Shown in pieces: positions 1 through 41,148 of a DNA stretch of 41,148 nt; within the stretch, counting starts at the first letter, position 1, and the number at the start of each line of letters is the position of its first letter. The DNA is from a virus: positions 1 to 41,148 of the IMG/VR virus record IMGVR_UViG_3300007735_000729, one strand, 5' to 3'. The notes below the pieces were generated by a model. That model did not search any database. It was not told the DNA's origin and was given only the letters and a program-made list of their open reading frames with translations. The position numbers were made by a program, and so were the translations under genes.

Positions 1-127
1 CCGCAGCGGTACTACTTGAGCGCGCGAGCCTGCGAGGGGATCCTGCGCCGCGCCGAAAAGCGAGGGAAGAAACTGCCGCCACGCTTGCAGGCGGCGCTCG
101 AGGCCGTGGCGGGTACAGCGAGGACGA
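1..127. repeat. Left copy of the terminal redundancy
   Basis: Bases 1-127 match 41022-41148 along their full length without gaps, with 8 substitutions (positions 55, 56, 71, 72, 78, 79, 104 and 118). Both copies lie inside the DNA methyltransferase gene. This is what an assembler produces when it closes a circular or circularly permuted genome, but the mismatches imply sequence variants in the source population or low-quality consensus at the ends rather than an exact direct terminal repeat. Confidence 0.9.
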
Positions 128-137
128 CATCCCCAAA

Positions 138-1232
138 GTGGCCAACTGCCTGACCAGGCGGATGCACAAGGGCATCAATTCCACGCTGGACGAGGGGCAG
201 ACGCCGGTGGTAGTGCATACCCTCCGCGGCGAAGGCTTCGACGCCGGCGAGGACGGCACAGGCCGCGGCACGCCGCTGGTGCCCATCGGCTTCAACGCTC
301 GCCAGGATCCAGACGCATGGCAGGACCGCACCGGCCCGCTGGACTGCGACGGCGGGACGCAGGCGATAGCATTCGACACGACGCAAGTCACAAGTCCGGC
401 GAATCGAAGCAACCCGAAGGAGGGCGATCCTTGCCATCCGCTGACTGCCGGAGCGCATCCGCCAGCCGTTGCTTTCACCGCCTCCGAACAGGCGAACAGC
501 TACGCCTGGGAGCGGGACTACGCGCCGACCATCAGCGCACAGCGACCCAGCGACACGAGCAACATCCAGACCGGCGTGCGAATCGGCATGCAGGTTCGCC
601 GCCTGACGACGGCCGAATGTGCGAGACTGCAGGGATTCCCTGACGACTACTTGGTGTTGAAGTATGCCAGCGCACAAGAAGCCCACGCCGCTCAAGTACT
701 GCATGAGCTGTGGCGAGAAGCTCGAACGAAAGCCCCTCACGAACAAGGATGGCGAACTGGAATCGTTGCTGCACTTCTCACGCCGCAAGTTCTGCTCGCG
801 GGAGTGCATGGCGGCTGGCTTTCGTGGGAGATGGCGGCCGACTGTGCAGCAGCACGAGGGGCGCTATCGGGCGAGGACCATCATCACGAAGGATTCGTGC
901 AATCGCTGCGGCACGCAGCGGCGGCTCGACATTCACCATATCGACCAGAATCCTTTGAACAATTCAACCGGCAACCTGGAGGTGCTCTGCCGGTCCTGTC
1001 ACATGAAAGAGCATCGGCCGCAGAAGCTCTGCGGGCTCACCGGCTGTGGCCGCACGCACAGGCGCGGTGGTCTCTGCGATATGCATTCGCAGCGCCTAAA
1101 GAGGGGCGTACCGCTGACTCCCTGAACCCCGACGGCCCGCGCTACAAGGCGCTGGGCAATTCGATGGCCGTGCCGGTGATGCGGTGGATCGGGGAGAGGA
1201 TCGCGATGGTGGATACCATTCCGACTCAGTGA
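138..1232 (+). CDS. C5-cytosine DNA methyltransferase, C-terminal part with an embedded HNH gene
   Basis: Continuation of the methyltransferase from 40515. The familiar reading resumes at about 111 ('GYSEDDIPKVANC'), a frame different from that of the upstream part; one extra base in the G run at 109-113 would restore one frame. Motif IX 'RLTTAECARLQGFPDDY' ends near 652, and motif X 'GPRYKALGNSMAVPVMRWIG' resumes near 1135. Homologues have only a few residues between these motifs, whereas here about 155 codons intervene and encode an HNH endonuclease in another frame (664-1125). The methyltransferase frame stays open through the insert. The GTG at 138 is only the first possible start in this frame, not a real initiation site. 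Whether the protein is active is unclear: the insert and frameshift argue against it. Confidence 0.75.
   Translation: MANCLTRRMHKGINSTLDEGQTPVVVHTLRGEGFDAGEDGTGRGTPLVPIGFNARQDPDAWQDRTGPLDCDGGTQAIAFDTTQVTSPANRSNPKEGDPCHPLTAGAHPPAVAFTASEQANSYAWERDYAPTISAQRPSDTSNIQTGVRIGMQVRRLTTAECARLQGFPDDYLVLKYASAQEAHAAQVLHELWREARTKAPHEQGWRTGIVAALLTPQVLLAGVHGGWLSWEMAADCAAARGALSGEDHHHEGFVQSLRHAAAARHSPYRPESFEQFNRQPGGALPVLSHERASAAEALRAHRLWPHAQARWSLRYAFAAPKEGRTADSLNPDGPRYKALGNSMAVPVMRWIGERIAMVDTIPTQ
664..1125 (+). CDS. HNH homing-type endonuclease nested in the methyltransferase gene
   Basis: 153-residue free-standing HNH nuclease. An N-terminal zinc knuckle (C13/C16 with C44/C48) precedes the HNH core: C79/C82, the 'DIHHIDQNPLNN' motif (H91, H92, N100), C109/C112 and H117. 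It ends with a third knuckle, C123, C128, C138 and H141, a module common in phage HNH endonucleases. It is read in frame 1 while the methyltransferase is read in frame 3. Little foreign sequence flanks it: the ATG follows the motif IX codons by about 11 bases and the stop is about 9 bases before the motif X region, leaving no room for a group I or II intron. No clear Shine-Dalgarno site was found. Inferred to be a homing gene that inserted into a conserved methyltransferase site. Confidence 0.85.
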   Translation: MPAHKKPTPLKYCMSCGEKLERKPLTNKDGELESLLHFSRRKFCSRECMAAGFRGRWRPTVQQHEGRYRARTIITKDSCNRCGTQRRLDIHHIDQNPLNNSTGNLEVLCRSCHMKEHRPQKLCGLTGCGRTHRRGGLCDMHSQRLKRGVPLTP

Positions 1233-1687
1233 ACCGCCTTTGGCGCCAGATCAGGCCTCCCCATCTGGCGCGCCATTTCCGCGAGCTCCAGGCGCGCCTT
1301 CTTCGCATGGTAGTCATCGAACGCGGCTTCCGACTCGAAGCCCTGACGCTCCCAGTCGGGCATGTAGCGCCGTTCCCGGGCCGCTGCAGCCACCTGATCA
1401 GCCAGTGCCGCCGCCTTCGTGGGCTGGTCCTGGTACACCTTCAGGCGCTCCGCCAGATAGCTCACCGGCTCCACCGGATCCGCCTTCAACACGGACTCGA
1501 GGAATGACGCGAGGCTGGCCTTCGGGACGTACTTGCCGACCCGGCCCGCCACCGCGCGGGCCTTCGCGTCGCTGAGGCCCTTGCGCTTCAGCCAGGGCAC
1601 GAAGACGTGCCACGTGTACTCGAATACCGCCGGGTTCACCTCGATGGCGCCGTCTGCGTGCTGGATCAGCCATGGGGGGAGATTCAT
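1226..1687 (-). CDS. Hypothetical helical protein, 153 aa
   Basis: I do not recognise the family. The sequence is largely helical and charged, with an aromatic N-terminal part ('FEYTWHVFVPWLKRKG') and an Ala/Arg-rich C-terminal half. ATG at 1687 has GAGGG six bases upstream. It converges on the methyltransferase gene, overlapping its end by 7 bp. Its place alone next to the control region would suit a replication or regulatory role, but nothing in the sequence shows it. Confidence 0.65.
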   Translation of the reverse strand: MNLPPWLIQHADGAIEVNPAVFEYTWHVFVPWLKRKGLSDAKARAVAGRVGKYVPKASLASFLESVLKADPVEPVSYLAERLKVYQDQPTKAAALADQVAAAARERRYMPDWERQGFESEAAFDDYHAKKARLELAEMARQMGRPDLAPKAVH

Positions 1688-2257
1688 TCGATGCCCTCAC
1701 TCCGTAGCAGGGCCGCACCTAGCATCCTCGCCCTGCGGGCTGCGGACGCCTGCGGCGTCGTTTTCCGATTGGTTGGTTGTCGAACAGAAGAACCAGCAGC
1801 CCATCATGCCCATCTGGTCGAGGCTGGTCCCGGGAGGGCCCCTCCGGGGTGGGGCACCCAAGCACCCCCCTACCCCCTGGAGTTCCGAGGGAGGGAAGGA
1901 CTTGTGCGCCCCACGGTTGGCACCCGTAAGGATCGGTTCATGTGCTACGCAGCCAGCAGCACCCCTCGCATCACCGAACAAGCACCTGCGAGCCGGACGT
2001 ATGGGAATTGCACCCCGCCGGCAGATCGATACGGTTGCTGAACCGGGCGACTTCGATTGTCTGCACGACCGCCGACGTGCGTGGCAGTTGACGCCGGCAT
2101 GGCGGGGGAGAGAACATTCCCATCTCGACCGGGGCCGTCATGGGACTTTCCTTCCTTCCTTCCATGCCGGGGACCAACCCGACGAGACGAATCCTGCATC
2201 GGAACTCACACCGATGCAAGTACGCAGCGGCCCTTCGGGGCCGTTTGCGTTTGTGGG
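1688..2257. other. Non-coding, hairpin-rich intergenic region
   Basis: About 570 bp without a convincing gene: the open frames lack ribosome sites and have proline/arginine-rich shadow-like translations. It contains a near-perfect GC hairpin at 1829-1849 (9-bp arms, one mismatch, 3-nt loop), a C run at 1864-1870, a (TTCC) tetranucleotide run at about 2149-2163, and the terminator at 2228-2243. I see no tRNA cloverleaf. It could hold an untranslated RNA ending at the terminator, since no rightward gene lies directly upstream of it. Confidence 0.5.
2228..2250 (+). terminator. Rho-independent terminator
   Basis: Perfect 6-bp stem CGGCCC / GGGCCG (2228-2233 and 2238-2243) with a stabilising TTCG tetraloop, followed by TTTGCGTTT on the rightward strand. 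The T-rich side shows rightward orientation. The same hairpin lies 14 bases beyond the stop of the leftward small membrane gene and may also limit that transcript, though it has no U tract on that side. Confidence 0.7.
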
Positions 2258-2425
2258 TCAGCCTCCCATCAGGAATCCGATCACGCCCAACGCCAGCGCG
2301 CCCACGACGGCTGCGGCGATCAGCCACAGCAGCAGCGTGCCTGCCAGCGGCAGCCACAACGGCGCCAGCGCCAGGACAGTGATCACGAGCACCGCAAGCG
2401 CGGCATACTCTGCAAACGTCTTCAT
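2258..2425 (-). CDS. Small two-helix membrane protein, 55 aa
   Basis: Nearly the whole protein is two hydrophobic segments, about residues 7-27 ('AALAVLVITVLALAPLW') and 31-53 ('LLLWLIAAAVVGALALGVIG'), joined by a short Pro/Gly turn. ATG at 2425 has an excellent AGGAGGT Shine-Dalgarno site (rightward-strand 2431-2437). Size and topology would suit a small holin or a superinfection-type membrane protein, but there is no lysis gene beside it. Its start lies only 13 bp from the divergent start of the IHF-like gene, leaving no promoter space between them. Confidence 0.6.
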   Translation of the reverse strand: MKTFAEYAALAVLVITVLALAPLWLPLAGTLLLWLIAAAVVGALALGVIGFLMGG

Positions 2426-2438
2426 CACGCACCTCCTC

Positions 2439-2804
2439 ATGACCACATCAGAACTGATCGACCGCATGCATGCCAGCATGCTCGTCCGGGGCCATACCCT
2501 TGTTCGCAGGGACGTGGAATTGGCCGTCGAGCGCATGCTGTACGCCATGGAACAGACGCTCGCCAGCGGCGAGGCCGTCGCCATCAAGGACATCGGCTCG
2601 CTGAAACTCAAGTACCGGCCGGGTCACTGGCTGAACCTGTATCACCTGGATCCGCCGCGCCGGGAATGGCGGTCGGGGAAGTTCCAGATCCGCTACCTGC
2701 CGACGCGAGCACTTGGGCGGCGATCATTCGAGCCTTCGTTGCGTCCACGCGCCACGCCTTCTTCTTCCCCTTCCCCTGAGCCTTCCGCCGCCGCTCCACC
2801 ATGA
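2439..2804 (+). CDS. IHF-beta/HU-family DNA-bending protein
   Basis: 121 residues. The first 95 follow the integration host factor beta / HU pattern: 'MTTSELIDRM' start, the helix 'DVELAVERMLYAMEQTLASG', the 'EAVAIKDIGSLKLKYRPG' strands (IHF has GFGSFSLHYR here), a beta arm with a Pro-rich tip (71-74), and the closing 'KFQIRYLPTRAL'. A Ser/Pro-rich tail of about 25 residues follows. Such proteins bend DNA in replication, recombination, packaging and transcription. I see no Shine-Dalgarno on this strand before ATG 2439; the AGGAGGT there belongs to the opposite gene. The last 197 bp overlap the convergent gene 2608-3147. Confidence 0.8.
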   Translation: MTTSELIDRMHASMLVRGHTLVRRDVELAVERMLYAMEQTLASGEAVAIKDIGSLKLKYRPGHWLNLYHLDPPRREWRSGKFQIRYLPTRALGRRSFEPSLRPRATPSSSPSPEPSAAAPP

Positions 2805-3147
2805 TCCGACGCCGCGCACGGGCGCTCTCGATGCCCTCGTTGTGCGCCTCGATCAGCCAGCGGTCAATCAGGTACACCGATGCCTGGAACAGCTCTCCCA
2901 ACTCCTTCGGGGACAGCTTCTGGCACTGCTCGTTGAAACCGCCGGGACGGGGAATCCTGCCCGTGCCCGTCACCATCCGCATGCACCGGACATGCGTCAC
3001 CCGCTCCCAGCGGTTCAGGGTGTTGTTGTGGACCTTCCAGAGGGCCTTGGCAGCCTCCCTGGTCAGCTTCGGCGCCAGTTTCCGGTAATCGTCTGGGATC
3101 TCCCTGACGACAGGCCGCCCGCGCGGCTTCTTCTCTTCCTCACTCAT
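2608..3147 (-). CDS. Putative DNA-binding protein with AT-hook and helix-turn-helix segments
   Basis: 179 residues. The N-terminus has an AT-hook-like 'KKPRGRPVV' (residues 7-15), then two helical segments resembling helix-turn-helix units ('REAAKALWKVHNNTLNRW' and 'LGELFQASVYLIDRW'), then a very basic stretch 'RRRIMVERRRKAQGKGKKK'. The Gly/Ser/Ala-rich C-terminal 30 residues are antisense to the IHF-like gene and may be low-information sequence. Start chosen at 3147, since GAGGAGG lies six bases upstream; an alternative ATG at 3153 sits too close to it. It overlaps the stop of the upstream gene. Third gene of the Cro-led operon. Could be a regulator or an origin-binding protein; no family is recognised. 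Confidence 0.65.
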   Translation of the reverse strand: MSEEEKKPRGRPVVREIPDDYRKLAPKLTREAAKALWKVHNNTLNRWERVTHVRCMRMVTGTGRIPRPGGFNEQCQKLSPKELGELFQASVYLIDRWLIEAHNEGIESARARRRIMVERRRKAQGKGKKKAWRVDATKARMIAAQVLASAGSGSGTSPTAIPGAADPGDTGSASDPAGT

Positions 3148-3460
3148 CGCCATCCTCCTCTTCCACCTGCGCAACCCTGCCCGGACGCGGCAGGCCGGTG
3201 CCCTTCGTCCTGGGAATCGTGCCTGCCACGCCGCGCCACGCATCCCCCTTCGTGTTGCCTTTGCTCACCTTGCCGATCCTGCTGGCAAGCGTGCCCTTCT
3301 GTCTGGCAATGTCATATTCGGCAGGGATCAGCACGTCAGGCTTGCTGGTCGCCCCGTGCGATACCTCGCTGATCCTGCCGCCAGCCGCCAGGAACGCTTC
3401 CACGTCCGCCTTCAGTCGAGCCTCGAGTGCCGCCTTCTCTTCCCGTCGCGCCGGATTCAT
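3140..3460 (-). CDS. Hypothetical protein, 106 aa, regulatory operon
   Basis: Unknown family. A charged N-terminal helix ('REEKAALEARLKADVEAFLA') leads to a basic central part and an acidic end ('QVEEEDGDE'). ATG at 3460 with GAGGAAG upstream overlaps the stop of the Cro-like gene by 4 bp, so it is probably translated by coupling. A longer in-frame start at 3556 lies inside the cro gene and lacks a ribosome site. Confidence 0.65.
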   Translation of the reverse strand: MNPARREEKAALEARLKADVEAFLAAGGRISEVSHGATSKPDVLIPAEYDIARQKGTLASRIGKVSKGNTKGDAWRGVAGTIPRTKGTGLPRPGRVAQVEEEDGDE

Positions 3461-3684
3461 CGCTTCCTCTCCCGCAGCACCATCTCGATATCCCCCAGCG
3501 TTGCCAGATGCCCGTACAGGGCGAGATCCACCTTTAGCCTCCCGAAGGTGCGCCACTGGATGGCGATTGCGGCGGGCAAGGGAATACCATCACCCCACTG
3601 TGCAATCGCCTGACGGCTTACCCCGGCAGCCTTCGCCACGGCAGCCTTGCTGCCCAGATATTCCAGCGCCTCGCTGAACTTCAC
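3457..3684 (-). CDS. Cro/YdaS-like transcriptional repressor
   Basis: 75-residue helix-turn-helix protein. Residues 13-31, 'KAAVAKAAGVSRQAIAQWG', followed by 'IPLPAAIAIQWRT' are the signature of phage Cro-like repressors. ATG at 3684 has GAGGTGACG upstream. It is the first gene of a leftward three-gene operon, and its promoter overlaps a dyad at 3698-3721 that is a likely autoregulatory operator. No CI-type partner repressor, integrase or antirepressor was seen, so it probably times early transcription rather than running a full lysis-lysogeny switch. Confidence 0.85.
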   Translation of the reverse strand: MKFSEALEYLGSKAAVAKAAGVSRQAIAQWGDGIPLPAAIAIQWRTFGRLKVDLALYGHLATLGDIEMVLRERKR

Positions 3685-3697
3685 ATCGTCACCTCGC

Positions 3698-3721
3698 TGA
3701 TCATTTTCGTGAATTTGATCA
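3698..3721. promoter_or_regulatory. Candidate operator dyad
   Basis: 24-bp imperfect inverted repeat with outer half-sites TGATCA at 3698-3703 and 3716-3721 (9 of 12 positions symmetric). It overlaps the -10 box of the leftward cro promoter, as an autorepressor site should. A further GATCA lies at 3761-3765 near the rightward -10. Confidence 0.6.
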
Positions 3722-3747
3722 TATGCCCCCTTGACGCCTAATGTAAA
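3718..3747 (-). promoter_or_regulatory. Leftward promoter for the cro-like operon
   Basis: On the leftward strand, TTTACA (3747-3742) is followed after 18 bp by TATGAT (3723-3718), a good sigma-70 match for this GC-rich genome. It lies 34 bp before the cro start codon, and its -10 overlaps the operator dyad. Confidence 0.65.
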
Positions 3748-3758
3748 GGGAGCATACT
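3731..3758 (+). promoter_or_regulatory. Rightward promoter for the accessory operon
   Basis: TTGACG (3731-3736), 16 bp, then CATACT (3753-3758), followed by the GGAGGAGA ribosome site and ATG at 3788. The -35 lies within the spacer of the opposing leftward promoter, so the two compete directly and could be switched by the Cro-like protein. Confidence 0.55.
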
Positions 3759-3787
3759 TCGATCAACCGAACGGAGGAGATGGACTG

Positions 3788-3994
3788 ATGAAGTATCGCA
3801 AGTGGACTGAGGCTGAGTGGCAGACATGGACGCTGCTTGCGCGCCACCGGGACCATCTGGGTCGTCTGGTGGATGGCCTGGACTGGAAGAACGGCCCGGT
3901 GAAGGAGCTGAAGGCCACGGTCAATGCATGGCTCGTCGCAGGCCGCTACCAGTACCCGCTGCTGTCGGTGCTGCAGAAGAGGGACGGGGCATGA
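3788..3994 (+). CDS. Small hypothetical protein, 68 aa, first gene of the rightward operon
   Basis: Tryptophan-rich small protein ('KWTEAEWQTWTLLARHRDHL'), no recognised family. ATG at 3788 follows GGAGGAGATGGACTG and directly follows the rightward promoter, so it is expected to be expressed early. Its stop overlaps the next start (ATGA). Confidence 0.7.
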   Translation: MKYRKWTEAEWQTWTLLARHRDHLGRLVDGLDWKNGPVKELKATVNAWLVAGRYQYPLLSVLQKRDGA

Positions 3995-4233
3995 GCATCG
4001 ACGTGATGCCGACCGAACTGCCTTGCGAGGTGGAGTACGAGGTCGACTGGGTGGAGATGGACGACGGCTCCATCCGCCACCGGCCCGACGTGTACATCCG
4101 GGAGATCGTCGTGGGCGGCATGGACATCTACCCGCACCTTCCGCAGACGCCCGAGGTGGCTGCCCTGCTCAGGGAACTGGAGCGTCAGATCATCGAGGAC
4201 CGCGAGATCCCCGCACGAAAAGGAGGCTACTGA
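3991..4233 (+). CDS. Small acidic hypothetical protein, 80 aa
   Basis: Acidic, probably mixed alpha/beta; the centre 'VDWVEMDDGSIRHRPDVYI' looks like paired beta strands and the C-terminus ends in a charged helix. No family recognised. Starts inside the stop of the previous gene and ends in the start of the next, in the tightly coupled operon. Confidence 0.65.
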   Translation: MSIDVMPTELPCEVEYEVDWVEMDDGSIRHRPDVYIREIVVGGMDIYPHLPQTPEVAALLRELERQIIEDREIPARKGGY

Positions 4234-4436
4234 TGAGCTATCCCATCCAGACCGCGCAGACGCACAGCCAGCGCCGCGCGCTGCGCCACCTGAGCGAAGC
4301 GTACGACGACATGCATGCCGTCTCCGACCCGATGGCGGAGATGGTGACGCTCGTGGTGCTGATGGGCATCGGCCTGTTCGCCACCATCGGCGGCGTCATC
4401 GTCGTCGGCTACCTCATCTGGAGCGCATTCGCATGA
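4233..4436 (+). CDS. Small membrane protein, one transmembrane helix
   Basis: 67 residues: a polar N-terminal half and one long hydrophobic segment at about 37-65 ('VTLVVLMGIGLFATIGGVIV'). AGGAGG lies just before ATG 4233. Topology is probably a cytoplasmic N-terminus anchored by the C-terminal helix. Function unknown; an early membrane protein or a holin-like role cannot be separated on sequence. Confidence 0.65.
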   Translation: MSYPIQTAQTHSQRRALRHLSEAYDDMHAVSDPMAEMVTLVVLMGIGLFATIGGVIVVGYLIWSAFA

Positions 4437-4630
4437 ACAACGTCATCGATCTCGGCAAGCCGCACATCCGGCGCGGCGCCATCACCGTCGGCATCGACCC
4501 GGCAGTGAAACCCTTCGAGCTGGCTATCGCACTGGCGTCGGGTGGCTACCAGCTTACCTGGGACACCCGCGACGGTCGCCTCATGATCAAACCCGCAGCA
4601 ACGCCCAAGCAGGGCAAGGAGACGCAGTGA
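4433..4630 (+). CDS. Small hypothetical protein, 65 aa
   Basis: No recognised family. The sequence suggests a short beta-rich fold ('GAITVGIDPAVKPFELAIAL', then 'YQLTWDTRDGRLMIKP'). ATG overlaps the upstream stop by 4 bp and the stop overlaps the GTG of the next gene. Confidence 0.6.
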   Translation: MNNVIDLGKPHIRRGAITVGIDPAVKPFELAIALASGGYQLTWDTRDGRLMIKPAATPKQGKETQ

Positions 4631-4821
4631 GCAAGCAGGCACAGAGAATCTACCGGGTCGAGACGCCGCAGGGCACCCGGCTGATCCGCGCAATCCACCC
4701 GGCCGCCGCCATCCGGCATGCGGCGAAGGGCATCACCGCCGAAGTGGCCTCCCAGCAGGATCTCGTGGACCTCGTCACGACCGGCTGCGAGGTGGAGGAA
4801 ACCGATGGCACTGACGATTGA
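4627..4821 (+). CDS. Small hypothetical protein, 64 aa, GTG start
   Basis: Begins with GTG at 4627 in a GTGA overlap with the upstream gene. The pattern 'YRVETPQGTRLIRAIHPAAAIRHAAKG' is typical of small phage proteins with a beta strand followed by a helix; the end is acidic. Function unknown. Confidence 0.6.
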   Translation: MSKQAQRIYRVETPQGTRLIRAIHPAAAIRHAAKGITAEVASQQDLVDLVTTGCEVEETDGTDD

Positions 4822-5002
4822 GTTCGACCTGTGGGCGTGGATCGACCGTGGGCAGCGGGTACGCGATGCGGTGGAGCATGCGTACTTCACCGACAGCCGG
4901 GTCAATCCCTTCCATCCCGTCGATGACGCATGGGAACACGAGACCTTCCCGCGCTGGTTCGACGAGTACGTGAATCGACAACTGGAAACGATGGAGTTCT
5001 GA
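4805..5002 (+). CDS. Small hypothetical protein, 65 aa
   Basis: Aromatic and acidic ('FDLWAWIDRGQRVRDAVEHA', 'HETFPRWFDEYVNRQLE'), with no recognised family. The start at 4805 lies inside the last codons of the previous gene (17 bp overlap), and GAGGTGGAGG precedes it. The stop is directly followed by the start of the ssDNA-binding-like gene. Confidence 0.65.
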   Translation: MALTIEFDLWAWIDRGQRVRDAVEHAYFTDSRVNPFHPVDDAWEHETFPRWFDEYVNRQLETMEF

Positions 5003-5003
5003 G

Positions 5004-5603
5004 ATGAGCCTGACCGTGAAATCGAACGGAGAGTTTGAACTGGCACCTGAGGGCACCCATCCGGCGCGCTGCTGGCTGGTGGCCGATCTGGGGATGCACG
5101 ACAGCGGCATGTACGGACTGAAGCCGAAGATCAAGATCAGTTGGGAACTGCCCGGGGAACTGATGAAGGATGGGCGCCCCTTCTCGGTGTCGAGCCGCTA
5201 CACCGCCAGCCTGAACAAGAACGCCCCGCTGCGCCGCGACCTCGAGTCCTGGCGGGGGAGGGCCTTCACCGACCAGGAACTGGCCGGCTTCGACATTTCC
5301 AACGTGCTGGGCAAGCCCTGCCTGATCCAGGTCCAGCACAAGAAGTCTGCCGACGGCAGCAAGACCTATGACAACGTGGTCGCCGTCATGGCCTGCCCGA
5401 AGGGGCTGACGGTGCCCGAACTGGTCAACCAGCCCATCCAGTTCGACTGCGACCGGCCCGAGAACTTCTCGAAGCTGCCCGACTGGCTGCAGCGGCAGAT
5501 CAACCTGCCGGGCCGCAGCGCCGCAGCAGCAGGCCAGCCGCCGCCGCACGGGGACGATGAGATTCCCGGGTTCGATGATGACTCGGACGTTCTGCCGTTC
5601 TGA
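5004..5603 (+). CDS. Probable phage single-stranded DNA-binding protein
   Basis: 199 residues. The N-terminal two thirds look like an OB-fold beta barrel ('GTHPARCWLVADLGMHDSG', 'PKIKISWELPGELM', 'GKPCLIQVQHK'), and the protein ends in a disordered Gly/Ala/Pro linker and an acidic tip 'DDDSDVLPF', equivalent to the DDIPF-type tail by which SSBs recruit partners. This layout fits phage SSBs of the DUF669 type. It is the only replication or recombination protein visible in the rightward operon. The family call rests on architecture and tail rather than on clear motif identity. Confidence 0.6.
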   Translation: MSLTVKSNGEFELAPEGTHPARCWLVADLGMHDSGMYGLKPKIKISWELPGELMKDGRPFSVSSRYTASLNKNAPLRRDLESWRGRAFTDQELAGFDISNVLGKPCLIQVQHKKSADGSKTYDNVVAVMACPKGLTVPELVNQPIQFDCDRPENFSKLPDWLQRQINLPGRSAAAAGQPPPHGDDEIPGFDDDSDVLPF

Positions 5604-5615
5604 CGAGCATTCCGC

Positions 5616-5891
5616 ATGAGCCTCACCCTGCAAGCCCCTGAGAAGCTCCCTGTGCTCACGCTGAAGCAGCGGCGGGAGATGCAGCGGGTCGAGCGGGAAC
5701 AGGCCCTGGGGCCTCGCCTGAGGGCGCTGGCGGACGGATTGAGGCAGGCGGCGCGGGATGACAACGGGATCGCCCTCAGGCTGCTGTGGAACGCATGGAG
5801 CAACGATGCGCTGCACGCAGCATGGGGGGCGCTGGAGAGCGATGTAAGGCGCCGCCTGCGAGACATGGTTGATGGAACGGAGGGGTGGTGA
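5616..5891 (+). CDS. Hypothetical helical protein, 91 aa
   Basis: Mostly helical and Arg/Glu/Leu-rich ('KQRREMQRVEREQALGPRLR'). It follows the SSB-like gene by 12 bp and overlaps the next gene (TGATG). Its position suggests a replication accessory role, but nothing in the sequence proves it. Confidence 0.6.
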   Translation: MSLTLQAPEKLPVLTLKQRREMQRVEREQALGPRLRALADGLRQAARDDNGIALRLLWNAWSNDALHAAWGALESDVRRRLRDMVDGTEGW

Positions 5892-6232
5892 TGGCGAATC
5901 CGAATCCGGCAGATGACCCGCTTGCATTCGCCTATCAGGTGGGGCGATCCGAGGTGAAGGCAGCGGAGGCGAAGGCCGAGGCTGACCGGCTGGAGCGCAT
6001 GTACAGGCGGATCCGCGCCACGATCCTGATCGGGATGGAGGGGCGATCTGCGGACGAACGGGAAGCGCGCGCACGAACGGATCCGCGCGCCGTCGAGGCA
6101 GAGGATGCGTGGCTGGATGCCAACCGCGAGCGGGAGGTGTCCTTTGCCAGGAGGGATGCCATGCGGGTCGTCTGGGAGTGCTACCGCACCCTCGAGGCCA
6201 GCCGCAGGGCCGAATTGCAACGAGGAATGTGA
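5891..6232 (+). CDS. Hypothetical coiled-coil protein, 113 aa
   Basis: Long charged helices ('EVKAAEAKAEADRLERMYRR', 'VSFARRDAMRVVWECYRT') predict a coiled coil. ATG at 5891 in a TGATG overlap is preferred to GTG codons at 5885 and 5888. No family recognised. Confidence 0.6.
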   Translation: MANPNPADDPLAFAYQVGRSEVKAAEAKAEADRLERMYRRIRATILIGMEGRSADEREARARTDPRAVEAEDAWLDANREREVSFARRDAMRVVWECYRTLEASRRAELQRGM

Positions 6233-6252
6233 ACGTCTCTGAGGAGGGACCA

Positions 6253-6570
6253 ATGACTGACGAAACGAACCCAAAGGAGTTTCATTGTCCGCGATGCGGA
6301 AAACTTCAATTCAAGGAGATCTGCGTTTCATGCGGGTTCAACAGCGACCCCGCGAATAACCGGGATCACATCATCGCGCGCCTTTTGCCGTGGAATCGCG
6401 CCGTCCGCGCCGAACTCGCCCGGCAGGCGCTGGAGCTGCGGGCGCATAGCTTTGCTGACTGCTCCGACGAGACCATTGGAGTAAAGCTTCGGAGCGCTCA
6501 CATTGCTGTGCTGAGCGACTACGAACGGCTCGGCCAGCACCCGCTGCGCCTGCCTGGGGAGGATGCGTGA
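6253..6570 (+). CDS. Zinc-ribbon hypothetical protein, 105 aa
   Basis: Starts at 6253 after a GAGGAGGGAC ribosome site. The N-terminus carries paired knuckles, 'CPRCGK' and 'CVSCG', forming a zinc ribbon; the rest is helical. Base use is slightly less GC-rich at its start than in its neighbours. Role unknown. Confidence 0.65.
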   Translation: MTDETNPKEFHCPRCGKLQFKEICVSCGFNSDPANNRDHIIARLLPWNRAVRAELARQALELRAHSFADCSDETIGVKLRSAHIAVLSDYERLGQHPLRLPGEDA

Positions 6571-6806
6571 TGGACAACTGGATTCACGTCTCTGTCGAGA
6601 TGGCGCGGAACCCGGACTACGGCACGAAGTCCGACGCCTACAAGACGCCGTACATCAGGGCATCAAGCAACGGCCCCTACCGCTGCCGAGATGGTCAGGT
6701 GCGCGGAAAGGCTGCCAGTAAGGCGTACAGGCGCGAGCGGATGCGGATTCGCATGCAGGAGTTTGCTGCATTCATCGCGTGGCTGACTGGGGAGAAATCC
6801 GCATGA
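6570..6806 (+). CDS. Basic hypothetical protein, 78 aa
   Basis: Strongly basic centre ('KAASKAYRRERMRIRMQ') that could bind nucleic acid. ATG at 6570 in a TGATG overlap. Family unknown. Confidence 0.6.
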   Translation: MDNWIHVSVEMARNPDYGTKSDAYKTPYIRASSNGPYRCRDGQVRGKAASKAYRRERMRIRMQEFAAFIAWLTGEKSA

Positions 6807-7156
6807 CCGACCAGCACGACGACAGGTTCGAGCACCCGGAGCGGTGGACCTATAGCGGGCTTCCTGTTCTGCACATCTGGCCGCACCCGGACGGTCTGAG
6901 AGTCTCGGTGACGTACATAGGGGGGGATGGTCAGGTGTATGCGGAACGTGCGCTACTGGACAGCACCTACGTCATCCTGCGGTACACCCCGCCCCCGCCG
7001 CCCGATCCCTGGGAGGGGCATGTGCCGGAGTGGGTTGAGTTCGGGACGACTGCGGATCGTCATGTCATTCTGCGCGATCACCACAGCCCGGTCGCGAAGG
7101 AATTTCTCCCGCCCCGCCGCTTCCGCCTCGTGCCGATCATGGAGGGCGAGCAATGA
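6803..7156 (+). CDS. Hypothetical protein with poly-proline linker, 117 aa
   Basis: Beta-rich N-terminal part, a 'TPPPPPDPWEGHVPEW' linker in the middle and a Pro/Arg-rich end. No recognised family. ATGA overlap with both neighbours. Confidence 0.6.
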   Translation: MTDQHDDRFEHPERWTYSGLPVLHIWPHPDGLRVSVTYIGGDGQVYAERALLDSTYVILRYTPPPPPDPWEGHVPEWVEFGTTADRHVILRDHHSPVAKEFLPPRRFRLVPIMEGEQ

Positions 7157-7365
7157 GACCCGATGCCTACATCACCTACGGCGCCATGGCTGCGCCCATC
7201 TCCAGGCAGCTAGACGTTCCCAAGGCGCTTGTCGCCGTCGAGGAAAAAGCCGCCCGCGCCGCGATCTATCTCGGCATACACGACTTTCTGACCGACGCGG
7301 AGCGTAGGAAGGTACTGCGCCGCATAACCAGGAGCGTCAGCGACAAAATGAGGGGGACCAAGTGA
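7153..7365 (+). CDS. Small hypothetical protein, 70 aa
   Basis: Helical and basic at its C-terminus ('DAERRKVLRRITRSVSDKMR'). No family recognised. It overlaps the GTG start of the next gene. Confidence 0.6.
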   Translation: MRPDAYITYGAMAAPISRQLDVPKALVAVEEKAARAAIYLGIHDFLTDAERRKVLRRITRSVSDKMRGTK

Positions 7366-7628
7366 CCACGCCGCACACGCCGAGGCCGTGGCACCAGCAA
7401 GGGCCGTTTGTGCTCGACGCCGATGAGCGCGTCGTCTGCATGACCTACAACGACTACGACCGCAGCCGTGTCCGCCTCATCGCCGCCGCGCCGAAGCTGC
7501 TGGCGGCACTGGAGCGCGTTGAGACGTGGATGCAGATAACCGTTGAGCTGAACGGCCTGCACGGCACCGACTGTGATGTGCTGGATGCTGTCCGCGCCGC
7601 GCTCGCCGAAGCGCGAGGGGAGGGGTGA
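7362..7628 (+). CDS. Small accessory phage protein of the 'AAAPxLLAALE' type
   Basis: 88 residues, GTG start. 'HTPRPWHQQGPFVLDADERV', then 'RLIAAAPKLLAALERVETWM' and the Ala-rich end 'AVRAALAEARGEG' are the layout of a widespread family of small accessory proteins in temperate and related phages. Its biochemical function is not known to me. Confidence 0.7.
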   Translation: MTTPHTPRPWHQQGPFVLDADERVVCMTYNDYDRSRVRLIAAAPKLLAALERVETWMQITVELNGLHGTDCDVLDAVRAALAEARGEG

Positions 7629-7981
7629 TGGGAACTGCCGAGTGGCCTGCTTTTCTGTCTGTCTCTGGTGATGACGCTACAGACTTGTCGTTCGATGAGC
7701 CGCCGGCGTGGGGTATGCACCACGAATACGCAGAGCCTTTCCTGCGTAAGAGGTTCGAGTGCTACATCCACCGCGAGTCCGCCCGCGCATGGGCCGGTCT
7801 TGCGATGTGGTGCATGTGTCCGCATCCGACAGACGTGTACTACGCGGGACTGGCGGAGAACACGAGATGCCAAGTCTGGCAGGCCCTGCGCGACTGGCTG
7901 AACGGCAGCCCGGAACAGTGGGAAGACAAATGCGACAACGCATTCCAGCGCGGCGTGTACGCCGGACAGGGGGACGCATGA
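7628..7981 (+). CDS. Hypothetical protein, 117 aa
   Basis: Rich in Trp and Cys ('ESARAWAGLAMWCMCPHPTD', 'CQVWQALRDWLNG'). The sequence 'FQRGVYAGQGDA' at the end is common in small accessory phage proteins. No function assigned. TGATG overlap at the start, ATGA at the end. Confidence 0.6.
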   Translation: MGTAEWPAFLSVSGDDATDLSFDEPPAWGMHHEYAEPFLRKRFECYIHRESARAWAGLAMWCMCPHPTDVYYAGLAENTRCQVWQALRDWLNGSPEQWEDKCDNAFQRGVYAGQGDA

Positions 7982-8379
7982 CTGACACAACCCATTTCAT
8001 CACCCGCCTCACCACCGCCGAGCGCGGCAGCCCGGAGCTGTCGGCGGAGGTGCTGACGGTGCTGACTGGCGCGGAGCACATGCCGGCTAGCGTGTATGTG
8101 ATCCGCAGATTCGACCCGCCACGGACTGGCGTCAACGCGCTAGGAATGACAGTCACGACGTACTGCGAAGACGTGCCCTCCATCACCGAGTCCCTGGACG
8201 CGGCGTGGGAGATGGCGGCGGCGGCGGGTTACAGCATCGACCTGCTGCAGACCGAGCACGGCTGCGCATGTGGGCTATTCGCGCCTGAAGTTGGAAAGGC
8301 GGCGAAAGCGCACACACCCGCCCTCGCCCTCTGCGCGGCGATGGTGGCAGCACGACAACAGGAGCTAGCAAATGGCTGA
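7978..8379 (+). CDS. Hypothetical protein, 133 aa
   Basis: Small accessory protein, with a beta-rich first half and an alanine-rich helical end ('ALALCAAMVAARQQ'). 'SITESLDAAWEMAAAAGYSI' resembles a module found in small phage proteins that often carry a 'LALCAAxLAA' end. Function unknown. Confidence 0.6.
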   Translation: MTDTTHFITRLTTAERGSPELSAEVLTVLTGAEHMPASVYVIRRFDPPRTGVNALGMTVTTYCEDVPSITESLDAAWEMAAAAGYSIDLLQTEHGCACGLFAPEVGKAAKAHTPALALCAAMVAARQQELANG

Positions 8380-8671
8380 CTATATATCCAAGCCCGTGGC
8401 GATCCAGGCCATGGCTGTGCGCGACCTTGTGCGCCTGTCCAGCCATGGATGGGGCCGGCTCCCTAGCTGGTTCGTCGCGGCCTACAACGACGGACGAGTG
8501 GCAGTGATCCGCCCTGATGGGATCGACATCCGAACGCCACACGGCGCGATGTCTGTGCCGCTTGAAGACTGGCTGATCTGCGACGGTGGTGGCGTTTTGC
8601 GCTCGTGCGATGGCGCCATCTTCGAGTCGGCCTACGAGGCGGCGGCGGCGAAGGTGGGAGGTGAGGGATGA
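8372..8671 (+). CDS. Accessory phage protein with a 'DWLICDGGG...FESAYE' module
   Basis: 99 residues. The arrangement of an N-terminal 'SKPVAIQAMAVRDLV' and C-terminal 'PLEDWLICDGGGVLRSCDGA' then 'FESAYEAA' matches small phage proteins of the PGDYG-like kind. Function unknown. It ends in the start of the RNA methyltransferase gene. Confidence 0.55.
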   Translation: MADYISKPVAIQAMAVRDLVRLSSHGWGRLPSWFVAAYNDGRVAVIRPDGIDIRTPHGAMSVPLEDWLICDGGGVLRSCDGAIFESAYEAAAAKVGGEG

Positions 8672-9105
8672 GGGGCTTTGCCGCGATTGGTCTGCACATG
8701 GCGAAAGACCCGAAGAACATTGGCCAGGTACTGCGTGCTGCAGGCTGCTACGGCGCCGCGATGGTCGCGTGCAGCGGGTCCAGGTATCGACGTTCCTGCA
8801 CCGACACGCAAGCCGCGCATCGGCACCTGCCGCTGATCGAGTGCGGATCGCTGGAAGACGTTCGCCCATTCGGCGCGATGTGCGTCGCAGTCGATCTGCT
8901 GGACGACGCGGAGCCTCTTCAGACTTTCAAACATCCGTCTGCAGCGTTCTACGTGTTTGGACCGGAGGATGGAACGCTTGGCCCTGACGTACTGAAGTGG
9001 TGCTCACACAGGGTCTACGTGCCGACGCGGCGGTGCATGAACCTTGGCGCTACGGTCAATGTGATGCTCTACGACAGATTGGCGAAGTTGGGGGGTGAGG
9101 GATGA
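8668..9105 (+). CDS. SPOUT-family (TrmH/TrmL-like) RNA 2'-O-methyltransferase
   Basis: 145 residues carrying all three SpoU/TrmH motifs of the trefoil-knot class: motif 1 'KNIGQVLRAAGCYGA' (N17, R23), motif 2 'FGPEDGTLGPDVL' (97-109) and motif 3 'CMNLGATVNVMLYDR' (123-137). The family uses SAM to methylate ribose 2'-OH in tRNA or rRNA; the size, without an extra RNA-binding domain, is nearest to TrmL-type enzymes that modify the tRNA wobble base. Motif 3 has Cys-Met where cellular enzymes usually have Ser-Leu. Translationally coupled within the early accessory operon, so it would be made early and could modify host or phage RNA. Target inferred, not shown. Confidence 0.85.
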   Translation: MRGFAAIGLHMAKDPKNIGQVLRAAGCYGAAMVACSGSRYRRSCTDTQAAHRHLPLIECGSLEDVRPFGAMCVAVDLLDDAEPLQTFKHPSAAFYVFGPEDGTLGPDVLKWCSHRVYVPTRRCMNLGATVNVMLYDRLAKLGGEG

Positions 9106-9368
9106 CCGACTACGACGAGGTGCTGGCACTGCTGGACAAGCCGACAGGGCTCTTCTACGAGCCGGGCATGAAGGGCCAAGCCGCCGCCGCGATCCGCGCC
9201 CTGGTGGCGGAGAGAAACGCGCTGCGGGCTGAGAACGACCTATACCAGCGGTGCGTCCGAACGTGCTGGAACCTGGCGGCGGGGAATCTGCTTCCGTTGG
9301 CCGACGAGGTGCGCCGCGCAGTGCTGGCGCTGAATGCCGCCATCGACGCGGCGAGGGGGAAGGGATGA
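9102..9368 (+). CDS. Small accessory protein, duplicated module copy A
   Basis: 88 residues: 'MTDYDEVLALLDKP', a helix 'AAAAIRALVAERNALRAEN' and the end 'LNAAIDAARGKG'. Resembles small Ead/Ea22-like phage accessory proteins. It is paralogous at both ends to the gene at 9729, sharing start and end DNA almost exactly, while the middles differ. Confidence 0.65.
   Translation: MTDYDEVLALLDKPTGLFYEPGMKGQAAAAIRALVAERNALRAENDLYQRCVRTCWNLAAGNLLPLADEVRRAVLALNAAIDAARGKG
9336..9362 (+). repeat. 27-bp direct repeat, copy 1
   Basis: Identical to 10047-10073. It encodes the shared C-terminal 'AAIDAARGK' of two module genes and brackets the PAPS-reductase-like fragment, marking probable recombination points. 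Confidence 0.9.
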
Positions 9369-9420
9369 GCAACACAACGGACCCTCTCGGCCTCTCCTGC
9401 GAGCACGGGCGGAATACGGA

Positions 9421-9732
9421 CTGGCGCCGCCGCGCCTGTACGCGGAGGGCTTCCCGCACAACAATTGTGGCGGGTTCTGCGTCAGGGCCGGGCTGGCCCA
9501 GTTCGACCTGCTGCGGCGTCGGTTCCCTGAGAGGTATGAATGGCACGCCGCACAGCAGGAGGAGCTGGTCCGGCTGGTGCCAAACGCCGACAGGCCGTTC
9601 TTGCGGAAGCAGGCAGGCAAGGCTATCCGATACATAACGCTCAGGGAGTTCGAGGCGATGAAGCTGGCAGAAGGAGAGCAGTTCGACTTCGGCGGCTGCG
9701 GGTGCTTTGTGGACGACGGGGGTGCGGAATGA
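9421..9732 (+). pseudogene. C-terminal fragment of a PAPS-reductase-like phage protein
   Basis: The reading 'PRLYAEGFPHNNCGGFCVRA' ... 'ITLREFEAMKLAEGEQFDF' 'GGCGCFVD' matches the conserved C-terminal end of phage PAPS reductase/adenine-nucleotide alpha-hydrolase-like proteins, which normally exceed 200 residues and carry an N-terminal SGGKDS-type nucleotide loop. That loop is absent here. Upstream, an ATG at 9365 opens a different frame ('MSNTTDPLGLSCEHG'), copied from a gene like 10363-10815. The frame of the fragment is open back to ATG 9334, which has no good ribosome site. Best read as a recombination remnant; expression by frameshift from 9365 is possible but unsupported. Confidence 0.7.
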
Positions 9733-10076
9733 CCGACTACGACGACCTGCTGGCGCGGCTGGACGAGACGGTTTCCGCTGCGGGAGCGCCGCGATGGGCA
9801 ACCGAAGAGGCAAAAGCGGCGGCTGACGCGATCCGCGACCTGCTGGATGAGATTGAAGCGCTGCGCGTCTGGCTTCCTGGTGATCCAGAAAGAGCCGCCC
9901 TGCTGGCTGACGCGGAGCGGTATAGGTGGCTACGGGCGGACTGCTACGCATGGGGTCAAGACTGCGTGTCCGCAGACGAGCAATCCGAAGTCGTCGCCAT
10001 GTGGGTCAAGGTTGAGTGTGCGACCATCGATGACATCGGCATAGACGCCGCCATCGACGCGGCGAGGGGGAAGTGA
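9729..10076 (+). CDS. Accessory protein, duplicated module copy B
   Basis: 115 residues. Starts 'MTDYDDLLARLDET', nearly identical to copy A, has 'EIEALR' and the 'DAERYRWLRADCYAW' motif common in small phage proteins, and ends 'IDAAIDAARGK'. ATG at 9729 overlaps the stop of the fragment before it. Function unknown. Confidence 0.65.
   Translation: MTDYDDLLARLDETVSAAGAPRWATEEAKAAADAIRDLLDEIEALRVWLPGDPERAALLADAERYRWLRADCYAWGQDCVSADEQSEVVAMWVKVECATIDDIGIDAAIDAARGK
10047..10073 (+). repeat. 27-bp direct repeat, copy 2
   Basis: Exact second copy of 9336-9362, at the end of module gene B. About 711 bp separates the copies; recombination between them would remove the fragment and one module. Confidence 0.9.
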
Positions 10077-10363
10077 TGAAGGCACGCATCATCAGCATCG
10101 CCGGCAACACGGTCACCGCGGAGATCATCAACGCATACACCGGAAAGTCATGCGGCAACGTGACCGTGCCAATCGATGACTACGGGTTCGTCATCCAGTC
10201 TGAGGACGAGTATCCCGACTGGGGCAACGACAAGATCAACGACTACATCCACGAGTGCGGCGAGTCCGCGCGTTTTGAAGCCGTAGAGGATGCGAATACC
10301 GAGATAGTTCACGCCATCCTGGACGAATGGCGGCGGCGTACTGATCCGAGCGAGGTTGCCTGA
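10076..10363 (+). CDS. Hypothetical protein, 95 aa
   Basis: Beta-rich start ('KARIISIAGNTVTAEIINAY') and acidic helical end ('VHAILDEWRRRTD'). No recognised family. TGATG overlap with module B. Confidence 0.6.
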   Translation: MKARIISIAGNTVTAEIINAYTGKSCGNVTVPIDDYGFVIQSEDEYPDWGNDKINDYIHECGESARFEAVEDANTEIVHAILDEWRRRTDPSEVA

Positions 10364-10815
10364 TGCCCGCCTACACCACGGTCTACTGCGGCAACTGCGG
10401 CAGCGCGCTGACGCCGCAAGGCCCCGTGCTGATGTGCACGACCTGCCGCACATCTCCGCGCTACGCAGATTTGGGCGGAGGCAGGTACTACGCGCCGCAT
10501 GCGCCCGACCCTCTCGGCCTCGCCTGCGATCACGGCATGCTCGCCCGCGCGTGCGAGGTGTGCGAGCTGGAGCGGGAGGTGGCCGAGCTGCGCGCACGAC
10601 TGCCCGTGTGGTTGCCAATCGAGACGGCGCCGAAGGATGGGACGTGGCTGCTGCTGTGGGACAGCGGGTTGGTGATCATTGAGATTGGTCGATGGGCCAA
10701 GCTGCTCAACTACTGGATGGGGGATGACGGGGAACGGTCCATCCCATCCCACTGGATGCCCCTGCCCGAGCCGCCGAAGCCCGAGGACACCGACCGCGCC
10801 GGTAGCGCGGAGTGA
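10363..10815 (+). CDS. Zinc-ribbon protein with DUF551-like C-terminus
   Basis: 150 residues. N-terminal zinc ribbon 'CGNCGS' / 'CTTCR', a linker with 'DPLGLACDHG' that is repeated at 9380, a short coiled coil ('CELEREVAELRARL'), then 'PIETAPKDGTWLLLW' through 'HWMPLPEPP', the pattern of DUF551 phage proteins. Function unknown. Last gene of the rightward operon. Confidence 0.7.
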   Translation: MPAYTTVYCGNCGSALTPQGPVLMCTTCRTSPRYADLGGGRYYAPHAPDPLGLACDHGMLARACEVCELEREVAELRARLPVWLPIETAPKDGTWLLLWDSGLVIIEIGRWAKLLNYWMGDDGERSIPSHWMPLPEPPKPEDTDRAGSAE

Positions 10816-10995
10816 ACGCAGTGTTCGCACTCGGCGCCCACCGAGTGAAAGCAGCGGTAGTGCCTTGATCCGGGCCGTGGAGCCGCTGCCCCGAACACCG
10901 GACCGCTGAGAGTTGCTACCTCTCACCGGGAAGTCGCATTGGCGTGCGGCGCAACCAGCACATCGGCAATGCTGGGCGTGAGAAACCGATCCCCT
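10816..10995. other. Convergent intergenic region with hairpins
   Basis: 180 bp between the converging rightward accessory operon and leftward virion operon. It contains a perfect 7-bp stem CACTCGG / CCGAGTG at 10828-10847 and a 6-bp stem TGAGAG / CTCTCA at about 10907-10925, neither followed by a clear U run. Probably a weak or factor-dependent bidirectional termination zone. Confidence 0.45.
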
Positions 10996-11244
10996 TCACG
11001 GCGCCGCAGCAGCCCCCAGCGCCCTGAGCAGCGCCTGCAGCACGGCAGGATCCAGATGCCCGGCAGCGTTGCTCTCGCGCACCCTGGGGCCGTCTGCGGT
11101 CACTGCGGCATCGAGGTCGCCCACGTCATACGCGACAGCCGTTCTGCTGCCGGTGATGTGGGAGCCATCCTTGCCCACGTAGTCCCACGACGTGCTGACG
11201 CAGCCTGAGCAGGCCAGAAGTGCAATTGCAGCGATGATGCGCAT
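10996..11244 (-). CDS. Small putative lipoprotein
   Basis: 82 residues with a short signal peptide and lipobox-like 'IALLACSGC' (Cys at 12 or 15), so probably lipid-anchored after export. ATG at 11244 has GAGG eight bases upstream. It follows the tailspike gene and ends the virion operon, a place where lysis genes (spanin subunit Rz1) or exclusion lipoproteins occur. The mature part is not Pro-rich as Rz1 usually is, so the role is open. Confidence 0.6.
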   Translation of the reverse strand: MRIIAAIALLACSGCVSTSWDYVGKDGSHITGSRTAVAYDVGDLDAAVTADGPRVRESNAAGHLDPAVLQALLRALGAAAAP

Positions 11245-11254
11245 GATGCTGTCC

Positions 11255-13099
11255 TCAGTTCGGCACGTCTGCCGTTGCGCGCGCGATCTCGATCCAGTTG
11301 GTGCCGTCGTACTCGAATTCGATGCTGCGGCTGTTGGCGGTCGCCGGGCTGGTCCATGCTGCGAGCTTGAATACGGCGTTCCACGTCACTGCGCCAAGCG
11401 CCCCGCCCGATGTGTTGCGGATGGTCACGACGATGCGTTGGCCTGCGAGCGGGCTGGTCGGCGCGTTGATCGTGAATGCCGTTCCGTTGGTGGCCGTGAT
11501 GATGTGCCGGTTGCCGAGACTCGCGTCGATGGTCATCGAGGCGGAATAGGTGACGGTCGTTGCCGTAGCGATTAGCCGGGTGGTGGCGAGCAGGCTCGAC
11601 GCGCGGAACGACGGCACGACCTGCGCAAACACGGCATTGGTCGCATCGATACCCACGCCGGGGCGCACAGGCGGATAGGACGTGGCACCGACGCGAAAGT
11701 TGTTGAAGTCGTCCTTGATCCAGCCGGTTTCGTCCACTGCGACGAACGTGCCACTGTCAGCAAACACCCACGCATCCGCATACGCCGCGCCACCGTTCGG
11801 GACGCCTGTGCCCTTGAAGCAGCGCATTGCGAAGCGCGCGGGCGTGATGGTCGTGACAGTGTTGGAACCGACGCGGAAGTGGAACAGCGAATCGTAGGCG
11901 CCGGTCTCGTTCTGGCGGTCGATGACGCCGCTGATGAAGCAGTAGTTGAAATTGGACTCGACGCGGATGCCGCAGGTGACGAAATCCTCGATGTTGCACT
12001 CGAAGAGCTGGATCGAGGGATAGGAAGTGCTGGAGAAGTCGTTCTGGAAACCGTCTGCTGCCGTCGTGTCGTTGCCGAAGATGCCCCAGTAACCGCAGTT
12101 CTGCCAGTTGCCGCCAGACAGTGCGCCGGTCGGGTACAGGCCGTTGCAGCCATGCATCAGGATGTTGCCGGCAAGTCGAAACCCCGCCTTGCCCAGAGGG
12201 CACCACGTTGCATTGCAGCCGATCCATGTGACGCCGGGGCCGCAGAACACGCGGAAGATGTGGTCCGTCTCCGACTTCCCCCACATGTTGTCGAACGTGA
12301 AGGAGAAAATGCGCGGCGCGTACAGCGCCTGCTTGTAGCCGTAGAGATAGACGTTGCGGATACTGCCCCAGTAGACCTCCGTGGATACGTTGGACCAGTC
12401 CACCATGTGCCCGGTCGTGCTTCCGGCCCAGTCGAGCGTGAAGCCCTCCCATTCGGGCGAAAAGTAGTTCATGACTGCAGTGTTGAAACAGCTCGCACCC
12501 GCGCCCACGTTCGTGAACCGGATGATGGACTGGTTCATTCCGGCGCCACGGATCGACAGGTACTGGCGCGGCGACTGCAGTTGCTGATCGCAGCGGATCA
12601 CGCCGCCCGGCAGCACCATCTGCGGCGTGGTGCCCGGGGACGATCCGGCGCAGACATTGATGCAGTTCTGCAGCGCGGTGTAGCTGCTGACGGAGTCGCT
12701 GATGGTGCCGTATCGCTGTACCCAGCCCTCCGGGTACTGGTAGTTGACAGGCGTGACGCTGGCTGCGATCTCGGCCGTCGTGCGCGGGTAGAACGCAGCA
12801 AAGTCATTCAGGCACGGAATGTTGTCCAGCGTACCGTTCGGAATGACGTTGCCGACTGCATCGGTCAGCACGATCTTCAGATTGCTTCCCTGCGGCAGCC
12901 ATGCCTCAGCCGGCATGCGTCCATTGGACTGCAGCACGATGGGGTTGGCATTCGCCACGGACAGCGCCGACGTGGTGTAGGTGGCGAGTGGCGTCGTTGT
13001 CCCCGCCACATAGGTGTTGATCTTGCCGCCCGCCAGCACGACGCCCTGGTCGTTGAACCACTGCAGCACGAGACTGATCGGTGAAAGTACCCCTGCCAT
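11255..13099 (-). CDS. Tailspike / tail fibre with beta-helix
   Basis: 614 residues. N-terminal virion-attachment domain ('WFNDQGVVLAGGKINTYVAG', 'NPIVLQSNGRMPAEAWLPQG' patterns of podovirus tailspike heads), a central region of short beta and Gly/Asn turns with 'TALQNCINVCAGSS' and 'LSIRGAGMNQSIIRF' typical of pectate-lyase-like right-handed beta helices, and a beta-rich C-terminal domain. It should bind, and perhaps cleave or deacetylate, host surface polysaccharide. Catalytic residues cannot be assigned by eye. It follows the three ejection proteins as in P22-type order (P22 gp9 is also a beta-helix tailspike). Confidence 0.85.
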   Translation of the reverse strand: MAGVLSPISLVLQWFNDQGVVLAGGKINTYVAGTTTPLATYTTSALSVANANPIVLQSNGRMPAEAWLPQGSNLKIVLTDAVGNVIPNGTLDNIPCLNDFAAFYPRTTAEIAASVTPVNYQYPEGWVQRYGTISDSVSSYTALQNCINVCAGSSPGTTPQMVLPGGVIRCDQQLQSPRQYLSIRGAGMNQSIIRFTNVGAGASCFNTAVMNYFSPEWEGFTLDWAGSTTGHMVDWSNVSTEVYWGSIRNVYLYGYKQALYAPRIFSFTFDNMWGKSETDHIFRVFCGPGVTWIGCNATWCPLGKAGFRLAGNILMHGCNGLYPTGALSGGNWQNCGYWGIFGNDTTAADGFQNDFSSTSYPSIQLFECNIEDFVTCGIRVESNFNYCFISGVIDRQNETGAYDSLFHFRVGSNTVTTITPARFAMRCFKGTGVPNGGAAYADAWVFADSGTFVAVDETGWIKDDFNNFRVGATSYPPVRPGVGIDATNAVFAQVVPSFRASSLLATTRLIATATTVTYSASMTIDASLGNRHIITATNGTAFTINAPTSPLAGQRIVVTIRNTSGGALGAVTWNAVFKLAAWTSPATANSRSIEFEYDGTNWIEIARATADVPN

Positions 13100-15721
13100 C
13101 TAGCGTCTCCCCTTTCGTTGGTCGTCCTGATACGTGCGCAAGGTGAGCGCCGGGGTCAGGTTGCGTTCGGTGCGGATCCTGTTGCGGGCTGCATTGGCCT
13201 GCTCTCCGGCCTGCCGTGCGGCAGCGGAATGCTGTGCTGCCGTCTGCCGCAGGCGTTCGGCGCGCTGCCGCTGCACGTCCACGTAGGCGGTTCTGTCGGT
13301 GGTGTTGCGGCGAGCGATCTCGGCATCGGTTGCAGCGCGCGCCTGATTGGCTCTGGCAGCACGATGTGAGACCTCAGGCAGCCGGGCGCGCACGAGGCGC
13401 TCCCTGTTCAGCCGGAGCGTTTCCTGTGCCTTGGCGTCCCTGGCAGCAGCCTTGTCGATGGCCGCCTGTCTGGCACTGGCTTCATCGGCAGCCAGCTTGT
13501 CCAGCCGCGCCTTCTCCCTGATCGCGTTGTCGCGCATCGCCTCGAAGGTCGACAGGACGGTTCCCAGCCCGGGCACCTTGTGCGCCATCCACATGGCCCC
13601 GCCGCGTGCGACCTTGCCGGCGACGGTCGATGCCACGGAAGGCGACGGCCCTGCTTCGGGGGGCGCAGCTTCCGGCGCCTGCTGGGCGGCCTCGAGCGCC
13701 CGGCGGGCTTCTTCCGCTGCCAGATTGGGGCCGGTGTCCGAGCCGGCGATGCGTCGCTTCGGCTTGGCCGTCATCAGTCGGGCGTCCTGTGCGATCCGGC
13801 CAAGCGCGTTGCGCTGAGCTGGCGACAGCAGAAGATCCAGCTTGCCGGAGCTGCGCAGCCGCTCGTACTCCTTCAGGAACGCATTGACGTTGATGTGCAG
13901 TGTCGGGCCGCCGTGCTCGCCGGTCGCAGCCGTCTCCTCGCCGGTGCGCAACTTCTCGTACAGGTGATCGATCACGCCTGCGCTGATGGCGCTCCTGGCA
14001 GCCCTGGCGGCGGGATGGCTCGCCCCTTCGCCGCCCAGCACCGTATCCAGCGTCCTGAGGTCTCGAAGCGACGTGGTGTCGCTCAGAAGCCGCTGGACGG
14101 TCTGTTCGGCAGGGATGCGCGGGTTGACCGGATTGTTCGGATCGGGCTGTCCGTAGACCCTGCCGCGCTCGCCTCCCAGGGCGTCCACGAGCTTGTTGTC
14201 GTGCCACTTCGAGCGGTACTGCCGCCACTTGGCGGTCGCATCCCGCCAGCCCTGCACGGCTTCGGGCACCGTTCTCCCAACCTTGTCCACCGCATTGACG
14301 ACCTGCATGGCAAAGTGCGAGTCAGGGCCGCCTCGCCGGATGACCGAATTGGCCTTCACCCGAAGATCGTTCAATTCCTCGAGCGTGATGCCGCGCACTT
14401 CTGTCTGAGGTGCCGTTGCAATGCCAATTGGCCTGCCGTTCGGAGCGCGGGGCCGTTCGGCCCCGGCGGTTGTCGATTCCAGTCGCGCCTTTCGCCGCCA
14501 CCCGGACAGCCAGTCCAGATGCTGGCGCTCCGGGTTCTGGTCCAGCAGATCGATGATCGGCTGCGGATCCACCGTCACATCCGGGTGCGATCTTGCGGCC
14601 TGCGTGTACGCCTGCGTGGCGGACTGCCTGTCGGCGCGCTCCAGTGCGCGGATGCCCTGGTTCTGGACAGTCTCCCCAACCGCCTCGCGGCCATGCGGAA
14701 CGCCTTCATAGGCACGCCGCAGATCGCGCACGGACTGCAGCACCGACCGCTCCTGCCGGTCCCGCACATCGTGCAAGACGCTGGCGTCGGTCTGCTTGCT
14801 GATCGCCTCTTCCGCCGCCACGTTGGCAACGGTCGGCTGCGTCTGGGCGCGAGTCGGGATCACGCCTGCACGCTGCTGCATGGCGTTCTGCCGCACGATC
14901 TCCGGCGCGCTGATGCCCTGCAGCCCTTCGGGCGTGCGCGCTGCGTTCTCGAGATCGGCCAGCAGTTGCGGATCCAGTTGCGTCAGGTCCACGCGATGCT
15001 GCTGTGCCCAGTTGTTGAGCGCAGCCTGGGCATCAGTGGCCTGAATGGCCTGCCCGGTACGCATGCCCCGAGTAGCGGCATCGAATCGTCGTGCGGGCGC
15101 CGCCTCGATGCGGCGGGCGAGGGCGTCCTGATTGCCGGCTGCAACGCGGGCGCGGTCAGCAGTGGCGGCGGCGCGTCGCACGGCCCCGACAGCGGCTGTC
15201 TGCGGACGCATCACAGGCGACGTTGCGCCGCCCCCGGCGGTCGGGCCGAGCGGGATCAGGACTCGTTGCGATACCTCGTCCAGAACCTGCGTTCCTACCC
15301 TTCCTCCCTCTGTCCGGGGATTGTGCGTCAGGGCGCCAGCGACCGATTCAGCGGTTCTGTCGGCCTGTTCGGCAGGCGCCACCCCCATCCAGCTTCCGAC
15401 GCGGCCGAGCACCCCAAGGGCAGGGCCGACAACGCCGGCAACCATCCCCGAGCCTGCCGACAGGGCAGTATCCACAATCGCTCCAGCCGGATCGCTGACG
15501 ATGGCGTCGAGGGCCTGAAGTCGCTTCGACGGGCGATTGGCATAGCGTTGCCGATCCGCCTCAGTCGGAAGCGTCGGCACGTCCGGGTCGGGAGAGCCTT
15601 GCGACGCTGGCGCACTGCCTCGCATCGACCTGAGCATGACCGTCAGGTCGGCAACGTCCTGCTGATGACCGGCCCTGTCAGCCTTGTCGAGCGCCTGAAG
15701 CAGTTCGGCTTCGGTTGCCAT
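13100..15721 (-). CDS. Large ejection (DNA transfer) protein, P22 gp16 position
   Basis: 873 residues, the largest protein here. Ala/Arg/Gln-rich and largely helical, with a Gly/Ala/Val hydrophobic patch near residues 85-115 that could insert in membrane, and a long basic coiled-coil end. It starts 'MATEAELLQALDKADRAGHQ', a small repeat-like module common at the N-terminus of phage ejection proteins. Third of three consecutive ejection-type genes; by position equivalent to P22 gp16, packaged in the capsid and injected with DNA. No lysozyme motif was found. Confidence 0.75.
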   Translation of the reverse strand: MATEAELLQALDKADRAGHQQDVADLTVMLRSMRGSAPASQGSPDPDVPTLPTEADRQRYANRPSKRLQALDAIVSDPAGAIVDTALSAGSGMVAGVVGPALGVLGRVGSWMGVAPAEQADRTAESVAGALTHNPRTEGGRVGTQVLDEVSQRVLIPLGPTAGGGATSPVMRPQTAAVGAVRRAAATADRARVAAGNQDALARRIEAAPARRFDAATRGMRTGQAIQATDAQAALNNWAQQHRVDLTQLDPQLLADLENAARTPEGLQGISAPEIVRQNAMQQRAGVIPTRAQTQPTVANVAAEEAISKQTDASVLHDVRDRQERSVLQSVRDLRRAYEGVPHGREAVGETVQNQGIRALERADRQSATQAYTQAARSHPDVTVDPQPIIDLLDQNPERQHLDWLSGWRRKARLESTTAGAERPRAPNGRPIGIATAPQTEVRGITLEELNDLRVKANSVIRRGGPDSHFAMQVVNAVDKVGRTVPEAVQGWRDATAKWRQYRSKWHDNKLVDALGGERGRVYGQPDPNNPVNPRIPAEQTVQRLLSDTTSLRDLRTLDTVLGGEGASHPAARAARSAISAGVIDHLYEKLRTGEETAATGEHGGPTLHINVNAFLKEYERLRSSGKLDLLLSPAQRNALGRIAQDARLMTAKPKRRIAGSDTGPNLAAEEARRALEAAQQAPEAAPPEAGPSPSVASTVAGKVARGGAMWMAHKVPGLGTVLSTFEAMRDNAIREKARLDKLAADEASARQAAIDKAAARDAKAQETLRLNRERLVRARLPEVSHRAARANQARAATDAEIARRNTTDRTAYVDVQRQRAERLRQTAAQHSAAARQAGEQANAARNRIRTERNLTPALTLRTYQDDQRKGRR

Positions 15722-15724
15722 CGG

Positions 15725-17227
15725 TTACAGCCCGTACTTTCGGCGCAGTTCTGCCTCGCGCTGCGGAGACAGGCCGCTACCAGTCCCTCCCCCCGCCGCC
15801 GGTCGCGCGCCCCCTGGAGGAGGGGACGGGGACGCGCCGGCTGGCGACGGGGATCGGGTTTGTTCCAGCAACTGACCGAGGGTCGTTTCTGGATTGTTGG
15901 AATGCACGCGACGCAGAAGCTGCAGATCCTTCACCGTATACGGAATGGCGGTCGCAAGCGAAGCCTGCAGGTCGTTCATTCGCGCAATCTGTTCCGGGCT
16001 GGCCGCCTTGTTCAACTTGGCGGCAATCAGCCCGTGATCCACGACCTGGCGAATCTGGGCCATGCGCATGGCGCGCGTGTAATACGTATCGCCGCGACGA
16101 ATGCTGACCTGACCCTCGATCTTGTCAGCCAGTTTCGCAACGCCCGTAGCTGCGCCCTGCCCCTCGATGGCAGCAAGGTTGCGAGACAAGCCCGTCAGCA
16201 TCGTCTCGAAGTTGTCCACATCCTCCGAGATGATGTGGTTGCGGAAGTTCTGGGCTGATCCGCCGAGAATGGTCCCGTCTGGCGTGCGGCCGAAGCCGAT
16301 CATTCCCGAGCCGGCCTCGCCGACCGGCACCCGAGCCATGTTCTCGATGTCGGCCGTGGCCAGCTCTGCCGACCCGAGAATGCGGTTCAGTGGAAGTGCT
16401 GCAATCGCGCTTCCGATCTTCGGCCCGGGTTCCGTGCCCGGGATTCTCTTCACGCCCTTGCTGGGGTCATTCGGATCATTCCAGTAATAGTTTGCTGGCG
16501 GCCTGCCTGCTGCGCCAAGGGTCGGCCTGCCGCTGCCTGCCACCGCGCGGTTATCGGCGCTGCGTACCATTGCATCGACGCGACGGTCATCGTTGTGCAG
16601 TCGGTGCTGTTCATTCTCCAGCCTCGTCTGCTCCATGCGATGCTTCCGCCACTCGTCAATTGTCTTGCGTCCGTTCTCGCTCATGTTGACGATGGAGCGC
16701 AGGTCATCGACCGTCGCATTGGGATGCTGTCGGACCCAGTCGATCTGCGACTGCCCGAGAATCGGCTGACCACGCGGCGTGCGCGCAGCCATCAACTGCT
16801 GCACCATCCCGGCATAGGCCGGCTGCAACAGTTGGTTCGCCTGCTCCGGCGACATGCCCTTCGCCACGAGATCATCGGCCTGCTGCACCAGCGGCGCCAG
16901 CGCACCGCCGATCACATCGTTCTGATGCTCGTAGTCGGCAAGGTCGTCCGACTTCAGCTTGTCCAGTGCTGCGAAGGTCTGGGTGCGCGATGCCTGCGCC
17001 GCCTCCTCCTCCCGCATCATCTGCATGGCCGCTGCGGGATCGCTTGCCGCAGCGTCGCTGAACGCCTTCAGGCGCCCCTCGTGCGAGGACATGTCGCCGC
17101 CCGCCAGCGTCGTCTGGAAGTTCTCGGCGTCCTGCATGTCCTTCAGCTTGTAGGCATTGGCCTGCGAGCCGGCAAAGTCGGGAACGCTGCCGCCGATGGT
17201 CTGGAGAACGCTGGCATCGATTGCCAT
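15725..17227 (-). CDS. Ejection protein, P22 gp20 position
   Basis: 500 residues, mainly helical with heptad-like stretches, and a Pro/Gly/Ala-rich linker near the C-terminus ('SPSPPPGGARPAAGGG'). Composition and place, between the gp7-like and gp16-like genes, fit an internal virion protein that forms part of the DNA translocation channel. Sequence itself gives no catalytic motif. It begins in a TGATG overlap with the upstream gene. Confidence 0.7.
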   Translation of the reverse strand: MAIDASVLQTIGGSVPDFAGSQANAYKLKDMQDAENFQTTLAGGDMSSHEGRLKAFSDAAASDPAAAMQMMREEEAAQASRTQTFAALDKLKSDDLADYEHQNDVIGGALAPLVQQADDLVAKGMSPEQANQLLQPAYAGMVQQLMAARTPRGQPILGQSQIDWVRQHPNATVDDLRSIVNMSENGRKTIDEWRKHRMEQTRLENEQHRLHNDDRRVDAMVRSADNRAVAGSGRPTLGAAGRPPANYYWNDPNDPSKGVKRIPGTEPGPKIGSAIAALPLNRILGSAELATADIENMARVPVGEAGSGMIGFGRTPDGTILGGSAQNFRNHIISEDVDNFETMLTGLSRNLAAIEGQGAATGVAKLADKIEGQVSIRRGDTYYTRAMRMAQIRQVVDHGLIAAKLNKAASPEQIARMNDLQASLATAIPYTVKDLQLLRRVHSNNPETTLGQLLEQTRSPSPAGASPSPPPGGARPAAGGGTGSGLSPQREAELRRKYGL

Positions 17228-18348
17228 CAGTTGAACGCTCCATAGTCAGCCGCAGGCTGGTTCCCGAGGCTGTAATTGGTCGGAAGCGAATTGAACAGCC
17301 GCGTGCCATTTGCGCCGACGGTGGCTGCCGTCTCTGCGTCCTGCAGCCCCTGCAGCGTCCGCTGCGTGTTGTACTGCTCGTAACCCGTCTGCAGCGCCTT
17401 GCCGATGCCGGCGACGGCGTTCAGGCCGATGTTCCCCTGATTCTCGCCGTTCTGCATGGCGATGTTCCCCAGGTTGCTGTTCACCGACCCGATGGTGTTG
17501 CCGTATCCGGTCGCGGCATTCTCCCCGACGCTCGTCACCCCCATCAGGTTGTTCACCTCCTGCTGGTAGGTGGAATCCGCCAGCCCGGTGCTGTAGTCAT
17601 CCAGTGCCCGCAGCGTGTTGCCCGACAGCGTCATGCCCAGTGCGCCAGCCTGTTTCTTCGTGGCATCCAGCCCCTCCTTCAGCCTGAACTGGTAGCCGGG
17701 CATGGAGCGCAGCGTATCGAGGATGCTGGGCTGGCTGGACGCCTGATCGGCACCCGGCGCCGCAGGTGTCAGCCGGATGTTCATCGGTGCCTCGCCATGG
17801 GAGCCGATGCTGGTCAGGCTGCCATTGGCGTCGATGGACACCTTGTTGTTGAACCCGTGGATGAGGCCGGAGATCACGCCGCCGCCTTCGGGCACCTGCG
17901 CGACAGCCGTGCCCTCGCCGTCCACGATGCGATGCGTCGAGGGATCGTAGAAGAGGCCTGCCCCGCCGGGGCCGCCGCCGGTCACCGTGGCATTGCTGCC
18001 AAGTCCAAGCGTCGTCCCCTTCAGGGTGTTGATCGGGTTGTCGAGCATTCCACCGACACCCCCGCCGCTGGTCTGCTTGCCGTGCTGCCCGGTGGTACTG
18101 ATCCCCGGCAGCGGGATGTAGTTCTGCCGTTCCGTGGTGGTGTCCTTCAGGCCCAGCAGTCGGCTCAACTGGCTCAGGCCAGCCTCCCCGAAGGCCCGAT
18201 AGGGAGCCGTCAGGCGCGCATTCTGGGCAAGCGTGTCACGCTGCAGGCTGGAAGCGGTCTTGCTGGCCTTGTCCGATGCTGACGACGCCTTGTTGGCGGC
18301 ATAGATGGTGCCGCCGGCCACGATGGCTGCTGCAATGATGGGTGGCAT
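17227..18348 (-). CDS. Ejection protein, P22 gp7 position
   Basis: 373 residues from ATG 18348, which has GAGG upstream and overlaps the previous stop; a start six codons earlier is less well supported. The N-terminus 'PPIIAAAIVAGGTIYAANKA' is a short hydrophobic segment followed by 'SSASDKASKTAS', the familiar start of small podovirus ejection proteins. Central region Gly-rich. First of the three internal virion proteins. Confidence 0.75.
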   Translation of the reverse strand: MPPIIAAAIVAGGTIYAANKASSASDKASKTASSLQRDTLAQNARLTAPYRAFGEAGLSQLSRLLGLKDTTTERQNYIPLPGISTTGQHGKQTSGGGVGGMLDNPINTLKGTTLGLGSNATVTGGGPGGAGLFYDPSTHRIVDGEGTAVAQVPEGGGVISGLIHGFNNKVSIDANGSLTSIGSHGEAPMNIRLTPAAPGADQASSQPSILDTLRSMPGYQFRLKEGLDATKKQAGALGMTLSGNTLRALDDYSTGLADSTYQQEVNNLMGVTSVGENAATGYGNTIGSVNSNLGNIAMQNGENQGNIGLNAVAGIGKALQTGYEQYNTQRTLQGLQDAETAATVGANGTRLFNSLPTNYSLGNQPAADYGAFN

Positions 18349-18785
18349 CAGAGGTTCCTCGCCCACTGCTTGATGTCGAGCACGTACCAGCTACCCGGCC
18401 GCTCGAAGATCACGCCTTCACCTGTTGAAATGAATCCGAGCGCCTCACCCAGCGCCCGCGAGTGCCGGTTCTGCGTCTCGATGAATGTCCGCAGGGCGAT
18501 GCAATCGGTGTTCCTGAACATCCATGATGCAGCCTGCATCCCGAGAATGCCAACACGCTGCCCTCGCGCCTCAGGCATGAATGCAGTGTGGAACGACCAG
18601 ATGCCATCCCCCTCGTTGACGTTCAGGAAGCCGCCCCGTTCGTCACCCAGGAAGATGCCCTGACCGGAGCGCACCCATTCCTCCGCATCCAGCCACGTCA
18701 CCGCGCCCATCAGCGTCCAGTGCGCCCAGCGCGGGTCGTTGAACAGGGCATTGATCGCCTGGATGTCGCGGAACGGCTGGATCAT
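18348..18785 (-). CDS. GNAT-like virion assembly protein, P22 gp14 / DUF2824-like
   Basis: 145 residues. 'RGQRVGILGMQAASWMF', then 'IETQNRHSRALGEALGFIST' resembles the acetyl-CoA-binding and C-terminal parts of GNAT acetyltransferases ('N..S.....LGF'). In P22-type operons a protein of this kind (gene 14, DUF2824) lies just before the ejection genes, as here. An acetyltransferase activity in the virion or cell is possible but unproven. ATGA overlap with the upstream gene. Confidence 0.65.
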   Translation of the reverse strand: MIQPFRDIQAINALFNDPRWAHWTLMGAVTWLDAEEWVRSGQGIFLGDERGGFLNVNEGDGIWSFHTAFMPEARGQRVGILGMQAASWMFRNTDCIALRTFIETQNRHSRALGEALGFISTGEGVIFERPGSWYVLDIKQWARNL

Positions 18786-19432
18786 CCGATCCTCCAGTTC
18801 GTCCCGTCGCTGTACACCGGCACGGCATTGGCGCCGCCGCCCACCACAACGCTCGCAAAGGTGGTCACCGTTGCATCTGTCACGAAGTGACGCGCGCCAG
18901 CGCCCGCAGTCCCGGCAGCCGGCAGGCTGCCTACCACGGTCGAAGCCGACTTCAGGAACGTCCCCGCCGACACGCTGGTCGATGCGCTCCACGCGCCAGT
19001 CACCGCATTGGTCCATGTCCCGTCCGCACGCAGCACGTTCACCGTGCCGCCGCCACTCGCCGGAACGGCCCCTGACAGCACGCTGGTGAAGGCCTGCACC
19101 AGTGCCGTCAGTTGCGCCGTGGTCAGATCCGTGGGCACGGCAGAGCCGCCCGAGACGTTGCCCTTGACCGTGTTGTTTGCCATCACCGCGAGGAAGGCAT
19201 TGGTGATGCCCGCTGCAGTGATCGACAGCGTCCTGTCCGACCCGAGATCGCCCCCGCCTGCCAGCGGAGCAGTCGTGCTGACGGTACGGGTCGTCGGCAC
19301 CAGCCCGCCACCCATGGTCGATGTCTGGGTGACGTAGGTGTAGAGCTGGTTGAACCACGACTGCCACGTCGGCTTCAGGCGGATTCGTGGCGCAATCTCG
19401 GAATCTGGCACGGATGGCAGGGGATTGGTCAC
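18782..19432 (-). CDS. Tail needle or small fibre-like virion protein
   Basis: 216 residues with a GTG start in a GTGA overlap. 'APLAGGGDLGSDRTLSI' (about 48-64) is a motif repeated in many phage tail fibres; the rest is Ser/Thr/Gly/Ala-rich beta structure ending 'NAVPVYSDGTNWRIG'. It occupies the place of the gp26 tail needle between gp10 and gp14 in P22. Trimeric fibre or needle-knob function is inferred from motif and place. Confidence 0.65.
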   Translation of the reverse strand: MTNPLPSVPDSEIAPRIRLKPTWQSWFNQLYTYVTQTSTMGGGLVPTTRTVSTTAPLAGGGDLGSDRTLSITAAGITNAFLAVMANNTVKGNVSGGSAVPTDLTTAQLTALVQAFTSVLSGAVPASGGGTVNVLRADGTWTNAVTGAWSASTSVSAGTFLKSASTVVGSLPAAGTAGAGARHFVTDATVTTFASVVVGGGANAVPVYSDGTNWRIG

Positions 19433-20844
19433 TGCGCACGCCCCCGCGCCTTCAGCGCCCCTTCGGTGATCACGAACTTCACGGGATCGGTCATGCGGAA
19501 CCGGAACACGAAGTCACGCGCACTGCCCCACGTCCGCCAGATGACGCGCGTGAAGTAGTTGCCCATGGCCCCGAGGGCGACCCATCGCTCCGTCTGCCAC
19601 GTATGTCCGTTGTCCTTTGACACCTGACACATGATCTGCGGATCGCTGCCCTGCCCGCTGGACAGGCCGACGCCGGTCTCCATGTCCAGGTACAGTTCGT
19701 CAATGGTTGCCACGTCGTAGTCCTGGTTGACGTGCCGGGTGACCACCTCACGCACGATGGTGTCGCCATTGTCGGTGTAGGTCGTCTCGCTGAACGAACA
19801 GACCGCTCCGGTCGAGTAGTCGGTGACGAATGTCTTGCGGCCGAGCGCCGCCACCCACTGCCCCTTGTGCCGCTGAAAATCTCCGGTCGGCACACCGGAC
19901 TGCATCTCCGACCACAGGCCGGAGTGGGAATCGAACAGAAAGGTCCGGTTTTCAGTCGGGAACGTGAGCTGGTACATGCCGTGCGCGCCAACCACGTAGC
20001 CGTTGCCTTCGGCATCGGACACGGTATCCATCGCCCCCATGATCCGGTCGATGTCGGGCGTCGAGATCACCTCCACGAGGTAGCCGGTGACGCGGCACAC
20101 CTGAATGCCGCCCTGCTGGCTCGTGGACAGGAAGTGCAGAGCATTGGCGACGTGTGCCCGGCTCCAGATCGCCGCCAGCCCGTACTCGCTCGTTGCCGAC
20201 AGGATCGGCTGGAACGGCTCCGGCGTGGCGCCCACGTTCTGCCAGAACTCCAGATGATCGGAGCACATGAGCAGCAGGTTGCCCGTGAGTCCGTCCACTG
20301 CAACAAGTTGCCCCGGATACTGCGATGCCGAGGCGAACGCCAGGGCATTCCAGGTCATTGCATCGAACGAATCGGATACGAAGAACTGCTGGCTGCCCGG
20401 CGACTCGCACACGAAGTAGCCGCCCACGAACACCACGGTTTGCGCGCCATTCGGGAAGCCTGCGCTCGTGATCTGCGTCAGGGCGCCGGATTCCCACGTC
20501 CATCCATCGCTGCCGTCCACCGTCACTACCTGCGACGGGCTGCGCGCGATGGACACGTTTCCGGTTGCCGTGGAGAGCGTCCCGCTGCCAAGCGTCACGC
20601 CAGCCTGCGTCAGCTCCAGAAATGAGTCGTTGACGACCGCGTACAGGGACGTCAGCCCCGGCAGCAGTCCGCGCGGCGGTGCTGACAGCGTGAATTCGAG
20701 CGCCATCCCCGGCGTACCGATGATCGCCACCCGCGTCTTGTCACCATCGTCCCGCCGCTCGTAGTAGCAGTTCAGGCGACGCTGGGCAGTCACCACCGGC
20801 ATGGTGCCGGCAATGCCGCCCCCGAAGAGTGGGTACGTTCTTAT
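19429..20844 (-). CDS. P22 gp10-like packaged DNA stabilisation / tail hub protein
   Basis: 471 residues if begun at ATA 20844. Body follows the P22 gp10-type family: 'RTYPLFGGG' start, 'AQRRLNCYYERR', 'IGTPGM', 'VVFVGGYFVCESPGSQQFFV', 'GLTGNLLLMCSDHLEFW', 'EYGLAAIWSRA', all in a beta-propeller-like pattern. The protein seals the portal and links it to the tailspikes. No ATG, GTG or TTG precedes the conserved 'RTYPLFGG'; an ATA sits 7 bases after GGAGGG (20852-20857), whereas the first ATG, at 20802, would cut 14 conserved residues and has no ribosome site. Confidence 0.8.
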   Translation of the reverse strand: MRTYPLFGGGIAGTMPVVTAQRRLNCYYERRDDGDKTRVAIIGTPGMALEFTLSAPPRGLLPGLTSLYAVVNDSFLELTQAGVTLGSGTLSTATGNVSIARSPSQVVTVDGSDGWTWESGALTQITSAGFPNGAQTVVFVGGYFVCESPGSQQFFVSDSFDAMTWNALAFASASQYPGQLVAVDGLTGNLLLMCSDHLEFWQNVGATPEPFQPILSATSEYGLAAIWSRAHVANALHFLSTSQQGGIQVCRVTGYLVEVISTPDIDRIMGAMDTVSDAEGNGYVVGAHGMYQLTFPTENRTFLFDSHSGLWSEMQSGVPTGDFQRHKGQWVAALGRKTFVTDYSTGAVCSFSETTYTDNGDTIVREVVTRHVNQDYDVATIDELYLDMETGVGLSSGQGSDPQIMCQVSKDNGHTWQTERWVALGAMGNYFTRVIWRTWGSARDFVFRFRMTDPVKFVITEGALKARGRAQ

Positions 20845-20875
20845 CTCCCTTCCCTCCGCTTGTTTCCTGACGCGC

Positions 20876-21874
20876 TCACGGCTCGAAGGCGCTCGAGGCG
20901 TAGGGCTGGAAGTAGAACTCCGTGGTCTCCGCATTCGACTCGCGGGCCATCGCAATCGCTTCCTGCGTGTTCCGCTCCATGCCCTGCGTCCACTCGGCGT
21001 TGAACATCGGGGCAATGTCCTTCGCCAGCCCCCAGCACAATGCCCGGAACCATTCCGCCGGGTACTCCGGGTTGTCGGTCGGGTTGTTGAAGTCCTGCAC
21101 GGGGCGCAGGTACACGATGTGGATGATCTTGGCCGTGTCGGTCGGGCTGCCGACGTCCAGGTAGAGCTGCCCGTTGGTCAGTTGCGCCTCGTAGTAGAGC
21201 GCCGTCGGATCCGATGAATAGGTGTTCATCGTCTTCGTCGGAAGCATCTCGTAGGTCTGCAGCGTCATGAACTCCAGCGGCATGTCGGCGCTGTTCTCGT
21301 CCCGCAGCACCGCCGTCACCAGTTCCAGCGGGCGCTGCCCCTTGGTGGTGTAGTTCCAGACATAGGCTCCGATTGCCACGCCCGTCGTCAGGGTGGCGTT
21401 CATCGTCACCGTGCTGGCGCCCTTCGACAGGACGGTCGATGCAAACGTGTCGCCGTTCGACATCTGCACGACGATGTAGTCGCCCACCGTGAAGTTGGCG
21501 ACGTTGGTGGATCCGACCGTCAGCACGGCCGATCCAGAGGCGGTCGCCGCAGTCGTCTGGCACCGCAGGTAGTTCACGGCACTGTTTGCCGCCACCCCCG
21601 CCATCCAGCTGTCCCCGGTCGGCCCGAGGGCATACTGGTACTTCTGGGTGGACAGCACCAGATCGGCCCGCTGCCGGGTCCACATCTTCAGGCCCGGAGC
21701 GAAGTCCTGACGCCCCATCCACTGCTTCACCAGCATGTTCAGGGCCATGGCGCAGTCGGTCGTTTCCTGCGCCGTGAAGCTCTCGGTTCGCCCCAGGCGG
21801 CCGATGTACAGGCCCGCCATGCGGATGATGTCGTCGCGAGAAACAAGAAACGAATACGTGCCGCTGGTCGTCAT
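20876..21874 (-). CDS. Head-tail connector / tail accessory factor (P22 gp4 position)
   Basis: 332 residues. 'TSFLVSRDDI'-like N-terminus ('YSFLVSRDDIIRMAGLYIGR') with 'DCAMALNMLVKQWM' is characteristic of podovirus gp4-like adaptor proteins with a helical ring core; the middle is a beta-rich insert. It attaches under the portal and precedes the gp10-like gene as in P22. ATG at 21874 in an ATGA overlap, with GAGG four bases upstream. Confidence 0.75.
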   Translation of the reverse strand: MTTSGTYSFLVSRDDIIRMAGLYIGRLGRTESFTAQETTDCAMALNMLVKQWMGRQDFAPGLKMWTRQRADLVLSTQKYQYALGPTGDSWMAGVAANSAVNYLRCQTTAATASGSAVLTVGSTNVANFTVGDYIVVQMSNGDTFASTVLSKGASTVTMNATLTTGVAIGAYVWNYTTKGQRPLELVTAVLRDENSADMPLEFMTLQTYEMLPTKTMNTYSSDPTALYYEAQLTNGQLYLDVGSPTDTAKIIHIVYLRPVQDFNNPTDNPEYPAEWFRALCWGLAKDIAPMFNAEWTQGMERNTQEAIAMARESNAETTEFYFQPYASSAFEP

Positions 21875-23451
21875 CTGGCCTCACGCAGCTTCGAGCTGTA
21901 GTTCATCGCGTGCTCGATGGCGTGCCACGCCTGTTCGACGGAGATGTCCTCCTGGCACTGCGCCACGCCGTTCTCGGTGCGCCTGCAGTTCTGCCAGCCG
22001 TAGTGCATCTGGTGGCAGGCAGGCGCCTCGTTCTCGCCGCGCCCCGGACAGGAGGTCTCACGAGACCACAGCGAGATGTTGTTCACCCAGTCGCGGGTCA
22101 GGTTCTCCTCCGTCGAGTGCGACAGGAAGGTCACCTTCGGCACGTCGAGCATGGATGCCGCATTCATCACCCCGGTCTCCGGGCCGACGATGCAATCGCA
22201 GAACCGCAGGAAGGTCATCGTCTGACGGATGTCCCAGACGCCGGAGCGGCGGTACACCCGCGCCTCGTTCTCCCAGCCGGCCTCGAGCATCACGCAGGTC
22301 TCCCCGCCCGCCAGCACCACGTCCCATTCCGGGTAGTTCAGCATGATGGTGGCGATGACCGAGTCCAGCCCCGCCCACGTCTTGTGGACACTGCTGCCGG
22401 CGAGGCTCCACAGGAGCACCTTGGCGCCAGCCATCTTCGCCCGCTCCTTCCGCGCCCAGGCGAGTTCGTCCGGGGTCGGGTAGAAACGCGGATTGGGGTT
22501 GTGAGGGATCCGCGCGATGAGGTGCGACATCTCCACGTAGTTGCGGTTGAGCATGTCGTGCCGCACGGCAGGCGGCCATTCGTGAATCGTTCGCCCCGGC
22601 ATGGCGAGGAACGTGCCCTCTACCGACTCGCACAGATTCACCCACCGCTGATACTTCGGCTTGTGGGCATTCCAGAAGCTGCCCAGGAACTGGTTGGGAA
22701 CCTGATCCACGTCCTGCAAGTAGAACTCGTCCACGCTGGGATCGTGCTGCACCACGGGATAGCCTGGCGTCGAGCAGAACAGGGTGACGTGGTAGCCCTC
22801 CGCCTTCAGGCCGGCAGTAACGCTGGACGCCTGCAGGAGGTCTCCGTAGGCCCCGTAGCGCACCACTGCTGCCGTCTTCTCCGGGCGCGGATTGCGGTAC
22901 GAGAACAGGTGCTCGCGCGCGCCCTTCCGCTGGAACACGAAGTACAGGCTGTACTCCATGTCCTGGTTGCGCTTCTGGAAGTCCACGAGATCCCAGCCGG
23001 GAATCCCGTCCATGTACTCGATGACGCGGTCGAACGAGACGTTCCACTTGTGGTCCGGGTTCGCCCCCGGTTCGCCCATCTTCGGGTACTCGTCCTCGTC
23101 GGGCAGGTACAGGACGAGGTAGCCGTCCACCTTGATCAGGCGCCACCACTCGGCCAGCGTCGCTGCCACCTTCTCCGGCGCGATGTGCTCCAGCAGGTGG
23201 CTGGAGAAGATGAAGTCCATCGTCTTCGAGCCGAACAGCGACATGTTGCTCGCGTCGGGAATCACCACGTCGGGGTTCATCTGTACCCCGAACAACTGGG
23301 TATCGACCTTGTTGTCGACGCCGATGAAGTGCGGGAATACCTTGTTCGGCCCGCAACCGATGTCCAGCCCGCGCCCGCGCGTGTACCGCACGATCTCCCA
23401 GGCGATCTTGCCGCCCTCATTCCCCTGTGGGTCAGTCGCTCTCCACGTCAT
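21871..23451 (-). CDS. Fusion of SAM methyltransferase and GT9 heptosyltransferase
   Basis: 526 residues. Residues 1-185: class I methyltransferase with motif I 'LDIGCGPNK' (29-37), an acidic 'IGVD' strand and 'IFSSHLLEHI' (81-90), ending in a 'GYLVLYLPDED' strand. Residues 190-520: glycosyltransferase family 9, with 'VRYGAYGDLLQASSV' (197-211), 'WSLAGSSVHKTWAG' (348-361) and the donor-site 'IVGPETGVMNAASML' (421-435) seen in ADP-heptose:LPS heptosyltransferases. One protein could therefore add a heptose-type sugar and methylate sugar or acceptor. It lies in the virion operon between head proteins and the connector. ATG 23451 has GGAGGAGG upstream. Confidence 0.85.
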   Translation of the reverse strand: MTWRATDPQGNEGGKIAWEIVRYTRGRGLDIGCGPNKVFPHFIGVDNKVDTQLFGVQMNPDVVIPDASNMSLFGSKTMDFIFSSHLLEHIAPEKVAATLAEWWRLIKVDGYLVLYLPDEDEYPKMGEPGANPDHKWNVSFDRVIEYMDGIPGWDLVDFQKRNQDMEYSLYFVFQRKGAREHLFSYRNPRPEKTAAVVRYGAYGDLLQASSVTAGLKAEGYHVTLFCSTPGYPVVQHDPSVDEFYLQDVDQVPNQFLGSFWNAHKPKYQRWVNLCESVEGTFLAMPGRTIHEWPPAVRHDMLNRNYVEMSHLIARIPHNPNPRFYPTPDELAWARKERAKMAGAKVLLWSLAGSSVHKTWAGLDSVIATIMLNYPEWDVVLAGGETCVMLEAGWENEARVYRRSGVWDIRQTMTFLRFCDCIVGPETGVMNAASMLDVPKVTFLSHSTEENLTRDWVNNISLWSRETSCPGRGENEAPACHQMHYGWQNCRRTENGVAQCQEDISVEQAWHAIEHAMNYSSKLREAR

Positions 23452-23468
23452 CGTCGCCTCCTCCGGCG

Positions 23469-24035
23469 TCAGAACCTGACGAAGAGTTTACTCGTGTCGT
23501 GATCGACCTCCAGCCTGTCGCCGTACAGCTCCTGCACTGCCTGCATGGCGCCACGCAGGCAGTTCGGGTCGTCCAGCCACATGATCCCGCCCGGGGCCAT
23601 CAGCGGCTCCAGGGCGCGGCAGGTGTCGAGGTAGGACTGGTACTGGTCCACGTCGATGTGGGCGAATGCCACGGGCGGCATGGGAACGATGGAGTCGGGG
23701 AACAGGCCCTCGACCACCGTTGCATGGGGGATCAGGGCGCGGACAGCGTCGGAAGATGTGTCGCCGAAGTCGCCCACTGCGTGGGAGTCGACGCCTTCCA
23801 GCTTGAAGGGGATGCCGCTGAAGGTGTCATAGAGGAAGCACTGGCGGCCACGCTCCTGCGCCCAGTGGTCCAGCCACCACGCGGTGCCGCCCTTGTAGAC
23901 GCCCACCTCGATCACGCAGCCATCCGGGCATCGATCCAGCATCGCCAGCACGCCACACAGGGTGGCAGTGCCGATCACGCTGGCTTCGAGTGCCCGATGG
24001 GCGTCCGTGCCGGGAATGGCGTCGGCAGGACGCAT
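23469..24035 (-). CDS. TylF-type SAM-dependent methyltransferase
   Basis: 188 residues. 'VIEVGVYKGGTAWWLDHW' (41-58) binds SAM, 'FLYDTFSGIPF' (67-77) is the TylF/MycF signature, and 'AHIDVDQYQSYLDT' (125-138) with 'WLDDPN' (153-158) supplies metal-binding acids. This family methylates hydroxyls on sugars (macrolide and other glycans) and occurs in glycan clusters. Just upstream of the methyltransferase-heptosyltransferase fusion, so it may methylate the same glycan. Substrate inferred. Confidence 0.85.
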   Translation of the reverse strand: MRPADAIPGTDAHRALEASVIGTATLCGVLAMLDRCPDGCVIEVGVYKGGTAWWLDHWAQERGRQCFLYDTFSGIPFKLEGVDSHAVGDFGDTSSDAVRALIPHATVVEGLFPDSIVPMPPVAFAHIDVDQYQSYLDTCRALEPLMAPGGIMWLDDPNCLRGAMQAVQELYGDRLEVDHDTSKLFVRF

Positions 24036-24036
24036 C

Positions 24037-24387
24037 TCAGTCCCAGAGGCAGTTGACCTGCCCCATGGTCCCGCCGGTCACCACCGTGATGCCGGTCCTG
24101 CAGCGGATGCCGGGACCGACGGTGTTGATGCCGCCCAGCGCCCCGACCGTTGCCGTGCCCAGCACCACGTTTGTGCTGGAAGCCGTGCCGTCATACACCA
24201 CCACCGTCATGCCGGTGCCGGTCGAGATCGCCACCAGCCCCAGGAACACGCCGGGCGTGGCCTTGACCACGGTCGTCCCGGCGGTCGTGATCTGGGTGTA
24301 GTCGGCGACGACCTCGACGCCCTGCGCGCCGGTTACCGGATCGGTCGGCGTGACTGCATTGGGAGAAGTCGGATTCGAGACAGGCAT
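24037..24387 (-). CDS. Small virion protein, possible head decoration
   Basis: 116 residues, rich in Thr, Val and Gly with alternating beta strands ('FLGLVAISTGTGMTVVVYDG', 'CRTGITVVTGGTMG'). No enzyme motifs. In the head-protein group downstream of the coat gene, so a decoration or head-fibre protein is likely. Stop and start codons overlap with neighbours. Confidence 0.55.
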   Translation of the reverse strand: MPVSNPTSPNAVTPTDPVTGAQGVEVVADYTQITTAGTTVVKATPGVFLGLVAISTGTGMTVVVYDGTASSTNVVLGTATVGALGGINTVGPGIRCRTGITVVTGGTMGQVNCLWD

Positions 24388-24797
24388 CAGAGTCGATCCA
24401 GCGTGTTGCCGCGCATGACGTAGCCGCCCACGTCCACATAGAGCAGGTCAGCCCCGCCCTTCTCGTACTGCTCGTCCTCCATCCCCGCCAGCTTCGGCTT
24501 CAGGAAGCCTGCCTTCAGGCCGGACGGCGTCAGTTCAGGCCCGGAGTAGTCGCCGGCATTGTGGCCGCTCGCCATGCCACCCTGCGTGGACGAGTTGAAG
24601 TCGCGGATGTCCGCGAACTCCTGATCGATGATGTCCATGCCGGGTGGCAGGCTCTGCATGAGCGCATTGCCTGACTGCCGCTGGCGAGGAGCACCCTTTG
24701 GCGCTCTCGCTGACGACCATGACGCCCACTGGTCAGGCGCCTCGTTGTCCGGGTCGGTGACGCAGACCTGAAGCGGATGTGCAGGAACCTTCGCCAT
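24387..24797 (-). CDS. Putative head-associated protein, paralogue 1
   Basis: 136 residues with little regular structure, rich in Gly, Asp, Met and Pro. Residues 45-64, 'NALMQSLPPGMDIIDQEFAD', are repeated in the next protein upstream (24808-25182). Ends 'LLYVDVGGYVMRGNTLDRL'. Strong GAGGAG ribosome site before ATG 24797. Family unknown; a flexible capsid-binding protein is a guess from place. Confidence 0.6.
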   Translation of the reverse strand: MAKVPAHPLQVCVTDPDNEAPDQWASWSSARAPKGAPRQRQSGNALMQSLPPGMDIIDQEFADIRDFNSSTQGGMASGHNAGDYSGPELTPSGLKAGFLKPKLAGMEDEQYEKGGADLLYVDVGGYVMRGNTLDRL

Positions 24798-24807
24798 GGC
24801 GATCTCC

Positions 24808-25182
24808 TCAGCTCCAGCCGTCCCCGAACCCGGTGCCGCCCGAATACGTCTTCATGGGCTGGACGCGGATGTCGGCATTCTCCTGGTCCTCGATGTCCAT
24901 CCCCGGCGGCAGGCTCTGCAGCATGGCATTGGCGCCGAAGGGGATGCCCTTCTTCACCAGATAGCCATTGTTGTGGATGCCAACCATCTCGTTGTTCGCC
25001 ATGCGGGCCGAATCCGGCAGGACGTTGATGTCCGCCAGTTCCGACCCGGTCATGTCATGACGCTGCTCGCCACGGGCATTCGCCGAACGCTGGATGTCCA
25101 GCGGGGAGGGCGCATTGCCGCCGAACATCGGGGTGGCGATGCCGTCCCTCGTTGCCGGTGCGCTTTCGGTTTCTCGTGCCAT
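24808..25182 (-). CDS. Putative head-associated protein, paralogue 2
   Basis: 124 residues from ATG 25182, which has GAGGAG seven bases upstream. Contains 'NAMLQSLPPGMDIEDQENAD', matching the neighbouring protein at 16 of 20 positions, and 'DMTGSELADINVLPDSARMA'. Low-complexity, probably extended. Duplication of an unknown virion or assembly protein. Confidence 0.6.
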   Translation of the reverse strand: MARETESAPATRDGIATPMFGGNAPSPLDIQRSANARGEQRHDMTGSELADINVLPDSARMANNEMVGIHNNGYLVKKGIPFGANAMLQSLPPGMDIEDQENADIRVQPMKTYSGGTGFGDGWS

Positions 25183-25193
25183 GTTCAGGCTCC

Positions 25194-25742
25194 TCAGGCA
25201 GTGACGTTGGCGAGCGGCTGGATGCCCCACTCGATGGCGAAGGCGGTCACGGCCGTCGCATCGGTGCCGCGCACGATGGTGATCTGGTCGCCCTGGTTGA
25301 CGACGAAGCCGCCAGTCGTGGTGTTCGACCCGATGCCGGTCTGGGACAGTGCGATGTAGTTCAGCACCCCCGCAGCGCCGGTCGTGGTGTCCGTGCCGGT
25401 CAGCGTGGCGGTGTTGGTCGTCAGCGCCAGTGCATACGGCCCGTAGGTCGAGGTGGACAGTGCCGGCGCCGCCGTCAGGGCCGCCGTGTTGGTGATTCGG
25501 ATGACGGAGAACGAGTCACCGTTCACTCCCAGCATCGTCTTGGTGCCGTTCCACGCGGTCGCGGTGGACGTGCCGTTGGTGATGCCCAGCGCATACACCC
25601 CGAAGATGATGCTCGAGGTGAAGGCGACGAACTTGGAGGCGTACTGCGTGATCGAGCCGGCGCCTGCTGCGTTCGCGCCCAGATTGTGGGCCTTGCGGTC
25701 CTGATACGCGGGGTGGTCGTACCCCATGTTCTTGGTAGCCAC
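25194..25742 (-). CDS. Virion structural protein, likely decoration or head fibre
   Basis: 182 residues, GTG start at 25742 with AAGGAG upstream. Very rich in Thr, Ala and Gly ('TNGTSTATAWNGTKTMLGVN', 'TNTATLTGTDTTTGAAG') with alternating beta strands, as in surface-exposed capsid proteins. Lies two genes after the major capsid protein, separated from it by the HNH gene. Confidence 0.6.
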   Translation of the reverse strand: MATKNMGYDHPAYQDRKAHNLGANAAGAGSITQYASKFVAFTSSIIFGVYALGITNGTSTATAWNGTKTMLGVNGDSFSVIRITNTAALTAAPALSTSTYGPYALALTTNTATLTGTDTTTGAAGVLNYIALSQTGIGSNTTTGGFVVNQGDQITIVRGTDATAVTAFAIEWGIQPLANVTA

Positions 25743-25759
25743 TGCTATCTCCTTGTCAC

Positions 25760-25806
25760 GGACCTCTCCCGCGTTCTTGAGCCAATTGGCGAGCGGGAGA
25801 AGGTCC
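25760..25806 (-). other. Long stem-loop between HNH and head genes
   Basis: GGACCTCTCCCGC (25760-25772) pairs with GCGGGAGAAGGTCC (25793-25806): 13 base pairs with one bulged base, around a 20-nt loop that contains the palindrome CCAATTGG. No U run follows on either strand, so an RNA-processing or protective structure, or an attenuator, is more likely than a classical terminator. It lies just downstream of the HNH stop and directly before the next ribosome site. Confidence 0.65.
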
Positions 25807-25815
25807 GCGCGTCGG

Positions 25816-26448
25816 CTATTTCAGAAATTCCAAGTACAGCGGCTGCACCGCTTCAACCACCCTGTTCCAGGTCGCCAGTTCCAAGGCATTCGCCTGATCA
25901 TTCAGCGCCCGGAACTGCTGCCTGAGTTCCGATATCTGTTCCTGCACCCTGATCGCGTCCTGCCTCAGGGATTCGACTTCAGCCAGTGGTTCGGCGGCAA
26001 TCCCGTCCCGAACCGGATCCATTCTCGTGTGCCACGCCTCGTGGTGATCCTTGCAAAGCCACCTCACCGTTTCCCAGTGAGGCTCCGCATACGAGTCGTG
26101 ATGCGCTTCAGCCGCTTGTGCCCCACACACTTCGCACGGTTTCCGAGTCCAGTACCCCCGACGAATGTTGGAGTTCACTCGCGTGCGTGCTCGAAGTTGA
26201 TTCGGCCTCTCCGCATTCAACTTCCTGGCGTAGCGCGCCATTTCATCTGGATGCGCCTTCCGCCATTCGGCATTTGCCCGGAGTTGCTTGGCCCGCACCT
26301 CGGGTCGCTTGTATCTCTCCTTCTGGTACACCGACCAGCACTGTCGGCAGCACTTCACGTTGCTCTGAGAGTACGGCGCGGAGGTCACACGCCGTACAAA
26401 CAGATCCTCAGGCTTCGTCTCTCCACACCACTTGCATATCAGGTCCAT
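25816..26448 (-). CDS. Free-standing HNH endonuclease in the capsid operon
   Basis: 210 residues. N-terminal zinc knuckles (C5, C8 and C34, C37: 'CKWCGE', 'CRQCWS'), a basic middle, then the HNH core 'CEVCGA' (C105, C108), 'AEAHHDSYAE' (H116, H117) and 'VRWLCKDHHEAWH' (C132, H135, H136, H140). A C-terminal coiled coil (about 155-185) follows. Inserted between the major capsid gene and the next head gene, with its own GAGAGG ribosome site. Probable homing endonuclease, unrelated in layout to the one at 664-1125. Its AT content is a little higher than the neighbours, consistent with transfer. Confidence 0.85.
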   Translation of the reverse strand: MDLICKWCGETKPEDLFVRRVTSAPYSQSNVKCCRQCWSVYQKERYKRPEVRAKQLRANAEWRKAHPDEMARYARKLNAERPNQLRARTRVNSNIRRGYWTRKPCEVCGAQAAEAHHDSYAEPHWETVRWLCKDHHEAWHTRMDPVRDGIAAEPLAEVESLRQDAIRVQEQISELRQQFRALNDQANALELATWNRVVEAVQPLYLEFLK

Positions 26449-26487
26449 GTCGCCTCTCCAATTGGAAGCGACATAGTACCATGATAG

Positions 26488-27468
26488 TTACGACGTGGAG
26501 TCCCACTTAACAATACGGCAGTTTGCCGCGCTGGTGTGGACGATCCCCATGCCCCCCAAATAATACCACGCAATACCCTTGGACCGGCCGTAGTCGGTGG
26601 GGATCTTGCCGCGCATCTCCTCTGGCACCGCGATGGCCTCGGCCACGGTGTCGTTGCCGAAGAAGAAGATCCAGTCGGACAGTGCGCGCACCCACGCGGT
26701 CCCGGTGATGCCGTCGGTGGTGACACCCTTGGCGATGTTGGTCTGCTCGACGTACCGCACGTTCTCGTAGCGGCCGATCTCGCCGTTCATGATCAACTGG
26801 AAGCCGGTCTCGGTGTACTGCTTCACCGTCTCCAGGTTGTTCTTGAACGTCCGCAGGGTGGTGGGCCATGCGATGGCGTAGTAGTCGTCAGCGATGTACG
26901 CCGGGATGTTCCGCTCCTTCATCAGGTCCACGATGTTCTTGGCGTGGCCGTTGTTGTAAGCGGCGGAGTTGGTGCTGGACGCCGTGCCGTTGACGCTGAA
27001 GGCGTTGCCCAGCAGGGCGCCTGCAGAGGTCGCGTCGGTCGAGCAGGCTCGGAGCAGACACTGGTTGAACTGGGTCCACGCGAGGCGGTCCAGCACCTTC
27101 ACGGTGTCGTTCTTCAGCACCTTCTCGATGACCTGACTCACCGGAAACTTCGACAGGTTGTCGAGCTTGCCGCTGAACGGGACGCTGTTGCCGGCCTCGG
27201 TCACGGTCAGGGTGCCCTGCGTGATCGTGAAGTTGGTCTCCGGCATGGTGTTGGTCTCCACCAGCACGGCGCCGGCGGTTGCCACGTCGGACATCACGTC
27301 CCAGGTGTAGGTGTCACCCTTCTTCTTGCCCTGCTGGCTCGCGTCGTGAACGTCTGCGAACTGGCGGAACTTCACGAGAGGCTGCACTGCCATGCGCAGC
27401 ACGTTGCTCAACTGGCGGCTGTAGAGAAAGCCGCCGAGGCTGTTGACAGCCCAGACCTGACCGGCCAT
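26488..27468 (-). CDS. Major capsid protein (N4 gp56-like, HK97 fold)
   Basis: 326 residues. 'LVKFRQFADVHDASQQGKKK' and 'DTYTWDVMSDVATAGAVL' followed by 'ETNTMPETNFTITQGTLTVT' are typical of the N4-gp56 branch of HK97-fold coat proteins; the later 'ADDYYAIAWPTTLRTFKNNL' with 'NGEIGRYENVRYVEQTNI' is the P-domain and A-domain pattern. Follows scaffold and portal genes as expected. ATG 27468 with GAGG upstream. Confidence 0.85.
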   Translation of the reverse strand: MAGQVWAVNSLGGFLYSRQLSNVLRMAVQPLVKFRQFADVHDASQQGKKKGDTYTWDVMSDVATAGAVLVETNTMPETNFTITQGTLTVTEAGNSVPFSGKLDNLSKFPVSQVIEKVLKNDTVKVLDRLAWTQFNQCLLRACSTDATSAGALLGNAFSVNGTASSTNSAAYNNGHAKNIVDLMKERNIPAYIADDYYAIAWPTTLRTFKNNLETVKQYTETGFQLIMNGEIGRYENVRYVEQTNIAKGVTTDGITGTAWVRALSDWIFFFGNDTVAEAIAVPEEMRGKIPTDYGRSKGIAWYYLGGMGIVHTSAANCRIVKWDSTS

Positions 27469-27478
27469 GTAGATATCC

Positions 27479-28345
27479 TCAGTATTGCTTCTTGATGGGT
27501 GCCCCCTGGCCGCGAGCCTTCGCCAACTGGGCGATCACGGTCTCAGGGTTGTCGTCTGGCTCGTCATCGAGCGGTGCCTGACGCCCTGCGGCGGTCGGGA
27601 CTGCTGCGACGCTCGCCTTCCTGGCAGCCTTGTCGATCCTCTGAGGGGTGGCGAACTGCGCCTTCCACTGCCGGATTTCATCCCCGACGGTTCGGAATCG
27701 TTCGCTGACGGGGAGATCGGGGCGTTCCCGGGCCAGCTCGTCGTCGCGTTGACCGGCGAGCTTCCAGAGCATGGGGTCCGCTCGGATGTCCTCGTATTCC
27801 CGCTCGAAGTTCTCGACTGCCCTCGTGAACGACAGACGCTCATCGACAATCCTGGCTACAGCGTCCGACTGTGCGGGTGGCTGGCTTCGCAGGTTGCGAA
27901 TCGCCTGAACTGCGTCCTCTTCGGTTCCAAGCTGGATGGCGCGTGCAATCTGCACCGCGTCATCGTCTGCAACTGACCGATCCAGAGGGGGTACGGCCAG
28001 TTCGTTCGCTTTTCTAGCAGCTTCTGCCGCGCGTTGCAAATACTCGTCGGCAGCCCAGTTCTTCTGGGCACGGCGGATGACCTCCTCCTCGGAGACCTCC
28101 ATCTCGCGACCGTTGACCTTCACGCGCACCATGCGGGGCGGCGCAGGCGGCTCGATGTCGTCCTGATGCGGGTCTTCCTGCTGTTCCTCCTGTGCCTGCT
28201 GGCGCGGCTCGCGCGGGTAGACGGTCTCGCCATCCACGTCATCGAACTCGTCGTGCCGTCGCTCGTCGGCATTGTCGGCAATGGCATTGAGGCGGCGGAT
28301 GCGCTCCTCGTTCAGCGTGCCGACGGTCTCGTTCTCGTCACTCAT
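27479..28345 (-). CDS. Scaffolding protein
   Basis: 288 residues, highly charged and helical, with an acidic Gln/Glu-rich segment ('QQAQEEQQEDPHQDDIEPPA'), 'MEVSEEEVIRRAQKNWAADE' and a basic C-terminus, 'KARGQGAPIKKQY', which in such proteins binds the coat. Starts at 28345 with GGAGGAG upstream, overlapping the previous stop. Place before the coat gene supports the call. Confidence 0.8.
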   Translation of the reverse strand: MSDENETVGTLNEERIRRLNAIADNADERRHDEFDDVDGETVYPREPRQQAQEEQQEDPHQDDIEPPAPPRMVRVKVNGREMEVSEEEVIRRAQKNWAADEYLQRAAEAARKANELAVPPLDRSVADDDAVQIARAIQLGTEEDAVQAIRNLRSQPPAQSDAVARIVDERLSFTRAVENFEREYEDIRADPMLWKLAGQRDDELARERPDLPVSERFRTVGDEIRQWKAQFATPQRIDKAARKASVAAVPTAAGRQAPLDDEPDDNPETVIAQLAKARGQGAPIKKQY

Positions 28346-28635
28346 GACAACTCCTCCCGAATCTGCTCCATCGCTGCGTGACCTGCCGTGATCATGTCGG
28401 CCAGCCACGCCTGGACATCACCGGCCACCTTGGCCTTGTTCTGAAGCTGCTGGATGCGCCTGCGGCGCCACGGGGACACCGTGCGCAGCGCCTCCAGCGC
28501 ATCCGTTTCCTCGATTCGCGCCTGCTTGAGCAGGTAGTCCCCGACATCGGACTTCAGGAAGTCCTCTGCCTGCCTGCCAAGTACCGCCCATCTGACCTTC
28601 GGGTCATCCGGGTCAATCTGATTCCCCCTCGCCAT
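28342..28635 (-). CDS. Hypothetical head-assembly gene, 97 aa
   Basis: Helical, charged protein ('LGRQAEDFLKSDVGDYLLKQ', 'SPWRRRRIQQLQNKAKVA'). Small proteins of this form lie between portal and scaffold genes in several podoviruses; no biochemical function is known to me. ATG 28635 with GGAGG five bases upstream; the first 23 bp overlap the portal gene. Confidence 0.65.
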   Translation of the reverse strand: MARGNQIDPDDPKVRWAVLGRQAEDFLKSDVGDYLLKQARIEETDALEALRTVSPWRRRRIQQLQNKAKVAGDVQAWLADMITAGHAAMEQIREELS

Positions 28636-30739
28636 CTCCACCTCCTCCTGCCTGCTGATCCATGGACGCGGCATGCGTCATCTGCTCGAGTTCCATTGCA
28701 TGCTCCTCACGCAGCCGCTCGAGTTCCGCCAGATGGCGGGCCAGCAACTGCTTGTTGGAGCTTTCGGTCTTGATCTCGGCCAGTGCCAGTCGCGTCAGGT
28801 TGTTCTCCTGGGCGATCTTGAGCTTGGTCGGCTGCACCGATTCCTTCTCCTTCACGCGCCCGGACAGGATCTTCACCTCCTGCTGGAGCGCCTCGATCAT
28901 CTGCTGCGCGTGCGCCTTGTCGGGATCGCTCATGTCGAAGAACCTCTGCCCGTCCTGATAGCCGGCCAGCCCGAAGATCTCCTTGGCGACCTCCCCCAGG
29001 TTGATGCCCGGCGGCGGGTGCATGGCAACGTTCTGGAACGCCTGCAGGCCGACGATGAACTTGTTCATCTTCTGGACCGGGTCGGTGGCACCCATGCCGA
29101 CGTTGCAGATGACCGTCAGTTCCCGCTCCAGCATGTCGTCGGTAACGGCATCGACGCCGAACCGCTGGGAGAGTTGCGCCCGCTGGCCGGCAATGTTCAG
29201 GACGGCAGGATCGGTCTCGTAGGACTGCTCCAGCAGCACGAGTTGCCGCAGGATCGGGTTGATGAAGGTCTCGACGTAGGTCTTCAGCAGGTATTCGGTG
29301 AGCAGGTTGCTCGGCCCCTGCAGCATCCGCATCGTGTTGTTCGATGCATTGCCGGAGCGCATCGCCTGGATCTGCATCGGATCGAAGTTGCCGACGAGGT
29401 CGGAGAAGTCCGCGTCGATGCGGTTCTGTTCCTCATAGGCCGATCCGGTCACGTCGGGCCAGTTCACCTCGCGGACATCGTTCTCCACGTCGTCGGCCAG
29501 CGTGATGCCGCCGGGGACGTTGCGCACGAGGCTCTGCAGGTCGACGTTGCGGCCACGCTTCACGATCCATCGCTTGTTCAGGACGAACTTGATGTTGTCC
29601 AGCCGCTGATTCATGACCTCGTTGGCTTCGTCCTGCAGCCCCTCGGACAGCTTGGGGACGCTGGCAGGCATCGGCTTGTGCGTCTCGAGGATCGCATTGC
29701 CGATCACGTAGGGACGTTTCCCGTGGAACACCGTCATCCGCAGCGGCTCAGGCTCCGTCAGAAGATGGTCCGACTGCAGGGTGTAGAACTCCCAGTCCTC
29801 GCCGTTCCAGCGGTGGATGTGCCGGTGGACCCACACGATGTCGTAGTCCGACACGGTGCGGCGCTGCTGCGACGGATCCTGCTGCTGGCCCAGTCGGGCC
29901 GACCGGGTGGAGTCATCCGGGGTGTCCATCGACCGGGCGAGTTCCGAGTCGGATACCTGCTTCCATACACGCCCCTTGGGGTCGGGCCGACGCATCCTGT
30001 CCCGCACGTCGCAGACGTACATCGGGATGAGGTGGATGAAGTAGGGGGAGGTATTGACCGGGTCCAGCCACGAGGCGGACGGATCGAAGCGCACGTTCTC
30101 GATGGGCAGCAGTTCGACAACCGGCTGGTCGACCATCGCATCGGTCGGCTGGTCGTCCTTCGCCTTGCCCGGGATGTACTGCCAGTGGACGTGGGCTACG
30201 CAGGCGCCCTGCACCTGGGCATCCTGCAGGCCGCCCTGCACGATCAGGAACCACGGGATCGACTTGGTCAGGCGGTACTGGATCAGTTCCTGCATGACCT
30301 CGGCAGACATCCGCTGGTCCTTGTCGGACGGGTTCTGCGGCTCGATGTTCACCCGGTCGAGGTTGGAGAAGAACGCTGCAGCCGATGCGGCCTCGTTCTT
30401 TCGGATGACGGCGCGGGTCTTCGGGCGATACAGGTTCGACCGCTTCCTGAACACCTCGGTGTTGTACTTCGAGGCACTGGAATGCTGGTTGTTGAAGGCC
30501 CGCAGCGAGTCCTCCCACTGCCGGCGGTAGTTGGAGTCGATGTAGGTGGTGCTGAACTCCAGCGCATCCTTGGCCCGACGCATCCAGTCAGGCTTGTCCT
30601 CGTGCTCCCCATTCGCGCCCACGTCCCCGCCCGACATGCGCCGACTGCCGCCGACCGTGATCGGGTAGTCGGTCATGGTGGAGGGCGGCGGATCGGTGAT
30701 CGAGGGCGGCTGGGGGCGCCACGAGGTGCTAGCTGCCAT
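28613..30739 (-). CDS. Portal protein
   Basis: 708 residues. Portal hallmarks include 'FNNQHSSASKYNTEVFRKRS', 'NLYRPKTRAVIRKNEAASAA', a central beta domain ('VHRHIHRWNGEDWEFYTLQS'), 'ILETHKPMPASVPKLSEGLQ', 'DEANEVMNQRLDNIKFVLNK' and a long C-terminal coiled-coil barrel ending Gly/Asp-rich. It forms the 12-fold DNA entry ring. Length fits P22 gp1-like portals (about 725). It overlaps the upstream gene by 11 bp. Confidence 0.9.
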   Translation of the reverse strand: MAASTSWRPQPPSITDPPPSTMTDYPITVGGSRRMSGGDVGANGEHEDKPDWMRRAKDALEFSTTYIDSNYRRQWEDSLRAFNNQHSSASKYNTEVFRKRSNLYRPKTRAVIRKNEAASAAAFFSNLDRVNIEPQNPSDKDQRMSAEVMQELIQYRLTKSIPWFLIVQGGLQDAQVQGACVAHVHWQYIPGKAKDDQPTDAMVDQPVVELLPIENVRFDPSASWLDPVNTSPYFIHLIPMYVCDVRDRMRRPDPKGRVWKQVSDSELARSMDTPDDSTRSARLGQQQDPSQQRRTVSDYDIVWVHRHIHRWNGEDWEFYTLQSDHLLTEPEPLRMTVFHGKRPYVIGNAILETHKPMPASVPKLSEGLQDEANEVMNQRLDNIKFVLNKRWIVKRGRNVDLQSLVRNVPGGITLADDVENDVREVNWPDVTGSAYEEQNRIDADFSDLVGNFDPMQIQAMRSGNASNNTMRMLQGPSNLLTEYLLKTYVETFINPILRQLVLLEQSYETDPAVLNIAGQRAQLSQRFGVDAVTDDMLERELTVICNVGMGATDPVQKMNKFIVGLQAFQNVAMHPPPGINLGEVAKEIFGLAGYQDGQRFFDMSDPDKAHAQQMIEALQQEVKILSGRVKEKESVQPTKLKIAQENNLTRLALAEIKTESSNKQLLARHLAELERLREEHAMELEQMTHAASMDQQAGGGGDGEGESD

Positions 30740-31121
30740 TGTTCAACACTCCGACCTTCTGCGTGAACAGGCCCCACGGGAAGGTGGGTTCGACGCCAAT
30801 CCACTTCGTGCGGGGGATGTTGAAGGCCTCCAGCATCTTGCCGCCGGCTTCCAGCACCATCTGCCGGAACACCTTCGGGTCGTCCGTGTCCTGATGCTTC
30901 ACGGTGTAGCACAGTCCCTTGGCGTACTGCCGCATCAGCGGGGCGATGTAGGCGTCGATCTCGGAGTGCCTGACGTGCAGCGCCTGCCCCTGGTAGCCGA
31001 CGACCCACGGGTGCCCGGGGTATTCCCGCCCGAGAATGTCGGCAGCCCGACGCGCCATCTCGGCGTCCCAGACCTCATCGAGCACGCCCGGGGAGTGCTT
31101 CGCGAATACTGTCTCGCTCAT
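30729..31121 (-). CDS. Hypothetical protein between terminase and portal, 130 aa
   Basis: Contains 'DEVWDAEMARRAADILGREY' then 'GYQGQALHVRHSEIDAYIAP', a mixed alpha/beta pattern I cannot assign. Begins at ATG 31121 in an ATGA overlap without its own ribosome site, so translation is probably coupled. Co-transcribed with terminase and portal. Confidence 0.6.
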   Translation of the reverse strand: MSETVFAKHSPGVLDEVWDAEMARRAADILGREYPGHPWVVGYQGQALHVRHSEIDAYIAPLMRQYAKGLCYTVKHQDTDDPKVFRQMVLEAGGKMLEAFNIPRTKWIGVEPTFPWGLFTQKVGVLNNGS

Positions 31122-31306
31122 CGTCGGTAGAACCCCGTGGTGCCCAGATCGGTGGAGTCGAAGCCGCGCGCGCCAGCATCGAACACGTAGATGCGGTGAT
31201 CCGGGGCCGACAGTTCGCCGCCCCATGCCCGCTGGACCAGTTCCAGCCAGGAGATGTCGCGGGTGGTGACGGGCAGGCCGTTGGATGGCGGAATCCTGTC
31301 GGGCAT
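31118..31306 (-). CDS. Small hypothetical protein, 62 aa
   Basis: Contains 'SWLELVQRAWGGELSAPDHR' then 'YVFDAGARGF'. No recognised family. Overlaps the terminase stop (TGATG) and the next start (ATGA), so it is embedded in the packaging operon. Confidence 0.55.
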   Translation of the reverse strand: MPDRIPPSNGLPVTTRDISWLELVQRAWGGELSAPDHRIYVFDAGARGFDSTDLGTTGFYRR

Positions 31307-32958
31307 CAGACGACCTCCGGCTCGAGCATGGCTTCGTCGTAGTAGATGGGCGGGCGGGGATCCATGTCGTAGATGCGGCTGGCTGCGTCCACGATGTCCT
31401 TCAGTCCGCCGAACGGGAAGTAGTGGACCTGCAGCCTGAACCTTTCCACGAGGTCATAGGTTGCACCAGTTTCATCCTTCCTGCGAATTGGTCGGGCGAC
31501 GCGGTATCCGTACCCCTCGGCCTCCATCCGCCGCTGCAGCGCAGTCAGGTTCTTCTCGTCCGTCTTGTAGGGTACATAGAAGCGGTGCGACCGGAAGTCA
31601 GGCCCCAGCCGCTGGACGCGGTCGATCTTGCTGCCCGGACCTTCCCGGGGCCACTCCAGTTCCGTGATCGGGAACCGCTGCCCCTCCAGATCCTGCCGTT
31701 CCTTGAAGTAGTCGAGGTCGCTGATGGCGCCATACCGCTCGTAGCCGACCTCCACGTTCTGGACGCCTGCAGCGGCCCGCCACGTCCGCCACAGGTCGCG
31801 CATGTACTGCCACCGCTCCTGCAGGTCCATCTTCCGGTCGTGGCCGTCCAGCAGGTACTTGTTGCCGGCATAGTCGATGCCAATGACCACCATGGCCGTA
31901 TTGGCCGAATCCCGCTTCACCGACCGCGCCGGGTCGATCATGATGTAGACGTTCAGGGTGTTCGGGCGCGCCTCGTAGACCTGAATGTCCTCGACGTTGA
32001 ACATCTTCTGGGTGCCTGACAGCGGGTTGCCCAGCAACTGGCAGGCAACGACCTCATCCCCCTGATCGATGATCTTCTGCCGCCACTGCTCCGGGGTCAG
32101 CAGGACCGGGTGGCCGTCCATGGTGCCGTCGTCGGTGGCCGGCCGGTGCCGGAGAATCACGGATCCCTGCTTGATCATGGCCTCGTAGGTGTCGGCATAG
32201 CTGTACCGGGTGCCTACGTACCGCTTGCGGCAGTGCAGTGATCCCAGATTGTCCGACAGTTGCCACGCCTCGGTCGTCTTGGCGATCTGCTCCGGCGTGG
32301 TGACGCTCTTGTCGGTGACCACGTCATCGTAGAGCAGGATCTTGAAGTGCCGGGATGTCGGCTGCCCGTCCACCAGTCCCCACGCCTCGACGGTGGCCTC
32401 CTTGGGGTTGGACTGGCGGCGGACGATGATGCCGTCATCGAGGGACCAGCGCGGCGACTCCCGCTCCGGCTTGGCATACAGCACGTCTGGGAACAGTCGC
32501 TTCAGGCGGTCGTTCAGTTCCAGTTCCAGCTTGATCTGGGACAGGAACGCCTTTGCAATGCTGCGGGTGTGACTGAAGATGCCGACTGTCACTTCCGGGT
32601 CCATCAGGATGTCCTGAATGATCCCCGCGAAGGTGATGATCGTGCTCTTGTAGTGTCCGCGCCCCCAGATGTCGAGGTGGTTGTCCGGGGCCAGTTCGAC
32701 CTCCCGGCAGCGGGCGTATATCCACGGGTGAAAGGCGTCGATCCGTCCCAGCACCTTCACCAGAAGATAGAACCTGTCCACGAGGCACAGGGCCGACATC
32801 ATTTCGGTGTCGGTGCCGCGCTCATCGAGCTGGTCCCACGTCTTCAGGACATCAGTGAATTCCAGCTTCTGGAGGTTCGGGAGATTCGTCAATGACCGTG
32901 TAGCTGGCTTCCGAGACGGCGGCCTGCCGGAGCTTTTGCGCAATGGAGCGCGCGTCAT
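31306..32958 (-). CDS. Terminase large subunit
   Basis: 550 residues. ATPase: Walker A-like 'WGRGHYKSTIITF' (98-110), 'VGIFSHTRSIAKAFL' and Walker B 'ILLYDDVVTD' (207-216). Nuclease: 'VYIMIDPARS' then 'YLLDGHDRK' supplies the metal-binding acids of an RNase H-like domain. It cuts and pumps DNA into the prohead; headful packaging would agree with the permuted ends. The first 107 bp overlap the small-subunit-like gene; a start at an internal ATG (codon 53 or 54) cannot be excluded. Confidence 0.9.
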   Translation of the reverse strand: MTRAPLRKSSGRPPSRKPATRSLTNLPNLQKLEFTDVLKTWDQLDERGTDTEMMSALCLVDRFYLLVKVLGRIDAFHPWIYARCREVELAPDNHLDIWGRGHYKSTIITFAGIIQDILMDPEVTVGIFSHTRSIAKAFLSQIKLELELNDRLKRLFPDVLYAKPERESPRWSLDDGIIVRRQSNPKEATVEAWGLVDGQPTSRHFKILLYDDVVTDKSVTTPEQIAKTTEAWQLSDNLGSLHCRKRYVGTRYSYADTYEAMIKQGSVILRHRPATDDGTMDGHPVLLTPEQWRQKIIDQGDEVVACQLLGNPLSGTQKMFNVEDIQVYEARPNTLNVYIMIDPARSVKRDSANTAMVVIGIDYAGNKYLLDGHDRKMDLQERWQYMRDLWRTWRAAAGVQNVEVGYERYGAISDLDYFKERQDLEGQRFPITELEWPREGPGSKIDRVQRLGPDFRSHRFYVPYKTDEKNLTALQRRMEAEGYGYRVARPIRRKDETGATYDLVERFRLQVHYFPFGGLKDIVDAASRIYDMDPRPPIYYDEAMLEPEVV

Positions 32959-33196
32959 CTACCCGTACCCCCTGGATGTCGCCTTCGACATGGACCTGTT
33001 CCTTGACCTTGCCCTCCAGGCGCTCGGCGATGTGCTGCATGGCCCACTGGTCGCCACCCTCGGCAGACGTGACCAGCCGTTTCGCGAGGGCGAGCAGGCC
33101 CCGATCCACCGTGCCATGCTGGTGGGCAAGGGCGCGGCGGATCGCCTGCGTCCATATCTTGCCTTCACCCTTCGGCTTGATCGCCTTGCCGGCCAT
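32852..33196 (-). CDS. Probable terminase small subunit-like protein
   Basis: 114 residues: 'KIWTQAIRRALAHQHG', then 'GLLALAKRLVTSAEGGDQWA' and 'MQHIAERLEGKVKEQVHVEG', the pattern of small proteins next to phage terminases (DUF5681-like, 'LGDRLDGKPAQ' motif). Directly before and overlapping the large subunit. DNA-recognition role inferred from place; no helix-turn-helix is obvious. Confidence 0.6.
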   Translation of the reverse strand: MAGKAIKPKGEGKIWTQAIRRALAHQHGTVDRGLLALAKRLVTSAEGGDQWAMQHIAERLEGKVKEQVHVEGDIQGVRVDDARSIAQKLRQAAVSEASYTVIDESPEPPEAGIH

Positions 33197-33300
33197 CAGA
33201 CGGGATCGCGTCGCCCGGCTTCGTATACCGCCCGGAGCGCGGCCTCGAGGGAGTCTGCCAGTGCGGCCTTGAAGATGGCCTGCAGTTCTTCGTCACTCAT
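33196..33300 (-). CDS. Tiny hypothetical protein, 34 aa
   Basis: One amphipathic acidic helix ('DEELQAIFKAALADSLEAAL'). Starts and stops overlap both neighbours (ATGA and TGATG), which is the main support for it being translated. Confidence 0.45.
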   Translation of the reverse strand: MSDEELQAIFKAALADSLEAALRAVYEAGRRDPV

Positions 33301-33493
33301 CTTCCACGTCCTTCCGATCACGACGGATCGGGATGTCGAAACCCTTGGCATGCTCGAACAGGCGCAGTTCAAGATGCCGATTCCGGTTCCTGAGCAGGGA
33401 GCCATCCATCGAGACGTTACCCGTGATGTTCGGGACGCGGCTCTGCGGGGTCATGGTGACCGTGTGCGTCTTCACGCCCTTGCGTCGTCGCAT
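33293..33493 (-). CDS. Small basic hypothetical protein, 66 aa
   Basis: Basic, with Arg/Asn-rich 'GSLLRNRNRHLELRLFEHAK'. ATG 33493 has only a weak AGGG upstream and lies 77 bp inside the end of the nucleotidyltransferase gene in another frame. Its stop overlaps the start of the next small gene. Function unknown. Confidence 0.5.
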   Translation of the reverse strand: MRRRKGVKTHTVTMTPQSRVPNITGNVSMDGSLLRNRNRHLELRLFEHAKGFDIPIRRDRKDVEDE

Positions 33494-33884
33494 GGCTGGC
33501 CCTGCTGGCGAGTATGTCGGTGGTACTGATCCCCTGGATTCTGGGAATCAGGATGAGCTGGCGCGCATGTTCTGCGCCAAGTATCACGCCATCCCGGTAC
33601 TGATCATCCTTCACCATGATGTCCGGGGCAAGCATCATGACCAGATGGGTCGCGTCGCCATCGAACGGCATGACCCAGTCGGTCGGTCGGATGAAGGCCC
33701 GGACATTGCCCAATCGGGTTGCCAGCGAGTCTGCCGGTCGGGCCGGTCCCTTCAATTCACGCACGCTGGCATCGGTGTTCACTGCGACGATCAGCCTGTC
33801 TCCGAGTTCCATGCACCGGGTCAGGAAGTGCCGGTGCCCGTCGTGGAACACATCGAAGCAGCCGTTGGTGAAGACGGTGGTCAC
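33417..33884 (-). CDS. hldC: HldE C-domain-like / HldC heptose-1-phosphate adenylyltransferase
   Basis: 155 residues, nucleotidyltransferase fold: 'TNGCFDVFHDGHRHFL' (6-21) with the catalytic HDGH at 14-17, 'LIVAVNTDASVRELKGPARP' (31-50), 'VKDDQY' and the closing 'GISTTDIL' (118-125), all as in HldE/RfaE cytidylyltransferase-type domains. It would join heptose-1-phosphate to ATP to give ADP-heptose. A His-rich tail of 30 residues is extra and overlaps the next gene. GTG start in a GTGA overlap with the kinase, so the two are made together, as separate proteins rather than the fused HldE of E. coli. Confidence 0.8.
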   Translation of the reverse strand: MTTVFTNGCFDVFHDGHRHFLTRCMELGDRLIVAVNTDASVRELKGPARPADSLATRLGNVRAFIRPTDWVMPFDGDATHLVMMLAPDIMVKDDQYRDGVILGAEHARQLILIPRIQGISTTDILASRASHATTQGREDAHGHHDPAEPRPEHHG

Positions 33885-34693
33885 AGCAGGCTGCGCAGCG
33901 TCCTGAGGTCGCAGATCGCGGTGCCGATCTGTCCGACGCTCCAGCCGGCTGCCTTGTTGGCGAGGGTGCAGATCTCGCCCCACGAGGCGCCTGCCGCGAG
34001 TCCCAGTGCCGTGATTGCCACCACGATGTCCCCGGCGCCGGTCACGTCGTGGACGAGCTTCGCCTCGGTCGGGTAGTCCTCGAAGTGGGTTTCCATGTGA
34101 TGCACCCGGAGTCCTTCGGCCCCGCGCTTCTGCAGGATCACGCCGTCCCACATCGTCCGGTGACTCAGCCACAGGTCCATCTCGTGCTGGTTCGGGCAGA
34201 TCACCGTGGCGCCCTCGTACTTCTCCCACGTCGGCGCCTTCGGATCCACCACGACCGGACAGCGGCCATCGACACGGCGGATGACGTGCTGGCAGATCTC
34301 CTGTGTCAGGGCGCCCTTGGCATAGTCCGACAGGATCACCGCATCGGCCATGTCCACATGGGCCGACAGGTTGTCGAGGGAGCACCAGCCGGGGTCGGCA
34401 ATCACGTCGGCATCGTGCCGGAACATGAGGTGATTGCCCATGTAGAACCGGGTCTTCTGCGATACCTGATACGGGGCGAACAGGTCCACGCTGCCGCCAA
34501 GGGCGGCTGCCTGTTCCGCGACCAGTCCGGCGCCTCCATCCGATGTACGCGACTCCTTCGTCACGAATACCGGGACCGGGGCCTCTGCGGCCAGCCGACT
34601 CGTGCCGCCAAAGTGGTAGGTATCGAGGATCAGGTCGCCGACGACCAGCACCCGCTTGCCTTCCCATTTCCAGATGGCCGATTTCAGGCTCAT
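33881..34693 (-). CDS. hldA: HldE N-domain-like / HldA heptose-7-phosphate kinase
   Basis: 270-residue PfkB/ribokinase-family kinase. 'VGDLILDTYHFGGTSRLAAE' (18-37), 'APVPVF', 'LSDYAKGAL' (121-129), 'VVVDPKA' (147-153) and the anion hole with catalytic Asp 'DVTGAGD' (216-222) follow the HldE kinase domain closely. Expected to phosphorylate D-glycero-D-manno-heptose-7-phosphate at C1. ATG 34693 overlaps the stop of the GmhA gene. The substrate could be a related heptose or hexose. Confidence 0.85.
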   Translation of the reverse strand: MSLKSAIWKWEGKRVLVVGDLILDTYHFGGTSRLAAEAPVPVFVTKESRTSDGGAGLVAEQAAALGGSVDLFAPYQVSQKTRFYMGNHLMFRHDADVIADPGWCSLDNLSAHVDMADAVILSDYAKGALTQEICQHVIRRVDGRCPVVVDPKAPTWEKYEGATVICPNQHEMDLWLSHRTMWDGVILQKRGAEGLRVHHMETHFEDYPTEAKLVHDVTGAGDIVVAITALGLAAGASWGEICTLANKAAGWSVGQIGTAICDLRTLRSLL

Positions 34694-35301
34694 GGCTTGG
34701 CCCCCTCGTCCACCATCCCGCACCATGCGTGGATGACAAGGCCATGCACCTCCTGGATCCGGGGCGTGTCCCCGCTGGGCACACTGACGCAGACATCGCT
34801 GCCTGCCAGTTCCCGCCTGCCGGTCAGCCCGATGACGACCATGCCCTTCGCTCGCGCGGCCTGAACGGCGCGGATGATGTTGATCGATGCGCCGCTGGTC
34901 GAGATCGCCACCAGGACATCTGCCTGGGCTCCCAGGGCCTGCACCTGCCGGGAGAACACGGCATCGAATCCGTAGTCGTTGCCGACAGCCGTCAGGATGC
35001 TGGTGTCGGTGGTCAGCGCCATTGCCGGGAAACCGTCCCGCTCCTTCAGGTAGCGTCCGACCAGTTCGGCTGCGAAGTGCTGGGCATCGGCTGCCGACCC
35101 GCCGTTGCCGCAGATCAGTACCCGTCTGCCGATGTGCAGCGCATCCCTGAGCAGGATGCCGGCCATTGCCACGTCCTGTGCAAACTCCTCACCCAGTTGC
35201 GCCAGCGTCGCTGCTGCCGCCTGTCGGGTCAGTTCCCACGACCGGGCCAGCTTCCTGACCTCGGCGTCCCAGCCACCCATCTCCAGTTCAAGCGTATCCA
35301 T
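34690..35301 (-). CDS. gmhA: GmhA-like sedoheptulose-7-phosphate isomerase
   Basis: 203-residue SIS-domain isomerase. 'CGNGGSAADAQHFAAELVGR' (64-83) with metal ligands H75 and E79, 'STSGAS' (134-139) and 'RIQEVHGLVIHAWC' (181-194) with Q183 and H191 are the GmhA phosphosugar and zinc sites. It converts sedoheptulose-7-phosphate to heptose-7-phosphate, the first step to ADP-heptose. ATG 35301 has GGAGGAGG upstream. Heads a three-gene cassette with the kinase and nucleotidyltransferase; the phosphatase GmhB and epimerase HldD are absent and would come from the host. Confidence 0.9.
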   Translation of the reverse strand: MDTLELEMGGWDAEVRKLARSWELTRQAAAATLAQLGEEFAQDVAMAGILLRDALHIGRRVLICGNGGSAADAQHFAAELVGRYLKERDGFPAMALTTDTSILTAVGNDYGFDAVFSRQVQALGAQADVLVAISTSGASINIIRAVQAARAKGMVVIGLTGRRELAGSDVCVSVPSGDTPRIQEVHGLVIHAWCGMVDEGAKP

Positions 35302-35327
35302 GAGCCCTCCTCCGATACGTTGATGTC

Positions 35328-35582
35328 CTACCGCGTCTGCTGCTGGCCTGCCTCCCGTCGTGCAGCCTGAAGCTCCAGATCCCTCGTCCTGTCCTCCTCC
35401 GATGCCGTCCGTCGCTCGAGATCCTGCAGCAGCGTCAGGACGCGCTCCTGCGTCCGCTGCATGTCCATGATGGACGAGATGGTCCAGCCGCCTCCCAGCG
35501 TCATGGCCGAAATCAGCACCCCCTGGGACACCAGCGACAGGTCGAGCGTAAACCGTCCATCAGGTCTTTCCTTCACCACCAC
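35328..35582 (-). CDS. Single-pass membrane protein with coiled-coil tail
   Basis: 84 residues from GTG 35582 (GGTGGAG seven bases upstream); a GTG at 35657 gives a longer form with a basic head. Hydrophobic segment 'LVSQGVLISAMTLGGGWTIS' then a charged coiled coil ('QERVLTLLQDLERRTASEED'). The plan, one anchor and a coiled coil, resembles small phage membrane proteins, including some spanin or virion proteins. Possible lysis function, unproven. Confidence 0.55.
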   Translation of the reverse strand: MVVKERPDGRFTLDLSLVSQGVLISAMTLGGGWTISSIMDMQRTQERVLTLLQDLERRTASEEDRTRDLELQAARREAGQQQTR

Positions 35583-35762
35583 GAAATGACTCCACCACGA
35601 ACGCCTGCGTCGGGTGGACGAAGGCAAAATGCCACTATCTGGTAGCACAGCTGACACGCAATGTCCGTCCTGCCCGTGGTGAGGCTGTCTGTGGAAGGCC
35701 CGCCGATGGGCGGAGGTCGAGGAACACTGAAGCGAAGGATGCCCCAGTTCATTGACCCAGGT
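35583..35762. other. Short intergenic region
   Basis: 180 bp with no well-supported gene. On the leftward strand a weak promoter-like pair, TTGCGT then GATAGT after 16 bp, lies near 35635-35662 and could add transcription of the membrane protein and sugar cassette. Confidence 0.3.
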
Positions 35763-36065
35763 CTACCGCCGCAGCACCCCGATCACCTGCAGCGCCTCGA
35801 GTTCGGTCCAGACCGTGGCCACCTGCCCGCGCCACGCCGCGTGCCAGTCAGCATGCATGTTGTCCGAAGGCCTGATCCTGCCGCGCGGCGACTTCCGGTT
35901 CGGGTTCTTCACCTCGATCAGGAAGTTCATCCCGTTGAAGCCCACCAGCAGGTCGGGGACATCCTTGCCCACCGCATGCAGCAGCTCCACCGTGGCGCCC
36001 GCCTGCTTCAGTGCCGCCACCACCACCTTCTGGTTCTCGTCCACCCGTGCGGCGCGCCTCAGCAT
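35763..36065 (-). CDS. VRR-NUC-type PD-(D/E)XK nuclease
   Basis: 100 residues from ATG 36065. 'RRAARVDENQKVVVAALKQA', 'LLHAVGKDVPDLLVGFNG', 'FLIEVKNP' and 'DWHAAWRGQVATV' match the short phage VRR-NUC nucleases; the active-site Asp is in 'VPDLLV' and the E-x-K in 'IEVK'. Related enzymes cut branched DNA and flaps, which fits resolving replication or recombination structures before packaging. Overlaps the previous gene. Confidence 0.8.
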   Translation of the reverse strand: MLRRAARVDENQKVVVAALKQAGATVELLHAVGKDVPDLLVGFNGMNFLIEVKNPNRKSPRGRIRPSDNMHADWHAAWRGQVATVWTELEALQVIGVLRR

Positions 36066-36583
36066 TCCTCCATCTCCATCCGGGGCAGCGACATCCACTG
36101 CATGTGCGGCGCCGCACGGACAAGCTCGACCAGCCTCCGGTCCATCGGCATCTTCCTGAACACCGGCCCGGCATCGTCCAGCAGCGAACGCGGCGGCTCC
36201 AGGCCGGCCCTTCGCCGCTCCCTCGCCAGCCGCTGCTTCTCCACCGGATCCACCATCTCCCGCTTCCGGGGCGGCCGACGCTCCAGGGACGTCTGCTTCG
36301 CATATGCCATCGACCGCTGCTGTGCCAGCGTCGGATTCGCCGTCTCGTAGTACTCCGATGCCAGCCCGATGATGGATGCCCGCCGCAGGTCACCCCTCTT
36401 CCGCAGCCACTCCCTGACCACATCCAGCACCCGGGGCTTCCCCTTCGTGATCACCCCGCTCTCCCTGATCCATCGCTGCACCACCACCCGACTGGCCTCG
36501 TAGTGCTCGTGCAGTTCCACCCAGCTCTTCGTCGCCGCCACCTCCATGAAGTCGGCCGGCACCTCCAGCTTCTGCCTCCTCAT
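36059..36583 (-). CDS. Putative DNA-binding protein, helix-turn-helix
   Basis: 174 residues. 'ELHEHYEASRVVVQRWIRES' is helix-turn-helix-like, with a Trp-containing recognition helix similar in style to the protein at 2608-3147. The rest is basic ('KQTSLERRPPRKREMVDPVE'). ATG 36583 has GGAGG seven bases upstream. Second gene of the long leftward operon, so a regulator or a terminase-associated recogniser is possible. Family not recognised. Confidence 0.6.
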   Translation of the reverse strand: MRRQKLEVPADFMEVAATKSWVELHEHYEASRVVVQRWIRESGVITKGKPRVLDVVREWLRKRGDLRRASIIGLASEYYETANPTLAQQRSMAYAKQTSLERRPPRKREMVDPVEKQRLARERRRAGLEPPRSLLDDAGPVFRKMPMDRRLVELVRAAPHMQWMSLPRMEMEEC

Positions 36584-36849
36584 CGCTCCACCTCCTCTCC
36601 GAATACCCGCCTGAATGCCATCTCCCACGTCTCAGGGTTCCCGGGCACCACCCGCCGTCCGATCCAGCCCCGATCCACCAGACATCGCCTGATCCGCTCT
36701 ACCCCCTCCTCCACCGTCGTGTCCCCGAAGGTGACCCGCCAGTCCCCCAGCACCCTCGCCATCAGTGCCACCTTCCGCATCCGCTCCAGCACCGGGTCAG
36801 CTACCCATGCCGCAACAGGCGCAACCTTCCGACTGCCCTTCCTCCCCAT
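36580..36849 (-). CDS. Hypothetical protein, 89 aa, first gene of the leftward operon
   Basis: Helical, basic protein ('PVLERMRKVALMARVLGDWR', 'VERIRRCLVDRGWIGRRVVP'). ATG 36849 with GGAGGG eight bases upstream; earlier in-frame starts are in low-quality sequence. Overlaps the next gene (ATGA). Unknown family. Confidence 0.6.
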   Translation of the reverse strand: MGRKGSRKVAPVAAWVADPVLERMRKVALMARVLGDWRVTFGDTTVEEGVERIRRCLVDRGWIGRRVVPGNPETWEMAFRRVFGEEVER

Positions 36850-36924
36850 CCCGACAGCCCTCCACAGATGTGCAGTACACCCCCTTCGTGCCCGTACACG
36901 GATGTGTGGTGGCACCCCATCATG

Positions 36925-36952
36925 AATATCAGGACTCCCGTTATCGCGTAAA
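36925..36952 (-). promoter_or_regulatory. Candidate leftward promoter for the virion operon
   Basis: On the leftward strand, TTTACG (36952-36947), 16 bp, then GATATT (36930-36925), about 75 bp before the first leftward gene. Moderate match only; no other strong leftward promoter is evident upstream of that gene. Confidence 0.35.
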
Positions 36953-37185
36953 GGGGACCCGGTGAATCCGATGCGGCTCGCGGTGACATGTGGCGCCTGA
37001 TTTGATGAGCGGCTCCGTGTGGGGCGTTACAAGACATAGCACGCCACCCCTCGAGCGCATGCCCCCAGGGCCCGCTGTGACTCCCGTTGCGCCACCCACC
37101 GATGGGACCCGCGAGCCGCCGCGCGCATGGGCATATAGAGGAAGGAAGAATCGGGCAGGCAGGCATGCCGCATGCGGGAGCATGC

Positions 37186-37200
37186 CGGCACAGTGTGCCG
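37186..37200. repeat. 15-bp perfect palindrome
   Basis: CGGCACA-G-TGTGCCG, two 7-bp arms around one base. It lies beside a second dyad, GGCATGC (37162-37168) and GCATGCC (37180-37186). Candidate protein-binding site. Confidence 0.7.
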
Positions 37201-37467
37201 CCGCAGCACGCGCGCGATACAGGTACCGGGCTGGCCGGGTTGGCGATCTGGGGCGTGAATGCGCGGGATGTGGGGCGCCGGGAGTGGATATCCCACATTC
37301 CGCGCCATTCCACGTTGCATTCCGCCCTGCACGCTCCCATGGCAGGACCTGGCTCCGCAGTACAGGCAATGGCACATAGCTGCACGCTCATGCTCCGCGC
37401 GCTCCAGGCATTGGACACACTGCCACGCCACCACTACTCCCGCATGCTCCGCATGTCTGAATGCGAG

Positions 37468-37486
37468 ATGTAGCACAAATGTAGCA
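37468..37486 (+). repeat. Direct repeat with helical-turn spacing
   Basis: ATGTAGCA at 37468-37475 and 37479-37486, an 11-bp period. Could be two same-face regulator sites or iterons. Confidence 0.5.
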
Positions 37487-37521
37487 GCCTGGACTGTACG
37501 CGGCAGACTACGGGCAATCTG

Positions 37522-37559
37522 CATATGCCGCATTGGTGCGTGGGGTTTCGCGGCATATG
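37522..37559. promoter_or_regulatory. 10-bp perfect inverted repeat upstream of the rightward promoter
   Basis: CATATGCCGC (37522-37531) and GCGGCATATG (37550-37559) with an 18-nt gap; ends 35 bp before the -35 of the candidate rightward promoter. Either an operator or an RNA hairpin. Confidence 0.6.
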
Positions 37560-37593
37560 GCTTTAAAGTCTAGGATGATAGTGGTTGGATGTA

Positions 37594-37621
37594 TTGTATT
37601 AGCAACGGATGCGACTACTAT
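37594..37621 (+). promoter_or_regulatory. Candidate rightward promoter
   Basis: TTGTAT (37594-37599), 16 bp, TACTAT (37616-37621), in a clearly AT-richer patch of the genome, 43 bp before ATG 37665. Confidence 0.45.
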
Positions 37622-37664
37622 ATGCAGGCCAGCGACGTGCTGGCGCTGACTGGGAACGAATCGA

Positions 37665-38432
37665 ATGCACAAGACAAACCGGGTCATCTATCGCGGTCCG
37701 GGCCGCATCAACGGCGCGCCCATTGTGGTGGTCGCTGTCGTATCCAGCGCCAACAGCAAGACCGGCAACATGGTGCAGACCTACATCCTGACCGATGCCG
37801 ACACCATGCCGCTACAGGCAGTGCGCAAAGGCTTGGACGTGGCAATCTGCGGCGACTGCCGGCATCGCGGCACCTATGACGCGGTCAGCGATACGTACCG
37901 CGACAGGACGTGCTACGTCAATCTTGGGCAAGGCGCGCGCATGGTCGCCGATGGTCTCGTGCGCGGCATCTATCCCGATATCAGCGGCGATGCCGATGCC
38001 ATTGCTGCGCTGGCTGCCGGCCGCATGGTGCGACTGGGAACCTACGGCGATCCGGCCGCAGTGCCGGGTGAAGTCTGGCTGGCGTTGCTGTCGCATGCCG
38101 CTGGCCATACCGGCTATACGCACCAATGGCGCACCGATGCTGCCGATGCTCTGCGGCCGATCCTCATGGCCAGCGCGGACAGCGAAGCTGACGCTGCCGA
38201 AGCGCGCGCTGCAGGCTGGCGGTACTTCCGCGTCGCGATGCCCTCGCATGCAGCCAAACTCGCAGGTGAGGCTCGCTGCCCAGCATCGAAGGAGATGGGC
38301 AAGCGCATGCAATGCAGCGACTGCCTTGCATGCAGCGGCTCAGGCAAGCGCGCGTCCATCGTCATCCAGGCTCACGGGCCGTCGGCAGTGATGGCCGCAG
38401 TCCGCCGAATCGACGCGATGCAGATCGCCTAG
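37665..38432 (+). CDS. DUF7227-like phage protein
   Basis: 255 residues. 'NSKTGNMVQTYIL', 'DVAICGDCRHRG', 'CYVNLGQGARMV', 'VRLGTYGDPAAVP', 'GYTHQWRT' and the C-terminal 'CPASKEMGKRMQCSDCLACS' then 'SIVIQAHG' match a widespread uncharacterised phage and plasmid family (DUF7227) with paired Cys pairs, probably metal-binding. Biochemical function unknown. First gene of the rightward block that ends with the methyltransferase; ribosome site weak (GGGAAC). Confidence 0.8.
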   Translation: MHKTNRVIYRGPGRINGAPIVVVAVVSSANSKTGNMVQTYILTDADTMPLQAVRKGLDVAICGDCRHRGTYDAVSDTYRDRTCYVNLGQGARMVADGLVRGIYPDISGDADAIAALAAGRMVRLGTYGDPAAVPGEVWLALLSHAAGHTGYTHQWRTDAADALRPILMASADSEADAAEARAAGWRYFRVAMPSHAAKLAGEARCPASKEMGKRMQCSDCLACSGSGKRASIVIQAHGPSAVMAAVRRIDAMQIA

Positions 38433-38482
38433 ACCGAACCACTACGGTGCCAGGGACGGCGCACCACTACAGGACAGAAACC

Positions 38483-38689
38483 ATGCATGACTACAAATAC
38501 GGCGATGGCTGCACCTACGCTTCGCGTGACGCACATGTCGCGGGACTCGAGTCCGCCATCGCGCAGCTTCGCCAGACCATCGCGGCCAGCCCGTGGGACC
38601 AGACCTTCGGCCAGCGCGTTGCTGCCGCAGTGTACCTGGACCAGCTCGCGGAACTGAAATTGATGACCTTCGCGGCCGAGCTGAGCTAG
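38483..38689 (+). CDS. Small hypothetical protein, 68 aa
   Basis: Helical ('HVAGLESAIAQLRQTIAASP') with an aromatic start. Preceded by AGGACAG before ATG 38483. No family recognised. Confidence 0.6.
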   Translation: MHDYKYGDGCTYASRDAHVAGLESAIAQLRQTIAASPWDQTFGQRVAAAVYLDQLAELKLMTFAAELS

Positions 38690-38777
38690 ATCGCGCGTCG
38701 CCCCATGCCGGCCAGGGATTGGCGCGGCATCGGGAGGCGCATTGCCTCGCACACACGAAACGACTGGGAGAAAGAGC

Positions 38778-39035
38778 ATGGCTGATATCTATGACGCGAT
38801 GGGCGCGACAATCACGCAGGGACTGCAGGGTGCCGCAACGTGCGACGCTGCGCTGCAGGCAGCACGCAGGCTGGCACGCAGCAAGGGACGCGCGATGGTC
38901 CTGCATGACACGACTGATGATGACGGCTGCACCTGGGCGGCGGTCTATCCCAACGGCCGCTGGCTGGCGCTGGGCGACGACTGGGCGTTCAGCCGCGCCC
39001 TGCCCCGCTCCCCTCGCGCGCGAAGCCGAGCCTGA
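38778..39035 (+). CDS. Small hypothetical protein, 85 aa
   Basis: 'AALQAARRLARSKGRAMVLH' followed by 'TDDDGCTWAAVYPNGRWLAL': a helix then a beta hairpin. GGGAGAAAG lies before ATG 38778. Arg/Ser-rich tail. Function unknown. Confidence 0.6.
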   Translation: MADIYDAMGATITQGLQGAATCDAALQAARRLARSKGRAMVLHDTTDDDGCTWAAVYPNGRWLALGDDWAFSRALPRSPRARSRA

Positions 39036-39046
39036 CACACCACAAC

Positions 39047-39066
39047 GGCGCCCTACGCTGGGCGCC
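39047..39066 (+). other. Perfect stem-loop between two small genes
   Basis: GGCGCCC / GGGCGCC, 7 bp around a 6-nt loop, between the stop at 39035 and the ribosome site at 39072-39078. No U run, so more likely a translation- or RNA-stability element than a terminator. Confidence 0.5.
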
Positions 39067-39088
39067 ATCCCTGAGGAGGGATCGACAG

Positions 39089-39382
39089 ATGAACGAACGA
39101 AACGCAGCGGACTTGATGAGTGCGACCTTCGCCGGATTCAGCGTCGCCGGCACGAGGAGTCTGCGCGGGGTATCTCCCCGCCTTGTCGACTTTCAGGCTC
39201 GCGGCGAGACCATCCGCGGCCGCGCCTATGGTGGGCGCATGGGCATCGCCGGCGAAGGCCGGGAAATGCCCGACTACAGCGTGACCGTGTTCGTGGGGAC
39301 CGCCGCCGACGTGCGCAAGCGCATGCGCGGCATCCGGCGCCTGATGGCGGCAGGGTACGCCCACATCCCGGTGACGCCGTAA
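39089..39382 (+). CDS. Hypothetical protein, 97 aa
   Basis: Strong GAGGAGGG ribosome site before ATG 39089. Beta-rich middle ('DYSVTVFVGTAADVRKRMRG') and basic end. Stop overlaps the next start (TAATG). Unknown family. Confidence 0.6.
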   Translation: MNERNAADLMSATFAGFSVAGTRSLRGVSPRLVDFQARGETIRGRAYGGRMGIAGEGREMPDYSVTVFVGTAADVRKRMRGIRRLMAAGYAHIPVTP

Positions 39383-39888
39383 TGGCGCGGGTGCGAGCAC
39401 GCATCTACGCAGAGGGTCGCAGCGTCTGTCTGCACGACCCCGACGGTCCTGTGCGGGAATTCTTCACGCCGCAAGGCGGCGTCTATGTGTGGGAATGGAA
39501 GCGCGACTGGCGCGGACAGGTGGAGCAGCACCAGGTATGCGAATACCTCGACCGCATGGGTAGCGCCCTGACCTGCCACAGCGACGACATCGCAGACCTG
39601 CTGGCGCTGATCCGGCGCGAGTGGCGCAAGCGCATGACGCGCGAGCGTCGACGGGACACAACACTCCGGGAGGGGCTGGTGATGAACACGACAACGGACA
39701 ACGCACTGCACGGGCTGGCGCAGGCCTATGCCCAGACCATGCTGGTGCCGGGGGCCGACCGCCCCTGGCCCGCGGCCATTGGCTACCGGCGCGAGCCGGC
39801 TGGGATGGTCTGCGTCATGACGTTCGAGGACGACTCGACGTTGGAATTCCCGGTGGACATGAGCAAGGGGCGCCGCCATGCACGTTGA
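39382..39888 (+). CDS. Hypothetical protein, 168 aa, possible fusion of two small genes
   Basis: Residues 1-100 ('IYAEGRSVCLHDPDGPVREF', 'GVYVWEWKRDWRGQVEQHQV') and residues 101-168 ('NALHGLAQAYAQTMLVPGAD', 'VCVMTFEDDSTLEFP') look like separate modules. An internal ATG at 39682 has a strong GGGAGGGG ribosome site six bases before it, so the second part can be made alone. No stop separates them. Confidence 0.55.
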   Translation: MARVRARIYAEGRSVCLHDPDGPVREFFTPQGGVYVWEWKRDWRGQVEQHQVCEYLDRMGSALTCHSDDIADLLALIRREWRKRMTRERRRDTTLREGLVMNTTTDNALHGLAQAYAQTMLVPGADRPWPAAIGYRREPAGMVCVMTFEDDSTLEFPVDMSKGRRHAR

Positions 39889-40291
39889 AAAGCGCAAGGT
39901 CGCCATCGCCGTCGGGTATGACCGATGGCCCCGACTGGAGGTGCTGGTGTGTCCTGCACTGTCCGACGCAATAGGCGTGCGGATCGGCAGGGACAACCGC
40001 GGGCGTCGCAGGAGCCGCTGGGATCGCAATCTGGACCCGGTGCGACTGGTGCTGCTGCACAACGGCAGGCTGCTGTGGGGCAGCCCTGACAGGGATGAGG
40101 GCAGGAACCTGGGGCTGCAGTCCGTTGAGGAGGCATTCGGCGCCATACGCGCCATCGAGGCATCCCTGGTGGCAGCCGTCGTCCGCATGACGCCGGAACA
40201 GATCGAGCGCCGAGAGCATATGCCGCACAAGGCCGCCGGGATCGAAGTGTTCCGAGCCATCCGGGCGGACCTGCAACGGATGCGCCGCTGA
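39878..40291 (+). CDS. Hypothetical protein, 137 aa
   Basis: Mixed alpha/beta, basic ('RIGRDNRGRRRSRWDRNLDP', 'EEAFGAIRAIEASLVAAVVR'). Overlaps both neighbours. Family not recognised. Confidence 0.6.
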   Translation: MHVEKRKVAIAVGYDRWPRLEVLVCPALSDAIGVRIGRDNRGRRRSRWDRNLDPVRLVLLHNGRLLWGSPDRDEGRNLGLQSVEEAFGAIRAIEASLVAAVVRMTPEQIERREHMPHKAAGIEVFRAIRADLQRMRR

Positions 40292-40518
40292 TGCCGCGCC
40301 TGAACAGGACGCCCTCGCCGAACCCGAGCTGGCTGCTCAAGGTGCAGTGCGGCGGCTGCGGCTGGACGGCGCGCGTGGCAGCCAAGTGGGTAACGCATGC
40401 CATGGTGGACGGCCTGGGGGCGCCGTGCCCGTCCTGCGGGGATGACATGCTCACGCTGCGGGACGCGCCCGACACCGTCAGGAACTGGCAGGACTGGCGC
40501 AGGAGGGGCGAGCGATGA
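40291..40518 (+). CDS. Zinc-ribbon protein, 75 aa
   Basis: Two Cys pairs, 'CGGCGW' and 'CPSCGDD', form a zinc ribbon, followed by 'NWQDWRRRGER'. Its stop overlaps the start of the DNA methyltransferase (ATGA), so the two are translated together. Could be a nucleic-acid-binding helper; function not known. Confidence 0.65.
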   Translation: MPRLNRTPSPNPSWLLKVQCGGCGWTARVAAKWVTHAMVDGLGAPCPSCGDDMLTLRDAPDTVRNWQDWRRRGER

Positions 40519-41148
40519 TCCGCTACTTGAGCCTCTGCAGCGGCATCGAAGCAGCCACGACCGCCTGGCACCCTTTGGGCTGGAAGGCTGTCGCCTACTC
40601 CGAAATCGACCCGTTCGCGTCGGCCGTGCTGGCGCACCACTATCCCAATGTCCCCAACTGGGGCGACATGACCCGCTGGAAGGAGTGGCCCGATGCAGCT
40701 ATCGATGTTCTCGTCGGCGGAACTCCCTGCCAAAGCTTCTCCGTCGCCGGACTCCGAAAGGGACTGGCTGATCCGCGTGGCAACCTCGCCCTCACCTACC
40801 TTGCCATTGCTGATCGCTACCGCCCTCGCTGGATCGTCTGGGAAAACGTCCCTGGCGTCCTGTCGTCGGGACGAGGACGGGACTTTGGTGCCTTCCTCGG
40901 GGCGCTGGGCGAGCTCGGGTATGGGTGGAGCTACAGAGTTCTGGACGCTCAGTACCACGGAGTGGCCCAGCGACGCCGTCGTGTGTTCGTTGTCGGACAT
41001 GCTGGAGGACTCCGCAGCGTGCCGCAGCGGTACTACTTGAGCGCGCGAGCCTGCGAGGGGATCCTGCGCCGCGCCCGAAAGCGAGGGAAGAGGCTGCCCT
41101 CACGCTTGCAGGCGGCGCTCGAGGTCGTGGCGGGTACAACGAGGACGA
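40515..41148 (+). CDS. C5-cytosine DNA methyltransferase, N-terminal two thirds (runs off the end)
   Basis: Dcm-type DNA (cytosine-5) methyltransferase, transferring methyl from SAM to cytosine in DNA. Visible family motifs: the SAM-binding start 'LCSGIEAA' at residues 7-14, the catalytic loop 'GGTPCQSFS' with the active-site Cys (motif IV), 'VWENVPGVL' (motif VI) and 'QRRRRVFVVG' (motif VIII). The gene continues at the left end of the window (138-1232), as expected if the contig is circular. ATG overlaps the stop of the preceding zinc-ribbon gene; the Shine-Dalgarno AGGAGGGG is close upstream. As an orphan methyltransferase with no partner nuclease in view, its likely role is protection from host restriction. 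The frame is lost near the repeat by an apparent one-base deletion. Confidence 0.9.
   Translation, partial: MIRYLSLCSGIEAATTAWHPLGWKAVAYSEIDPFASAVLAHHYPNVPNWGDMTRWKEWPDAAIDVLVGGTPCQSFSVAGLRKGLADPRGNLALTYLAIADRYRPRWIVWENVPGVLSSGRGRDFGAFLGALGELGYGWSYRVLDAQYHGVAQRRRRVFVVGHAGGLRSVPQRYYLSARACEGILRRARKRGKRLPSRLQAALEVVAGTTRT
41022..41148. repeat. Right copy of the terminal redundancy
   Basis: Second copy of the sequence at 1-127. Here the methyltransferase reading frame from 40515 is open across the repeat. The same missing base that breaks the frame near position 111 is also present in this copy (near 41132), although the two copies differ at eight other bases. Confidence 0.9.

Follow-up and report, generated by a model that had tools for sequence, protein, structure and literature searches.

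Sugar-transfer enzymes are usually optional cargo in phage genomes, and the locus examined here raises the question of why one of them, a GT9 glycosyltransferase fused to a methyltransferase, behaves like a structural gene. The window, i.e., the whole stretch of DNA that was analysed, is the IMG/VR virus record IMGVR_UViG_3300007735_000729 (41,148 bases), and its structural gene set lies on the minus strand (Table 1). The original prediction had placed the fusion and a TylF-type methyltransferase between the head proteins and the connector, and both open reading frames are indeed present there, with head genes upstream and the adaptor and Hc3 connector genes downstream, followed by the ejection and tail genes. 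The fusion stop overlaps the adaptor start in an ATGA, and 17 bases separate the end of the TylF gene from the fusion gene. The proposal of a single late operon draws on strand and spacing, since terminator and promoter scans of the window gave no clear excess over chance.

Table 1. Features of the window, from the upstream to the downstream end of the minus-strand gene set
Feature	Position	Strand	Remark
GmhA-like sedoheptulose 7-phosphate isomerase	34690-35301	-	190.8 bits to TIGR00441 (cut-off 209)
HldE domain I type kinase, short PfkB form	33881-34726	-	DVTGAGD motif intact
HldE domain II type adenylyltransferase	33417-33884	-	NGCFDVFHDGH motif intact; start uncertain
Terminase	31306-32958	-	
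Portal	28613-30739	-	
Scaffold-like gene	27479-28408	-	
Major capsid protein	26488-27468	-	About 50% identity to Vibrio and Escherichia podophages
Endonuclease VII/HNH gene		-	After the capsid gene in the minus-strand set
Thr-rich all-beta protein	25194-25742	-	Possible decoration protein and candidate acceptor
Small head-operon protein	24808-25230	-	Conserved
Small head-operon protein	24387-24797	-	Conserved
Thr-rich small head protein	24037-24387	-	Candidate acceptor; 19% Thr
TylF-type metal-dependent O-methyltransferase	23469-24035	-	Optional partner
Fusion of class I SAM methyltransferase and GT9 glycosyltransferase	21871-23451	-	
Predicted head completion adaptor	20876-21874	-	Ad3 position in Vibrio phage 1.232.O
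Head closure protein Hc3	19429-20982	-	

The fusion protein comprises 526 residues, with the methyltransferase at approximately residues 5-178 and the GT9 domain at approximately residues 190-521. The N-terminal half is a class I SAM methyltransferase with a Rossmann fold, a GxG motif and an acidic residue after beta-2; it matches Methyltransf_11 above the Pfam cut-off (E 1e-6), and its model (residues 5-178) matched class I methyltransferases with Z scores of up to 16.1. The GT9 half reached 13.8 bits (E 0.035) against Pfam PF01075, under the gathering threshold of 22 bits, which is a curated sensitivity limit and not a biochemical feature, and the GT9 profile match in one genome (15.1 bits, E 2.3e-4) was also under the cut-off; the earlier GT9 call had thus rested on motifs. 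Searches of the fusion against PHROGs and NCBIfam returned weak methyltransferase matches only, the GT9 domain used as a single query against PDB sequences gave no match, and a profile search reached the GT9 structure 3tov only at E 0.1. By hhalign, the GT9 half showed a moderate alignment to E. coli WaaF (E 2e-4, probability 45) and no significant one to WaaC. An AlphaFold2 model of the fusion based on an alignment with 63 homologues (pLDDT 93.9, pTM 0.90) predicts a GT-B fold of the GT9 type across the full C-terminal domain, whose closest structural matches were the GT9 structure 3tov (Z 24.8) and E. coli WaaF (1psw, Z 23.6), both spanning 275-288 residues, besides WaaC (2h1h, Z 20.3) and TibC with ADP-heptose (4rb4, Z 20.1). 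The predicted fusion of a GT9 domain to a SAM methyltransferase, weak by sequence on the GT9 side, is therefore borne out by the WaaF alignment and the structure matches.

The residues expected of both active sites are intact. In the profile alignment with WaaF, D204 falls on the N-lobe GD motif and K357 on the C-lobe lysine, and the distance between S353 and K357 equals that between T226 and K230 of TibC, two residues that bind the donor phosphate (PMC4358343). D204, S353, K357, E425 and H445 are identical in 63/63 homologues, as G32, G34 and D46 of the methyltransferase are invariant, and a C-terminal four-cysteine motif (C468/C479/C489/C499) that is absent from the E. coli WaaF alignment is kept in 62-63 of the 63. 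The fusion thus shares with WaaF and WaaC the whole-domain fold and the GD and Lys motifs, but has ETG where these enzymes have DTG or DSG, with the next His changed to Asn (GPETGxxN); because E425 replaces their Asp, the donor specificity may differ. In six loci the methyltransferase and the GT9 domain are separate genes with small or other genes between them, including a beta-helix spike gene in one locus (L154), which points to a link between the two activities even where they are unfused.

A first scan of IMG/VR recovered 15 relatives of the fusion, and a profile scan recovered at least 583 confirmed ones. Among the loci selected by the capsid gene, the fusion was found in all 39 that reach the connector, always directly before the adaptor gene; the selection covered the best 80 capsid matches, some of them near-duplicate contigs, so that the figure speaks for the near clade. 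One further locus (L167), covered for 10 kb downstream, has neither fusion nor connector. When related phages were sought through TerL, two loci only were obtained. Across 72 genomes, pairwise identities of the fusion and of the capsid protein were correlated (Pearson 0.79, Spearman 0.85; 0/999 permutations), and the fusion has therefore descended with the capsid. A stronger point than the pathway originally predicted is thus that an uncultivated clade of podophages has the fusion as a core gene, passed on vertically.

Cultured sister phages are without the fusion. When 50,697 phage records were searched with the fusion, with TylF and, at E values of up to 1, with the GT9 half, no match was obtained, so the fusion family is missing from this collection at that sensitivity. 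The same collection contains sister phages with approximately 50% identical capsid proteins, such as Vibrio phage 1.232.O, in which portal, scaffold, capsid, HNH, small head genes, adaptor and Hc3 follow in the same order without a fusion. A search for a cultured member or a published description of the fusion-bearing clade found none. The gene thus runs through a whole clade that is common but uncultivated, stays next to the connector gene and diverges with the capsid, and is absent from cultured sisters of the same gene order. A scan of bacterial genomes yielded 24 fusion loci, of which 22 had portal and/or capsid genes of the clade alongside and are phage or prophage; none was a bacterial LPS locus.

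The genes around the fusion are more variable. The neighbouring reading frame proved to be of the TylF type as predicted, with a match to Pfam PF05711 (E 2.6e-11, 43.7 bits) above the threshold of 23. It resembles the TylF/mycinamicin 3''-O-methyltransferase family over residues 38-170 and has the DxD and DD motifs of the aligned members, but is short (188 residues) and lacks the N-terminal 90 or so profile positions. TylF occurs in 11 of 43 fusion-bearing records longer than 16 kb, mostly directly upstream and sometimes directly downstream of the fusion. The gap between the small head genes and the fusion holds surface-type genes that differ among members, including a pectate-lyase-fold spike, GDSL esterases and a protein with a K1-lyase C-terminal domain, as well as a GT2 gene in some members.

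The heptose cassette (33417-35301) lies approximately 10 kb upstream of the fusion on the same strand, just before the terminase genes, and is separated from the fusion by the terminase, portal and capsid genes; its place before the terminase is shared with at least three relatives. The claim of an ADP-heptose cassette stood insofar as GmhA and both HldE activities are encoded, whereas the pathway, predicted to be complete, is incomplete in the window, where neither the GmhB phosphatase nor the HldD epimerase was found. HldD was likewise not found in ten cassette-bearing phage records, and one record (L078) additionally encodes GmhB. Phage-encoded GmhA and HldE are known, gmhA having been used as a viral auxiliary-gene marker (PMC9238414); the window differs in having three such genes grouped immediately ahead of the terminase, within the late operon of a podophage whose genome encodes a GT9 enzyme as well.

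As the fusion is invariant inside the clade, its correlation with the cassette can be tested only against other phages. Among the same 43 records, a SIS_2/GmhA gene was present in 8 and an HldE-adenylyltransferase-like gene in 7, with either in 10 and both in 5, and neither gene occurred in a comparison set of 28 viral records picked with an arbitrary DNA pattern (10/43 versus 0/28, p = 0.004). The expected co-occurrence of the two loci across phages is thus seen as an enrichment, but one in which only 10/43 records carry cassette genes. TylF and the cassette were not associated in the 43 records (p = 0.41). The make-transfer-methylate parts consequently do not behave as one unit, the fusion being near-universal in the clade, with the cassette in roughly one record in four, TylF likewise, and the two unassociated; donor synthesis is therefore an option that the clade takes more often and not a fixed partner. 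Nor is phage GmhA generally tied to the fusion, since only 2 of 20 viral loci found by GmhA carry it. In the phage collection, GmhA matches occurred in 12 records, several being unannotated fragments or bacterial genomic pieces, and HldE-adenylyltransferase occurred in 37, mostly cyanophages. A strong HldE adenylyltransferase of their own was found in 18/23 fusion-carrying bacterial genomes, some MAG contigs among them possibly being mis-binned phages; hosts usually have HldE and can supply ADP-heptose.

The predicted features do exist, and a scheme of sugar transfer plus methylation is plausible in outline. The tentatively preferred reading is late-expressed glycosylation of the virion with methylation, working like the TibC-type protein heptosyltransferases, for which we infer a donor, an acceptor, an order of steps and a benefit as follows. 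The fusion would be a late bifunctional sugar-modifying enzyme, whose GT9 domain would draw on a nucleotide-linked sugar, most likely ADP-D-glycero-D-manno-heptose, and glycosylate head proteins of the same phage that are rich in Ser and Thr (the small Thr-rich ones, or head fibres or spikes encoded nearby) before or during particle assembly. Next, the fused methyltransferase would methylate either the transferred sugar or the site that carries it. Most hosts would supply the donor through their own LPS pathway; in some members, the window included, the added GmhA and HldE would raise the donor supply, and in some an added TylF O-methyltransferase or GT2 would vary the decoration. ADP-heptose is a probable donor by virtue of the modelled fold and the cassette enrichment, and the lack of HldD in the ten cassette phages fits a D,D-form donor as with TibC, which uses the D,D form of ADP-heptose (PMC4358343).

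A virion acceptor is favoured because of the strict synteny with structural genes, the late position and the absence from bacterial LPS loci in the genome scan, and also because Thr-rich beta neighbours are conserved and the window shows translational coupling to the adaptor. The Thr-rich small head proteins that had been proposed as acceptors do exist next door (19% Thr in 24037-24387 and 17.6% in 25194-25742), and this character is conserved: Ser plus Thr averaged 22.5% in 13 homologues of the former and 23.3% in 42 of the latter, compared with 15.7% in the capsid protein. The fold of 25194-25742 is all-beta with no clear structural match (best Z 7.9). Several points argue against virion glycosylation, namely that Thr-rich beta head proteins are common without glycosylation, that 3tov and the LPS enzyme WaaF match slightly above TibC, that the cysteine spacing departs from that of TibC and E425 from the Asp of WaaF and WaaC, and that donor-synthesis genes occur in only about a quarter of records.

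Comparison with TibC/AAH (PMC4358343) shows how far the likeness extends. The fusion shares the GT9-like GT-B fold (Z 20.1), the catalytic Asp with the Ser/Thr-x3-Lys site, four conserved C-terminal cysteines, a position adjoining candidate surface-protein acceptors and a plausible ADP-D,D-heptose donor. Its cysteines, however, are spaced C-x10-C-x9-C-x9-C, whereas those of TibC (C339, C342, C358, C370) form a four-Cys iron finger, C-x2-C-x15-C-x11-C (PMC4358343), and membership in the TibC family is not claimed because of this difference. Moreover, a methyltransferase domain stands in place of the TibC N-terminal beta-barrel, and the gene lies in a phage virion operon next to head and connector genes, not in an autotransporter locus, with a beta-helix spike neighbour only in L154. 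Actinobacteriophage virions are thought to be decorated via a phage-encoded glycosyltransferase and methyltransferase (Freeman et al. 2023, cited in PMC13313380); as described there, that system resembles the fusion but involves Gram-positive hosts and separate genes.

A bolder and distinctly doubtful extension is that the whole podophage clade builds particles with heptose or methyl-heptose on head proteins via a core bifunctional GT9-methyltransferase, with some members supplying their own ADP-heptose. A term search of the literature for phage-encoded heptose on virions gave no paper in which all the terms occur together. Decoration of the particle with a methylated heptose-type sugar, as in the preferred reading, would add a new type to the known glycosylations of phages; if the extension is true, clade-wide heptosylation of the head would parallel, in phages, the protein heptosylation of the TibC type.

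The main rival to virion glycosylation, which is rather unlikely, is that the fusion acts late in infection on the LPS core or a different surface glycan of the host; receptors would thereby be masked, so that released progeny would not stick to debris and co-infection would be reduced. LPS is a possible acceptor because WaaF is among the two closest folds; the closest named relatives by fold, WaaF and WaaC, are LPS heptosyltransferases, most carrier genomes belong to Gram-negatives that have HldE, ADP-heptose would be raised where the optional cassette is present, and a methyl-capped sugar could terminate a glycan chain. Phage receptor-modifying genes, however, are usually located outside the virion operon, whereas the fusion lies inside it and, unlike WaaF and WaaC, carries a methyltransferase and was not found in LPS loci in the genome scan. 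Its linkage to head and connector genes is just as strict in the temperate members, in which lysogeny should keep late genes silent, and the cassette phages are without HldD, whereas LPS uses the L,D form.

It is improbable that the fusion is instead a virion component or connector assembly factor whose enzyme folds serve only as a scaffold. Such a role would agree with the translational coupling to the adaptor gene, the presence in every capsid-selected locus reaching the connector and the divergence in step with the capsid, but 63 homologues show no change at the residues of either the SAM site or the GT9 site, six loci encode the two domains as separate genes, and sister phages of the same gene order make particles without the fusion. 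Similarly low is the probability that the donor is another nucleotide sugar and the cassette serves an unrelated purpose: most fusion-bearing records are without the cassette, and GPETGxxN differs from the motif of WaaC/WaaF by E in place of D and N in place of H, but the cassette is enriched in the clade and heptosyltransferases are the closest folds. Consumption of ADP-heptose or a related ADP-linked signal, for counter-defence or metabolic control, is very improbable: GT9 enzymes bind ADP-sugars (as in the TibC and WaaC structures) and ADP-heptose is a known signal, but nothing relevant, the fusion included, matched the PADLOC families, the gene position is late structural and not early, and a phage encoding ADP-heptose synthesis would oppose its removal.

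If the fusion decorates the particle, virion glycosylation would represent an unstudied phage-surface chemistry, with a bearing on adsorption, stability or recognition. Three isolate loci, in Paraburkholderia sp. C35, Paraburkholderia rhynchosiae WSM 3937 and Aromatoleum anaerobium LuFRes1, have a tyrosine integrase approximately 38 kb from the fusion on the same contig. Judging from the gene layout and the contigs of 102-716 kb, these are probably prophages, which make virion decoration directly testable in cultured strains of soil bacteria.

The phage at L078, one of the relatives of the window's methyltransferase-GT9 fusion, encodes together the full ADP-D,D-heptose pathway, and in two relatives the slot upstream of the fusion is occupied by a surface protein (Table). 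The methyltransferase and GT9 are found as two separate ORFs in L154 and L163, as well as in L164, L189, L201 and L202, with small basic genes intervening and, in L154, additionally a pectate-lyase-fold spike.

Table. Features of the window and related loci (L, locus; G, record)
Location	Strand	Feature	Position or match
L154:6869-10815		Separate methyltransferase and GT9 ORFs	
L163:4834-7035		Separate methyltransferase and GT9 ORFs	
L078 record, G035:10375-11691 and upstream	Opposite fusion	Kinase, GmhA, HldE adenylyltransferase, GmhB	
L078:851-2821		GDSL/SGNH esterase-like surface protein	Slot upstream of fusion
L004:8435-9694		GDSL/SGNH esterase-like surface protein	Slot upstream of fusion
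L082:2333-3433		GT2 glycosyltransferase	Immediately upstream of fusion; PF00535, E 4e-22
Window 18348-19439	-	Gene with weak GNAT acetyltransferase match	Downstream of connector
Window 25816-26448	-	Endonuclease VII/HNH-like gene	Immediately follows capsid gene

The GNAT match lies in the C-terminal part of the product (residues 224-336, E 0.0035), which is possibly a further enzyme modifying the virion or a glycan; homologues are carried by L020, L024, L032 and L059. A comparable HNH gene occupies the equivalent position in the cultured sister Vibrio phage 1.232.O.

In the close capsid relative at L167:1367-12329 (80%), homologues of the fusion, adaptor and Hc3 were not detected, although the locus includes 10 kb downstream. 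The fusion homologue of L259 contains a single in-frame TGA, and its 59-kb record (G072) carries the heptose cassette. Moreover, contigs L271, L272, L274-L277, L279 and L280 from Magnetococcales MAGs form a diverged fusion sub-group (34-40% identical), which recurs across Magnetococcales bins.
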